This document shows positions 1 through 43,614 of a DNA stretch of 43,614 nt, one piece after another. Position numbers and translations under genes: made by a program. The notes under the pieces were generated by a model. That model searched no databases. It had not been told where the DNA came from and worked only from the letters and a program-made list of their open reading frames with translations. The DNA comes from a virus. Positions within the stretch are counted from its first letter, which is position 1, and the number at the start of each line of letters is the position of its first letter. The stretch covers positions 1-43,614 of the IMG/VR virus record IMGVR_UViG_3300031951_009498, one strand, 5' to 3'.

Positions 1-148
1 GTTTTGGGTTACGGGCAATTGCTTGATGTGGTTGGGTTGTAGGGTGGTTTAGTGGTTTCAATGTGGTAGCAGTGGCAGTGGTAGTAGTCAGGCAGGTGGA
101 TGCGGTATGTTGTTTGTATTGAGAAAGGAATTAAGGGGATTATGTAGC
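1..148. other. G/T-rich edge region without a recognisable gene
   Basis: The plus strand is mostly G and T, with many GGT, GTGG and TAGTAG units, unlike the A-rich coding strands elsewhere. One frame is open from base 1 to a TAG at 40-42 and could be the last codons of a gene cut by the window edge, but 13 codons are too few to identify. The GGT/AGT pattern at 66-92 resembles Gly/Ser fibre coding sequence, yet no long frame is open. No gene is called here. Confidence 0.4.
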
Positions 149-156
149 TACATTTG
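149..156 (+). promoter_or_regulatory. candidate -7 promoter box
   Basis: TACATTTG matches the Bacteroidota -7 consensus TAnnTTTG exactly. Transcription would start near 161-164, at the first of the four 10-bp repeats, and read into the zinc-ribbon gene at 203. No TTG lies at the usual -33 distance; the nearest, at 119-121, is 27 bases away. The -35-type half is therefore missing and the call is tentative. Confidence 0.35.
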
Positions 157-160
157 GATA

Positions 161-200
161 TTATCGTAACAAATCGTAACTTAGCGTAACAAATCGTAAC
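161..200 (+). repeat. four 10-bp tandem direct repeats, CGTAAC core
   Basis: Four consecutive decamers, 161-170, 171-180, 181-190 and 191-200, each end in CGTAAC, with variable first four bases (TTAT, AAAT, TTAG, AAAT). The core therefore recurs once per DNA helical turn on the same face. The array lies between a candidate -7 box (149-156) and the ATG at 203, where an operator or a 5' leader element would sit. A repressor or activator binding site is the simplest reading; an origin iteron is the alternative. Confidence 0.75.
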
Positions 201-202
201 AC

Positions 203-484
203 ATGATTAAGAAAAAAGAAAACTGCGAATATTGCGGTGAAAAAATGGAAAGCAAAACAGCCAAAAAAAGGTTTTGTTCTGACAAGTGTAGAGTTTATTT
301 TAGCAGAGAATCAAAAAACGCGCCCATTATCGCAGAAACGGCTAAAATTTCGATTAAAATAGAAAAGCCGATAAATACTATTAAAACACTAGAAACGCAA
401 AAAAACGAGCTTGTAATTGAAAAAATAGAAAAGAAAAGCTCATATGATCCATTTAGTAACCCAAGATTTAAAAATAAATTATAA
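203..484 (+). CDS. small zinc-ribbon protein
   Basis: A 93-residue protein. Its N-terminus carries a treble-clef or zinc-ribbon-like cysteine set, C8-x2-C11 and C25-x3-C29, with the local pattern FCSDKCR seen in many small phage and bacterial zinc-binding proteins. The rest, from about residue 40, is Lys/Ile/Glu rich and probably poorly structured. Such proteins may bind DNA or RNA, but no specific role can be assigned. The gene starts two bases after the CGTAAC repeat array, so it may be regulated by whatever binds there. It converges on the leftward NinG operon, with a hairpin immediately after its stop. Confidence 0.7.
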   Translation: MIKKKENCEYCGEKMESKTAKKRFCSDKCRVYFSRESKNAPIIAETAKISIKIEKPINTIKTLETQKNELVIEKIEKKSSYDPFSNPRFKNKL

Positions 485-512
485 AAAACCCCCGTTATAA
501 AAATAACAGGGG
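483..512 (-). terminator. hairpin terminator for the leftward operon
   Basis: An inverted repeat pairs CCCC-C-GTTAT (489-498) with ATAAC-A-GGGG (503-512), with one C/A mismatch and a four-base loop. Read on the minus strand, the hairpin is followed by six T residues (488-483), which makes a good intrinsic terminator for the NinG operon ending at 573. On the plus strand there is no T-run, so it would end the 203-484 transcript less efficiently. Confidence 0.7.
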
Positions 513-572
513 CTTCAACTAAAATTTAAACAAAAAAACACAGAACAGTGTAAAATTAATTGTTTTTTTTAA

Positions 573-1112
573 TTATTTTATAAATTTCTTTTTTACCAAA
601 TCTAATTTTGACCTATATTCAATAATTAGGCTTTTAAGCTCATCTTTTGTAGGTTTTGCCACCTGTCTTGCTAATTCTTGAAGGTATTCTACCGTACCCG
701 GCCTTTCCTCGTCTAATTTTTTAGCATAAACGTCCAAATTACCAGATAAAAATACATTATCGTGTTCCGATTGTGGCTTACAATTTGCCTCAAGCCACCT
801 TGTTCCTAAATTAGCTCTTGGAATAAAGTGTCCATTTTGAATTTTCGTCCATTCAATCTTTTTACCCGATGTAAAACATTCAACTATGCCTTCTTTGTTT
901 GCATATTTGCATCTTATGTATTGGCTAAATACATGGTCAAGATCTTGTACTAAATTTTGAAAACTTTCTCCATCTTCTTCATATTCTTCCATTCTTTTTT
1001 GCGTAGAATGTATAGTAGCGCATTGTTTACACATTTTTTTAGAAAAATGATAATCAAGTCTGCCGCAATTAATACAACGTTTCTTTTTTACTATTATTGT
1101 TGAGTTCCTCAT
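573..1112 (-). CDS. ninG: NinG/Rap-family recombination endonuclease
   Basis: A 179-residue protein of the lambda NinG (Rap) family, a Holliday-junction and branched-DNA endonuclease that supports phage recombination. The N-terminus has a zinc-binding set C13-x2-C16 and C28-x2-C31. The central block, residues about 108-143, contains the family pattern NGHFIPR...R...NCKPQ...HDN, which includes conserved His and Asn residues. The C-terminus is a helical tail. It is the last gene of the leftward operon; its ATG follows the stop of the 42-residue membrane peptide with no gap. A hairpin with a T-run lies about 60 bases downstream. Family assignment is firm; activity is inferred. Confidence 0.88.
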   Translation of the reverse strand: MRNSTIIVKKKRCINCGRLDYHFSKKMCKQCATIHSTQKRMEEYEEDGESFQNLVQDLDHVFSQYIRCKYANKEGIVECFTSGKKIEWTKIQNGHFIPRANLGTRWLEANCKPQSEHDNVFLSGNLDVYAKKLDEERPGTVEYLQELARQVAKPTKDELKSLIIEYRSKLDLVKKKFIK

Positions 1113-1241
1113 TTATAAATATTTTAAGCATAATCTTTTAATTTCAAAATATAAATGTGCAGTTAAGTAAATGCAAATTCCCAAAGGAACGCTAATTAGA
1201 AAAAACTTTAGCAATTCGTAAATAAATGTTAATTGTTTCAT
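1113..1241 (-). CDS. 42-residue membrane peptide
   Basis: A short frame runs from ATG (complement of 1239-1241) to TAA (complement of 1113-1115). The peptide begins MKQLTFIYELLKFFLISV and continues with a hydrophobic stretch of about 20 residues (11-32), then a basic tail (KRLCLKYL). This pattern suits a single transmembrane helix. The frame sits exactly between its neighbours: three bases after the stop of the 1245-1499 gene and directly abutting the ATG of ninG. It would fill the only gap in the operon. No homologue is recognised. Small phage membrane peptides can act in exclusion, lysis timing or inhibition of host functions, but nothing here selects among these. Confidence 0.6.
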   Translation of the reverse strand: MKQLTFIYELLKFFLISVPLGICIYLTAHLYFEIKRLCLKYL

Positions 1242-1244
1242 AGG

Positions 1245-1499
1245 TTATTTGTTTTGGTTAAGTATTTGTTCTTTTACCAATTTAGCACCATACATAGCAG
1301 CTTTAAAGTAAAATGATTTATAAGGGTCTATTGTTGAAACCCTTATATGCTCTAATAGTTCTTTCTCTATCTCCTCATCACTTGGTAGTTCTATTGGTTT
1401 TAGTCTATCAATAACATCTTGCATTGGACAATCACTCCAGCTTATTATAGCATTTCTTAATTGTTTTTCTGTTAATAGGTATATTTTCATTGTTTTCAT
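1245..1499 (-). CDS. hypothetical 84-residue protein, first gene of leftward operon
   Basis: The family is not recognised. The protein is mixed alpha/beta-looking and acidic in the middle (about residues 38-50, LPSDEEIEKELLEH). A second in-frame ATG at residue 4 (1488-1490) is possible, because the predicted transcript start (near 1507) leaves almost no leader before the first ATG. It heads the leftward operon with the membrane peptide and ninG, so it is probably an early-expressed accessory protein. Related short proteins with a DEE-rich helix are common in Bacteroidota phage early regions, but I cannot name a function. Confidence 0.65.
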   Translation of the reverse strand: MKTMKIYLLTEKQLRNAIISWSDCPMQDVIDRLKPIELPSDEEIEKELLEHIRVSTIDPYKSFYFKAAMYGAKLVKEQILNQNK

Positions 1500-1602
1500 A
1501 AAAATAATTTTAACAAAAGTAATTAATTTAATTTATTAACAAAAAAAAGTTTTGGAATTTGAAATAAATACTTTTACTTTGTCCTGTAAACAACTAAAAT
1601 TT
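1500..1602. promoter_or_regulatory. divergent promoter region between leftward and rightward early genes
   Basis: On the minus strand, TACTTTTG (complement of 1514-1521) matches TAnnTTTG, with TTG (complement of 1540-1542) 18 bases upstream, so it should drive the leftward operon. On the plus strand, TTG at 1552-1554 precedes a near-match TACTTTG (1575-1581) by 20 bases and would start transcription just before the ATG at 1603. The region is very AT-rich. The HTH protein encoded beside it is the natural candidate regulator of both promoters, which resembles an early genetic switch. The plus-strand box is imperfect. Confidence 0.5.
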
Positions 1603-1809
1603 ATGGAAAAACGAACTACTTATGACGCAAGAGATGCGATCTTACTGCATTTGGATGAAATCGAGAGAAATCTTTCTTGGTTGTCTGAAAAGACTGAAAT
1701 ACCCTACCCGACATTATATTCGGTATTTAAACAAAAGCACTTTGCTTTATCTGAAAAGAATTTAACAAAGATTAATTCTGTTTTAAACAAAGATTTTCAA
1801 ATTAATTAA
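1603..1809 (+). CDS. small HTH DNA-binding regulator
   Basis: A 68-residue protein. Residues about 18-52 (LSWLSEKTEIPYPTLYSVFKQK, in two parts) form a Cro/XRE-like helix-turn-helix: the first helix, a turn at IPYP, then the recognition helix TLYSVFKQK. It is likely a Cro-like or repressor-like regulator of the divergent promoter region directly upstream. I chose the ATG at 1603 over the TTG at 1552, which is in frame but would add 17 residues outside the HTH and overlap the predicted promoter. The gene is followed ten bases later by the replication initiator, so the two may be co-expressed. Confidence 0.75.
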   Translation: MEKRTTYDARDAILLHLDEIERNLSWLSEKTEIPYPTLYSVFKQKHFALSEKNLTKINSVLNKDFQIN

Positions 1810-1819
1810 TAAGACTAAA

Positions 1820-2581
1820 ATGGCTAAAAGATTCACTGACACAGAGAAGTGGAAAAAACCTTTCATAAGGGGCTTACAAGGTCCTTACAAGCTCCTTTGG
1901 CTATACATTTGTGATGATTGTGATCATGCAGGTGTGTGGCAAGTAGATTTAGAGGTAGCTTCAATAAGAATAGGCGAACCTTTATGTTTACCAAAAGCAA
2001 TTGAATCTTTTGGAGATAAGATTGTAATTTTTGATAATGGACACAAATGGTTTATACCTTCTTTTTTAGAATTTCAGTACCCTAGTGGACTTAATCCAGA
2101 CAATAGAGCGCATAGTAGTATCATCTTTTTGCTTGAAAAATACAATTTAAGAAAAATACAAAATAAGCCCCTTACAAGCCCCTTACAAGGACGTAAGGAT
2201 ATGGATATGGTTAAGGATATGGATAAGGATAAGGATAAAGAAGGAAAAATTGAAAAAATTAAAATGATTTTTACAGGAATTGAAATTGAGGAAGCGTGGG
2301 ATTCTTGGAAAGAGTTTAAGCAAGCACAATACAAGTTCAAGTATAAAACTTTAAAAAGCGAACAAGCTGCTTTTGATGAACTTGTTCAATTGTCCGGAAG
2401 TAATGTGCAAACAGCTATTCAAATCATAAATCAATCTATGGCTAAAGGGTGGAAAGGATTGTTTGCATTGAAAAGCGAGCCGACAAGTGGGGTAGTTAGA
2501 CAAAAAAGTTGGTACGAACAAGATTTAGAAAACAAAAGGAAGGCATTTAAACCCATAGAACAACATGATAACAATATTTAA
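1820..2581 (+). CDS. replication initiator / DnaD-like helicase-loader protein
   Basis: A 253-residue protein with the layout of phage replisome organisers. An N-terminal winged-helix-like domain (residues about 1-100) starts MAKRFTDTEKWKKPF, a form common in Bacteroidota phage replication proteins. A variable charged linker follows (about 115-150) with a short KDMDKDKDKE repeat. The C-terminal helical domain (about 155-225) ends in NQSMAKGWKGLFAL, resembling the IxxxIxxxWKGLF end of DnaD/DnaB-loader domains. It lies directly upstream of the primase-helicase, with a 17-base overlap. Two pairs of CTTACAAG repeats lie within this gene and suggest that the origin is internal to it. The exact family name is uncertain. 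Confidence 0.72.
   Translation: MAKRFTDTEKWKKPFIRGLQGPYKLLWLYICDDCDHAGVWQVDLEVASIRIGEPLCLPKAIESFGDKIVIFDNGHKWFIPSFLEFQYPSGLNPDNRAHSSIIFLLEKYNLRKIQNKPLTSPLQGRKDMDMVKDMDKDKDKEGKIEKIKMIFTGIEIEEAWDSWKEFKQAQYKFKYKTLKSEQAAFDELVQLSGSNVQTAIQIINQSMAKGWKGLFALKSEPTSGVVRQKSWYEQDLENKRKAFKPIEQHDNNI
1873..1891 (+). repeat. candidate origin iteron pair 1
   Basis: CTTACAAG occurs at 1873-1880 and 1884-1891, with starts 11 bases apart. The same octamer pair, with the same 11-base spacing, recurs at 2171-2189 in a different reading frame. See the second pair for interpretation. Confidence 0.55.
2171..2199 (+). repeat. candidate origin iteron pair 2 with inverted half-site
   Basis: CTTACAAG occurs at 2171-2178 and 2182-2189. 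A partial inverted copy, GTAAGG, follows at 2193-2198. Next comes a purine-rich, low-complexity stretch of GATATG and GGATAA units (about 2197-2260) and an A-rich tract, which could be the easily melted part of an origin. The position, in the linker-coding part of the initiator gene, matches the origin placement known for lambda O and other phage initiators. The origin assignment is inference. Confidence 0.5.
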
Positions 2582-4421
2582 AAATATTTATTCTAAAGAA
2601 CCCAACTATGTAACTTTAGAATACGCTTTAAATCGCATTAGGGAGGGCAAGAGTCGATTATCTGTGTCCGAGATAAGGAATACCATCGATAAAGAAAAAT
2701 CTGCCAATTTAAAGAAGAATTTGCCCTCTGTGTGCTTTTCTGGAAAATTTGGTGCTGAAAGAAAGGATTCTGACCTAATTGAGCATAGCGGGTACATAGT
2801 CTTGGATTTTGATAATATTTTTGAGTTGAGGGATCGTCAAACCGATATAATCAGCAATAAATTTGTTTACGCTTGTTGGGTTAGCCCATCAGGTAATGGA
2901 TTGAAGGCTTTGATTAAAATTGCAGATGGCACTAAGCATAGAGAGCATTTTCAAGCATTGCAGGATATATTTCCTGATATTGACAAGAGTGGCATCAATC
3001 CAAGTAGAGTTTGTTATGAAAGCTATGATCCGGATATTTATATCAACGAAAAAGCTCAAGTTTTTAAAACCATAAAAAAGACTGAAAAGATTGTTGTCTA
3101 TGAAAAAACCGATGATGATGATAAGATTTTTAAGAAACTTTTAACTTGGCTATCTAACAAAAACGAAGCATTTGTAACCGGAGAAAGAAACAATTTTATC
3201 TTCAAATTAGCATCTGCTTGTTGTCGATATGGAATTGATGAGATTACCGCTAATTCTATGATTAATAATGAATTTTTAAGTAATTCAGAGTTTACAAAAA
3301 GGGAATCAGATAATGCTATTTCATCAGCTTACAGAACAAATAGAGGTAGATTTGGAAGTGCTTCATTTGATAAGGAAGTTTTAATTGATAAAACGTCTAG
3401 GCTAGAAGTTAAAGTAGAAAATGGGATTATTGATGAAGATGGAAGATTGAACGATGTGATTTATGGAATTGATGTAAAAGAACAAGCACTTGAATTGTAT
3501 GAGCAAGGTTATGCAGCAGTAAACGGCATCAATGTAAAAGAAATGGACTTTGCATTTAAGCCAAAGAAAGGTGAAATAACCGTATTAACAGGTATAGGAA
3601 ACTATGGTAAATCTTCTTGGAAAAAGTGGTATCAAGCTATGCGTATTTTACTTTACGGAGAGAAGTTTGCTACATTTTCTCCTGAAGATAATCCACCAGA
3701 AGAATATTATCACGATTTTGTAGAGATTTTACTTGGTTGTGATTGCACTCCTGCAAATCCAAACAGACCTTCAAGACAAATTTATGAATACACATACGAT
3801 TTCGTTTGCAAGCACATTTTCTATGTTTATCCAAAAAATGTAACACCTACACCGCAGTATATTATGGAAGTTTTCTTGCAATTAATTGTTAAAGAAAATG
3901 TTGATGGTGTTGATATTGATCCATTCAATCAGCTAGCAAATAATTATCAAAATTTTGGTGGAAGGGATAAATATCTTGAATGGGTTTTGTCTTTATTTTC
4001 TAGATTTTCACAAACAAATAATGTTTACTTTTGGATAATTGCGCATCCTGTTAAAATGCAAAAAGCAACAGATGGAAACTATCCTTGTCCCGATGTTTTT
4101 GACATTGCTGATGGAGCATTATGGAATAATAAACTAGATAATATTTTAGTTTATCATAGACCATTTGGACAAACCGATCCACAAAATCCAACTTGCGAAT
4201 TTCATAGTAAAAAAATTCGTAGACAAAAAGTTGTCGGTAAAAAAGGTTTTTTTGTATTTGAAATGCTATTTAAAACTAGAAGATTCTTTTTTAATGGTTC
4301 AGACCCTATGCAAAAGGTTATGAATGAAAAAAATATAACTTTTAAAACCGAATCTACAAGAGAATTACAGCAAGGTTGGGTGCCTTATAATGATGAAAAC
4401 GGAGAAGAAATAATTTTTTAA
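2565..4421 (+). CDS. BT4734/VirE_N-type primase-helicase
   Basis: A 618-residue replication protein. Residues 1-170 match the BT4734-like (VirE_N) domain: LPSVCFSGKF, then GYIVLDFDN and WVSPSGNGLKALIKI. Residues about 185-265 look like a primase C-terminal helical domain (GERNNFIFKLASACCRYGI). From about 325 there is a RecA-fold, DnaB-like ATPase with Walker A GIGNYGKS (343-350; K349 and S350) and a Walker B-like VDIDPFNQL (449-457). It probably unwinds DNA at the phage fork. Whether it makes primers is not shown by the sequence. Its ATG overlaps the initiator gene by 17 bases, so the two are translationally coupled and likely partners. Confidence 0.85.
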   Translation: MITIFKNIYSKEPNYVTLEYALNRIREGKSRLSVSEIRNTIDKEKSANLKKNLPSVCFSGKFGAERKDSDLIEHSGYIVLDFDNIFELRDRQTDIISNKFVYACWVSPSGNGLKALIKIADGTKHREHFQALQDIFPDIDKSGINPSRVCYESYDPDIYINEKAQVFKTIKKTEKIVVYEKTDDDDKIFKKLLTWLSNKNEAFVTGERNNFIFKLASACCRYGIDEITANSMINNEFLSNSEFTKRESDNAISSAYRTNRGRFGSASFDKEVLIDKTSRLEVKVENGIIDEDGRLNDVIYGIDVKEQALELYEQGYAAVNGINVKEMDFAFKPKKGEITVLTGIGNYGKSSWKKWYQAMRILLYGEKFATFSPEDNPPEEYYHDFVEILLGCDCTPANPNRPSRQIYEYTYDFVCKHIFYVYPKNVTPTPQYIMEVFLQLIVKENVDGVDIDPFNQLANNYQNFGGRDKYLEWVLSLFSRFSQTNNVYFWIIAHPVKMQKATDGNYPCPDVFDIADGALWNNKLDNILVYHRPFGQTDPQNPTCEFHSKKIRRQKVVGKKGFFVFEMLFKTRRFFFNGSDPMQKVMNEKNITFKTESTRELQQGWVPYNDENGEEIIF

Positions 4422-4437
4422 CAATAAACAATAAACA

Positions 4438-4827
4438 ATGATTAAAATGCAAGTAATCGGCTATTTAGGTCAAGACGCAATAGTCAATACCGTAAATGGC
4501 AAAACAGTTATTAATTTTTCAGTAGCACATTCTGAAAAGTATAAAAACAAAGACGGAATTGAAGTAGATAAATCAGTATGGGTTAGTGCTGCGTATTGGA
4601 CAGACAGAGTAAATGTGGCTATGTATTTAAAAAAGGGAACACAGGTTTATTTAGAAGGTTCTCCTGAAGCAAAAACTTATACAAATAAAAATAATGAGGT
4701 AATACCACAATTACAAATAAGAGTTGCTTCATTAAACTTATTGTCAAGTTTAAAAACACAAGGAACAGGACAAGATTTTTTAACGCAGCCTAATGGATTT
4801 GAAACAAACGATATACCTTCATTCTAA
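4438..4827 (+). CDS. ssb: single-stranded DNA-binding protein
   Basis: A 129-residue SSB with an OB fold. The strands are recognisable in MQVIGYLGQDA, the block from VINFSVAHSEKY through VDKSVWVSAAYW, and the GTQVYLEGSPE loop. The family Trp in the W-V/I-S/R-x-x-x-W/F pattern is present. The C-terminal tip NDIPSF resembles the acidic DDDIPF tail that binds partner proteins, although it is less acidic. It coats ssDNA during replication and recombination. It sits 16 bases after the primase-helicase and overlaps the next gene by one base (TAATG). Confidence 0.93.
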   Translation: MIKMQVIGYLGQDAIVNTVNGKTVINFSVAHSEKYKNKDGIEVDKSVWVSAAYWTDRVNVAMYLKKGTQVYLEGSPEAKTYTNKNNEVIPQLQIRVASLNLLSSLKTQGTGQDFLTQPNGFETNDIPSF

Positions 4828-5048
4828 TGCATATTCACGAATTAAATAACGTAATATATGTCGAAACTCCACTCGGATATGGCAAAGCAATCGCATGGAT
4901 TGACTACGGATCAGAACTCAACACTGTTTGGAAAGTTGTATTACACGACAGCGGCATCGTCAGGAACTTTTATGACACCGACATCATCGTATTGCCAAAC
5001 AAAATGGATGGCGGATCATACGATAAGAATTATTTTAAAAACAAATAA
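4827..5048 (+). CDS. hypothetical 73-residue protein
   Basis: A short beta-rich protein: VIYVETPLGYGKAIAWIDYG, then NTVWKVVLHDSG. The arrangement YVETxLGYGxAxxxIDYG..NTxWxVxL resembles small hypothetical proteins seen downstream of ssb in Bacteroidota phages, but I know no function. The start codon overlaps the ssb stop (TAATG), which supports this frame over the frame-shifted 4858-5052 alternative. It belongs to the early rightward operon. Confidence 0.7.
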   Translation: MHIHELNNVIYVETPLGYGKAIAWIDYGSELNTVWKVVLHDSGIVRNFYDTDIIVLPNKMDGGSYDKNYFKNK

Positions 5049-5058
5049 ATAAAAACAA

Positions 5059-5289
5059 ATGACACATTTAATGGAAGTGGCTCCAGATTATTTTAAACAA
5101 GTTGAAAATGTTGTTAAAAACTACATTTTAGTAAAAAACGTAAGACCATATGATCATGGCGATACTCTTGTTTTGCAAGATGCCACTAATACAAAAAGCG
5201 AATTATTATTAACAATTACGTCTGTTGATAAGAATGTAAATGGCTTAAAATCAGATTATTGTATTCTATCATTTAAATTAATATCTTAA
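5059..5289 (+). CDS. DUF3850-like (ASCH/PUA-fold) protein
   Basis: A 76-residue protein. The order of elements follows the DUF3850 family: a first strand and helix with PDYFKQV, then VKNVRPYDHGDTLVLQDA (corresponding to the family's FEIRxNDRxFxVGDxLxLxE), and a last strand ending GLKSDYCILSFKL (family GLxxGYVxLxF). DUF3850 proteins have an ASCH/PUA-like fold that is thought to bind RNA or modified nucleotides. No substrate is established. Two bases separate it from the next gene, in an operon of small accessory genes. Confidence 0.62.
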   Translation: MTHLMEVAPDYFKQVENVVKNYILVKNVRPYDHGDTLVLQDATNTKSELLLTITSVDKNVNGLKSDYCILSFKLIS

Positions 5290-5290
5290 T

Positions 5291-5566
5291 ATGAATAAAA
5301 AAACTGCATTAATTAAATCCTTATTAAAAGGAGATGTTATAAATGTGTTAAATTCTATAAAATTAACCGGATATAGCAACCCTGCAAGGGAAATGACAAG
5401 AGAAATAGAGAAACCTTTTTGTTGTACAGTTACACGAATAAAAAGAGAAAGTGTAGACCAATTTGGCAACTATGTTATGTGGTATGACTACAAACTTGAT
5501 AAAAACAAGCCAGAAAATAGAGAAGGAATTAAAAAAATGTTAGATTACATCAAAAATAAAAATTAA
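5291..5566 (+). CDS. phage helix-turn-helix protein (HTH_39-like)
   Basis: A 91-residue protein. Residues 4-45 (ALIKSLLKGDVINVLNSI, then LTGYSNPAREMTREIEKPF) match the layout of the short winged-helix domain found in many phage proteins, whose consensus is ILxxLLxGxxxTxxxAxxxxGxxxxxxRIxxLRxxG. A beta wing (CCTVTRIKRESVDQFGNYVMWYDYKL) follows. It probably binds DNA, although a regulatory target cannot be named. The C-terminal Lys-rich tail is typical. It lies between the DUF3850-like gene and the co-chaperonin and is likely early-expressed. Confidence 0.6.
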   Translation: MNKKTALIKSLLKGDVINVLNSIKLTGYSNPAREMTREIEKPFCCTVTRIKRESVDQFGNYVMWYDYKLDKNKPENREGIKKMLDYIKNKN

Positions 5567-5571
5567 ATTAA

Positions 5572-5832
5572 ATGAAATTCAAGCCTTTAAACAAAAGAGT
5601 ACTAGTAAAATTAGACGAAAGTAAAAAACAAACCGAAGCGGGCATCATCTTGCCGGATTCTATCCAAAACGATTTTGCAACAGGAGTTGTAGCTGGAATT
5701 GGCAATGAGGTTTTGTTGGTTTCAGTAGATGACAGGATTATGTTCGCCCATACGGTAGGGGTAGATATTGAGGTCGATGGAGTAAATTACCGATTGATTC
5801 CCGATGAAACTTATATAGACGCAATAGTCTAA
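5572..5832 (+). CDS. GroES-type co-chaperonin
   Basis: An 86-residue GroES-fold protein, shorter than bacterial GroES (about 97). It starts LNKRVLVKLDESK, has a mobile-loop-like segment TEAGIILPDS with the hydrophobic triplet I25-I26-L27 that would contact GroEL, and ends YRLIPDETYIDAIV. Compared with host GroES, the roof hairpin around residues 45-58 is shortened, as in some phage co-chaperonins. T4 gp31 is the precedent: it replaces GroES so that the host GroEL can fold a large capsid protein. It is the last gene before a terminator and is immediately followed by a related larger protein. Confidence 0.88.
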   Translation: MKFKPLNKRVLVKLDESKKQTEAGIILPDSIQNDFATGVVAGIGNEVLLVSVDDRIMFAHTVGVDIEVDGVNYRLIPDETYIDAIV

Positions 5833-5837
5833 TTTTT

Positions 5838-5868
5838 AAATGCCTTCAAAAAATGAGGGCATTTTTAA
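5838..5868 (+). terminator. intrinsic terminator after the co-chaperonin gene
   Basis: The stem AAATGCCTTC (5838-5847) pairs with GAGGGCATTT (5855-5864) through one G-T wobble and a seven-base A-rich loop, followed by a short T-run (5862-5865). It lies six bases after the stop codon and separates the early/replication operon from the structural genes that start at 5897. Confidence 0.8.
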
Positions 5869-5896
5869 TTTTAATACTTAAAAAAAACTTAATTTT

Positions 5897-6763
5897 ATGC
5901 CAATAATGAAAGCAAAGCCAATTAATCATATATTTCTAAGTCTAGATAAGCCAATTCAAGATACAATCAAATTGGGTGATTTAGAATTATATTTAGACGG
6001 ATCTTATCGTCCAGAATGGAACGCCACTGTTGTAGGTGAGGTATACACTTTGCCAAAAAATCCAAAAGGAAATGAAGCAAAAGTGGTTTCTAAACTTAAA
6101 GAAGGCGATAAGGTGTTGTTTGATTATTCTGTTGTTGCTGAAAGAAAATTTGAATCTGATGGTGAGTACTTTACGGAAATAACAAAAGATAGTCCCTATT
6201 ATCAAAAGTTTCAAAATGGAAAAGGAGAATCTTTATTAGTGGTGGCTATGCCGGGAAAGATAACACACATATGGGTTGGAACGTATCATGATAAAAGAGG
6301 TAACTTTATTGACGGGTGTCAAGGTTCTGAACATGATATAAGTAGATGGAAATCTCAATTTAATTTTGGTAGCACGCAGTCATTCTTTTTTAAAAACTTA
6401 TTAGACACTGGTAAAAAAGATGTTTGGAAAGCAGATTATAGAGATATCTTTGCTAAAATTGAAAATGATGAATTAACAACTGTTGGAAATAGAATAATAC
6501 TTGAACCAATTGATGTAGAGATTCCAAAAGATGTAATTCAACAAATGGGTGTTGTTGATACAATTGAAGCAAAGGTGAGGTTGGGAGATAGGGCAAAAGT
6601 TTTATCTGTTCCAGATGGTGTTGATTTGAAAAAGGGCGATGTAGTTGGTTTTGAGCCTCAATTTCTTGAAAAGTATGAATATCAAAATAAACAATATTAT
6701 TTAATAAAATCCTATCGAGCTTTAGGAATTTGGGAGGAAACAAACAATGGCGTACAACATTAA
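5897..6763 (+). CDS. tandem GroES-like protein of the structural/early boundary
   Basis: A 288-residue protein. Residues about 8-105 (NHIFLSLDKPI, then ATVVGEVYTLPKNPKG and KLKEGDKVLFDYSVVAE) and about 193-284 (VGNRIILEPIDVEIPK, AKVLSVPDG, LKKGDVVGFEPQ, YYLIKSYRALGIWE) each follow the GroES strand order: an R-I/V-L/I start, G/K-x-V-hydrophobic, then KxGDxVxF and a final IxLAI-like strand. The middle, about 110-190, is unique and contains HIWVGTYHDKRGNFIDGC. Two GroES-type beta barrels in one chain suggest a chaperonin cofactor or a structural protein built from that fold. It follows the true GroES and overlaps the next structural gene by 17 bases. A second ATG at 5906 is possible. Confidence 0.55.
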   Translation: MPIMKAKPINHIFLSLDKPIQDTIKLGDLELYLDGSYRPEWNATVVGEVYTLPKNPKGNEAKVVSKLKEGDKVLFDYSVVAERKFESDGEYFTEITKDSPYYQKFQNGKGESLLVVAMPGKITHIWVGTYHDKRGNFIDGCQGSEHDISRWKSQFNFGSTQSFFFKNLLDTGKKDVWKADYRDIFAKIENDELTTVGNRIILEPIDVEIPKDVIQQMGVVDTIEAKVRLGDRAKVLSVPDGVDLKKGDVVGFEPQFLEKYEYQNKQYYLIKSYRALGIWEETNNGVQH

Positions 6764-7388
6764 TGATGTATATAATTTCTTAGTCTTTATCGTAAGGAAA
6801 GAAAGAGGAGTATTTATTACTATTCCTGAAGCGATGCAGACTATTGATAACGCACAGCTTGAAGCAACCGAAGATTGGTTTGCGGGCTACGGTGCTACTC
6901 AAATATTGCATGATGCGATAAGAAAATTAAGATCACAAGTTCAATTTACTTCTGCATCAGATGGACAAATAACATTTGCATCTGACTATTTGCATATGAT
7001 CGGTAACCCGTATACAGTTACAGGAAGCACAATTAATGCTGTTAGATTTGTAAATGAAGATGAGTTGCCTTTTGCGTTAACAAGTCAATTAAGACCAGTA
7101 TCAACATCTAAGCCAATTGCAAAAGACACTTCTGTTGGATTTCAGTTATATCCTCAGTCAACTCAAACAGGTTTTTATAATTATCTACGTAGACCAAATG
7201 CACCTGTTTTGGGATATACTCAAACAGGTAGAACTATAACTTATGATCCAAACACTAGCACGCAATTAGAATTTACAGATGTTTATATAAACAACATCAT
7301 AGCGCGCGCATTGAAATTTTGGGGTATTAATATGGCTGAACAAGACATTCAGCAGTTTGCTCAATTACAAACACAAGAAACTAAATAA
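6747..7388 (+). CDS. putative ring/connector structural protein
   Basis: A 213-residue protein. An N-terminal helical part (DVYNFLVFIVRKERGVF through ATQILHDAIRKLRSQVQF) is followed by a beta-rich domain (about 70-165) with the segments GQITFASDYLHMIG and GFQLYPQ...YLRRPNAPVLGY, then a C-terminal helix ending EQDIQQFAQLQ. Proteins of this size and layout, in a row of three before a large tail-hub gene, occupy the neck of short-tailed phages. No specific family is certain. It starts inside the end of the tandem-GroES gene, so the two are co-translated. Confidence 0.5.
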   Translation: MAYNINDVYNFLVFIVRKERGVFITIPEAMQTIDNAQLEATEDWFAGYGATQILHDAIRKLRSQVQFTSASDGQITFASDYLHMIGNPYTVTGSTINAVRFVNEDELPFALTSQLRPVSTSKPIAKDTSVGFQLYPQSTQTGFYNYLRRPNAPVLGYTQTGRTITYDPNTSTQLEFTDVYINNIIARALKFWGINMAEQDIQQFAQLQTQETK

Positions 7389-7390
7389 AA

Positions 7391-8026
7391 ATGGCTAATA
7401 GTACTAAATTTTTAATGGCCGAGCAGGTTTTGCTAAGATTAGCAGGAGGTTACAGAGATGTAGCTCAATCTGTTCAAATGGAAGATGTGGTAAAAGCAAT
7501 TGAACAGGTTATTAATACCATGTTTCAAACACAATATTATAGTGCAACTTTACCAACAGGTGAAACTGTTCCGGATAATTTAATGATTGCTTTTTACGAA
7601 GATGTAGCTGTTGATTCTTATGGAGATAAGGCTAAAGCAGATTTGCCAATAGTTCCTATTTCTTTACCTAGAAATATGGGGATTTACAGAGTAGTAAATT
7701 CCGAAGATATTGATTTTATACCAGTTCCATTGGGTCAAGGAGCTTTATTAAAAGCCGATAAATTATTAAACGATTTGTTGGGAAGCGTATATTACGAGGT
7801 TAGAAAAAATCAAATAATCTTTTCTAAAGATATTACGCTTTTAGATGTTAATACAGTAAATATGTATTTAGTAGTTATGGATATTTCATTATATTCAAAT
7901 ACTGATCCATTGCCGATACCTGCAAATATGGAGGAGGAAATTATAGAGAAAGTTTTTGCTAAATTTGCTCCAATTGTTCCTGAAAGCGGAATTGTAAATA
8001 GTTACAGCGAAAATAAAAATATGTAA
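7391..8026 (+). CDS. putative ring/connector structural protein 2
   Basis: A 211-residue protein of mixed helices and strands. A long N-terminal helix (KFLMAEQVLLRLAGGYRDVAQSVQMEDVVKAIEQVINTM, in segments) is followed by a beta section with ISLPRNMGIYRV and FIPVPLGQGALL, and a C-terminal helix (ANMEEEIIEKVFAKFAP). The order resembles ring proteins that stack between portal and tail hub in podovirus-like and crAss-like particles; this is inference from size and neighbourhood. Two bases separate it from each neighbour. Confidence 0.48.
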   Translation: MANSTKFLMAEQVLLRLAGGYRDVAQSVQMEDVVKAIEQVINTMFQTQYYSATLPTGETVPDNLMIAFYEDVAVDSYGDKAKADLPIVPISLPRNMGIYRVVNSEDIDFIPVPLGQGALLKADKLLNDLLGSVYYEVRKNQIIFSKDITLLDVNTVNMYLVVMDISLYSNTDPLPIPANMEEEIIEKVFAKFAPIVPESGIVNSYSENKNM

Positions 8027-8028
8027 AA

Positions 8029-8817
8029 ATGACAACAGCAAGTTTAGATTATATAGTAAAGAATTATTTATTAAAAAAAGGATATCCTTTACATTGGTAT
8101 ATGCAATTTATGGTTTACGCTGCTGATTGCTTGCGTGAATTAACATTTGATGACCTTCGTATTATCAATACAAAAATTTTACCTGTTGATCAGACTATAA
8201 ATGCAGCTTCATTACCAGAAGATTATCAAGATTATGTAACTGTTGGCGTTATGATAGGTCAAAGAATTAGACCACTTGTGCCAACTAATACTTTAAACCC
8301 TTTGACGAGTTTAGATGTAAATCAAAACTTTGCAGAACAAGATTGGAGTGATAGCGTTGTTCCTCCTGATTCAAATCAATCACAATTGTACTATGGCGCA
8401 TTGCCGTATGCTCAGTGGTTTACTGTTCACTATAATGATTATGGTGAAAACATTGGTAGATTTTTTGGTTTAGGTGCAGGGTATCAAGAAGATACATTTC
8501 AAGTATTTAAAGAAAGAAATCAAATACAATTAGACCAAAAATTTTATGTTGATAATATAGTTTTACAATATGTTTCTGATGGACAATCAGCAGATGCGGC
8601 ATCTCAAATAGATCCTTATGCAATAAGAACTATTCAGGCTTATATTGATTATCAAATGAAACTGCATAATAGAACTTACAACATGGGAGAAAAGCAATTA
8701 GCTGAAAATGGTTACATTAAAGAAAGAAAAATACTAAGAGCTAGAAAATCAGATTGGAGTGTTGAAAGAATTAAGAGAATTGTACAAAAGAACACAATGG
8801 GCGCACCAAAAAGCTAA
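8029..8817 (+). CDS. putative head-tail adaptor-like protein
   Basis: A 262-residue protein with the layout of podovirus adaptors. An N-terminal helix pair includes WYMQFMVYAADCLRELTFDDLRI. A strand segment ASLPEDYQDYVTVGVMIGQRIRPL resembles the LPxDYxxxxxVGxxxG pattern of neck proteins. A beta domain and a long C-terminal helical part follow (AIRTIQAYIDYQMKLHNRTYNMGEKQLAENGY). It likely joins the ring stack to the tail hub encoded next. No clear family name; the call rests on pattern and gene order. Confidence 0.5.
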   Translation: MTTASLDYIVKNYLLKKGYPLHWYMQFMVYAADCLRELTFDDLRIINTKILPVDQTINAASLPEDYQDYVTVGVMIGQRIRPLVPTNTLNPLTSLDVNQNFAEQDWSDSVVPPDSNQSQLYYGALPYAQWFTVHYNDYGENIGRFFGLGAGYQEDTFQVFKERNQIQLDQKFYVDNIVLQYVSDGQSADAASQIDPYAIRTIQAYIDYQMKLHNRTYNMGEKQLAENGYIKERKILRARKSDWSVERIKRIVQKNTMGAPKS

Positions 8818-8822
8818 TTAAA

Positions 8823-11800
8823 ATGATTAGAAACAAGAAAATTTTTATTGGAGGTGCGAATCAAGACGATTCATTGCACTTAATTGAAGATGCTCAGTAT
8901 TTGAGAGTAATGAACGGAAGGGTTGGGGTAACTCAATACGGGAGAAATAATAGAGTCGAAGGAGTGCCGGGTACTACTTCAATACCACAAGCTGTTTATC
9001 CTCCATATGGAGTGAACATGGCTATTGGTAGTTGTATAGACATTGAAAATCAAAGATTATTATGGTTTGTTTATAATACTATGGGTGATCATGGTATTTA
9101 TTGTTTTGATATGGTAGCCAACCTTACTTATGCTGTTATTTATGATAGCCAAATAGAAGGTGGATTAAATTTTAATAAGGATTACAGGATAGATCGCAAT
9201 TGTAAGGTAATAAATGGGGTGTTGTATTGGTCAGACAATTACAATGAACCCAAGAAAATCAACATTGATAAAGGGATTAAGACCAACCAAGCGGGATATT
9301 CTACAAACGAAACAGCGTATGAAATTCCATCTGGCGGCATCCCATATACTACTTTTACAATAATTAGACGTCCTCCTTATTATGCACTAAATGTAAATAA
9401 AGCCGTAGATGCGGGTTTTGATAATAATTTTATTGAAAATTCTGCATTTCAAATGTGTTATTTTTATGATTTTGTAGATAATGAAAGATCTAGGCTATCT
9501 GCTTTTAGTAATTTAATGAATTTTAATACGCCGGGCGAAACAAACAATTACATAGCGTGCAGCGTGCCTTTTTCGGAATATATAGAAAGTGAAATTGAAA
9601 AAATTAATATATGCGCTAAGGATGTTGTTACTAATGTTATTTATATTGTAAAAACATTTGACAGAAACAATCCGGCTGATGCCTTAGATATATTTGAACA
9701 CAATGAAGGAACAAATCAACTTGAATTTGATTTTTATAATGATATAGTTGGTATCCCTTTAAGTTCAAGTGAATCTTCTATTCCATATGATTTAGTACCA
9801 TTAAAAAGTACAACATTAGAAACAGCAACAGCTAGGTTATTTTTAGCAAACAATTTAGCAGGTTATAATACTCCATTAACCACAAGTTTAGCCATTTCAT
9901 CTACTTCATCAACTACTCCATCAAGTAATAGTTTTATATCAGTTGTAAAAACATATAGTATTGCTATTAGAAATAAATACGATACAGGAGATATAAGATC
10001 TGAGGTTGTAGGGTATCTCTATGCTGCTGGAGAGGTAAACACTGTTTACTTTTATAATGCATATAAAAATAGTTATTATAATAGCTTTCCCGCAACATTA
10101 GATTTATCCGATGCGGATGGAGAATTTGCCTATGAAGGTAATTTCTTAACATGGTATGCGGCTAATTACAGCCCTGCAAATACAAACTATGATTGGTATT
10201 ATCCTTATTTTGGTAATCCTACGTTTACATTTACTTCTGGATCAACTCCATCTTATTATGTTACTATTGAAAATAATGTAACCGCATTTAGTGCGCAAAC
10301 AGTATTTAAAAGCAGTGCTACATATAATATATCAATTGTATTTTATGATAGATTTAGAAGAAGATCTGGTGTAGTTGATAAGGTAATTAATTACACTTTG
10401 CCCAATTTGACAGACGATCAAACATCTTTTATTCAATATTTAAATTGGACATTAAGTAATGCAAATGCTCAAAATGAAATACCAGATTGGGCGTATTACT
10501 ACCAAATAGTTCAAACCAAAAATTTAATACAATCTGATTTTGTACAAATAGCTACAAATGGAATTCAATATGCAACAAAACAAGATGTTGCTTCTGGAGG
10601 AGGATATACTTATGGTAATACATATTCAATAGGTATTTTTGCTATTGGTTTAAATATTTCAAGTTTAACATCTATTGGATTAGGATACAATTACAAAGAA
10701 GGCGATATGTGCAGGATAACAGACACAAGCGCAAGTTATAATGTACAAGTAATAGGTCAAGATGGGGAATATGTATTAGTAGAAGCGTTTGATCTTGGAA
10801 CTGTTTCTACTACGGATTATAAAGTAATAGAACTATATACCCCTAAAAAAAGCTCTACACAAGAGCCTTATTATGAGGTAAGTCAAGTTTATGAAATAAA
10901 TAATCCTACTGCATCAAATAGACAATACAGTACTATAAATGGTCAATTAATTGGTGATGTTTATATTTTACAAAGAATTGACGGTGCTAGCACAAATTAT
11001 TTTACTGAGAATATGTCGCCATTTGATAAAGTATGGCAATATTGGAATACAAATTCTGGATGGCCTAATTTTATAACTAATTTAGGTCAAGCTAGGAATG
11101 AATATGAAATAAGATATTCTAATGTATTTACTACTGGAACATCTAATAATGGGTTAAGCACATTTGAGGTTTTAAATTTTAAAACTGTACCACTTGGTAT
11201 GGGTAGCATACAAAAATTACAACTTGCATCTAAAACAACAGAGCAAGGGGTTGTTATGTTGGCTATTGGTTCTTTTCAAACAGCATCTTGCTATCTTGGT
11301 GAGGTTCAAGTGGTTGGAGCATCACAAAATGCTTTCTTAGCTCAAGACGTAGCTGTTATAGGTACTATTAATGTGTTAAAAGGTATGTTAGGCACAACGC
11401 AACCAGAAACGGTAGTTGAGTATCTTGGTGTAATCTTTTGGTACGACCTTAATAATGGACAAGTAGCTCAATATAGCTCAAATGGGGTATTCCCAATTAG
11501 TTCTTTCAAAATGGAAAGGCTATTTAAAAACTATGCAAAAGGTTATTTAGCAGCAAATTCTAATAACCTAGATAATATAAATGGATTCCATCATATCCCG
11601 ACTTACATTGATCCATTCCATAAAGAATTTGGGATATCATTGCCGGGATTGATTTATCAGAACTATGCAGATACATTACCAAGTTATGCAACTGTTCCAT
11701 CATACGCAAGTTCTATCATAAATAGATTTGATATGTCGGATAGTTTAGCTAAGACAGTAGTATTTCATTTGCAGGATAATCAATGGAAAAGCGATTATCA

Positions 11801-12296
11801 GTTTATAGCTGAACAATACGAATATTTTGAAAACAGAATGTTCGGGTTTAAAAACGGGGCTTTATATGAGTTCAATACCAATACTTCCACGTGGAACACT
11901 TGGTTTGGCACTCAATATCCTGTAAGAATATGTTGGGTGGTTAATAAGCCTTTAAGTGGATTGAAGGATATGGCAGAATTGGTGGTTGAGGGCAATCAAG
12001 CTCCAGATTATACAGTTTTGTACACTACACTTCCAAATACGCAAATTACAGACTTGACAGAATCGGATTTCGTTAGCCAAGAGGGCATCTTCTATGGAAG
12101 GTTTTTAAGAGATAGACTATCTCCAAACGCCACAGGTACGCCAGATCAGAAGATGTTAAATGGGGATGTAATTCTTTCTCAGATTCCTCAAATAATGGCT
12201 GAATGGCAGTCTTATGATTCAATTATTTACGTTAATTTTGTAGATGTAGGATTTAACCTTTCAAGAGGCCAAAATTTTATTTTAGGTAATCAATAA
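8823..12296 (+). CDS. large tail hub / stabilization (muzzle-like) structural protein
   Basis: A 1157-residue, beta-rich protein with few charged helices. It begins KKIFIGGANQDDSLHLIEDAQY and has repeated WFVYNT and YWSDNYNEPKKIN-type strands in the first 200 residues, like the beta-propeller-forming stabilization or muzzle proteins of short-tailed phages (P22 gp10-like position; crAss-like muzzle). Later parts are rich in Tyr, Asn, Ser and Thr. The C-terminus contains SQIPQIMAEWQSYDSIIYVNFVDVG. It follows the adaptor-like protein by five bases. A tail-tip structural role is well supported by size, composition and context; the family name is inferred. Confidence 0.6.
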   Translation: MIRNKKIFIGGANQDDSLHLIEDAQYLRVMNGRVGVTQYGRNNRVEGVPGTTSIPQAVYPPYGVNMAIGSCIDIENQRLLWFVYNTMGDHGIYCFDMVANLTYAVIYDSQIEGGLNFNKDYRIDRNCKVINGVLYWSDNYNEPKKINIDKGIKTNQAGYSTNETAYEIPSGGIPYTTFTIIRRPPYYALNVNKAVDAGFDNNFIENSAFQMCYFYDFVDNERSRLSAFSNLMNFNTPGETNNYIACSVPFSEYIESEIEKINICAKDVVTNVIYIVKTFDRNNPADALDIFEHNEGTNQLEFDFYNDIVGIPLSSSESSIPYDLVPLKSTTLETATARLFLANNLAGYNTPLTTSLAISSTSSTTPSSNSFISVVKTYSIAIRNKYDTGDIRSEVVGYLYAAGEVNTVYFYNAYKNSYYNSFPATLDLSDADGEFAYEGNFLTWYAANYSPANTNYDWYYPYFGNPTFTFTSGSTPSYYVTIENNVTAFSAQTVFKSSATYNISIVFYDRFRRRSGVVDKVINYTLPNLTDDQTSFIQYLNWTLSNANAQNEIPDWAYYYQIVQTKNLIQSDFVQIATNGIQYATKQDVASGGGYTYGNTYSIGIFAIGLNISSLTSIGLGYNYKEGDMCRITDTSASYNVQVIGQDGEYVLVEAFDLGTVSTTDYKVIELYTPKKSSTQEPYYEVSQVYEINNPTASNRQYSTINGQLIGDVYILQRIDGASTNYFTENMSPFDKVWQYWNTNSGWPNFITNLGQARNEYEIRYSNVFTTGTSNNGLSTFEVLNFKTVPLGMGSIQKLQLASKTTEQGVVMLAIGSFQTASCYLGEVQVVGASQNAFLAQDVAVIGTINVLKGMLGTTQPETVVEYLGVIFWYDLNNGQVAQYSSNGVFPISSFKMERLFKNYAKGYLAANSNNLDNINGFHHIPTYIDPFHKEFGISLPGLIYQNYADTLPSYATVPSYASSIINRFDMSDSLAKTVVFHLQDNQWKSDYQFIAEQYEYFENRMFGFKNGALYEFNTNTSTWNTWFGTQYPVRICWVVNKPLSGLKDMAELVVEGNQAPDYTVLYTTLPNTQITDLTESDFVSQEGIFYGRFLRDRLSPNATGTPDQKMLNGDVILSQIPQIMAEWQSYDSIIYVNFVDVGFNLSRGQNFILGNQ

Positions 12297-12324
12297 AAGT
12301 ATTAATTTTAAATAAATTATCAGT

Positions 12325-12957
12325 ATGATAGATCCAATGACAGCCGGAGCCATAATAAGCGGAGTTACTGCGCTAGGCAAGGGGATATTTGGCATGAGCC
12401 AGATGAATAAGGCTAACCAAATAAATCCTCAATTTGCAGAATATAAAGAGAACCCTTTAGCTAGACAAAATTTAGGTGCAGCTCAACAATTGTTTTATGG
12501 CAGAACGCCGGGCATGAGTCAAGCTCAAGCTAATATTCAAGCAGCTCAAGCAAATCAATTAGCAGCAGGTCAAAGAGGTGCAACTGATTCTGCAACATTG
12601 TTAGCACTAGGTGCTGGATCTCAAGGTGCAACTAATGCAGCGTTATCAAATCTTGCAGCACAAGAAGGTCAGCAAAAAATGGGTATGTTTGATAATTTAA
12701 GTAGAGCATACGCCATGTCTATTGGAGAAGGCGATAAGGTGCAACAAAATAAAATGATGAAATTCCAATTTGATGCAAATGCACAAAATGCATTACGCCA
12801 ATCTGGTATTAGTAATATATTTGGTGGAGCAAGCGACATTGCGGGAGGATTAATGCAATATGGTAGTTATCAAAATGCGCAAGAAGCAAATGCAAACCAA
12901 AGTGCATATAATGAAATGTTGAGAAAGGCTTTTTTGCAAAAACAATTTGGAGTATAA
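12325..12957 (+). CDS. Ala/Gln-rich internal virion protein
   Basis: A 210-residue protein. It starts MIDPMTAGAIISGVTALGKG, a Gly/Ala-rich hydrophobic segment that could insert in a membrane. A helical middle rich in Ala, Gln and Asn (about 65-115: AQANIQAAQANQLAAGQ) and a Gly-rich second hydrophobic patch (IFGGASDIAGGLMQYG) follow. This resembles the small internal virion proteins (T7 gp14-like or cargo proteins) that are ejected into the cell envelope with the genome. Its position, directly upstream of two larger internal proteins, supports that. Function is inferred. Confidence 0.5.
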   Translation: MIDPMTAGAIISGVTALGKGIFGMSQMNKANQINPQFAEYKENPLARQNLGAAQQLFYGRTPGMSQAQANIQAAQANQLAAGQRGATDSATLLALGAGSQGATNAALSNLAAQEGQQKMGMFDNLSRAYAMSIGEGDKVQQNKMMKFQFDANAQNALRQSGISNIFGGASDIAGGLMQYGSYQNAQEANANQSAYNEMLRKAFLQKQFGV

Positions 12958-12969
12958 AAAATATAAAAA

Positions 12970-14472
12970 ATGGCAAACGGAAATTTAGGTAGTTATGCGG
13001 TAACGCTTCCAAATATCTTTCAAGCTCCCGGACAAGCACTTGAGTCTGCCACGCAGCAAATAGAAAGACAGACAGAAAAAATGGCTGATAGAGCATTGCG
13101 AGAGCAAGAGATGGCTGAGAGAAAAGCAGAAAGAGATGAAGCTCAAATGTATAGAAAAATGCAAACTATACAAGAAATGTCTGACTTGTCTAAATATCAA
13201 ACAGCTAATGATGTTGCTAATGCTATTGGTAATAGAACAGCAAATGAAATTAAAACTAAATATATTAATTTAGCTAAAGAAGGAAAAGCTGGACTAGCTG
13301 ATATAATGGAGGGAGTTAATAAGGAAATATCATCTACAACAGAAGGAATGAATGCATTGAAAATGGAAGGTGAAATTTTTGAAAATGGATTAAAGAGATT
13401 AAAAACAGAATTTCCGGAATTAGATGCAACTGCATTACTTACTGATTATAGAAAAGATGTAACAAATAGAAGATTAAAAGACGGAACAACTTTTGTTAAT
13501 CCAATAGAAGTTCAACAATCTGATTTAGTAACAAATCTTTCAAATCCAGACTATCTAAGTAAATATATCAGAGGTGGTAAAAATTTAACAGAAGCTATCA
13601 CAGCTCCTAAAGGAATGGAGAAATCATCTGTGTTTGTAGGAACGCCAACAGAAAATGTTAAATTTGAAGCTACAATTCCTTTTTGGAAAAAACCTACTTT
13701 TACACCAGAGCAAGCTCCGGGCGGATTTTTGCAAAAGGGTTTGCAGCCTTCATTAGAAATAAAAGCATCTACCGTTCCAGCAATTGCAATACCTTCATCT
13801 TCAAGAGATCCATTTAAAATAATTGATACAGAGGTGTATGATAGATTCTCACAAGAACCAAAAACAAATCTTGAATTAATACAAGCAACAAGAGATAAGT
13901 TTCCGGATTATGATACGTTTAATTTTAAAGAAAAGGAATACGCCAAAAGAAATGTATTATATGATAAGTTGAGTGCATTGGATCAAAGTCAATTTTACGC
14001 AACAGGAAGCACTCGTGCGCCAATTACAAATGTAAATGTAAACACAGAGCAAAAGGTAATGCCAGTAGACAGATGGTCTAGTATTGAAAATATAGTAGCA
14101 AATACCAAAGAAGGTTTTGCATCTCCGGTAAATAAATTACCTTCAGAAACACAAAAAATAATCATCGACATTGCTAGAGATGTTACCGGAGTAAAAGAAT
14201 ATAGTCAAGGCACTTTAGCACTTAAAAAGAACAAAGAAGGAGATATATCCATAGTTGATGTAATGTCTGGCAATTTTATTGCTCCTTTAAATAAAAAAGA
14301 TGTTAATTTAGCCGGGCAGCCTACGGCAGAGGCAAAAAAAGAAGTTTTAAAAGATGATGGGAAAGTAAGTACCGAAACTAAATATAAAATAAAAGGGATG
14401 TCTTATTCTTATAAAGAATTAAAAAATGCTGGGTGGTCTGATGCCGATATAAAAAGGCTAAATAATCAATAA
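12970..14472 (+). CDS. putative internal virion / ejection protein
   Basis: A 500-residue protein. Residues about 25-75 form a strongly charged helix or coiled coil (IERQTEKMADRALREQEM, then AERKAERDEAQMYRKMQ). The middle is mixed, and there is a disordered Pro/Thr/Lys stretch around 245-275. The C-terminus ends in a short conserved-looking module, YKIKGMSYSYKELKNAGWSDADIKRL, similar to Y-S-Y-x-x-L-x-x-x-GW-x-x-x-x-I tails found in phage internal proteins. Between an Ala-rich internal protein and the 2877-residue polyvalent protein, it is probably an ejected virion component. No enzymatic motif was found. Confidence 0.48.
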   Translation: MANGNLGSYAVTLPNIFQAPGQALESATQQIERQTEKMADRALREQEMAERKAERDEAQMYRKMQTIQEMSDLSKYQTANDVANAIGNRTANEIKTKYINLAKEGKAGLADIMEGVNKEISSTTEGMNALKMEGEIFENGLKRLKTEFPELDATALLTDYRKDVTNRRLKDGTTFVNPIEVQQSDLVTNLSNPDYLSKYIRGGKNLTEAITAPKGMEKSSVFVGTPTENVKFEATIPFWKKPTFTPEQAPGGFLQKGLQPSLEIKASTVPAIAIPSSSRDPFKIIDTEVYDRFSQEPKTNLELIQATRDKFPDYDTFNFKEKEYAKRNVLYDKLSALDQSQFYATGSTRAPITNVNVNTEQKVMPVDRWSSIENIVANTKEGFASPVNKLPSETQKIIIDIARDVTGVKEYSQGTLALKKNKEGDISIVDVMSGNFIAPLNKKDVNLAGQPTAEAKKEVLKDDGKVSTETKYKIKGMSYSYKELKNAGWSDADIKRLNNQ

Positions 14473-14477
14473 TATCG

Positions 14478-14485
14478 TATATTTG
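14478..14485 (+). promoter_or_regulatory. candidate -7 promoter box upstream of the giant gene
   Basis: TATATTTG matches TAnnTTTG and ends 16 bases before the ATG at 14502. There is no TTG at the usual -33 distance. It could allow separate late expression of the giant protein. Confidence 0.35.
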
Positions 14486-14501
14486 ATAAACAATTATTAA
14501 C

Positions 14502-17500
14502 ATGGCTTTAGAGCAATTTGATGAAAATCAACCAAGAAAAATTCCTACTCCTAACGAAGTTTTTGGATCTAAAAAAGTGCCAACTCCTAGCGAAGTTTTT
14601 GGTGATGATTTAAAAAAAAAAGAATCTACACGTTTAGGATTTTCGGTTACACCATTACCATCTCAAGATAAGTTTCAGGAAGGATTAGCTATGGCTCAAA
14701 GCCCAATAGCTTCTGCTGTTAAAAAAGATACACAAAAAGACGAAAACTTAGCCGCAGGAATATACAACACCTTAGTTGGTAGTGTAAAAAGATTAGCCGG
14801 GGGGGCTGCGTATGCGGGTGAAGTTTTTTTGGGTGGGCGACCTGAAGCTACTATTACAAGACTAGCATCAGCTGAAAATACAAGACAAAAAACAGAACAA
14901 TTTGTTGAAAAAGCGAGATCCGAAAAAGCATCTAAGCAATATGAGGAATCTATGGGTAAATATGATTTTACTCCAAAGCCCGGCGGTGGTTTGCTTAGTG
15001 GCGTAGATGCAGATGATTTTAAAGCATTAGCTTTTACAGCTCCATCTCAAGCATTAGATATGGTTTTGGGATCTTTAACTTATGGATCTTCTTTTGTTGC
15101 TCAATCTATAAGCGATGCTGCAAATGAAATAAATCAATCGGATTCTGGTAAAAAACTTAATGAAGCGCAAAAAGCTACATATATCTTTACTCAGGCAGCA
15201 GTGCAAGCTGCATTGGAAAAAGTTTCATTAGATTTAATATTAAAAAATACTGGGTTAGGAAAGGCTGCAAAGCAAAAAATTGCAAATGAAATTACAGATG
15301 AATTTGTAAAGAAAGGAATTAAGGCAACAGCAAAAGATATTGAGGAAGCTGCATTTAAAAAAGCAAGCACATTTGCTAATCAAGCAAAAAGGGTGGGCAT
15401 TAAAGCAGTCGCAGGTGTTGCAACAGAAGGTACAACAGAAGGTACTCAAACAGCAGCTCAAGAAGGAATTAAATTATTGACTAATAAAATAGTTGATAAA
15501 GATGTTTTCAATGAAGAAGATATAATTGCGAATCTTGGTAAAAATATAATAAATGCAAGTATTGGCGGTGCCGCCTTTGGTAGTGTTGCTGGGGGTGGGG
15601 TTGGTGTATTCCAAAATACCAATAAAGCAATAAGAGATGAGGTAGCAAAGGCTGGTAAAAAATATTTTGTTAATGACACAGAAGTTTCTGAAGCAGAATT
15701 TAATGCTGCAACTGGAAACAAAAAGGTTGTTTCAGATATTACTAAAATACAAGACGAAATTAGCAAGCAAGTAGAGGAAGGTAACATTACCCCACAAGAA
15801 GCACAAGCTGCAAATATTACTGCGCAGCAATACGCCGAAATTGCGGGTAAAATACCAACAACAGTAAGCCCTCAAGACAAATATAGAATTATAGGTGGTA
15901 TTGAGCAAAGAGAAGCGTTAAATGCAAGAAAGCAACAAGCATACGATGAATTAACCACTTTAGATCCTGTATTCAGAAAAGAAAAGCAAGATCAAATTGA
16001 TTTAATTCAAGCTAAGATAGACGAAACAAATGATTATCTAGAAGGCATTGTAAGCGGCAAAAAACCTGAATATAAAGAGAAAAGAGGAATGTACTTTAAA
16101 GTAGATTCTGAAGGCAACGAAACGCCTATAAATAAGGAAACATACGATTTAGCAAAGTCTATTAGAGAAGAAGATGATAGAAAGGCAAAAGAATCAGTTG
16201 ATACAGCACCTGCTGTTATTATGCCAGAAGAAAACGTAGCTCCTGAAGTAGTTGAGCCAACAAGACCTGCTGTAATTATGCCAGAGGAGAATGTACCTGC
16301 TGAAACAACTGTAATTAGTCCAGAGCAACAAGGGAAAGGTGCTGCTGTAATTATGCCAGAAGCCAATGTAGCTCCTGAAGTTGCAGAAACAGTAGTAACC
16401 GAAGAATTTGCACCAACTGAAGTAAAACCAGAGGTGAAGTCTAAGCTAGAATCATTTAAAACTAAGTTTGCGCCACAACCTAAAGAGGTTTCAGTAAGTG
16501 GTGTAACCGCAGCTCAAAAAAGAGTTAACAGACAGGAAGCTGCTAAAATTGCACCAACAGATGCAAGAGGGTTTGCTTTGTCATGGATGAACCAAAGTCC
16601 GGATGCATTAGATTGGAATTCAATTAAAGATTTGTTTGGAGGCAGACGAGCAAGGTTAAATGTGAAGGAAGTTACTCCTGAAGAAATAGCAAAAAGAGAT
16701 TATGTTGCTGAAAAAGAGGGTGATGAAAAGGTAGGTAAAAATGGCTTAGTAAAAGGTATTGATGAAGTAGTAGGTGATATTTGGAATAATTTACCAGAAG
16801 GTTTAGAAGATAGAATAACTACAAGAGATATTAAGGATGAATTGGAAGCGTTGATTTCAGAATACCCTACAAGAGCTGATGCTGCAAGAGCATTGATTCA
16901 ACATGAAGGCGGATTGAAAGGGAAGTCAATGGAAGAACAGCAATTAGCATTTGAAGAAAGAAAAGGTATTGAAGAAGGCGAGGAAATGGCTCCAGTTCAA
17001 CTTGAAGGCGGATTTGTTCCATTTGAAGAAGATATGGATATTGAAGGAATGGAAGAACCTCCATTTGCAGTACAAGAAGCTACAACAGAAGAAGTAGCAG
17101 CAATGCAAGATATAGTAAAAGATTATATTGATGATGGTACCACGTCTTTATCTGAAATCAAAAAAGCAATAGCAAAAGAACTTGGTTACAATACAAAGAA
17201 ACTAAGACAAACTATTGAAGATGCTTATAACGAATATACAACTACCGCAGAAGCGGCTGTAACAGAAGTTAAATCAGGATTATTGGGCAGAGTAGGTAAT
17301 GCATTTGGCAAAATGTTTGGCAAGGAAGCTCAAAAGCCATTTATTGCAAAAGATGGTAAAGCATTAGATGCAAAGGCTAAAAATGTAGCTGAAACAGGTG
17401 GCAGAGTATCATTCCAAGCAACTTTGCCAAATGGCCAAAACGTAACAGCTAAGCCAGTTGATGCAAGCATTGTAAATGGATTTTATAGCCCATTAGAATT

Positions 17501-20500
17501 GCAAATCAACCAAATGAAACAGGATAAAATGCCTGCTAAACAATGGTTAGATAAATTAAGAGGGGAAGAAGCTAGGTGGACAGGTCTTTCTGATTGGTTA
17601 AGTCAACAAGAGGGTAGCTTAACTAAAGAAGAAATTAAAAATTGGCTACAAGATAACCAAATAGAAATAAATGAGATAGTAAAGGGTAAATCAGAAGGGC
17701 TAACAAAGGAGCAAAATGAAAGATTAAAAATTCTTGAAAAATTAGATGCTGAATATCCAACTGGAGCAATGGAGGATATTGAATCAGGTTCTTATGATGA
17801 GTATTTAACTTTATTAAATATTAGAGATAAAAGCACATCAAAAGATTTGATTGATTTACAAAAAAAATCAGAAAAACTTGCAAGAACAGCACAGCAAAGG
17901 GGGGATCAAAAACTTGCAGATAAGTATTGGGAAGATAGTCATAGATATACTAGTAGACATGAAGTGTTAGAGTTAAGTATGGAAGGGGAAGGCGGCATAC
18001 TTGCTCCAACCAAGTTTTCTATGTATCAATTAGAAGGTGATTCTAAAGATTATACAGAAATATTAATTACTAAGCCAAATAAAGAAATCGAAGGTGTCGG
18101 AAGGGTTGATTATTATAAGTCATTGGGATATACCGAAGATAAATTTTCAAAATTAAATGATGATGAAAAAAAGAGAATTATTGACGAATGGCGTGAGGTA
18201 GGCAAATATGAGTCATTAGCTCAAAAATTATTTAATGATAATTATGTAAAATTAAGACAAAGCGAGCAAGGAAAGGTTAGAGAAGAATTTAAAAAACTTG
18301 ATGATCAAAGAGAGTATAAGAAATTTGGTCATTTTGATGAAGCTAATATTTTAGTTCATTTAAGAATGAATACTAGAATTGATGACAAAAAGAATAAAAT
18401 TTTGTTTTTAGAAGAAGTTCAAAGTGATTGGGGACAGGAAGCTAGAAAATTGGGTACTGATGAAGAATTGCCTGAATTAGCAAAAAAATTAAAAGATTTA
18501 GGTTATATAATAAAAGATAATAAGGTTTATGCCGAAAGTGATGCTTATATAGACGATAAGCCATTGTTAATTAGAAAATATCCTAATGATTTAGTCGGGG
18601 AAGCTAGAATACTTGCCTCAAGATATGAAAACACTGTTCCATCTGCTCCATTTATATCAAATACAAACGATTGGACAAAATTAGGCTTAAAAGTTGCATT
18701 AAAAGAAGCTGTTAACATAGGGGCAGATAAAATTTCATGGACAACAGGCGCACAGCAAGTAGAAAGGTATGAGGATAATATTAGAAAACAAGTTGATAAA
18801 ATAGAGTCAAAAAGATACGATGCGGTAGATAGAGTTGAGATAGTTGCTTATAAAAATGGTCAAGTTGTTTTTGAAGGATTGCTTCCTACTGACAATTCAA
18901 AAGTTTATATATCTGGAAAAGATGTTGGATTGGAAGATATAGTTGGTAAAGACATGGCTCAAAAAATAAAAACAGGCGATAATGATCAAATTTTTGAGGG
19001 AGATTCTTTAACTATTGGCGGAAGCGGAATGAAAGGATTTTATGGATCACCATCTGAAAATAATTTAGGCATTATTGGGAATCTTGCTAAAAAATTATTT
19101 AAACAAGAGCCTTCAATCATTAAATTAAATTTGGTAGACGAGGGTAAGGAAAATAGCGATATTAATAGATACAGAAGAATGCTTTCCGATTTTAATAATG
19201 AGTTGGATTTTTTAGGTGAAAAAGAACAAGGTGTATATGAAAATGAAAGAGGAGAAAGATATTCTATAAATAAAGCAGAGGTTTTAGATAATAAAAAAGC
19301 AGTTGAAAACAAAATTCAATCTATGGAAAAACGATTGAAAGCTAAAAAAGCATCAATTCAATATTCTATAGATGTTACTCCTGAATTAAAAGCCCAAGTA
19401 GAAGTAGGCTTGCCTTTATTTATGGCTAATCCAAGTGGTGCTGATATATTAGGTTTTTCTTTTGCAAACAGAATGTATTTGAATGGAGAAAAATTAAACC
19501 CAAATACAATTATTCACGAAGCTGGGCATATTTGGACAGAATGGGTTAAGAATAATGATTATAATGTTTATGCAAAAGGTATGGAATTGGTAGAGAAATC
19601 ACCATATCTACAAAAAGCTAAAAACAGCAAGTTCTATCAAGAGCAAGCTGCTAAATTAGGCACAGAGCAAGAGAAAGAAGAATACTTTAAGCACGAAGCC
19701 TTAGCTATGGCTATTGGTGATAAAGGTGCGCAATTTGTTGTAGAGTCTAAGAAAGATGCTTTTAAAGATTGGTTAAAAACTTTATGGAATAAAATAAAGA
19801 GCTTAACTGGATTTAAAGATTTAACTGAAGAACAATTCCAAAATTTAACATTTGAAGAATTCTCTAAAATGGCTGTAAAAGAAATTTTAGGAGTTGAGAA
19901 TGATTTGGATAAGTTCCAAGCAGTCAGATCTATGAAGAAAAAGAAAGACTTTGTAAAAGGCAAAGTAAGAGGAGAAGCTAATAAGAGAGCAATAGATGAT
20001 TTTGAGGTGGATGATATGGTTAAATTAATTAAAGCAGATTATGATTTACAAACACTTAAAAATATAAGAGATGCCATACAAAAGCGAAGCGCAGAGGAAG
20101 TACTTCCAAGCCAACCGAGAAAAACTAGAGAAGCAAGGGGTGAACGTAAACGAGTGGAACCAAGAGTCGAAGGGGATGAAGCTACCGGAGAAGGTGAAGA
20201 TGCACAGCCCGAAGATGTTAAGGAAGGCGACAAGAAAGGGTGGAATGGGGCGATAACAATTGCTGCAAATGAAGATAGAAGATTATTATTAGGTTTACCA
20301 GAATACGAGTCAGAAAAGCAATCATTTGAAAAGTGGACTGACGAAGCTATTCGTATGCTTAAAAAAGGTTATAATGTAGACAAATTGCTTGATAGAATGC
20401 AGAAAGGCGAAGTGCCAACACCTGTTGAAAATCAAATCAGAAAAATCTATGTTGCTAAACTAAAGCAAGATTATCTTGCTAATCCAAGCGCAGAATTAGA

Positions 20501-23135
20501 AAAAAAGCTCATTAAATACACTCAATTAAATGACATAGCTAACTCTCAAGCGGGTAGAGCATTAAGGTCTTTGGCAGATGTTGCAGATCCAAGAGAAACT
20601 CTTGCTGATTTTGTAATATCTAAAATGGAAGCTAATAATGTTGACGAGCTTACTGAAAAACAAAGAGAGCAAGTTAAAAAGCAATATGAAGAAGTAAAGA
20701 AAAAGGAAGAAGATGTAGAGGCTAAATTAGAAATTAATGATGAATTAAATACACAATTGCTTGCTGAAAATGCATTTAAGGAGGAAAAAGCAAAGAGGAA
20801 GCCTTATCAAAAAACAAAAGACTATAAGGCAGATAGAAAATCTATCATAGAGTCTATTAAGCAAAAATGGAAAGATAAAGACAAGCCTAGTGATGTTTTA
20901 ATGGCATTGCCGTTCCCTGTTCCAACAAAAAAAGCCCAACAGCTAGTTGCAATCGCACCTGATGTAAGCAAATTGATGTCGTCTTACATAGAAGAAGGTG
21001 TTGATGATTTGAAAGAAATCGTAAGTCGCATTTATGTTGATTTAAGAAATGAAATTGATGGGTTGTCTGAAAAAGATATATTTGATGTAATAGCAGGTAG
21101 GTATAAAAAAGAAAAGCCATTGTTAAGTCAATTGCAATTTAAAAAAGCTGAATTAAAAAAAGAAGCTGAATTAATTGCTAAAATTGAGGATATAATGGCT
21201 GGCAATATGCCAACTAGTGAAAAAGCTAAAATTGAACAAAATCAAAGAATTACTCAGTTAAGAAATGAATTAAGAGATTTAAAGAAAGAAGTTGGTTTTT
21301 ACGATTTATCAAAAATCAATTCTTTAAAAGAAAAAAATCTTGAAAAAATCAAAGAACTTGATGAAAAAATTCAAAAAGGAGATTTTGAAAAAGCAATTAG
21401 GACTCCATCGTTTTTAGAAAATCCTGAATTTAAAAAGAAGTATCCTAAAGAATATGATGCGTATCTTCAGTCTGTTAAAGAATTAACTGATAAAAAACAT
21501 GAATTTGAAGTTTCTTTAGCTAAAGACGAATTAAAAGGGTTAACAATTAGAGAAAAATTAATAAAAAAATGGTGGCCTGAATTTAAAAATACTTTATCTG
21601 CTATTAAAGCCACTTTGGATAACTCATTTATATTCATACAACTTGGCCCTGCAATATGGTCTAATCCATTATTGTTACCAAAAGTTTTAAATGAGCAAAG
21701 AAAAGTTATTTTTAATGAAGGTAAGTTTAGAAAAGAAATTGTTCAGATTTTTGAAAACAAAGAACTTGCAAATTTAATTGAAGTTTCTGGTTTAGATATT
21801 TTAGATCCACAAACTTTAAGAGAAACTTTAAGAGAAGAACAATTAGGTGGTACAGACTTTTTGGAAAGAAGTGTAGAAATTAAAGGAAAAAAATATTCTT
21901 TAGGTACAATTATAAAAGCTCCTTTTGAAAGAATTGCAATTGCTGCTGGTAACTACGTAAGATTAAAGTTGTTTTTAGAAAGCGTAAGTCATTTAGAAGC
22001 GCAAGGTAAAACTATCGAAACTCATGAAAAAGAATTTAAAGACGCTGCAAGGGTGGCAAATGAAATGACTTCTAGAGGCGAATTATCTGAAGAATTTAAA
22101 ACAGGTTGGTTAAAAACTTTATCATCATTAACTTGGGCCCCAAAGATGATTAGTTCTACATTGAATCTACTAGGTATAGGTGATGCGTATAATAAAGTAT
22201 TAGGAAGAAAAGGTTATTATGCTAGTTTATCTCCTGAATTAAAAAAAGTGGCTATTGGCAAAATGGCTGTTGCGATTACTGTTCCATATTTAGCTATGGC
22301 AGCTTTAGCATTAGATGATGATTTTGAAGTTGATTATGATCCAAGAAGTGTAACATTTGGTCAAATTAAACAAATATCAACAGGTAAATCTTGGAATCCA
22401 TATGGCAGATTTACTTCCGTTGTAAGATATTTAATACTTATGATGCTTGGTGTAAGGTATATAGGGGATGAAAAAATAAGAGCTGACTTTAAGACAGAAA
22501 CTTTTAAATTTTTTAGAGGTAAAATGACACCTGCATATGGTCTTGGTCTTGATTTAGTTTTTAGAGAAGGATTTGATGGTCAACCATTAAGTTTCAATGA
22601 TGTTGCAAAAGATGCTGTTACTCCTTTAGCATTAAAAGACTTAAAAACATATATGGAAGATGATGGTACATGGGGATTGATTACACAAGGCTTGCCAGCT
22701 ATAACTGGTATTAAGGTTGGGACTGAAAAGCAATTCAATCAAGCTAAGCAACCATTAGAAGATGTTATTAAGAAGCATGCTAGAACAGACGATACATATT
22801 ATTCTTTTGAATTAAAAGATCCAAATACTAAAGAAATAGCAACCAAAGAGCAATTTGATAAGTTTGTAAAAGAAAGAGATAGATTAATTGCAGAAAAGTT
22901 GACAGACCTTTATAATGGGTATGTTATCACAGATTCACCAAATCCGGTTCCTTTTGTATCATTAGAAGCAAATGAAGCTAGTAAGCAAATCTCAACAGCA
23001 AAAACAGAATCAACTAAAGAAGCTAAAGAGATAGTGTTTGGCAAAAAGAAAACATCGCCTGCACAAAAATTAGCCGAAGCTAAAAAACAAGCCTCTAAAA
23101 GAATACTCGAAATGAGAAAAATGTTTAGAAGATAG
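14502..23135 (+). CDS. 2877-residue polyvalent internal virion protein with metallopeptidase motif
   Basis: This single frame fills 8.6 kb. Residues 12-34 repeat a motif (KIPTPNEVFG, KVPTPSEVFG). Residues about 569-625 repeat AVIMPEENV-like units three times. Residues about 1270-1640 match a widespread polyvalent-protein domain: ILFLEEVQSDW, VPSAPF, KISWTTGAQQVERY, GGSGMKGFYG and a terminal VGLPLFM. HEAGH at 1672-1676 is a zincin metallopeptidase motif. The last 900 residues are helical, with a transmembrane-like stretch (about 2587-2604) and the FGQIKQISTGKSWNPYGRF and FFRGKMTPAYG segments of phage ejection-type C-termini. It is probably packed in the head and injected with DNA, where its domains act on the host. 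An overlapping frame, 20071-20256, lies in its hydrophilic linker. Confidence 0.8.
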   Translation: MALEQFDENQPRKIPTPNEVFGSKKVPTPSEVFGDDLKKKESTRLGFSVTPLPSQDKFQEGLAMAQSPIASAVKKDTQKDENLAAGIYNTLVGSVKRLAGGAAYAGEVFLGGRPEATITRLASAENTRQKTEQFVEKARSEKASKQYEESMGKYDFTPKPGGGLLSGVDADDFKALAFTAPSQALDMVLGSLTYGSSFVAQSISDAANEINQSDSGKKLNEAQKATYIFTQAAVQAALEKVSLDLILKNTGLGKAAKQKIANEITDEFVKKGIKATAKDIEEAAFKKASTFANQAKRVGIKAVAGVATEGTTEGTQTAAQEGIKLLTNKIVDKDVFNEEDIIANLGKNIINASIGGAAFGSVAGGGVGVFQNTNKAIRDEVAKAGKKYFVNDTEVSEAEFNAATGNKKVVSDITKIQDEISKQVEEGNITPQEAQAANITAQQYAEIAGKIPTTVSPQDKYRIIGGIEQREALNARKQQAYDELTTLDPVFRKEKQDQIDLIQAKIDETNDYLEGIVSGKKPEYKEKRGMYFKVDSEGNETPINKETYDLAKSIREEDDRKAKESVDTAPAVIMPEENVAPEVVEPTRPAVIMPEENVPAETTVISPEQQGKGAAVIMPEANVAPEVAETVVTEEFAPTEVKPEVKSKLESFKTKFAPQPKEVSVSGVTAAQKRVNRQEAAKIAPTDARGFALSWMNQSPDALDWNSIKDLFGGRRARLNVKEVTPEEIAKRDYVAEKEGDEKVGKNGLVKGIDEVVGDIWNNLPEGLEDRITTRDIKDELEALISEYPTRADAARALIQHEGGLKGKSMEEQQLAFEERKGIEEGEEMAPVQLEGGFVPFEEDMDIEGMEEPPFAVQEATTEEVAAMQDIVKDYIDDGTTSLSEIKKAIAKELGYNTKKLRQTIEDAYNEYTTTAEAAVTEVKSGLLGRVGNAFGKMFGKEAQKPFIAKDGKALDAKAKNVAETGGRVSFQATLPNGQNVTAKPVDASIVNGFYSPLELQINQMKQDKMPAKQWLDKLRGEEARWTGLSDWLSQQEGSLTKEEIKNWLQDNQIEINEIVKGKSEGLTKEQNERLKILEKLDAEYPTGAMEDIESGSYDEYLTLLNIRDKSTSKDLIDLQKKSEKLARTAQQRGDQKLADKYWEDSHRYTSRHEVLELSMEGEGGILAPTKFSMYQLEGDSKDYTEILITKPNKEIEGVGRVDYYKSLGYTEDKFSKLNDDEKKRIIDEWREVGKYESLAQKLFNDNYVKLRQSEQGKVREEFKKLDDQREYKKFGHFDEANILVHLRMNTRIDDKKNKILFLEEVQSDWGQEARKLGTDEELPELAKKLKDLGYIIKDNKVYAESDAYIDDKPLLIRKYPNDLVGEARILASRYENTVPSAPFISNTNDWTKLGLKVALKEAVNIGADKISWTTGAQQVERYEDNIRKQVDKIESKRYDAVDRVEIVAYKNGQVVFEGLLPTDNSKVYISGKDVGLEDIVGKDMAQKIKTGDNDQIFEGDSLTIGGSGMKGFYGSPSENNLGIIGNLAKKLFKQEPSIIKLNLVDEGKENSDINRYRRMLSDFNNELDFLGEKEQGVYENERGERYSINKAEVLDNKKAVENKIQSMEKRLKAKKASIQYSIDVTPELKAQVEVGLPLFMANPSGADILGFSFANRMYLNGEKLNPNTIIHEAGHIWTEWVKNNDYNVYAKGMELVEKSPYLQKAKNSKFYQEQAAKLGTEQEKEEYFKHEALAMAIGDKGAQFVVESKKDAFKDWLKTLWNKIKSLTGFKDLTEEQFQNLTFEEFSKMAVKEILGVENDLDKFQAVRSMKKKKDFVKGKVRGEANKRAIDDFEVDDMVKLIKADYDLQTLKNIRDAIQKRSAEEVLPSQPRKTREARGERKRVEPRVEGDEATGEGEDAQPEDVKEGDKKGWNGAITIAANEDRRLLLGLPEYESEKQSFEKWTDEAIRMLKKGYNVDKLLDRMQKGEVPTPVENQIRKIYVAKLKQDYLANPSAELEKKLIKYTQLNDIANSQAGRALRSLADVADPRETLADFVISKMEANNVDELTEKQREQVKKQYEEVKKKEEDVEAKLEINDELNTQLLAENAFKEEKAKRKPYQKTKDYKADRKSIIESIKQKWKDKDKPSDVLMALPFPVPTKKAQQLVAIAPDVSKLMSSYIEEGVDDLKEIVSRIYVDLRNEIDGLSEKDIFDVIAGRYKKEKPLLSQLQFKKAELKKEAELIAKIEDIMAGNMPTSEKAKIEQNQRITQLRNELRDLKKEVGFYDLSKINSLKEKNLEKIKELDEKIQKGDFEKAIRTPSFLENPEFKKKYPKEYDAYLQSVKELTDKKHEFEVSLAKDELKGLTIREKLIKKWWPEFKNTLSAIKATLDNSFIFIQLGPAIWSNPLLLPKVLNEQRKVIFNEGKFRKEIVQIFENKELANLIEVSGLDILDPQTLRETLREEQLGGTDFLERSVEIKGKKYSLGTIIKAPFERIAIAAGNYVRLKLFLESVSHLEAQGKTIETHEKEFKDAARVANEMTSRGELSEEFKTGWLKTLSSLTWAPKMISSTLNLLGIGDAYNKVLGRKGYYASLSPELKKVAIGKMAVAITVPYLAMAALALDDDFEVDYDPRSVTFGQIKQISTGKSWNPYGRFTSVVRYLILMMLGVRYIGDEKIRADFKTETFKFFRGKMTPAYGLGLDLVFREGFDGQPLSFNDVAKDAVTPLALKDLKTYMEDDGTWGLITQGLPAITGIKVGTEKQFNQAKQPLEDVIKKHARTDDTYYSFELKDPNTKEIATKEQFDKFVKERDRLIAEKLTDLYNGYVITDSPNPVPFVSLEANEASKQISTAKTESTKEAKEIVFGKKKTSPAQKLAEAKKQASKRILEMRKMFRR
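20071..20256 (+). CDS. nested small phage protein in another frame of the giant gene
   Basis: A 61-residue frame, MPYKSEAQRKYFQANREK onward, with QGVNVNEWNQESKGMKLPEKV in the middle and a basic C-terminus. The order KSxAQRxYFxANxxKL..QGVxVxEWxxxSKGxKLP is one I recognise from small free-standing proteins in many phages, so this is unlikely to be a random shadow. It lies in the +1 frame relative to the giant gene, over residues about 1857-1918, where the giant product is a charged Glu/Arg/Gly linker. Nothing stops the giant frame on either side. It has its own ATG, preceded by AAGAG. Expression is not proven. Confidence 0.6.
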   Translation: MPYKSEAQRKYFQANREKLEKQGVNVNEWNQESKGMKLPEKVKMHSPKMLRKATRKGGMGR

Positions 23136-23137
23136 TG

Positions 23138-23145
23138 TATCTTTG
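23138..23145 (+). promoter_or_regulatory. candidate -7 promoter box before the terminase operon
   Basis: TATCTTTG matches TAnnTTTG, directly after the giant gene's stop (23133-23135) and 28 bases before the ATG at 23174. No TTG is present at the -33 distance. It could start the transcript that carries the small gene, the terminase and the glycan cassette. Confidence 0.4.
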
Positions 23146-23173
23146 TTCAAACTAAAACAAACAAATTTGAACA

Positions 23174-23485
23174 ATGGAAACATTAGAAGAATTAAGACAA
23201 AGGGTAGCCCTATATGAAGAAAATGGGGCTGCCAAGTTGTTTTACGCATTAAATAGAAAAGCAAACGAGATGGCTGATTTGCTTAACAAAACCAACTTAT
23301 CACACTTGCTTTTAGAAGATCCAAAAGATAAAACTTTTGAAAGATTAAAGGCAATCTGGAACGACAGCTCCACCTTGTCAACAGCTATTAAAGATTTAGG
23401 CATATCTGCCGGTGTTACCGGTGATGAGCAAAAAGACGTAGCTAAAAAGCCATTTGTGGAAAGTATAGCTGAATCTAGAAGATAA
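23174..23485 (+). CDS. hypothetical 103-residue protein upstream of the terminase
   Basis: A mostly helical protein (METLEELRQRVALYEENGAAKL, then YALNRKANEMADLLNKTNLSHLLL) with a second helix set ending KKPFVESIAESRR. It overlaps the terminase ATG by one base (TAATG), in the place where a small terminase subunit or a terminase partner often lies. However, it has no recognisable HTH and is shorter than most TerS proteins. I leave it hypothetical; a packaging role is only suggested by coupling. Confidence 0.6.
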   Translation: METLEELRQRVALYEENGAAKLFYALNRKANEMADLLNKTNLSHLLLEDPKDKTFERLKAIWNDSSTLSTAIKDLGISAGVTGDEQKDVAKKPFVESIAESRR

Positions 23486-25533
23486 TGCCAGAAACAATTA
23501 ATATATATGGCGTCAATATCATTTTGCCGGAGTGTGATTCTGTAATTGAAGATTGGGGCGTTACTGATCCAAAAGAACAATATTGGAGAAGAAAAGAATT
23601 GCCCAATTTATTTAATTCAGTTGAATACGATAAAGAAGGTAATGCCTTATTAGACGCAGAACAAGCAGCTTTTGCTACAAGAGAGGTAGAGAAGTGCAAG
23701 AAAGGCTTTTGGTTTTACAATAACGGAACGCCTACTTTTGTAACAGGCAAGCACTATTTCTATTTGCAATGGTGGAAATTAGAGGACGATATTTATGGTG
23801 ATTTTAGGGATGCAGATAGAAGATATTTTCTGTATCTAGATCATTGGGAAAAAACCCCTTGGTGCTTAGGTGTAGTTAGAGGTAAAAAAAGACGTGAGGG
23901 TGCTACATCTCAAGCCACGTCTAACATTGTTTACGAATGTATATTTTATAAGAATAGCTTTTGCGGTTTAACCAGCAAGACGCAGATAGATGCTAAAGCT
24001 GCTTTTACCAACATGATTTCATTTGGTTACAGGCAGCTACCAGTATTTTTAAAGCCAAAACAACTTAACAACAAAGACAGTGTAAGCGAATTGGTATTTG
24101 CCCATAAGTCAGTTGAAATAAGAGGCACAAAAGGAAATGCAATAGATAATGATACGGGACATAGGTCTAGAATCGATTATCGTGCGCCTTCCTTGAACTC
24201 TTATGACTCAGGACGTCTTAGTCGTGGTTTATTTGATGAGGGCGGAAAATGGGCAAAAGAAACGCCATTCTCGACATTTTTATCAATTGTAAGTAAAACA
24301 TTGGTAAAGGGTGCTAAGAGGGTAGGTTTTATTGAATGTCCATCTACGTCCAATAGTATGACTAGCGGAGGAGAGGAATTTAAGATAGTATGGGATGCGG
24401 CAGATCATTTAAAATATCCCAAAACGCCTAACCGATTGGTTAAGTACTTTTCACCAGCTTACGATGGATATCTTGGTTTTATTGATAAATATGGGATGAG
24501 TGTAATCGGTGAACCAACACAGGAGCAATACGATTATTTAGTTGAGAACTATGTAGGCGCAGGCGATCTTGATGAAAGCGATATAAAGCTAGGGGCAAAA
24601 GAATATTTGTTATCAAAGCGCAAGCAATTAGAAGCGGTACAATTAGAGGAGGAGATAAGGATGAATCCTTTTGATGAAAGGGAAATGTTCATGCTTAGAA
24701 ACACCAATTGCCACTTTGATGCGGTATTGCTTAATGACTTGTACGAAATAGCAAAGATAAACGAGAAAGAAGTATTAGAGTATGGCAATTGGACTTGGAA
24801 AGATGGCGTGCCTTTTACAGAAGCAGTATGGGAAACAACTAGCAAAGAAGCAGCAAGATGGACAAGGGCTAAGAACTTTAAAATAACAGAAGGCGAAAAG
24901 TATACCCGAAGGGGCAACTTGTTTGTACCTAAAAATCCGGTGCAGTTTATAATGGGATGCGATCCATTCCAGAACTCAGTGGTTGAACATGGAGAAGGAT
25001 CTAAAGCTACGAGCTTGGTTTTAAACAGATATGATACAGGTATAAACGATCCTGTTTATAATATGATGTTTGTTTCAAAGTATCACGCAAGACCAAAGAT
25101 GGTAGAATTATTTCACATGGATATGGTTTTACAATGCTTTGCTTACGGAGGTCAAATGCTTATAGAGGCTAAAATGGATGGCGGATTAAGAAAGTTTTTT
25201 GTAGATAACTATTGCGAAGCGTTCTTGATAAGATTGCCAGAGAAGTCAAACTACGGGGTAGATCCAAATGCTGACAATAAAGCCCTTATGGTAAACTTAT
25301 GGGAACAGTACATATTAACGCATGGCAAGGAAGGTAAAATAATATACCCAGAACTAATTGATGATAAATATGATGGCTTGATAAAGTTCAATGTAAATGA
25401 AACAGAGGTGTCTGACTTAGTAATGGGTGGTGGATGGACTTTATTTGCAGACTATTACAAAAGAGCAAACTTTAAAAAACCAGAAGCAAAATATAAATTA
25501 ACTGATTTCTTCCCTCAAACCAGAATAGCATAA
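23485..25533 (+). CDS. terL: large terminase subunit
   Basis: A 682-residue packaging motor with ATPase and nuclease domains. The ATPase loop is VVRGKKRREGATSQ (130-143), a deviant Walker A of the KRREGATS type. The Walker B is LSRGLFDEGGK, with D251 and E252. The RNase H-fold nuclease shows acidic residues in IMGCDPFQ (D493), MLIEAKMDGG (E561) and the C-terminal TDFFP (D674). It pumps DNA into the prohead through the portal. It is coupled at both ends by TAATG overlaps, to the preceding 103-residue gene and to the first glycosyltransferase, so the terminase and the glycan genes share an operon. Confidence 0.92.
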   Translation: MPETINIYGVNIILPECDSVIEDWGVTDPKEQYWRRKELPNLFNSVEYDKEGNALLDAEQAAFATREVEKCKKGFWFYNNGTPTFVTGKHYFYLQWWKLEDDIYGDFRDADRRYFLYLDHWEKTPWCLGVVRGKKRREGATSQATSNIVYECIFYKNSFCGLTSKTQIDAKAAFTNMISFGYRQLPVFLKPKQLNNKDSVSELVFAHKSVEIRGTKGNAIDNDTGHRSRIDYRAPSLNSYDSGRLSRGLFDEGGKWAKETPFSTFLSIVSKTLVKGAKRVGFIECPSTSNSMTSGGEEFKIVWDAADHLKYPKTPNRLVKYFSPAYDGYLGFIDKYGMSVIGEPTQEQYDYLVENYVGAGDLDESDIKLGAKEYLLSKRKQLEAVQLEEEIRMNPFDEREMFMLRNTNCHFDAVLLNDLYEIAKINEKEVLEYGNWTWKDGVPFTEAVWETTSKEAARWTRAKNFKITEGEKYTRRGNLFVPKNPVQFIMGCDPFQNSVVEHGEGSKATSLVLNRYDTGINDPVYNMMFVSKYHARPKMVELFHMDMVLQCFAYGGQMLIEAKMDGGLRKFFVDNYCEAFLIRLPEKSNYGVDPNADNKALMVNLWEQYILTHGKEGKIIYPELIDDKYDGLIKFNVNETEVSDLVMGGGWTLFADYYKRANFKKPEAKYKLTDFFPQTRIA

Positions 25534-26153
25534 TGTCTTGGACTAACTTTTTTACTAAAATATTTGTAATTAATTTACCAGAAAGAACTGATAGATTATT
25601 AGAAATAGCAGAAGAACTAGACAAATGGCAAATACCATACGAACTTGTTAATGCCGTAAAGCACGAAAATGGGGCAGAAGGATTAAGGATTACAGTAGAA
25701 AAGATTTTTAGAGAAGCCATAGCAAAAAACTGGGAGTCTGTATTGATATTTGAGGATGATGCTGTATTTGTAGATTCATGCGGCAACCCTAATGATACCA
25801 TGAATGAGGTAGTAAAGCAATTACCAAAAAATTGGGATATTCTTTATTTAGGTGCGCAATGTACCACAGGATTCAAATTAAGAACGTCGCCAAATCTATT
25901 ATTAGTAGAAAATGCTTACGCAACTCACGCTTGGGCTATATCTTTGCATGGCATGAAAGAAATACTGATGGCAGTCTTGGAAGCTCCAATAGATAATTGT
26001 ATTGTAGCCAAGATTCAATCACATGGCACAACTTATATTACTTACCCGTTATTAGCCACACAGCGTCCCGGCATATCGGATATTGGGAATACGTACATAA
26101 ATTGGCAACCATTTATAGAAAATAGATATTATCAAAAACTAGGAGATTTATGA
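25533..26153 (+). CDS. GT25-family glycosyltransferase
   Basis: A 206-residue protein starting with the GT25 hallmark IFVINLPERTDRL (residues 10-22), followed by the acidic IFEDDAVF motif (73-80) that would bind the metal and nucleotide sugar. Segments LYLGAQC and YATHAWAISLHG complete the GT25 layout. GT25 enzymes include LPS galactosyltransferases and procollagen galactosyltransferases. The start codon overlaps the terL stop (TAATG). It is the first of eight glycan-related genes and likely adds a hexose; donor and acceptor are unknown. Confidence 0.82.
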   Translation: MSWTNFFTKIFVINLPERTDRLLEIAEELDKWQIPYELVNAVKHENGAEGLRITVEKIFREAIAKNWESVLIFEDDAVFVDSCGNPNDTMNEVVKQLPKNWDILYLGAQCTTGFKLRTSPNLLLVENAYATHAWAISLHGMKEILMAVLEAPIDNCIVAKIQSHGTTYITYPLLATQRPGISDIGNTYINWQPFIENRYYQKLGDL

Positions 26154-26845
26154 GAGAATTATGTATTTGCATCCCAACTTGGAACAGAGTAGAGATGACA
26201 TTAAAAAGTTTTAGTAAGGTTTATGACGATCCTCGTGTTAAAAATATAATTATTGTTGATGACATGAGTGATTTACCTGTTTATTACGAACTTAAACGTG
26301 AATGTGATAAATTAAAAAAAGTAAAGTTATATCGTAATTTAAGCAATAGGGATTGTTATGCAAACAAATATGTAGCTGTAAGCCTATCGACAACAGACTA
26401 TTGTATCATATTAGATTCTGATAATCAAATTGATACGTTGTATTTAGATAAGATTTTTGAACAAGAATGGGATAAGGATACAGTGTTAGCCCCAGATTGG
26501 GCTATGCCAATGTTCAATTATACAGACTATGCAAATTTGATTGTAACCAAAGAAAATCTACCAGAGTACATAGACAAGCCAATGTTTGAAACTTGCCTCA
26601 ATTGCATGAACTATTTCGTAAATAAACATTCTTATTGCGAAGTATGGGATGCGGAAATAGATCCGGTAACAAGCGATAGCCTATATCAGAATTACAATTG
26701 GCTAATGTCAGGTAGATGTATACACATAGTTGATGGGTTAAGATACGACCATCTTGTGCATGATGAATCGCATTACATAAACAATGTCCAAAGAACAGGG
26801 GATTTTAGAGAAATATTAATAGAAAAAATTAGGAAATTAAATTAA
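26150..26845 (+). CDS. GT-A fold (GT2-like) glycosyltransferase
   Basis: A 231-residue protein with GT-A features. The first strand is LCICIPTWNRVEMTLKS, then NIIIVDDMSD (UDP/GDP-sugar-binding acidic pair), and the metal-binding DxD-type motif CIILDSDNQ (about 86-94). The C-terminal half is rich in Trp, Tyr and Cys. It starts with an ATGA overlap with the GT25 gene, so the genes are co-translated. The sugar and acceptor cannot be read from the sequence. Confidence 0.75.
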   Translation: MRELCICIPTWNRVEMTLKSFSKVYDDPRVKNIIIVDDMSDLPVYYELKRECDKLKKVKLYRNLSNRDCYANKYVAVSLSTTDYCIILDSDNQIDTLYLDKIFEQEWDKDTVLAPDWAMPMFNYTDYANLIVTKENLPEYIDKPMFETCLNCMNYFVNKHSYCEVWDAEIDPVTSDSLYQNYNWLMSGRCIHIVDGLRYDHLVHDESHYINNVQRTGDFREILIEKIRKLN

Positions 26846-26864
26846 ATTAATTAACTTTATTCCT

Positions 26865-27602
26865 ATGGTAACTTTTAATAACGCGGGGAGAATGGGCAAT
26901 TTTCTTTTTGAATGCTCTGCTGCAATGGCTTATGCCCTAGAGCATGACTTAGAATTTACAGTGCCTAATGAAACAAGCAATGCCAAATGGAATCCAATAT
27001 ATTGCCCTCACTTAATTGATGATAGATATAATCCATATTTAGAAAAAATACAATTGTTTGAATCAAGGCATAGTTACGAGCCTTTGCCATACGATCCATC
27101 TTGGAAAGATAAGAATATAATTATTGAAGGGTACAGACAAACTGCAAAATACTTTGATAAGTATCGTAACGAAATATTGTACTTGTTTAATTTCCCGTAT
27201 AAAAAATCAGATGGCTATGTTTCCATCCATGTAAGACGTGGTGATTATGTAACATTAAGAGATAAGCATCCGGAAGTAACAATAGAGTGGTATGAGAAAG
27301 CGATGAGTATGTTTCCTGATTACAAGTTTAAATTCTTTTCTGATGATATTGCTTGGTGTATGGAAGCGTTCAAGCACAGAGATGATTGTGAATATTCTGG
27401 TAACACAGACGAGCAGTCTGACCTTGTAGAAATGAGCTGGTGTGAGCATCAAATATGTTCGCCATCAACATTTTCTTGGTGGGGTGCGTATTTAAATAAA
27501 AACGAAGATAAGAAAGTAATCTTTCCGCAATTTTGGTTTAGTGAGGGGTGGTGCGGATTAGATACAAGCGAGATTGTAAAACCTGAATGGATAAAACTAT
27601 GA
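26865..27602 (+). CDS. GT11-family alpha-1,2-fucosyltransferase-like protein
   Basis: A 245-residue protein. The start FNNAGRMGNFLFECSAAMAYA is the GT11 N-terminal donor-site pattern (GRLGNQLFQ in classical members). The core HVRRGDYV (about 122-129) is the HxRRxDY motif that binds GDP-sugar. SPSTFSWWGAYL (about 205-216) is the family's SxFSWW motif. GT11 enzymes normally use GDP-L-fucose to make alpha-1,2 linkages. Because a GDP-mannose 3,5-epimerase follows two genes later, GDP-L-galactose is a possible donor here. The stop overlaps the next start (ATGA). Confidence 0.88.
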   Translation: MVTFNNAGRMGNFLFECSAAMAYALEHDLEFTVPNETSNAKWNPIYCPHLIDDRYNPYLEKIQLFESRHSYEPLPYDPSWKDKNIIIEGYRQTAKYFDKYRNEILYLFNFPYKKSDGYVSIHVRRGDYVTLRDKHPEVTIEWYEKAMSMFPDYKFKFFSDDIAWCMEAFKHRDDCEYSGNTDEQSDLVEMSWCEHQICSPSTFSWWGAYLNKNEDKKVIFPQFWFSEGWCGLDTSEIVKPEWIKL

Positions 27603-28186
27603 GTGATTTAATTATGTTTGATTTTCAGCATTTCTATCAAAGAATTGCAAAAGAATTACCTGACGATTGCAAAGTTTGCGAAGTTGGTGTAGCTAATGGA
27701 GATAGTGCTTTATATTTAGCTCAAGAGTTAAATAGGCTTGGCAAAAAGTTTAAATTGTATATGGTTGACAATATGGATTATGGTCAGTACTTACAAATGA
27801 AAACTATCTATCAGAATATAATTAAAAGCGGTTTGGGAGAATTCATAGAAGTTGTTCCTTACGCAAGTTTAGAAGCAGCAGAATTATTTAATGATGGGTA
27901 TTTAGATTTTTGTTATATTGACAGCAGTCATACATACGAACAAACAAAATTAGAAATACGAGCTTGGTATCCAAAGGTAAAAGATGAGTGCATTTTAGCA
28001 GGACATGATTACAATGCGCCTGAAGTTCGTCAAGCAGTAGATGAAGTAGTCCCTAAAGTATTTGTAAGAGATGATATGAATGGACAATCATTTAATCCAG
28101 AGGATATTTTAGAATCCGAAGATACTTTGAATAATTGGGGTTTATGGTGGTTTAGAAAACAATGGTACTTAAAACTAAATAAATAA
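27599..28186 (+). CDS. class I SAM-dependent methyltransferase
   Basis: A 195-residue protein from the ATG at 27599, which overlaps the previous stop as ATGA; an in-frame ATG at 27587 would add only four residues. Motif I is KVCEVGVANGDSALYL (the SAM-binding glycine loop), then LYMVDNM and YLDFCYIDSSHTYE (motif IV region), and ILAGHDYN. This is the layout of Methyltransf_24-type enzymes encoded near sugar genes. It probably O-methylates a sugar or lipid-linked glycan of the cassette. The acceptor is unknown. Confidence 0.8.
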   Translation: MSDLIMFDFQHFYQRIAKELPDDCKVCEVGVANGDSALYLAQELNRLGKKFKLYMVDNMDYGQYLQMKTIYQNIIKSGLGEFIEVVPYASLEAAELFNDGYLDFCYIDSSHTYEQTKLEIRAWYPKVKDECILAGHDYNAPEVRQAVDEVVPKVFVRDDMNGQSFNPEDILESEDTLNNWGLWWFRKQWYLKLNK

Positions 28187-28187
28187 T

Positions 28188-29201
28188 ATGAAAACAGCTT
28201 GTGTATTAGGCGGTCATGGAATGATCGGGATGCAATTAGTAAAAAGATTAAAAAGCGAAGGCTATTGGGTAAGATCGGTTGACGTTAAGCAACCTGAATT
28301 TTCTAAATCGGAAGCAGATCAATCAATGATTTTGGATTTAAGAGATGCGTCAAGTGTGTCAAAAGCATTATGGGGGCCAAATCAAACCGAGTGGCATGAT
28401 CCAGAGAAATCATTTGATGAGGTTTATCAACTTGCGGCAGATATGGGCGGTGCCTTATATGTATTTACGGGAGTAAATGATGCAGATATTATTTATGATT
28501 CAACAATGATAAACTTGAATGTTGCTAAAAAAGCAGCAGAATTCCGAGTGAAGAAATTGTTCTTTTCATCAAGTGCATGCGCATATAGCGAAAGACTGCA
28601 AGAGTCATTAGATAGTGCGTCATTGAGAGAAGATTCGGCTTGGGATGGCAAACCTGATAGTGTGTATGGTATTGAAAAATTATTATCAGAACAAGTGTAC
28701 GATTCTTTTAGAAGAAATAAAGAATTAGATATAAGGATTGGTAGATTCCATAACATATTTTCTCCAGAATGTACTTATAAAGGCGGTAGAGAAAAAGCAC
28801 CAGCAGCCGTATGCAGAAAAGTGGCAGAAGCTCAAGATGGCGGAGAGATTGAAATATTTGGTGATGGATTGCAACAGCGTAGCTTTTTATACATTGATGA
28901 GTGCTTAGATGGTGTTAGGGCGTTGATGGAGTCTGACTATGTTTACCCAGTAAATATTGGTTCAGACGAAATGATATCAATAAACGATTTAGCTAAAATG
29001 GTTATTAAAATTTCGGGTAAAACTTTAACAATTAAAAATGTCGAGTCAAACGCATTAGGCGTGAGAGGCAGAAATTCTAACAACGAATTGGTTGAAAATG
29101 TAACAGGATGGCGTCCAACGAAACCACTTGAAGAAGGTATGGTTAAATTATATAATTGGATTGAATTAGAAACAAATAAACATAAAAGCAAAAGTATATG
29201 A
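28188..29201 (+). CDS. GDP-mannose 3,5-epimerase-like NAD-dependent epimerase
   Basis: A 337-residue extended-SDR enzyme. The NAD-binding glycine motif GGHGMIG lies at 8-14. QLAADMGG, SSACAYSE and the Y160-GIE-K164 pair follow, then GRFHNIFSPECTYKGGREKAPAAVCRK. The likely active-site residues C131, Y160, K164 and K203 correspond, with one constant offset of 14, to C145, Y174, K178 and K217 of plant GDP-mannose 3,5-epimerase. This enzyme turns GDP-mannose into GDP-L-galactose (and GDP-L-gulose). Its presence in a phage glycan cassette with a GT11 suggests supply of an unusual L-hexose. It overlaps the FkbM-like gene as ATGA. Confidence 0.88.
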   Translation: MKTACVLGGHGMIGMQLVKRLKSEGYWVRSVDVKQPEFSKSEADQSMILDLRDASSVSKALWGPNQTEWHDPEKSFDEVYQLAADMGGALYVFTGVNDADIIYDSTMINLNVAKKAAEFRVKKLFFSSSACAYSERLQESLDSASLREDSAWDGKPDSVYGIEKLLSEQVYDSFRRNKELDIRIGRFHNIFSPECTYKGGREKAPAAVCRKVAEAQDGGEIEIFGDGLQQRSFLYIDECLDGVRALMESDYVYPVNIGSDEMISINDLAKMVIKISGKTLTIKNVESNALGVRGRNSNNELVENVTGWRPTKPLEEGMVKLYNWIELETNKHKSKSI

Positions 29202-29833
29202 TGATATCATTTGACTATCTAGTCAATAAACATAAGCTAGACATTAAAGGCGTATTGCATCTTGGCGCATCAACAGGGCAAGAAAGAAAAGAATATGATA
29301 ATTATTGCAAGGGTGATGTTTTGTGGGTTGAAGCAATACCATCTGTTTATTTAGAATTGGTAAAAAACATAGAACCTTATAAAAACCAAAGAGCTTTTAA
29401 CGCTTGTCTAAGTAATGTAGACAATGAAGAAGTGGTTTTTAATGTGTCAAATAATGAAAGTCAAAGCTCATCAATGCTTGAGCTTGGTACTCACCTTTTA
29501 ATCCATCCAGAAGTGCATTACATAGAACAGATAACAATGAAAACTAAAAGAGTTGATACTCTGTTTGAGGGTTATAGTTTTAAAAATATAAACTTTCTTA
29601 ACGTAGATCTTCAAGGTGCAGAACATTTAGCAATTGAAGGAATGGGCGATTTGATTAAGAATATAGATTATGCATTGTTAGAAATCAATATGAAAGAAAC
29701 TTACAAAGGATGTATGCTTATTGAGGATTTAGATTACTTTATGCTGCAGCGTGGATTTGAAAGAGTTGAAACGGGCGATTGGGTTGCTGAAACATGGACT
29801 GACGCACTTTATGTAAGAAAATTTAATATATGA
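29198..29833 (+). CDS. FkbM-family methyltransferase
   Basis: A 211-residue protein with FkbM features: the opening GVLHLGASTGQERKEYDNY (SAM-binding loop), VLWVEAIPSVY, the TKRVDTLF motif, and the INFLNVDLQGAEHLAIEGM block with the family D-x-Q/E-G-x-E pattern. FkbM-type enzymes O-methylate sugars in polysaccharides and natural products. It is coupled to its neighbours by ATGA overlaps on both sides. It makes two methyltransferases in one cassette, so the glycan product may carry more than one O-methyl group. Confidence 0.87.
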   Translation: MMISFDYLVNKHKLDIKGVLHLGASTGQERKEYDNYCKGDVLWVEAIPSVYLELVKNIEPYKNQRAFNACLSNVDNEEVVFNVSNNESQSSSMLELGTHLLIHPEVHYIEQITMKTKRVDTLFEGYSFKNINFLNVDLQGAEHLAIEGMGDLIKNIDYALLEINMKETYKGCMLIEDLDYFMLQRGFERVETGDWVAETWTDALYVRKFNI

Positions 29834-30651
29834 TAGATGTTCCAAAGGAATTTATGCCTACCATAAATACAGTTTATCCATTTGAAAATTATACAATTTT
29901 TGAAGAATGGGTATCAAAAAGATTTATACCTGATTTTAATGGGCGTGATTATTTAAGAATTAATTGGACGTCATATCATGTGAATAACAATTACGGCAAC
30001 GATCCGATAGCTAGACGGAAGTTACAAGGCTATGTGGATTCTTTGCCTAGAGATAAAACATATTGGACGATATGCCAATACGATGATGGGGTTTTAGTTG
30101 ACTTTAAAGATTTGGATGTTTTGGTATTCAATATGAGTAAAAAAGAAGGCATTGAAATACCATTGCTTTGTATGCCACATAGTTATCAATGGGATGGCAT
30201 TAAAAATATTTATGCATCTTTTATAGGGACAAACACTCATCCAATTAGAGAAAATGTATTTAATATTCAAAATCCAGATTATTACATATCCAAAGAGCAA
30301 CATGATGTAAATAGGTTTTGTGATGTCATTAGTCATTCTATATTTGGCTTATGTCCTAGAGGCTATGGTTTAAATAGCTTTAGGATTGCCGAGTGCCTTC
30401 AGTATGAAACTATACCGGTTTACATAAGCGATGAGTTTGTTAATTGCTTTAACGCTAATTTTGAAGATTATGGGGTAATCATAGAAGCCAAAGATGCCCA
30501 TAGAATAGTGCCAATATTAAACAGCGTATCAGATATAGAGATAGTTGAAAAGCAATTAAAGATTAAAGAAATATATAATAAGTATTACACTTATCAAGGA
30601 GCATTACTCAATATCTTAAATAAATTGGATGAAGATAGCAGTAATTCATAA
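29830..30651 (+). CDS. exostosin-like (GT47-type) glycosyltransferase
   Basis: A 273-residue GT-B-like protein. The C-terminal signature IFGLCPRGYGLNSFRIAECL (168-187), followed by ETIPVYISDEF, is the exostosin-family donor-binding pattern (FxLCPRGxGxxSxRxxEALxxGCIPVIxSD). The N-terminal half is less conserved and contains CMPHSYQWDG. Family members transfer a range of sugars. It overlaps the FkbM gene by four bases and the next gene by 23 bases. Confidence 0.78.
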   Translation: MIDVPKEFMPTINTVYPFENYTIFEEWVSKRFIPDFNGRDYLRINWTSYHVNNNYGNDPIARRKLQGYVDSLPRDKTYWTICQYDDGVLVDFKDLDVLVFNMSKKEGIEIPLLCMPHSYQWDGIKNIYASFIGTNTHPIRENVFNIQNPDYYISKEQHDVNRFCDVISHSIFGLCPRGYGLNSFRIAECLQYETIPVYISDEFVNCFNANFEDYGVIIEAKDAHRIVPILNSVSDIEIVEKQLKIKEIYNKYYTYQGALLNILNKLDEDSSNS

Positions 30652-31174
30652 TTTCGATGCCGGTGATCGTTTTGATAGATTAATGAATGAATTTCAAGAA
30701 CAGGGTATTAAAGAGTTTTCTTTTTTCCCTGCTGTTTATGATTCCCATTCTGTTAAAAGAGCAATTAATTTAGCCCATAAGCAATGCGTACAGTATGCAA
30801 AAGATGCGCATTTGCCTGAAATATGCATTATGGAAGATGACGTGCATTTCACTAATCCGGATAGTTTTTCATATTTTTTAAGGAATAAGCCATCAGATTT
30901 TGATATATACCTAAGTGGTATATACATAGGGGAGATACAAAAAGACCAAACGGTACATAATTTTACCGGTTTCCATTGTTACATAGTTAATAAAAAGTTC
31001 TACGATATTTACCTAAATACGCCCTTAGATGAACACATAGATCGTGCATTAGGAGGGTTGGGGAAATATGTAGTTTGTGATCCTTTTATTGCCATACAAT
31101 ACAATGGATTCTCGTATAATACAAAAATGGACATGAATTATGATAGCCTACTTGAAGGAAGAAAATTATATTAA
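30629..31174 (+). CDS. GT25-like glycosyltransferase (second copy)
   Basis: A 181-residue protein with a GT-A/GT25-like layout. A short start (KIAVIHNFDAGDRFDRLMNEF) corresponds to the xINLxxRxxR segment but lacks its NLPERxDR form. The acidic motif ICIMEDDVHF (about 66-75) and FTGFHCYIVNKKFYDIYL follow. It is shorter than the first GT25 gene. It closes the eight-gene cassette and overlaps the exostosin-like gene by 23 bases. A strongly AT-rich promoter region follows. Confidence 0.68.
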   Translation: MKIAVIHNFDAGDRFDRLMNEFQEQGIKEFSFFPAVYDSHSVKRAINLAHKQCVQYAKDAHLPEICIMEDDVHFTNPDSFSYFLRNKPSDFDIYLSGIYIGEIQKDQTVHNFTGFHCYIVNKKFYDIYLNTPLDEHIDRALGGLGKYVVCDPFIAIQYNGFSYNTKMDMNYDSLLEGRKLY

Positions 31175-31194
31175 ATTAATTAATATAATATAAT

Positions 31195-31226
31195 TTGTTT
31201 TTTTTGTGTACTTTTAATTAATTTTG
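31195..31226 (+). promoter_or_regulatory. late promoter for portal operon
   Basis: TTG at 31195-31197, a 21-base spacer, then TAATTTTG at 31219-31226 match the Bacteroidota -33/-7 pair. The spacing equals that of the promoter before 37721, and TTTTAATTAATTTTG recurs before 34146. The ATG at 31251 lies 24 bases downstream. Confidence 0.6.
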
Positions 31227-31250
31227 GTTAATTAAATTATCATTAGTATA

Positions 31251-33596
31251 ATGCAACAAGCAACGAATACCTATCCAAATCAACAAATTGATCCTCGTGA
31301 AAAAGGATATGATTGGATTTTACAATATTGCAAAGCCGCTTGGGGAGATTCAAGAGGATATGTGCCTAATAACATGTTAAATTTTGGGCAATCCAAAATG
31401 AATGAAATTAGAGAGTATGCATTAGGAAGGCAAAGCACTACCAAATATAAGAAACTTTTAAATGTTGATGAGCAACAAGATAAAACTTGGTTGAATATAG
31501 ATTGGACTCCGCCATCATTTTTAACAAAGTTTAGAGAGATAGCTATTTCAAAATTAGTTCAAAGAAGATATGATATCAATGCTTTTGCAGTAGATCCAAT
31601 TGCTAAGAGTGAAGAAGATAATTACTTTACTGAAATGAAGGTAAAGATATTAATGAGAGAAGCGGCACAAAAAGCAGGTAATCAAGAATTGCTTAACAGT
31701 CCTGTATTAGCAGCGCAACCGGGCGAAGCGCAAGACTTAGAGCAATTAAAGATGGAAGAACAATTCGGATACAAGCACGTCATGTCTATGGAAGCAGAGA
31801 TGGCTGCATCTTTATCTATGTATCAAAATAATTTTGAAGAAAAAAGAAAAAGAACGATAGAAAATCTTTTTGATTTTGGGATGGGTGGTTATACAGAATA
31901 CATTGATGAAAATGGTCAAGTAAAATTAAGAGAGATTAACCCTGAAAACATGGTGTTATCTTATTGCGCTAAAAACGATTTTTCTGATTTAGTTCATTGG
32001 GGAGAAGTAAGAGAAATGTATGTCGGAGATTTAGCTCCTTACTTTACGGTAGAGCAGATGAATCAAATTGTACAAAGCGTAGCAGGAAGATTTGGTAATC
32101 CTTCTAATTTTATGTACGGAACAGATTATTCTAAATATTGGAACAGATTTAAAGTTCTTGTATTAGATTTTGAATGTTTATCTTGGAATGATTATACTTA
32201 TAAAGAAGAAGTAGATAATAGAGGTAATGTAAGATTTGGTAAAACTAAATATCAGGACGCAGCCAAACTTGCAGTAACCAAAGAAGGTGTTATTGAAAAA
32301 ATGGGAACTATCCCTAACATGGTTGATTTTTCTATGAAAGGTCAAGCAGAACCTGTATTTATGCCTGTTACTCGTAAAGTTGTTTACAAGTGTAAATGGC
32401 TTATCCAAACAGACTATATGTACGATTGGGGTATGTCAGAAAATCAAATTAGAAAGCCATCAAGTTGGTGGGATACTAAATTGAATATTCAGTTATACTC
32501 TTGGAATTTTTATAAGATGCGCTTTGCAGGCATTACAGAAAGACTTATCCCACTTGAAGATAAGGCAAGTCTTACTTGGTTTAAGCTGCAAAATATGTCA
32601 AATAAGTTGATACCATATTTAATTAATATTGACTTAAATGCATTAGAAGGAGTTGACTTTGGTGGAGGTGGAAGCAAAATGGACCCGACTAAGGTTATGG
32701 ATTTTATTTTTTCAAACTTTGTTGTACCATACAGATCAACAGATCTTTTAAGCCAAAACCCTAACTATAAGCCTGTTTCAATTGAAGCGTCAGGGCAATT
32801 AGCAGTATTTGGTCAGTTGTATCAAGAGTTACAGAATACTTTAGACATGATGCGTCAAGTATCAGGTTTAAATGAATTAACAGACGGATCTACTCCAAAT
32901 GCTAAAACATTAGTACCAGTTGCAAACGCAGCTATGGAAAGCACTAATAATGCTTTATACTTATTAAGTTTTGCAGACAAGCAATTGATACAAGAATTAG
33001 CTGACGCTATTGTGAGCAAAGTTCAAATTGCAGTAAAACTAGGCAAGGTGGAAGGTTATGCAAGAGCATTAGGTGATGAAACTGTTAAATTCTTTAAAAT
33101 TAATCCTGATATTTCAATTCACGAGTTTGGCATCTTTATTCAAGATGTGCCTTCTGACTTTGAAAGACAGCAGTTAATACAAGAATTAAATATACGAGAT
33201 AGTCAAGGATTAATAGAGCCAGAAGATAAGATTTTGGTAATGAGTACCAAGAATTTAAAGATGGCATCTATGATTTTAGCTTATAGAATTAAGAAGCGCA
33301 GAGAGAAATTGCAAGAATTTGAATTGCAAAAAATTCAACAAGCATCTCAAGGTAATGCTATGGCAACTCAAGTGGCAGAACAAGAGAAGCGCGTTACATT
33401 GGAAACTCAATTACAAGTCGATATTGCTCGTATAAATGCTGAAAAGCAATGGGATTACATAATTCAAATGGGCAAGAAGGATAAAGATATTCAAGAGGCT
33501 GAAATTCAAAAAGAAGCAAAAGTTATTGCTCAAAGAATTCAAGCAGATGCAAGAATAGTAGTAAGTGAAAAGAAACAAATACAAACACCAAAATAA
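31251..33596 (+). CDS. portal protein
   Basis: A 781-residue protein in portal position after the terminase block. The N-terminal region contains KGYDWILQYCKAAWGDSRGYVPNNMLNFGQ and a conserved-looking SFLTKFREIAISKLVQRRYDI. The middle has SRPWxxTK-type mixed strands. The stem-like helix is around IEASGQLAVFGQLYQELQNTLDMMRQVSGLNELTDGSTPN. The C-terminal 100 residues are a charged helix (KKRREKLQEFELQKIQQ, VAEQEKRVTLETQLQVDIARINAEKQW) that fits a portal barrel. Size and layout recall crAss-like portals. It forms the packaging and exit vertex. Identification rests on motifs and order. Confidence 0.78.
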   Translation: MQQATNTYPNQQIDPREKGYDWILQYCKAAWGDSRGYVPNNMLNFGQSKMNEIREYALGRQSTTKYKKLLNVDEQQDKTWLNIDWTPPSFLTKFREIAISKLVQRRYDINAFAVDPIAKSEEDNYFTEMKVKILMREAAQKAGNQELLNSPVLAAQPGEAQDLEQLKMEEQFGYKHVMSMEAEMAASLSMYQNNFEEKRKRTIENLFDFGMGGYTEYIDENGQVKLREINPENMVLSYCAKNDFSDLVHWGEVREMYVGDLAPYFTVEQMNQIVQSVAGRFGNPSNFMYGTDYSKYWNRFKVLVLDFECLSWNDYTYKEEVDNRGNVRFGKTKYQDAAKLAVTKEGVIEKMGTIPNMVDFSMKGQAEPVFMPVTRKVVYKCKWLIQTDYMYDWGMSENQIRKPSSWWDTKLNIQLYSWNFYKMRFAGITERLIPLEDKASLTWFKLQNMSNKLIPYLINIDLNALEGVDFGGGGSKMDPTKVMDFIFSNFVVPYRSTDLLSQNPNYKPVSIEASGQLAVFGQLYQELQNTLDMMRQVSGLNELTDGSTPNAKTLVPVANAAMESTNNALYLLSFADKQLIQELADAIVSKVQIAVKLGKVEGYARALGDETVKFFKINPDISIHEFGIFIQDVPSDFERQQLIQELNIRDSQGLIEPEDKILVMSTKNLKMASMILAYRIKKRREKLQEFELQKIQQASQGNAMATQVAEQEKRVTLETQLQVDIARINAEKQWDYIIQMGKKDKDIQEAEIQKEAKVIAQRIQADARIVVSEKKQIQTPK

Positions 33597-33603
33597 AAAT
33601 AAA

Positions 33604-34089
33604 ATGGTAAAGTCTTTATTATCAGCAAACATGAAAAAAGGTTTGCAAGAGGCACTACAAACGGAATTATACCAATCTAACTTATGGAAGGATTTAGCTA
33701 ATCAATTGCAAAAGCTAGGTTACTTTGGTAGTCAGAAATATTTTTTAGCAGAAAGTGCAGAAGAATTAACGCATTATCAAATCATCGTTGATTTTATGAA
33801 TGACATGGGCGATCTTGCTGAAGTTCCTGCAATAGAAGCTATAAAAGATAAGATTGAAACAATTGGCGATGCACTAGAAATTGGTTATGAAACAGAACTA
33901 GATGTATTAAATATGTACAAAGAGCTTTATAAGCAAGCTGACGAAGAAGATTGCGCAGTAGGCATTTTCTTACAGCAATTTGTTACAATTCAAGTAAAGG
34001 CAGTAGGTCATTACGGAGATTTATTAGCCAAATATAAAGTGGCTGAATATACTAAAGAGCTTTTAGAATTTGACCAGCATATTAATTAA
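33604..34089 (+). CDS. ferritin-family protein
   Basis: A 161-residue four-helix protein that follows E. coli FtnA along its length: TELYQSNLW (FtnA LELYSSLLY), ESAEELTHYQIIVDFMNDMGDL ([21 protein letters not shown]), YETELDVLN (YKHEQLITQ), FLQQFVTIQ (FLQWYVSEQ). Ferroxidase ligands corresponding to E17, E50, H53, E94 and Q127 are E21, E54, H57, E98 and Q130. The ligand equal to FtnA E130 is A133, so one site looks weakened. Ferritins store and oxidise iron. The ATG at 33604 is chosen over 33565 because the latter overlaps the portal end. A gene between portal and scaffold is expected to serve the virion or be co-expressed with it. Confidence 0.86.
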   Translation: MVKSLLSANMKKGLQEALQTELYQSNLWKDLANQLQKLGYFGSQKYFLAESAEELTHYQIIVDFMNDMGDLAEVPAIEAIKDKIETIGDALEIGYETELDVLNMYKELYKQADEEDCAVGIFLQQFVTIQVKAVGHYGDLLAKYKVAEYTKELLEFDQHIN

Positions 34090-34108
34090 TTAAATTTATT
34101 TTTTTAAT

Positions 34109-34116
34109 TAATTTTG
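34109..34116 (+). promoter_or_regulatory. candidate late -7 promoter box before scaffold gene
   Basis: TAATTTTG matches TAnnTTTG, and the preceding bases repeat TTTTAATTAATTTTG of the portal promoter. The ATG at 34146 lies 29 bases downstream. No clear TTG sits at -33, so strength is uncertain. Confidence 0.5.
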
Positions 34117-34145
34117 CATAATTTCGTAAAGAAAATCAACTATAT

Positions 34146-35285
34146 ATGACAGAAGAACAAAACGCACAGCAACAAGAACCGGCTAGACCAACCTATAAGG
34201 TTAGTTCTGGCATCCCAACACCTGAAGAATATGAATCTCAATCGGCAGCACCAGCTCCGGTAGAGGCAGATTCGGCAGAAGGGCAAGTAGTATTAGAACA
34301 AAATAACCAAGATGAAGGCGAACAGGCACCATTAGAAGATAATCAATCATCTTTTTCTATGCCAAGTTTTGATGGAGAAGGGGATTCTGAAGGGGAAGAA
34401 GGCCAAGCGGCAGCAGTAGTTGTTGATTGGAAGGAAGAATTAAAGAAGGCAAACCCAAAAGACATTTTAAAAGAATTAGGCTATGATGATTTCTTAGCTG
34501 AATTTGCAGAATTTAGAAAGAATGGAGGGGACGCTTATAAATATTTAGAAGCAAAAGCATTTGATTGGGAAACAGTAAATCACCAAGATTTAGTTCTTGA
34601 TGAATTAAAATTACAATACCCACATTTGTCAGATGATAAAATAGAAAAGTTATACCAAGCAAAGTATAAACAATCTGAATTTGCATCTGATGATGATAAA
34701 GAAATTGGAGCAATTCAATTAGAAGCTGATGCTGAACTAATTAGACAGAAAAGAATAGCGGAACAAAAGACTTTTCAGATCCCTGATGTTATGAATTCAC
34801 AAGAGGTGAACCAATTTCAAGAAAGGATGGCTGAACAGCAAAAAATAGAAAATGAAAGAGTTCAACAAGCACTTCAATTTTTCAAGGAACATGAAGCCAC
34901 TAAAAACCTAATGGACAGCAAGAGAGTTGCAATAGATTTAGGAGATAATGGCAAGTTCAACTTCACTGTTGATAAACCTGAAACTTTGATGGCAGTAGCT
35001 TTAGACTCAGAAAAATGGCAAAGGGCAATAGCTGTAAATCCGCAAGAGGCAGATCCTAGCAAATTAATCCCAGATGTCGCTAAATTGCAAAAAATTGCAT
35101 TAGTAGCTCTGAATCCAAACTACGAGAAAGACTTGGTGAACTACGGAAAATCATTAGGATTGAAATCTATCGTTGAGGAAGGGCAAAACGCCCGTAGACC
35201 AATTGGTAGCACACCTGCCCAACCTAATGAGTCATTCGCTGAGGCTATTAAAAATAGAGCCAAAGTGGGTACACTAGGCAGGTAA
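34146..35285 (+). CDS. putative scaffold protein
   Basis: A 379-residue acidic protein. The first 90 residues are disordered, with many Glu, Gln, Asp, Pro and Ala residues. Helical segments follow (ELKKANPKDILKELGYDDFLAEFAEFRKN, then EVNQFQERMAEQQKIENERVQQALQFF), and the end is conserved-looking (RRPIGSTPAQPNESFAEAIKNRAKVGTLG). Acidic, helical proteins immediately upstream of the capsid gene are typical scaffolds that guide prohead assembly. A perfect 16-base palindrome overlaps its stop codon. No protease motif is visible. Confidence 0.68.
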   Translation: MTEEQNAQQQEPARPTYKVSSGIPTPEEYESQSAAPAPVEADSAEGQVVLEQNNQDEGEQAPLEDNQSSFSMPSFDGEGDSEGEEGQAAAVVVDWKEELKKANPKDILKELGYDDFLAEFAEFRKNGGDAYKYLEAKAFDWETVNHQDLVLDELKLQYPHLSDDKIEKLYQAKYKQSEFASDDDKEIGAIQLEADAELIRQKRIAEQKTFQIPDVMNSQEVNQFQERMAEQQKIENERVQQALQFFKEHEATKNLMDSKRVAIDLGDNGKFNFTVDKPETLMAVALDSEKWQRAIAVNPQEADPSKLIPDVAKLQKIALVALNPNYEKDLVNYGKSLGLKSIVEEGQNARRPIGSTPAQPNESFAEAIKNRAKVGTLGR

Positions 35286-35296
35286 AATATTTTACC
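35281..35296. promoter_or_regulatory. perfect 16-bp palindrome between scaffold and capsid genes
   Basis: GGTAAAATATTTTACC is its own reverse complement. It contains the scaffold stop codon (35283-35285) and lies 20 bases before the capsid ATG. It has no T-run, so it is not a standard terminator. It could be an RNA hairpin that affects processing or capsid translation, or a protein-binding site. Confidence 0.6.
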
Positions 35297-35315
35297 ACAA
35301 TAAAAAAATGCAACA

Positions 35316-36668
35316 ATGGCAAGTATAGGTGCAATAAATAAATCCTACGTCAGCGCTATCGATCCAGTGCTTGACACAAGAGAGATTAACAAATTAGTTA
35401 CAGACATCCAAAACGAAGATGCTCTAACTGACATTTTATGGTTGGGAGATAGAAAAAAACCTATCTCTACTGGACAACCTTTGTATTACACTTTTGTAAA
35501 CGAAAGTTTATTTAAGTTGTTAGATACAACTGGTGGTACTGTGAATGGTTCTGGTACAACTTCATTAAACTTCACTTGTACAGCAGCGACTTCAGGTCAA
35601 GCTCGTAAAGATGATTTAGTGTTGATCCCAACTGGAGCTATTTCAGCTATCGTAACTAACGTAGTTACAACTTCAGGTGTAGACACAGTTTACATCAAAA
35701 CAGTATCTGGTGCTAACGCTACTTTGACTGCTGGCGACAAATTAAGTTTGTTCTCAGTAGCAGTAGGTGAGAACTCAGTTTCTCAAAGCAACTTACGTTT
35801 TGGTTTAACTAAGTACACTAACAAATACCAAATCTTCAGAGAAATCTCTAAGATCACAGACGTTCAAAACGCAGCTACTATCGAGGTAGAATTTAACGGT
35901 CAAAACAAGTTTATCGTTAAAGACCATTTAGAGAAAGCAATCCGTTTAAAAGGTCAAATTAACGCAGCATTCATTGCAGGCGATATGTCAGTAACAACAT
36001 TCAGCGATACTAACCCAATCTTGACTGATGCTAACACTGATGGTTCTAATGGTGGTGGACCGGTACAAACAACTCGTGGATTGAACAAGTACATCGAAAT
36101 GTACGGTTCTACATTAGTTAATGGTACTTTAGGTACAGTACAACAAACAAACATTGATAACGCTTTAGACGTGTTAATTGCTAACCGTTCTCCTAAAGAT
36201 TATTTAGTGTTTGGATCAAGTGCAGCTAAGCGTGCGCATGATACATATTGGAAGGCTTTAGGTTCTTCTGGTGTTCAATCAGTTCGTATCGTTGTAGACG
36301 GTAAAGAATTAGATTTGACAGTAGATAAGGTATCTTACGGCGGATTCCAATTACATTACATGGCAATGCCAATTCAAGACCAACCAGTGTTGTTTAGCCA
36401 AACAACTATCAACAAGTCTGTTTACTACATTCCGTACAACAACAGAGTTAAAGTTGAAGGTGGTGGATTTGATGCTGCAATGAGAGTACGTTATGTACCA
36501 ACTCAAACTAAGTATGGTAACGACATGATTGGAGAAATCCATACAGGTGCATTATCTCCAGTTAACCCTAACGGAGATGCAATGAACTGGACATGTTCTT
36601 GGACTACTGCACAAGGTTTAGAGGCATTAGGAGTGCAACACTTCTTACGTCAACAAGTATTGGCATAG
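35316..36668 (+). CDS. major capsid protein (HK97-type)
   Basis: A 450-residue protein in capsid position after the scaffold, with the composition of HK97-fold shell proteins. Segments LRFGLTKYTNKYQIFREISKI and FIVKDHLEKAIRLKGQINAAFIAG would form the long spine helix. KSVYYIPYNNRVKVEGGGFDAAMRVRYVPTQTKYGND lies in the axial/peripheral part. Its codon use differs from nearby genes: CGT is used more than AGA for arginine, and AAC, ATC, TTC and TAC are frequent, as expected for the most abundant virion protein. A strong terminator follows. The fold assignment is inferred from context and pattern. Confidence 0.82.
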   Translation: MASIGAINKSYVSAIDPVLDTREINKLVTDIQNEDALTDILWLGDRKKPISTGQPLYYTFVNESLFKLLDTTGGTVNGSGTTSLNFTCTAATSGQARKDDLVLIPTGAISAIVTNVVTTSGVDTVYIKTVSGANATLTAGDKLSLFSVAVGENSVSQSNLRFGLTKYTNKYQIFREISKITDVQNAATIEVEFNGQNKFIVKDHLEKAIRLKGQINAAFIAGDMSVTTFSDTNPILTDANTDGSNGGGPVQTTRGLNKYIEMYGSTLVNGTLGTVQQTNIDNALDVLIANRSPKDYLVFGSSAAKRAHDTYWKALGSSGVQSVRIVVDGKELDLTVDKVSYGGFQLHYMAMPIQDQPVLFSQTTINKSVYYIPYNNRVKVEGGGFDAAMRVRYVPTQTKYGNDMIGEIHTGALSPVNPNGDAMNWTCSWTTAQGLEALGVQHFLRQQVLA

Positions 36669-36682
36669 TATTTGTACATTAT

Positions 36683-36714
36683 GAGAGGGTGGCTAAGTCC
36701 ATCCTCTCTTTTTT
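36683..36714 (+). terminator. intrinsic terminator after major capsid gene
   Basis: A 10-base stem (36683-36692 with 36699-36708) pairs GAGAGGGTGG with CCATCCTCTC through one G-T wobble and a six-base loop, followed by six T residues (36709-36714). It lies 15 bases after the capsid stop. Confidence 0.9.
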
Positions 36715-36733
36715 AACTAAAAAATAACAAAAA

Positions 36734-37621
36734 ATGCAAACAGTTGGAAAATTTAACACAATTTCAGAAGATTTGATGAAATCTATTCCTAGTTTAGAGG
36801 TAGGACAAGCGGTTACGTTTGAAATGCTTACAGGAGTAAAGAACAACGATCCAGATGAAAAAGAAAGACAAAGAAATCCTATTCTTTATCCAAAAGCAAA
36901 CATCCCTACAAGAGATAGGATTAAAGATCCATTCTTAGCTAAACAAGGCAAAGATGCTTGGGTAGAAATAGTTGTAGCGGATTATTGGGATAAAGATAGA
37001 CCAATTGAAAGATTGTTCGTGCCGGGATTAAGTGATGGGGTTACTAATTTCCAATTTGGTGGAAAATTCTCGTTAGTGGGTGGTAATCAAAGAGATGAAG
37101 AATTGTATGAGTATTTAATGATTTCAAATTATAATCAGGATTCAATTCTAGGTGATGGTAGAGATACAAGCAAAATACCTTTATTTAAAGTAGTTAACAC
37201 AAAAGCAGCTAGTCAAAAGACTTTGACAGGGTTCGCTACATTAAAAGAAGCAGTAAGCATTATTTCTACTATGACAGCTGAAGAAGCTAGAAAAATTGGT
37301 GCAGCTCTAAATTGGAATGAATTTACCGATGATGATGCAATTTTGGCTGAAGCGGCTAACTTAGCTCGTACAAATCCAGAAGAATTTTTAAAGGTTTACA
37401 AAGATCCAAACCTTGAAATTAAAGCAACTATCAGAAAGGCTTTAGATACTAATATTTTAAGTTTTGACATGGCAAGTGGTAAGGTAAACTTAGGTAGTCA
37501 AGAAATCACAACTATTGCAAAACAAGACAGAGGTAACGTAACTGACGCATTGACTCAGTTCGTTCTTTCAGCTAAAAATGGCAAAGAGGTTTTAGAAAAC
37601 ATAAAAAGTCAATTAAAATAA
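36734..37621 (+). CDS. putative capsid-associated structural protein
   Basis: A 295-residue protein directly after the capsid terminator. The first 130 residues are mixed, including PTRDRIKDPFLAKQGKDAW and the strand pair GGKFSLVGGNQRDEELYEYLM. The second half is helical (TLKEAVSIISTMTAEEARKIGAALNW, then DDDAILAEAANLARTNPEEFLKVY). Such proteins next to the capsid gene are often virion components. No family is recognised. It is followed by a second good terminator, so it forms its own short unit downstream of the capsid hairpin. Confidence 0.5.
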   Translation: MQTVGKFNTISEDLMKSIPSLEVGQAVTFEMLTGVKNNDPDEKERQRNPILYPKANIPTRDRIKDPFLAKQGKDAWVEIVVADYWDKDRPIERLFVPGLSDGVTNFQFGGKFSLVGGNQRDEELYEYLMISNYNQDSILGDGRDTSKIPLFKVVNTKAASQKTLTGFATLKEAVSIISTMTAEEARKIGAALNWNEFTDDDAILAEAANLARTNPEEFLKVYKDPNLEIKATIRKALDTNILSFDMASGKVNLGSQEITTIAKQDRGNVTDALTQFVLSAKNGKEVLENIKSQLK

Positions 37622-37646
37622 TTTAATTTAATTTTTTTTACAAATT

Positions 37647-37676
37647 GCTCCATTAAAAAAAATAATGGGGCTTTTT
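37647..37676 (+). terminator. intrinsic terminator after the capsid-associated gene
   Basis: GCTCCATT (37647-37654) pairs with AATGGGGC (37664-37671) with one G-T wobble. The loop is A-rich and a T-run follows at 37672-37676. It lies 26 bases after the stop at 37621. Confidence 0.85.
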
Positions 37677-37706
37677 GTTTTATATTACTATTTTTTGGTA
37701 GTTTTG
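37675..37706 (+). promoter_or_regulatory. late promoter before the 37721 operon
   Basis: TTG (37675-37677), a 21-base spacer and TAGTTTTG (37699-37706) match the -33/-7 pair, with the same spacing as the portal promoter. It starts within the T-run of the terminator above, so one unit ends where the next begins. Confidence 0.6.
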
Positions 37707-37720
37707 GTAAAAGTTTTTTT

Positions 37721-38239
37721 ATGCCTTTAGTAGAAAATTTTACCGCCACGCAATATGTGGCAACTCCGAATTTACTTGTATTAGATGATACAAGCACTGG
37801 TAGTGATGGTGCAGTTACAGTAAGATATGTTTATTTGCAAAAAGCAGATGGCTCATATTTAGTTGAAGAAGGCACTACTACTAATTATGAAGTATGGACA
37901 TTAGCTTCTGGTAATACAATTAGTTTAAATGTTTTAGATAAAGATTATGCATTAAATATTACAGTTGAATGGAGAAGTAATAGTGCAGTATTGTATAACA
38001 AAACTGTATCTTATTGTTTTTCAACTTATGCTAAAATTTATAATGTAAAATTATCAAAAGCTCAAGTATCAAGTCCTAGTTTATTAGATAGAGATAATTG
38101 GTTAAGTACTAAGTGTAATTTAAATACTTATATATACGCAGCAGATGATGCTGTTGCTTTAGGTGCAGGAATTTCAATTGCTCAATTATCATTAAATAAA
38201 GCAAAGTTTATTATTGATAATCCTAAACTTGTATTCTAA
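37721..38239 (+). CDS. putative structural protein
   Basis: A 172-residue beta-rich protein with the segments NLLVLDDTSTGSDGAVTVRY and ALNITVEWRSNSAVLYNKTVSYCF, followed by a C-terminal helical end. It looks like a small Ig-like or decoration-type fold, but no family is clear. It has its own promoter and shares a stop/start overlap (TAATG) with the next gene. A neck or head accessory role is likely from position. Confidence 0.5.
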   Translation: MPLVENFTATQYVATPNLLVLDDTSTGSDGAVTVRYVYLQKADGSYLVEEGTTTNYEVWTLASGNTISLNVLDKDYALNITVEWRSNSAVLYNKTVSYCFSTYAKIYNVKLSKAQVSSPSLLDRDNWLSTKCNLNTYIYAADDAVALGAGISIAQLSLNKAKFIIDNPKLVF

Positions 38240-38754
38240 TGACTACTTCAGATGTAATTGAAATAGCAAAGGTAACTGTTTCAGTTGTTATAAAAGCAAT
38301 AGAGCAAGGTCAAGAAAATGATCTTGAATTACCTAATAAGATTTCTATTGAAGCAAATGCTTTAGAGTGGGTTAATACAACCGGATATACTGGTATAGAT
38401 ATAAATGGTTTCACTAATTATGTTTATGGAATGTGCGGTGGGTATGCATTTGAGGCTGAAGCATTGATGGGAGTTGCGGGTGTTGTTATAAATCCTTCAA
38501 GCGGTGGTAACGGAAGATTCCCAGAACAATTCGGCAAATTTGCTAGTAGTGGTGCTGTTGTGATTTCATTTAGTCAAGCGTTAAATAAATCATTATTATA
38601 TGCAAGTAGAGGTGGTATTGATGTTGGTGAAATTATTACATCCGGCGTACCAACATTAAATCAAGTTAAATGGGATAGTGCAACTGCGACTTTAACAGTA
38701 GCATCAACTGTTCCTTTTGTTACAGGTGAGTATGTTAAAATATTAGTGTACTAA
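38239..38754 (+). CDS. putative structural protein
   Basis: A 171-residue protein. An N-terminal helix (SDVIEIAKVTVSVVIKAIEQ) is followed by a Gly/Ser/Val-rich beta part (GVAGVVINPSSGGNGRFPEQF and ATATLTVASTVPFVTGEYVKI). It is coupled to the preceding gene by TAATG and lies just before the tail fibre. It could be a fibre connector or neck protein. No homologue family is recognised. Confidence 0.48.
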   Translation: MTTSDVIEIAKVTVSVVIKAIEQGQENDLELPNKISIEANALEWVNTTGYTGIDINGFTNYVYGMCGGYAFEAEALMGVAGVVINPSSGGNGRFPEQFGKFASSGAVVISFSQALNKSLLYASRGGIDVGEIITSGVPTLNQVKWDSATATLTVASTVPFVTGEYVKILVY

Positions 38755-38773
38755 AACACATAAAAATAATCAG

Positions 38774-41700
38774 ATGGCAATACAAGGTCTTTTTACGGGT
38801 GAGGTAAAAATAAGAGAATTAAATGGTGTGTTAATTGCCGCCAATGGTATTGTAGATTCTGTTGGGAATATTACTTCAGGAACAGCAGGTACTTCTGGTA
38901 CTTCAGGCACGGCCGGAACTTCTGGCTCTGCTGGTACTAGCGGTTTTGCAGGAACAGCAGGTAGACTTGTAAATAATTATGTAGCAACGGCGGGACAAAC
39001 TACTTTTAATGTACCTAGTGGGTATGATAATGGTATGATAGATGTTTTTGTTAATGGAGTAAAATTATTCCCAAGTGATTACACAGCAACAGATGGTTTT
39101 AATGTAATACTAGATAGCCCTCTTAAATTAAATGATAATGTAGAGATAGATAATTTTGTATCTAGTTATGTTTCTTCTTCTGGTTCGTCAGGAACAGCAG
39201 GAACGGCAGGAACTACTGGTACTTCAGGTACGTCTGGTATCGGAGGTGATAAATATTATACAATTTCTGTATCTATTTTTACACTAGGAACTGGTGGATA
39301 CCTTATGGTTTCTCCCGGCTTATCATATTCTCCTGCTCAATCAATTATAGTAACACATGATAATACCCATTTTCAGGAATGTGAGGTGGTGTCTTACAAT
39401 GTAGTTTCAGGTGAATTAGTATTTGGTGATCCAAATAGAGTTGTAGGTGGAGGAACATTTTCTAATTGGGTAGTGAATTTGGATGGTGCTTCTGGTGGTG
39501 ATGGTTCTTCTGGAACTTCTGGCTCATCAGGATCAAGTGGTAGCTCAGGTTCAAGCGGCTCTAGCGGTACTACGGGTACTTCAGGTAGCTCAGGATCAAG
39601 TGGTAGCAGTGGATCATCAGGATCAAGCGGCTCTAGCGGAAGCAGTGGCTCTAGCGGTTCGTCAGGTACATCTGCTACTAGCGGTAGCTCTGGTACTTCT
39701 GGCTCATCAGGAAGCTCTGGCTCATCAGGAAGCTCTGGTTCGTCAGGAACTTCTGGTTCATCTGGAACAAGTGCAACTAGCGGTACAACAGGTACTAGCG
39801 GCACTTCAGGTACAACAGGTACTTCAGGTCTTTCAGGAGATAGATATAGAACAACATCTACTACAACATTTACTTTAGGCAATGCAGGAACTATGACAAT
39901 AGGAACACTATTGGGATATAGCCCTGCTCAATCAATAATTATAGTTTATGATGCATCAAACTTTCAAGAGTGCGAGGTAGTATCATACGATGCAAATACA
40001 GGATCTTTAATATTTTTAGCCCCTACTAGAACAGTGGGTAGCGGCACTTATAGTGCATGGACAGTGAACTTGGATGGTGCAAGTGGTGGTGATGGTTCAA
40101 GCGGTACTTCAGGTACTTCTGCAACAGCAGGCACATCTGGTACTTCTGGTACAACAGGTACTTCAGGTTCAAGCGGTACGACAGGAACAAGTGGTACAAC
40201 AGGCACTTCAGGTACAACAGGGACATCAGGTACAAGCGGATTTAACGGGATATCAGCAGGGCAGGTTTATTATTTTAATCAAAGCCAATCTTCTGACGTT
40301 TCTCCTTATAAAGTTTTATCTCTATCCCCATCAGGCGCAGCAGAACAAATTGTAACTAAAACATTGACTAATACTCAGCAAAATGTTTTGGTTTCAAGTT
40401 TTTTAACCCCTGAATTTGATTTTACGGTAATACCGGCTGGTACACAAAGATTTCATTTGCATTACTTAAAACCTGCTAGTAATGACAATATTAAAACTTA
40501 TGCAACCATACAATTAGCTGATTCTGCTGGTACACCAACAGGTTCAGTATTGACAACAGGTATTTCTCAAATTGGTTGGGTAAATGCTTCTACGCCTGTA
40601 GAGGTAACTTGTGATTTAACATTACCAAGTATAACTGTTAATCCTACTGATAGGATGATTGTTAAGTTGTATTTAAATAATGATGATAGTACTACTCATA
40701 TTGTAGATTGGTATACAGAAGGTACATCTTATTATTCTTTTGTATTAACATCAGTAGGTCAAATAGCAGGCACTTCTGGTTCATCTGGAACTAGCGGTTC
40801 ATCTGGATCAAGTGGGACATCTGGTGCAACCGGTTCATCAGGAGAAACTGGTACTTCTGGTACTAGTGGATCTAGCGGTAGTTCTGGAACATCGGGCGGT
40901 ACTGGTTCTTCAGGTGAAACTGGCACTTCAGGTACTAGCGGTCTTTCTGGAACTTCAGGTGCGCAAGGTACTTCAGGCTCATCAGGTACTTCAGGAAACG
41001 CAACAACATCTGCAAGAGCAGTACAAGTATTTACTTCAACAGCAGGTCAAACTACCTTCACTGTAACCAATGGTTATAGCGTAGGAATGGTAGATGTGTT
41101 TGTGAATGGTGTTAAACTTGTTAATGGTGTAGACTTTACAGCAACAAATGGTACCACTGTAGTGTTAACAGATGCTTTAACAGTGGGTCAGATTGTTGAA
41201 ATTGATAATTATTTAACTGCATTTTTACCAACCAATGCGCTTAGAACAATAACTACTTTTACTGCGACTGCTGGTCAAACCACATTCTCAGTTACATATA
41301 CACAAGGATTAATAGATGTTTTTTATAATGGATCTAATTTAGCTCAATCAGAATATACTGCGACCAATGGTACAAGTATAGTATTAGGAACTGCTTGTCA
41401 ATTAAATGATATAGTAGTAGTATATGCTTATTCTTATGCAGTGGGAGCTTTTAGTGGTATTGCTGGAAGTGGTACAACAAACTATGTACCAAAGTTCACA
41501 GCATCCTCTACAATAGGCAATAGCTTAATATTTGATAATGGTACTAACGTTGGAATCGGAACGAGTAGTCCAACTAATCCTTTACATATAGTTTCAAATA
41601 CAATTTCACAATTAAATGTTGCTGCTTTATCTGGTAATACAAATGCTCAAATTAACTTAGAACCAACTGGAACTGGTATTGCTTTAATAGGACCAGCAAG

Positions 41701-42802
41701 TGCGTTCCCTCTTGCTTTTAGAACTAATGCTACCGAACGTATGCGTATCACAAGCGGTGGTAGCGTTGGAATTGGAACTTCTACACCAGACGTTACTGGT
41801 TTTGGATGGACAACACTAACTATAAAAGGTGGTAATACGGCTGGAAATGCTGGTGTAATTGAATTACAAAATACAGTTACAGTTTCTGATGACCAAAATT
41901 TAGGAATTATAGCATTTTTAGATGGCACAAGTAGGAATGCTCAAATAAGTGTTAGAAGGCAAACATCTACATCAACTGCACACATGGACTTTTTTACCAA
42001 TGCTGGTGCTGGTCTTGTAGAACGTATGCGTATCACAAGCAGTGGTGATATTGGAATAGGAAGAACTGACCCAAGTTTTATTTTGGATGTTAATGATACA
42101 AATGCAAGTGGTGCAAGAGGGTTAAGAGTATCAACATCAAGTTCATCTGTTGGACCGGGATTGTTTTTATATATGAATAATGGAGTACAAACTAATTGGC
42201 TTGTTGGAACTAGTTATGAAATATCTAATACTTTAGAATTTAGGTCATCTAATTCTGTAGGAGGTAATCCCGGTAGTGCTGGAACAACAAGAATGTCAAT
42301 AACAAATGGTGGTGTGGTATGTGTTGGAGGTACAAATACTGACCCTGCTGCAAATGGTACAAACGGAATTGCTTTAAGAAATGATTTTGTAATTAGTGTT
42401 AATAGAAATAATAATTTTGGATTAGATATTGGTAGAAATGGAACCGATGGAGCAGTAGCAAGTTTTAGAAGAGGTGCAACACAAGTTGGAACTATATCTG
42501 TAACTGGCTCTGCAACTGCATATAACACAAGTTCAGATTACAGATTAAAACAAGACCTTAAAGATTATAATGGATTAAATTTAATTTCTGAAATTAAAAC
42601 TTATGACTATGAATGGAAATCTGATAATACAAGAGCATTTGGAGTAATGGCACACGAACTTGCTGAGGTTATTCCTTACGCGGTAATAGGTGAAAAAGAT
42701 GGTGAAGAAATGCAAGGTGTAGATTATTCTAAAATAGTACCAATATTAGTAAAAGCCATTCAAGAACTAAAAGCAGAAATTGACACATTAAAACAAAAGT
42801 AA
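38774..42802 (+). CDS. collagen-like tail fibre with S74 chaperone domain
   Basis: A 1342-residue fibre. Gly-X-Y tracts of the SSG/TSG kind without proline lie at residues about 35-64, 136-156, 238-355, 436-491 and 665-745. Between them are repeated modules: one begins TAGQTTFNV (about 72-135) and recurs at about 755-825 and 830-895; another (about 158-240, [10 protein letters not shown] through [10 protein letters not shown]) recurs at about 356-440. A region from 920 to 1150 repeats MRITSxGxxGIGTxxP units. The C-terminal 89 residues are a peptidase S74 intramolecular chaperone with the self-cleavage dyad S1254 and K1259 (SDYRLK). The chaperone trimerises the fibre and is then cut off. It likely recognises host surface glycans. 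Confidence 0.9.
39484..39840 (+). repeat. triplet-biased DNA repeats encoding the longest Gly-X-Y tract
   Basis: The sequence is built from nine-base units encoding Gly-Ser/Thr-Ser/Thr (GGT/GGA/GGC followed by TCA, AGC, ACT codons). Synonymous codons are mixed, so the units are similar but not identical. Related tracts occur at 38876-38965, 39180-39240, 40078-40248 and 40768-41010. They offer room for length changes by slippage or unequal recombination. Confidence 0.8.
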
Positions 42803-42803
42803 A

Positions 42804-43614
42804 ATGCCATCATTAAATACAGGTAACGCAATTTTATCAAATGCAATAGCAGTAGATTCATCTTATAATGTAAGTATAAATGGGTCTATTGCAATAGGAG
42901 CAGCAAGTGCTAGTACTTTTAAAGCGTATATAGTTGGTGATGTATTTGGATCAACTGGCTTTTACACAAGAAACACTGCGGATACTTTTTTAGGTTCTTC
43001 TAATAATGGTAGTGGTATAATTGTAAATGGTACCACTTTAGTTACCAAAATAGTATCTGGTGGTAATACTGTAGCTACATTTGCTAATGCTGGTGCTGCT
43101 ACATTTACTGGTAACAATGCGACAAATAATACTGAAAATGCTTCCGTAAGTTGGAATGATGCTAATGGCAACTTAATGGGTAGAATAGTTGGTTATCGTG
43201 GTGCAAATGGTAATGATGGTAATTTACGTTTCTATACAAGCAATACTCCTACTTTAGCAATGACCATCACAAGCGGTGGTAACGTTGGAATCGGAACGAC
43301 AAGTCCAACGGCTTTATTACATTTAGGGGTTGCAAATGCAGCAGTAGATGGAACGAAAGGTGTAAAAATAACAAATCCTGCTGGTACAACAGTGATGCTT
43401 GAGTGTGGAGTTAGTAGTGATTCTTTTGTAGGAACAACAAGTGCAAGTGATTTTAGTATAAGAACAGGCAATAGTCCACGAATGACCATCACATCGGGGG
43501 GTGTAATTCAAATTAATGGTGGAAATTATTATAATGGTGCTGGTTCTGTAAACACTACAGTAAGTAGTGCTTCTGAATTTTGTTATTCAGGAGCAAATAC
43601 TAATGCTAGTAACC
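42804..43614 (+). CDS. second tail fibre, cut by the window end
   Basis: An open frame starts at ATG 42804, two bases after the first fibre's stop, and has no stop before 43614 (270 full codons). The product begins MPSLNTGNAILSNAIAV and has short beta strands with VGDVFGSTGFY and NGSGIIVNG. It contains two AMTITSGGNVGIGTTSPT-like units, of the same kind as in the first fibre. It is a paralogous fibre or fibre segment, and its C-terminus (a chaperone domain is expected) lies outside the window. The window edge is the only reason to call it partial. Confidence 0.75.
   Translation, partial: MPSLNTGNAILSNAIAVDSSYNVSINGSIAIGAASASTFKAYIVGDVFGSTGFYTRNTADTFLGSSNNGSGIIVNGTTLVTKIVSGGNTVATFANAGAATFTGNNATNNTENASVSWNDANGNLMGRIVGYRGANGNDGNLRFYTSNTPTLAMTITSGGNVGIGTTSPTALLHLGVANAAVDGTKGVKITNPAGTTVMLECGVSSDSFVGTTSASDFSIRTGNSPRMTITSGGVIQINGGNYYNGAGSVNTTVSSASEFCYSGANTNASN

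Follow-up and report, generated by a model that had tools for sequence, protein, structure and literature searches.

Analysis of the window, a stretch of 43,614 nucleotides from the virus record IMGVR_UViG_3300031951_009498, revealed that the interval between the genes for the terminase large subunit (terL) and the portal protein is filled by eight intact open reading frames (25533-31174), forming one tightly coupled array. This cassette, which contains five glycosyltransferases, one GDP-mannose 3,5-epimerase (GME) and two methyltransferases, is under purifying selection, has become fixed in a single phage lineage and is linked to the portal/capsid lineage; the explanation that we favour, by a modest preference, is a virion-decoration pathway. 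The relevant features are as follows:

23485..25533, + strand: large subunit of terminase, on the left of the cassette, exchanged in some carriers (PHROG 6681, E=7.6e-72)
25533..26153, + strand: gene A, GT25 glycosyltransferase (PF01755 above cut-off)
26150..26845, + strand: gene B, GT2 glycosyltransferase (PF00535, E=1.8e-10)
26865..27602, + strand: gene C, GT11 (fucosyltransferase-like) glycosyltransferase (PF01531, E=1.3e-21; PHROG 2644; HVRRGD motif)
27587..28186, + strand: gene D, class I methyltransferase, Methyltransf_24 (PF13578, E=1.1e-18)
28188..29201, + strand: gene E, GME (PDB 2c59, E=5.2e-108; active-site residues conserved)
29198..29833, + strand: gene F, FkbM-type O-methyltransferase (PF05050, E=4.9e-15; TIGR01444 above cut-off)
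29830..30651, + strand: gene G, GT47 exostosin-like glycosyltransferase (PF03016, E=1.1e-10)
30629..31174, + strand: gene H, short GT25-fold glycosyltransferase (PF01755, 23.7 bits, just below the cut-off of 24)
31194..31226, + strand: promoter motif of Bacteroidota type, TTTG-N21-TAATTTTG, between gene H and the portal gene
31251..33596, + strand: portal protein, on the right of the cassette and inherited together with it (PHROG 6547, E=6.7e-66)
38774..42802, + strand: tail fibre, collagen-like, with S74 chaperone domain (PF01391, E=1.3e-30; PF13884)

The coordinates of the reading frames, the Pfam families above curated cut-offs (GT25, GT2, GT11, Methyltransf_24, NAD-epimerase, FkbM and GT47) and the PHROGs assignments, which place terL and portal one on each side, bear out the sequence-only reading, which had put eight genes in this interval and named them correctly, GME included. 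It had also described overlaps and very short gaps, with the first gene running over the terL stop; indeed, terL ends at 25533, so that its stop and gene A share 1 nt, and the internal junctions range from -23 to +19 nt (A/B -4, B/C +19, C/D -16, D/E +1, E/F -4, F/G -4, G/H -23), followed by +76 nt between H and portal. Gene order and content are repeated across tens of related contigs, the terL/A overlap of 1 nt is kept in 30 of 33 of them, and dN/dS is mostly 0.03-0.2 for all eight genes; thus, the array is not a product of chance. The dN/dS values and the intact frames also rule out a decaying import. The earlier reading had allowed that the genes might be lacking in close relatives and leave decayed remnants here; the survey found the cassette kept in relatives without such remnants, which removes this objection.

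The best match of gene E is GME rather than any other short-chain epimerase (E=5.2e-108; next-best family, 1e-28). Residues C131, Y160, K164 and K203 are invariant in 18 homologues and align with the SSAC, YGLEK and GGREKAP segments of the Arabidopsis enzyme; these correspond to the Cys/Lys acid-base pair and the YxxxK motif, which we take to be the active-site residues of GME. The predicted product is GDP-l-galactose or GDP-l-gulose. Gene A has an EDD motif that is invariant across the aligned homologues, and its AF2 model (pLDDT 87) has a fold nearest to the COLGALT1 catalytic domain and to Mimivirus R655 (Foldseek, PDB profile search), the proximity to COLGALT1 being possibly a sampling effect, as GT25 structures are few. 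A genome scan for a bacterial source of gene A gave only matches of 23-35% in scattered phyla, and no donor was found. Gene H, assigned to GT25 by fold since its Pfam score is just below cut-off, carries an invariant MEDD motif; its AF2 model has a pLDDT of 89.5 and its best Foldseek match is Mimivirus R655 (9e-10). Gene D shows a weak likeness to rhamnosyl O-methyltransferases (NF045824).

Relatives were collected by portal and terL scans of IMG/VR. Gene H lies directly upstream of the portal gene in all 44 portal relatives (51-98% identity) with more than 900 bp of readable upstream DNA, and A, B, C, G and H are found in every relative whose whole stretch is readable, forming an invariant core; conversely, the tailoring genes D, E and F vary between lineages. 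In L404-L406 gene C is kept while no match to E is present, so that E cannot be the only source of a donor for C. In cassette-less relatives terL and portal are adjacent, or only a homing endonuclease lies between them.

The sequence-only reading had described the cassette as coupled to the terminase, which proved misleading. In the portal tree the carriers form one clade (support 98/99), and in several of them terL has been exchanged for another (23-43% identical), the cassette and capsid genes being retained; in L131 and L258, terL is about 25% identical, compared with 51-58% for the portal and 60-69% for the major capsid protein. Two narrower AU tests on terL reject the portal groupings (p=0.0015 and 2.5e-41), and it is on these that the unlinking of cassette and terminase rests, since a single clade of all carriers on terL is not rejected (p=0.09). 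Terminase is thus exchanged while cassette and portal remain together. Co-inheritance of these two could reflect adjacency alone.

The promoter motif TTTG-N21-TAATTTTG in the gap between H and portal is conserved in carriers of 80-98% terL identity that have no endonuclease insert there, and it is absent from cassette-less kin, whose gap is shorter; a scan for sigma70-type promoters gave matches at chance level. This conserved motif suggests that cassette and portal probably have separate transcription starts, which weakens the argument from shared timing of cassette and structural genes. The terL and portal kin are Flavobacterium and Cellulophaga podoviruses; the uncultivated carriers probably infect Bacteroidota, and the size of the present phage is about 67-70 kb.

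Further downstream, the collagen-like tail fibre contains eight (Gly-Ser/Thr-Ser/Thr)n runs, with 91 triplets and 158 Ser/Thr, and its repeats are devoid of lysine; it is a candidate glycan acceptor. In eight close relatives a TibC-type protein O-heptosyltransferase (TIGR04414) was found at 218-264 bits, compared with a cut-off of 200, and in full-length close relatives its gene adjoins Ser/Thr-rich collagen-like fibres, on the downstream side. The protein of the relatives has a fused N-terminal GT4 domain; the four iron-finger Cys were matched in both G001 and G003 and the catalytic Asp in all four TibC-type proteins checked. The window contig ends about 0.8 kb past the fibre and the TibC-type gene, known from relatives, lies outside it; presumably the present phage has one as well. 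Across IMG/VR, TibC-type genes flank Ser/Thr-rich collagen-like frames in 40 of 55 clusters, compared with 1 of 57 control loci, which were unmatched; the pairing rises to 29 of 31 clusters where both flanks span at least 5 kb. The collagen-like fibre is nevertheless ruled out as general acceptor of the cassette by carriers G028, G029 and G030 (62-73 kb), which have neither a collagen-like protein nor a TibC-type gene.

None of the eight genes has a membrane segment by hydropathy (maximum KD19 1.28), suggesting that the transferases are cytosolic. In the proposed pathway A, B, C, G and H would build a short oligosaccharide, D and F would add O-methyl groups to it, and virion proteins encoded by the neighbouring capsid module would receive the chain in the cytosol; in the present sub-clade the chain would probably also be placed on the Ser/Thr-rich collagen-like fibre. 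The donor of gene C, the order of the sugars and which virion protein is the acceptor are points that we infer. Virion decoration is favoured by the exclusively cytosolic enzymes, the fixed linkage to portal and capsid, and the separate O-glycosyltransferase beside Ser/Thr-rich fibres in relatives. More tentatively, and with considerable doubt on our part, particle glycosylation may be two-tiered: the TibC-type fusion would O-glycosylate the (Gly-Ser/Thr-Ser/Thr)n fibre arms, and the cassette would provide capsid or fibre proteins with an O-methylated oligosaccharide that contains l-galactose, with D, E and F swapped as if under recognition pressure.

The sequence-only reading had proposed a sugar on virion proteins or on the host surface. 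Its virion half gains from the cytosolic enzymes, the portal linkage and the TibC-type neighbour; the half invoking the host surface and exclusion fares worse, as the searches turned up no gene for a membrane protein, flippase, polymerase or integrase. A late change of the host surface glycan (LPS, capsule or S-layer) that prevents superinfection or renewed adsorption of progeny has been proposed for cyanophage clusters, read as cell-wall or O-antigen modification (PMC9602691, PMC7824862), and by sequence these clusters are the nearest known kin of the cassette. The Kyanoviridae S-SCSM1, SynMITS9220M01 and S-SM2 hold the closest relatives of E (GME about 48-51% identical) and C (GT11 about 30-33%), with GT25-annotated genes beside C: in SynMITS9220M01 GME and GT11 overlap, S-SM2 has a GT25-annotated gene next to GT11, and S-SCSM1 combines GME, GT11 and methyltransferases in one cluster. 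Moreover, D, E and F vary between lineages, as serotype genes do. However, the Kyanoviridae clusters are surrounded by auxiliary metabolic genes, in myoviruses of about 190-230 kb, while the present cassette is compact and sits between terL and portal, and the acceptor is a prediction in both; the podovirus kinship given by terL and portal also separates it from that family. A bactoprenol-linked transferase is likewise missing from the eight genes, no flippase was found in what could be searched, slow surface display would be of little gain for a lytic phage, and a surface role, which we regard as unlikely, would not lead one to expect linkage to the portal lineage. Gtr-type serotype conversion clusters combine a GtrA flippase with membrane GtrB/GtrC on temperate phages; the absence of membrane segments from the eight genes and of integrase from every record of the window's lineage speaks against such a cluster, and against lysogenic conversion.

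Transfer of sugars onto phage DNA bases, for restriction evasion as in T4, might be suggested by PHROGs, which labels GT25-like phage genes 'glucosyltransferase' and places gene D in a 'DNA methyltransferase' group. T4-type glucosylation goes with a dCMP hydroxymethylase (PF00303) in the genome; no gene of the thymidylate-synthase/dCMP-hydroxymethylase family was found (PF00303 in 0 of 22 records, full-length ones included), and the cassette, of sugar-type glycosyltransferase and FkbM families, is distant from replication genes in the lineage, making this role, judged mainly from the T4-type pathway, highly improbable. A sugar, free or bound to a nucleotide, that acts against a host defence or supplies metabolism while decorating neither virion nor envelope would agree with soluble enzymes and an unproven acceptor; an invariant core of five glycosyltransferases implies instead a multi-step glycan on an acceptor, and we give this explanation little credence.

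Virion decoration has precedents. Capsid and tail-tube glycosylation of mycobacteriophages is cited in PMC12619734 and PMC12363180; the glycosyltransferases of Che8, Corndog and Myrna are believed to decorate the phage's own virion proteins, with one or two transferases, unlike the five, plus nucleotide-sugar enzyme and O-methyltransferases, predicted here. TibC/Aah autotransporter O-heptosyltransferases resemble the gene of the relatives in the TIGR04414 score and the retained iron-finger Cys and catalytic Asp; the phage version differs in being GT4-fused (FkbM-fused in Microcystis phage Mel-JY01) and in its predicted acceptor, a collagen-like fibre and not an autotransporter. Giant viruses such as PBCV-1 and Mimivirus (L230/R655) have capsid and fibril glycan clusters, with virus-encoded glycosyltransferases, nucleotide-sugar enzymes, sugar methyltransferases and GT25 acting on collagen-like virion proteins, and Mimivirus L230 glucosylates collagen (PMC9614988); these are eukaryotic viruses, however, and the residue modified by L230 is hydroxylysine, which the phage repeats lack.

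A literature search found no paper on the present cassette or on phage TibC-type enzymes; the pairing of fibre and TibC-type enzyme, if true, would be a widespread phage system, undescribed in the literature searched. Phage glycan clusters are usually taken as tools acting on the host surface, and to our knowledge the decorated target has been proven in very few phages. The lineage offers a clean test case, with a compact cassette fixed to a capsid lineage and, in relatives, a protein O-glycosyltransferase of known type beside repeat-rich putative substrate fibres. If the virion-decoration reading is true, glycosylated particles would be normal in a group of environmental phages, with a bearing on adsorption, stability and particle recognition.

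The virus record spans 43,614 bases, and its relatives at full length reach 67-70 kb; its terL and portal are only distantly related to those of the Flavobacterium elemo phages and the Cellulophaga phi18:3/phi38:1 phages, at about 29% and lower. The terL-portal interval holds eight intact genes, all on one strand and joined by overlaps or gaps of 1-19 bp, in the order GT25 (A), GT2 (B), GT11 (C), Methyltransf_24 (D), GDP-mannose 3,5-epimerase (GME, E), FkbM (F), GT47 (G) and short GT25 (H). The following window features are discussed below:

14502-23135, 2877-aa protein upstream of terL, function unassigned, no Pfam match above cut-off
31194-31226, promoter motif in the H-portal gap
37674-37706, promoter motif in another intergenic gap
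38774-42802, fibre with 91 collagen-like triplets

A huge ORF of a size similar to the 2877-aa protein is also encoded by the longer relative records G028-G030; in G028, a 72-kb contig, the first ~2.7 kb is duplicated inverted at the other end (153-2831 and 69597-72275), either as a terminal inverted repeat or as an assembly artefact.

The sequence-only reading had proposed looking for the cassette between terL and portal in related phages, and a terL scan of IMG/VR (51 loci) recovered it there, in the same order, in every locus where terL is at least 65% identical and the region readable. The 1-nt overlap of terL and A is present in 30/33 loci, and dN/dS of the cassette genes among close relatives is mostly 0.03-0.2. 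In relatives with terL at 50-55% (L034-L038, L041) portal follows terL directly or after a single homing endonuclease, while the isolates elemoF and phi18:3 have terL-portal spacings of 8 and 3 bp and no cassette. Single genes are exchanged as alleles: D of the L001 group shows 69% identity, against about 90% for its neighbours, and E occurs as 91% and 61% types among otherwise close phages, both with the GME residues. Cassette gaps can host more FkbM-like methyltransferases and GIY-YIG or HNH homing endonucleases, read from sequence (in L001 at 13382-14086 and 18461-18982). Such endonucleases are inserted repeatedly in cassette and terL-portal gaps (L001, L004, L005, L013, L015, L019, L025, L026, L030, L034, L041, L044), also in cassette-less relatives. 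L044, which gave no GME match, has an extra ORF inside the cassette (4079-4789), by eye 2-oxoglutarate-dependent oxygenase-like.

The cassette is linked to the capsid lineage, and its supposed coupling to the terminase was not borne out, since terL is exchanged while cassette, portal and major capsid protein (MCP) stay together. Among the loci found by scans with A and H, L131/L249, L136/L259, L258 and L252 carry the cassette and resemble the window in portal (51-62%) and MCP (60-76%), yet their terL is another one (23-43%); conversely, L034/L037/L041 have terL at 53-55%, portal at only 34-36% and no cassette. In the portal tree the carriers form one clade (support 98/99), and on terL both the portal-defined pair L016+L136 (p=0.0015) and, more strongly, a portal-defined set of eight (p=2.5e-41) are rejected. 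A portal-based IMG/VR scan, which uses neither terL nor cassette sequence, placed H directly upstream of portal in 44/44 relatives with >900 bp upstream. Where the region is complete, A, B, C, G and H are the constant core and D, E and F are variable. In L131, L136, L252 and L258 the divergent terL is substituted exactly at the terL/cassette border, with cassette, portal and MCP retained. Two more distant phages have related gene sets elsewhere, between primase and virion genes (L260) and just upstream of a terL (L146).

The H-portal gap, 72-78 bp, contains TTTG-N21-TAATTTTG, a Bacteroidota-type promoter motif with 10 matches in the whole window against 4.3 expected. It is conserved in carriers with terL identity of 80-98% and without an endonuclease insert, and is absent from the terL-portal gaps of the cassette-less relatives examined; thus the insertion appears to have brought a means to restart capsid-gene transcription, and the cassette itself would belong to the upstream transcript.

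Gene E is securely assigned as a GDP-mannose 3,5-epimerase from its best structure match (2c59, E=5e-108; next family 1e-28) and its invariant active-site residues. Both A and H keep EDD motifs and have confidently predicted GT25 folds; the structures closest to A are, in order, the human collagen galactosyltransferase COLGALT1 catalytic domain, Mimivirus R655 and bacterial beta-1,4-galactosyltransferases, a likeness that is only suggestive because GT25 structures are few. Beyond these gene identities, which are established, we infer a product, a sugar order and an acceptor. L-fucose is 6-deoxy-L-galactose, and GT11 is a fucosyltransferase family; C is a plausible user of GDP-L-galactose, although in L404-L406 C is present and no match to E was seen. 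The remaining sugars would be added by A, B, G and H, D and F would cap by O-methylation, and the glycan would be joined to virion proteins in the cytosol.

The collagen-like runs of the window fibre have Ser or Thr at 87% of X/Y positions (158 in total) and no Pro or Lys. Just past the fibre region, those full-length close relatives that were looked at in detail (G001, G003, G004, G006) carry a gene on the minus strand that encodes an N-terminal GT4 domain joined to a C-terminal TibC/Aah protein O-heptosyltransferase domain:

L055 15021-17894, minus strand (G001 55021-57894), TibC-type gene; also in G002-G007, G013 and IMG/VR loci L284-L362

TIGR04414 scored above cut-off in 8 records, the TibC structure 4rap was matched at E=3.5e-52, and the iron-finger cysteines and catalytic Asp, as given in PMC4358343, are kept. 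The gene is predicted in this phage, whose window stops about 0.8 kb past the fibre. The pairing of enzyme and Ser/Thr-rich fibre is general: in 40 of 55 IMG/VR clusters of enzyme relatives the fetched flank includes a collagen-like ORF rich in Ser/Thr (median distance 1.4 kb), a share that rises to 34/41 with at least 3 kb on both sides and 29/31 with at least 5 kb, against 1/57 control viral loci, which were unmatched for genome region, the sequences compared not being independent draws. It recurs in unrelated phages, Microcystis phage Mel-JY01 and the 735-kb LR756501. In Mel-JY01 (L281, 635-3052 and 4750-8430) the protein with the TibC-type domain bears the annotation FkbM methyltransferase, and next to it is an ORF of 805 aa that contains 134 Gly-X-Y triplets (86% Ser/Thr); the repeat stretch is mostly annotated as an opposite-strand ORF. 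The uncultured huge phages LR756501.1 (735 kb) and LR756504.1 (636 kb) both encode homologues of A as well as of the TibC-type enzyme, and LR756501 one of G.

As for what is decorated, DNA is disfavoured by the lack of a thymidylate-synthase-family gene in 22 records. Lysogenic surface conversion is counted against by the lack of an integrase in any window-lineage record and of membrane segments in the eight cassette proteins. The Ser/Thr-rich fibre of the window and the TibC-type gene of its relatives argue for a virion protein. However, collagen-like proteins and the TibC-type gene are both lacking in the carriers G028-G030, so there the cassette must have an acceptor other than this fibre, as it possibly has also in the window phage.

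The cassette is a variant on known phage systems. The nearest ones described are of two kinds. Glycan clusters of cyanophages contain kin of its GME and GT11 genes, and published readings take them to modify the cell wall or O-antigen (PMC9602691, PMC7824862). The other kind is the glycosylation of mycobacteriophage virions, as cited in PMC12619734 and PMC12363180. The fibre and TibC-type pairing may be more novel than the terL-portal cassette, and the domain together with the Ser/Thr-rich fibre is a candidate for a widespread phage fibre O-glycosylation system.
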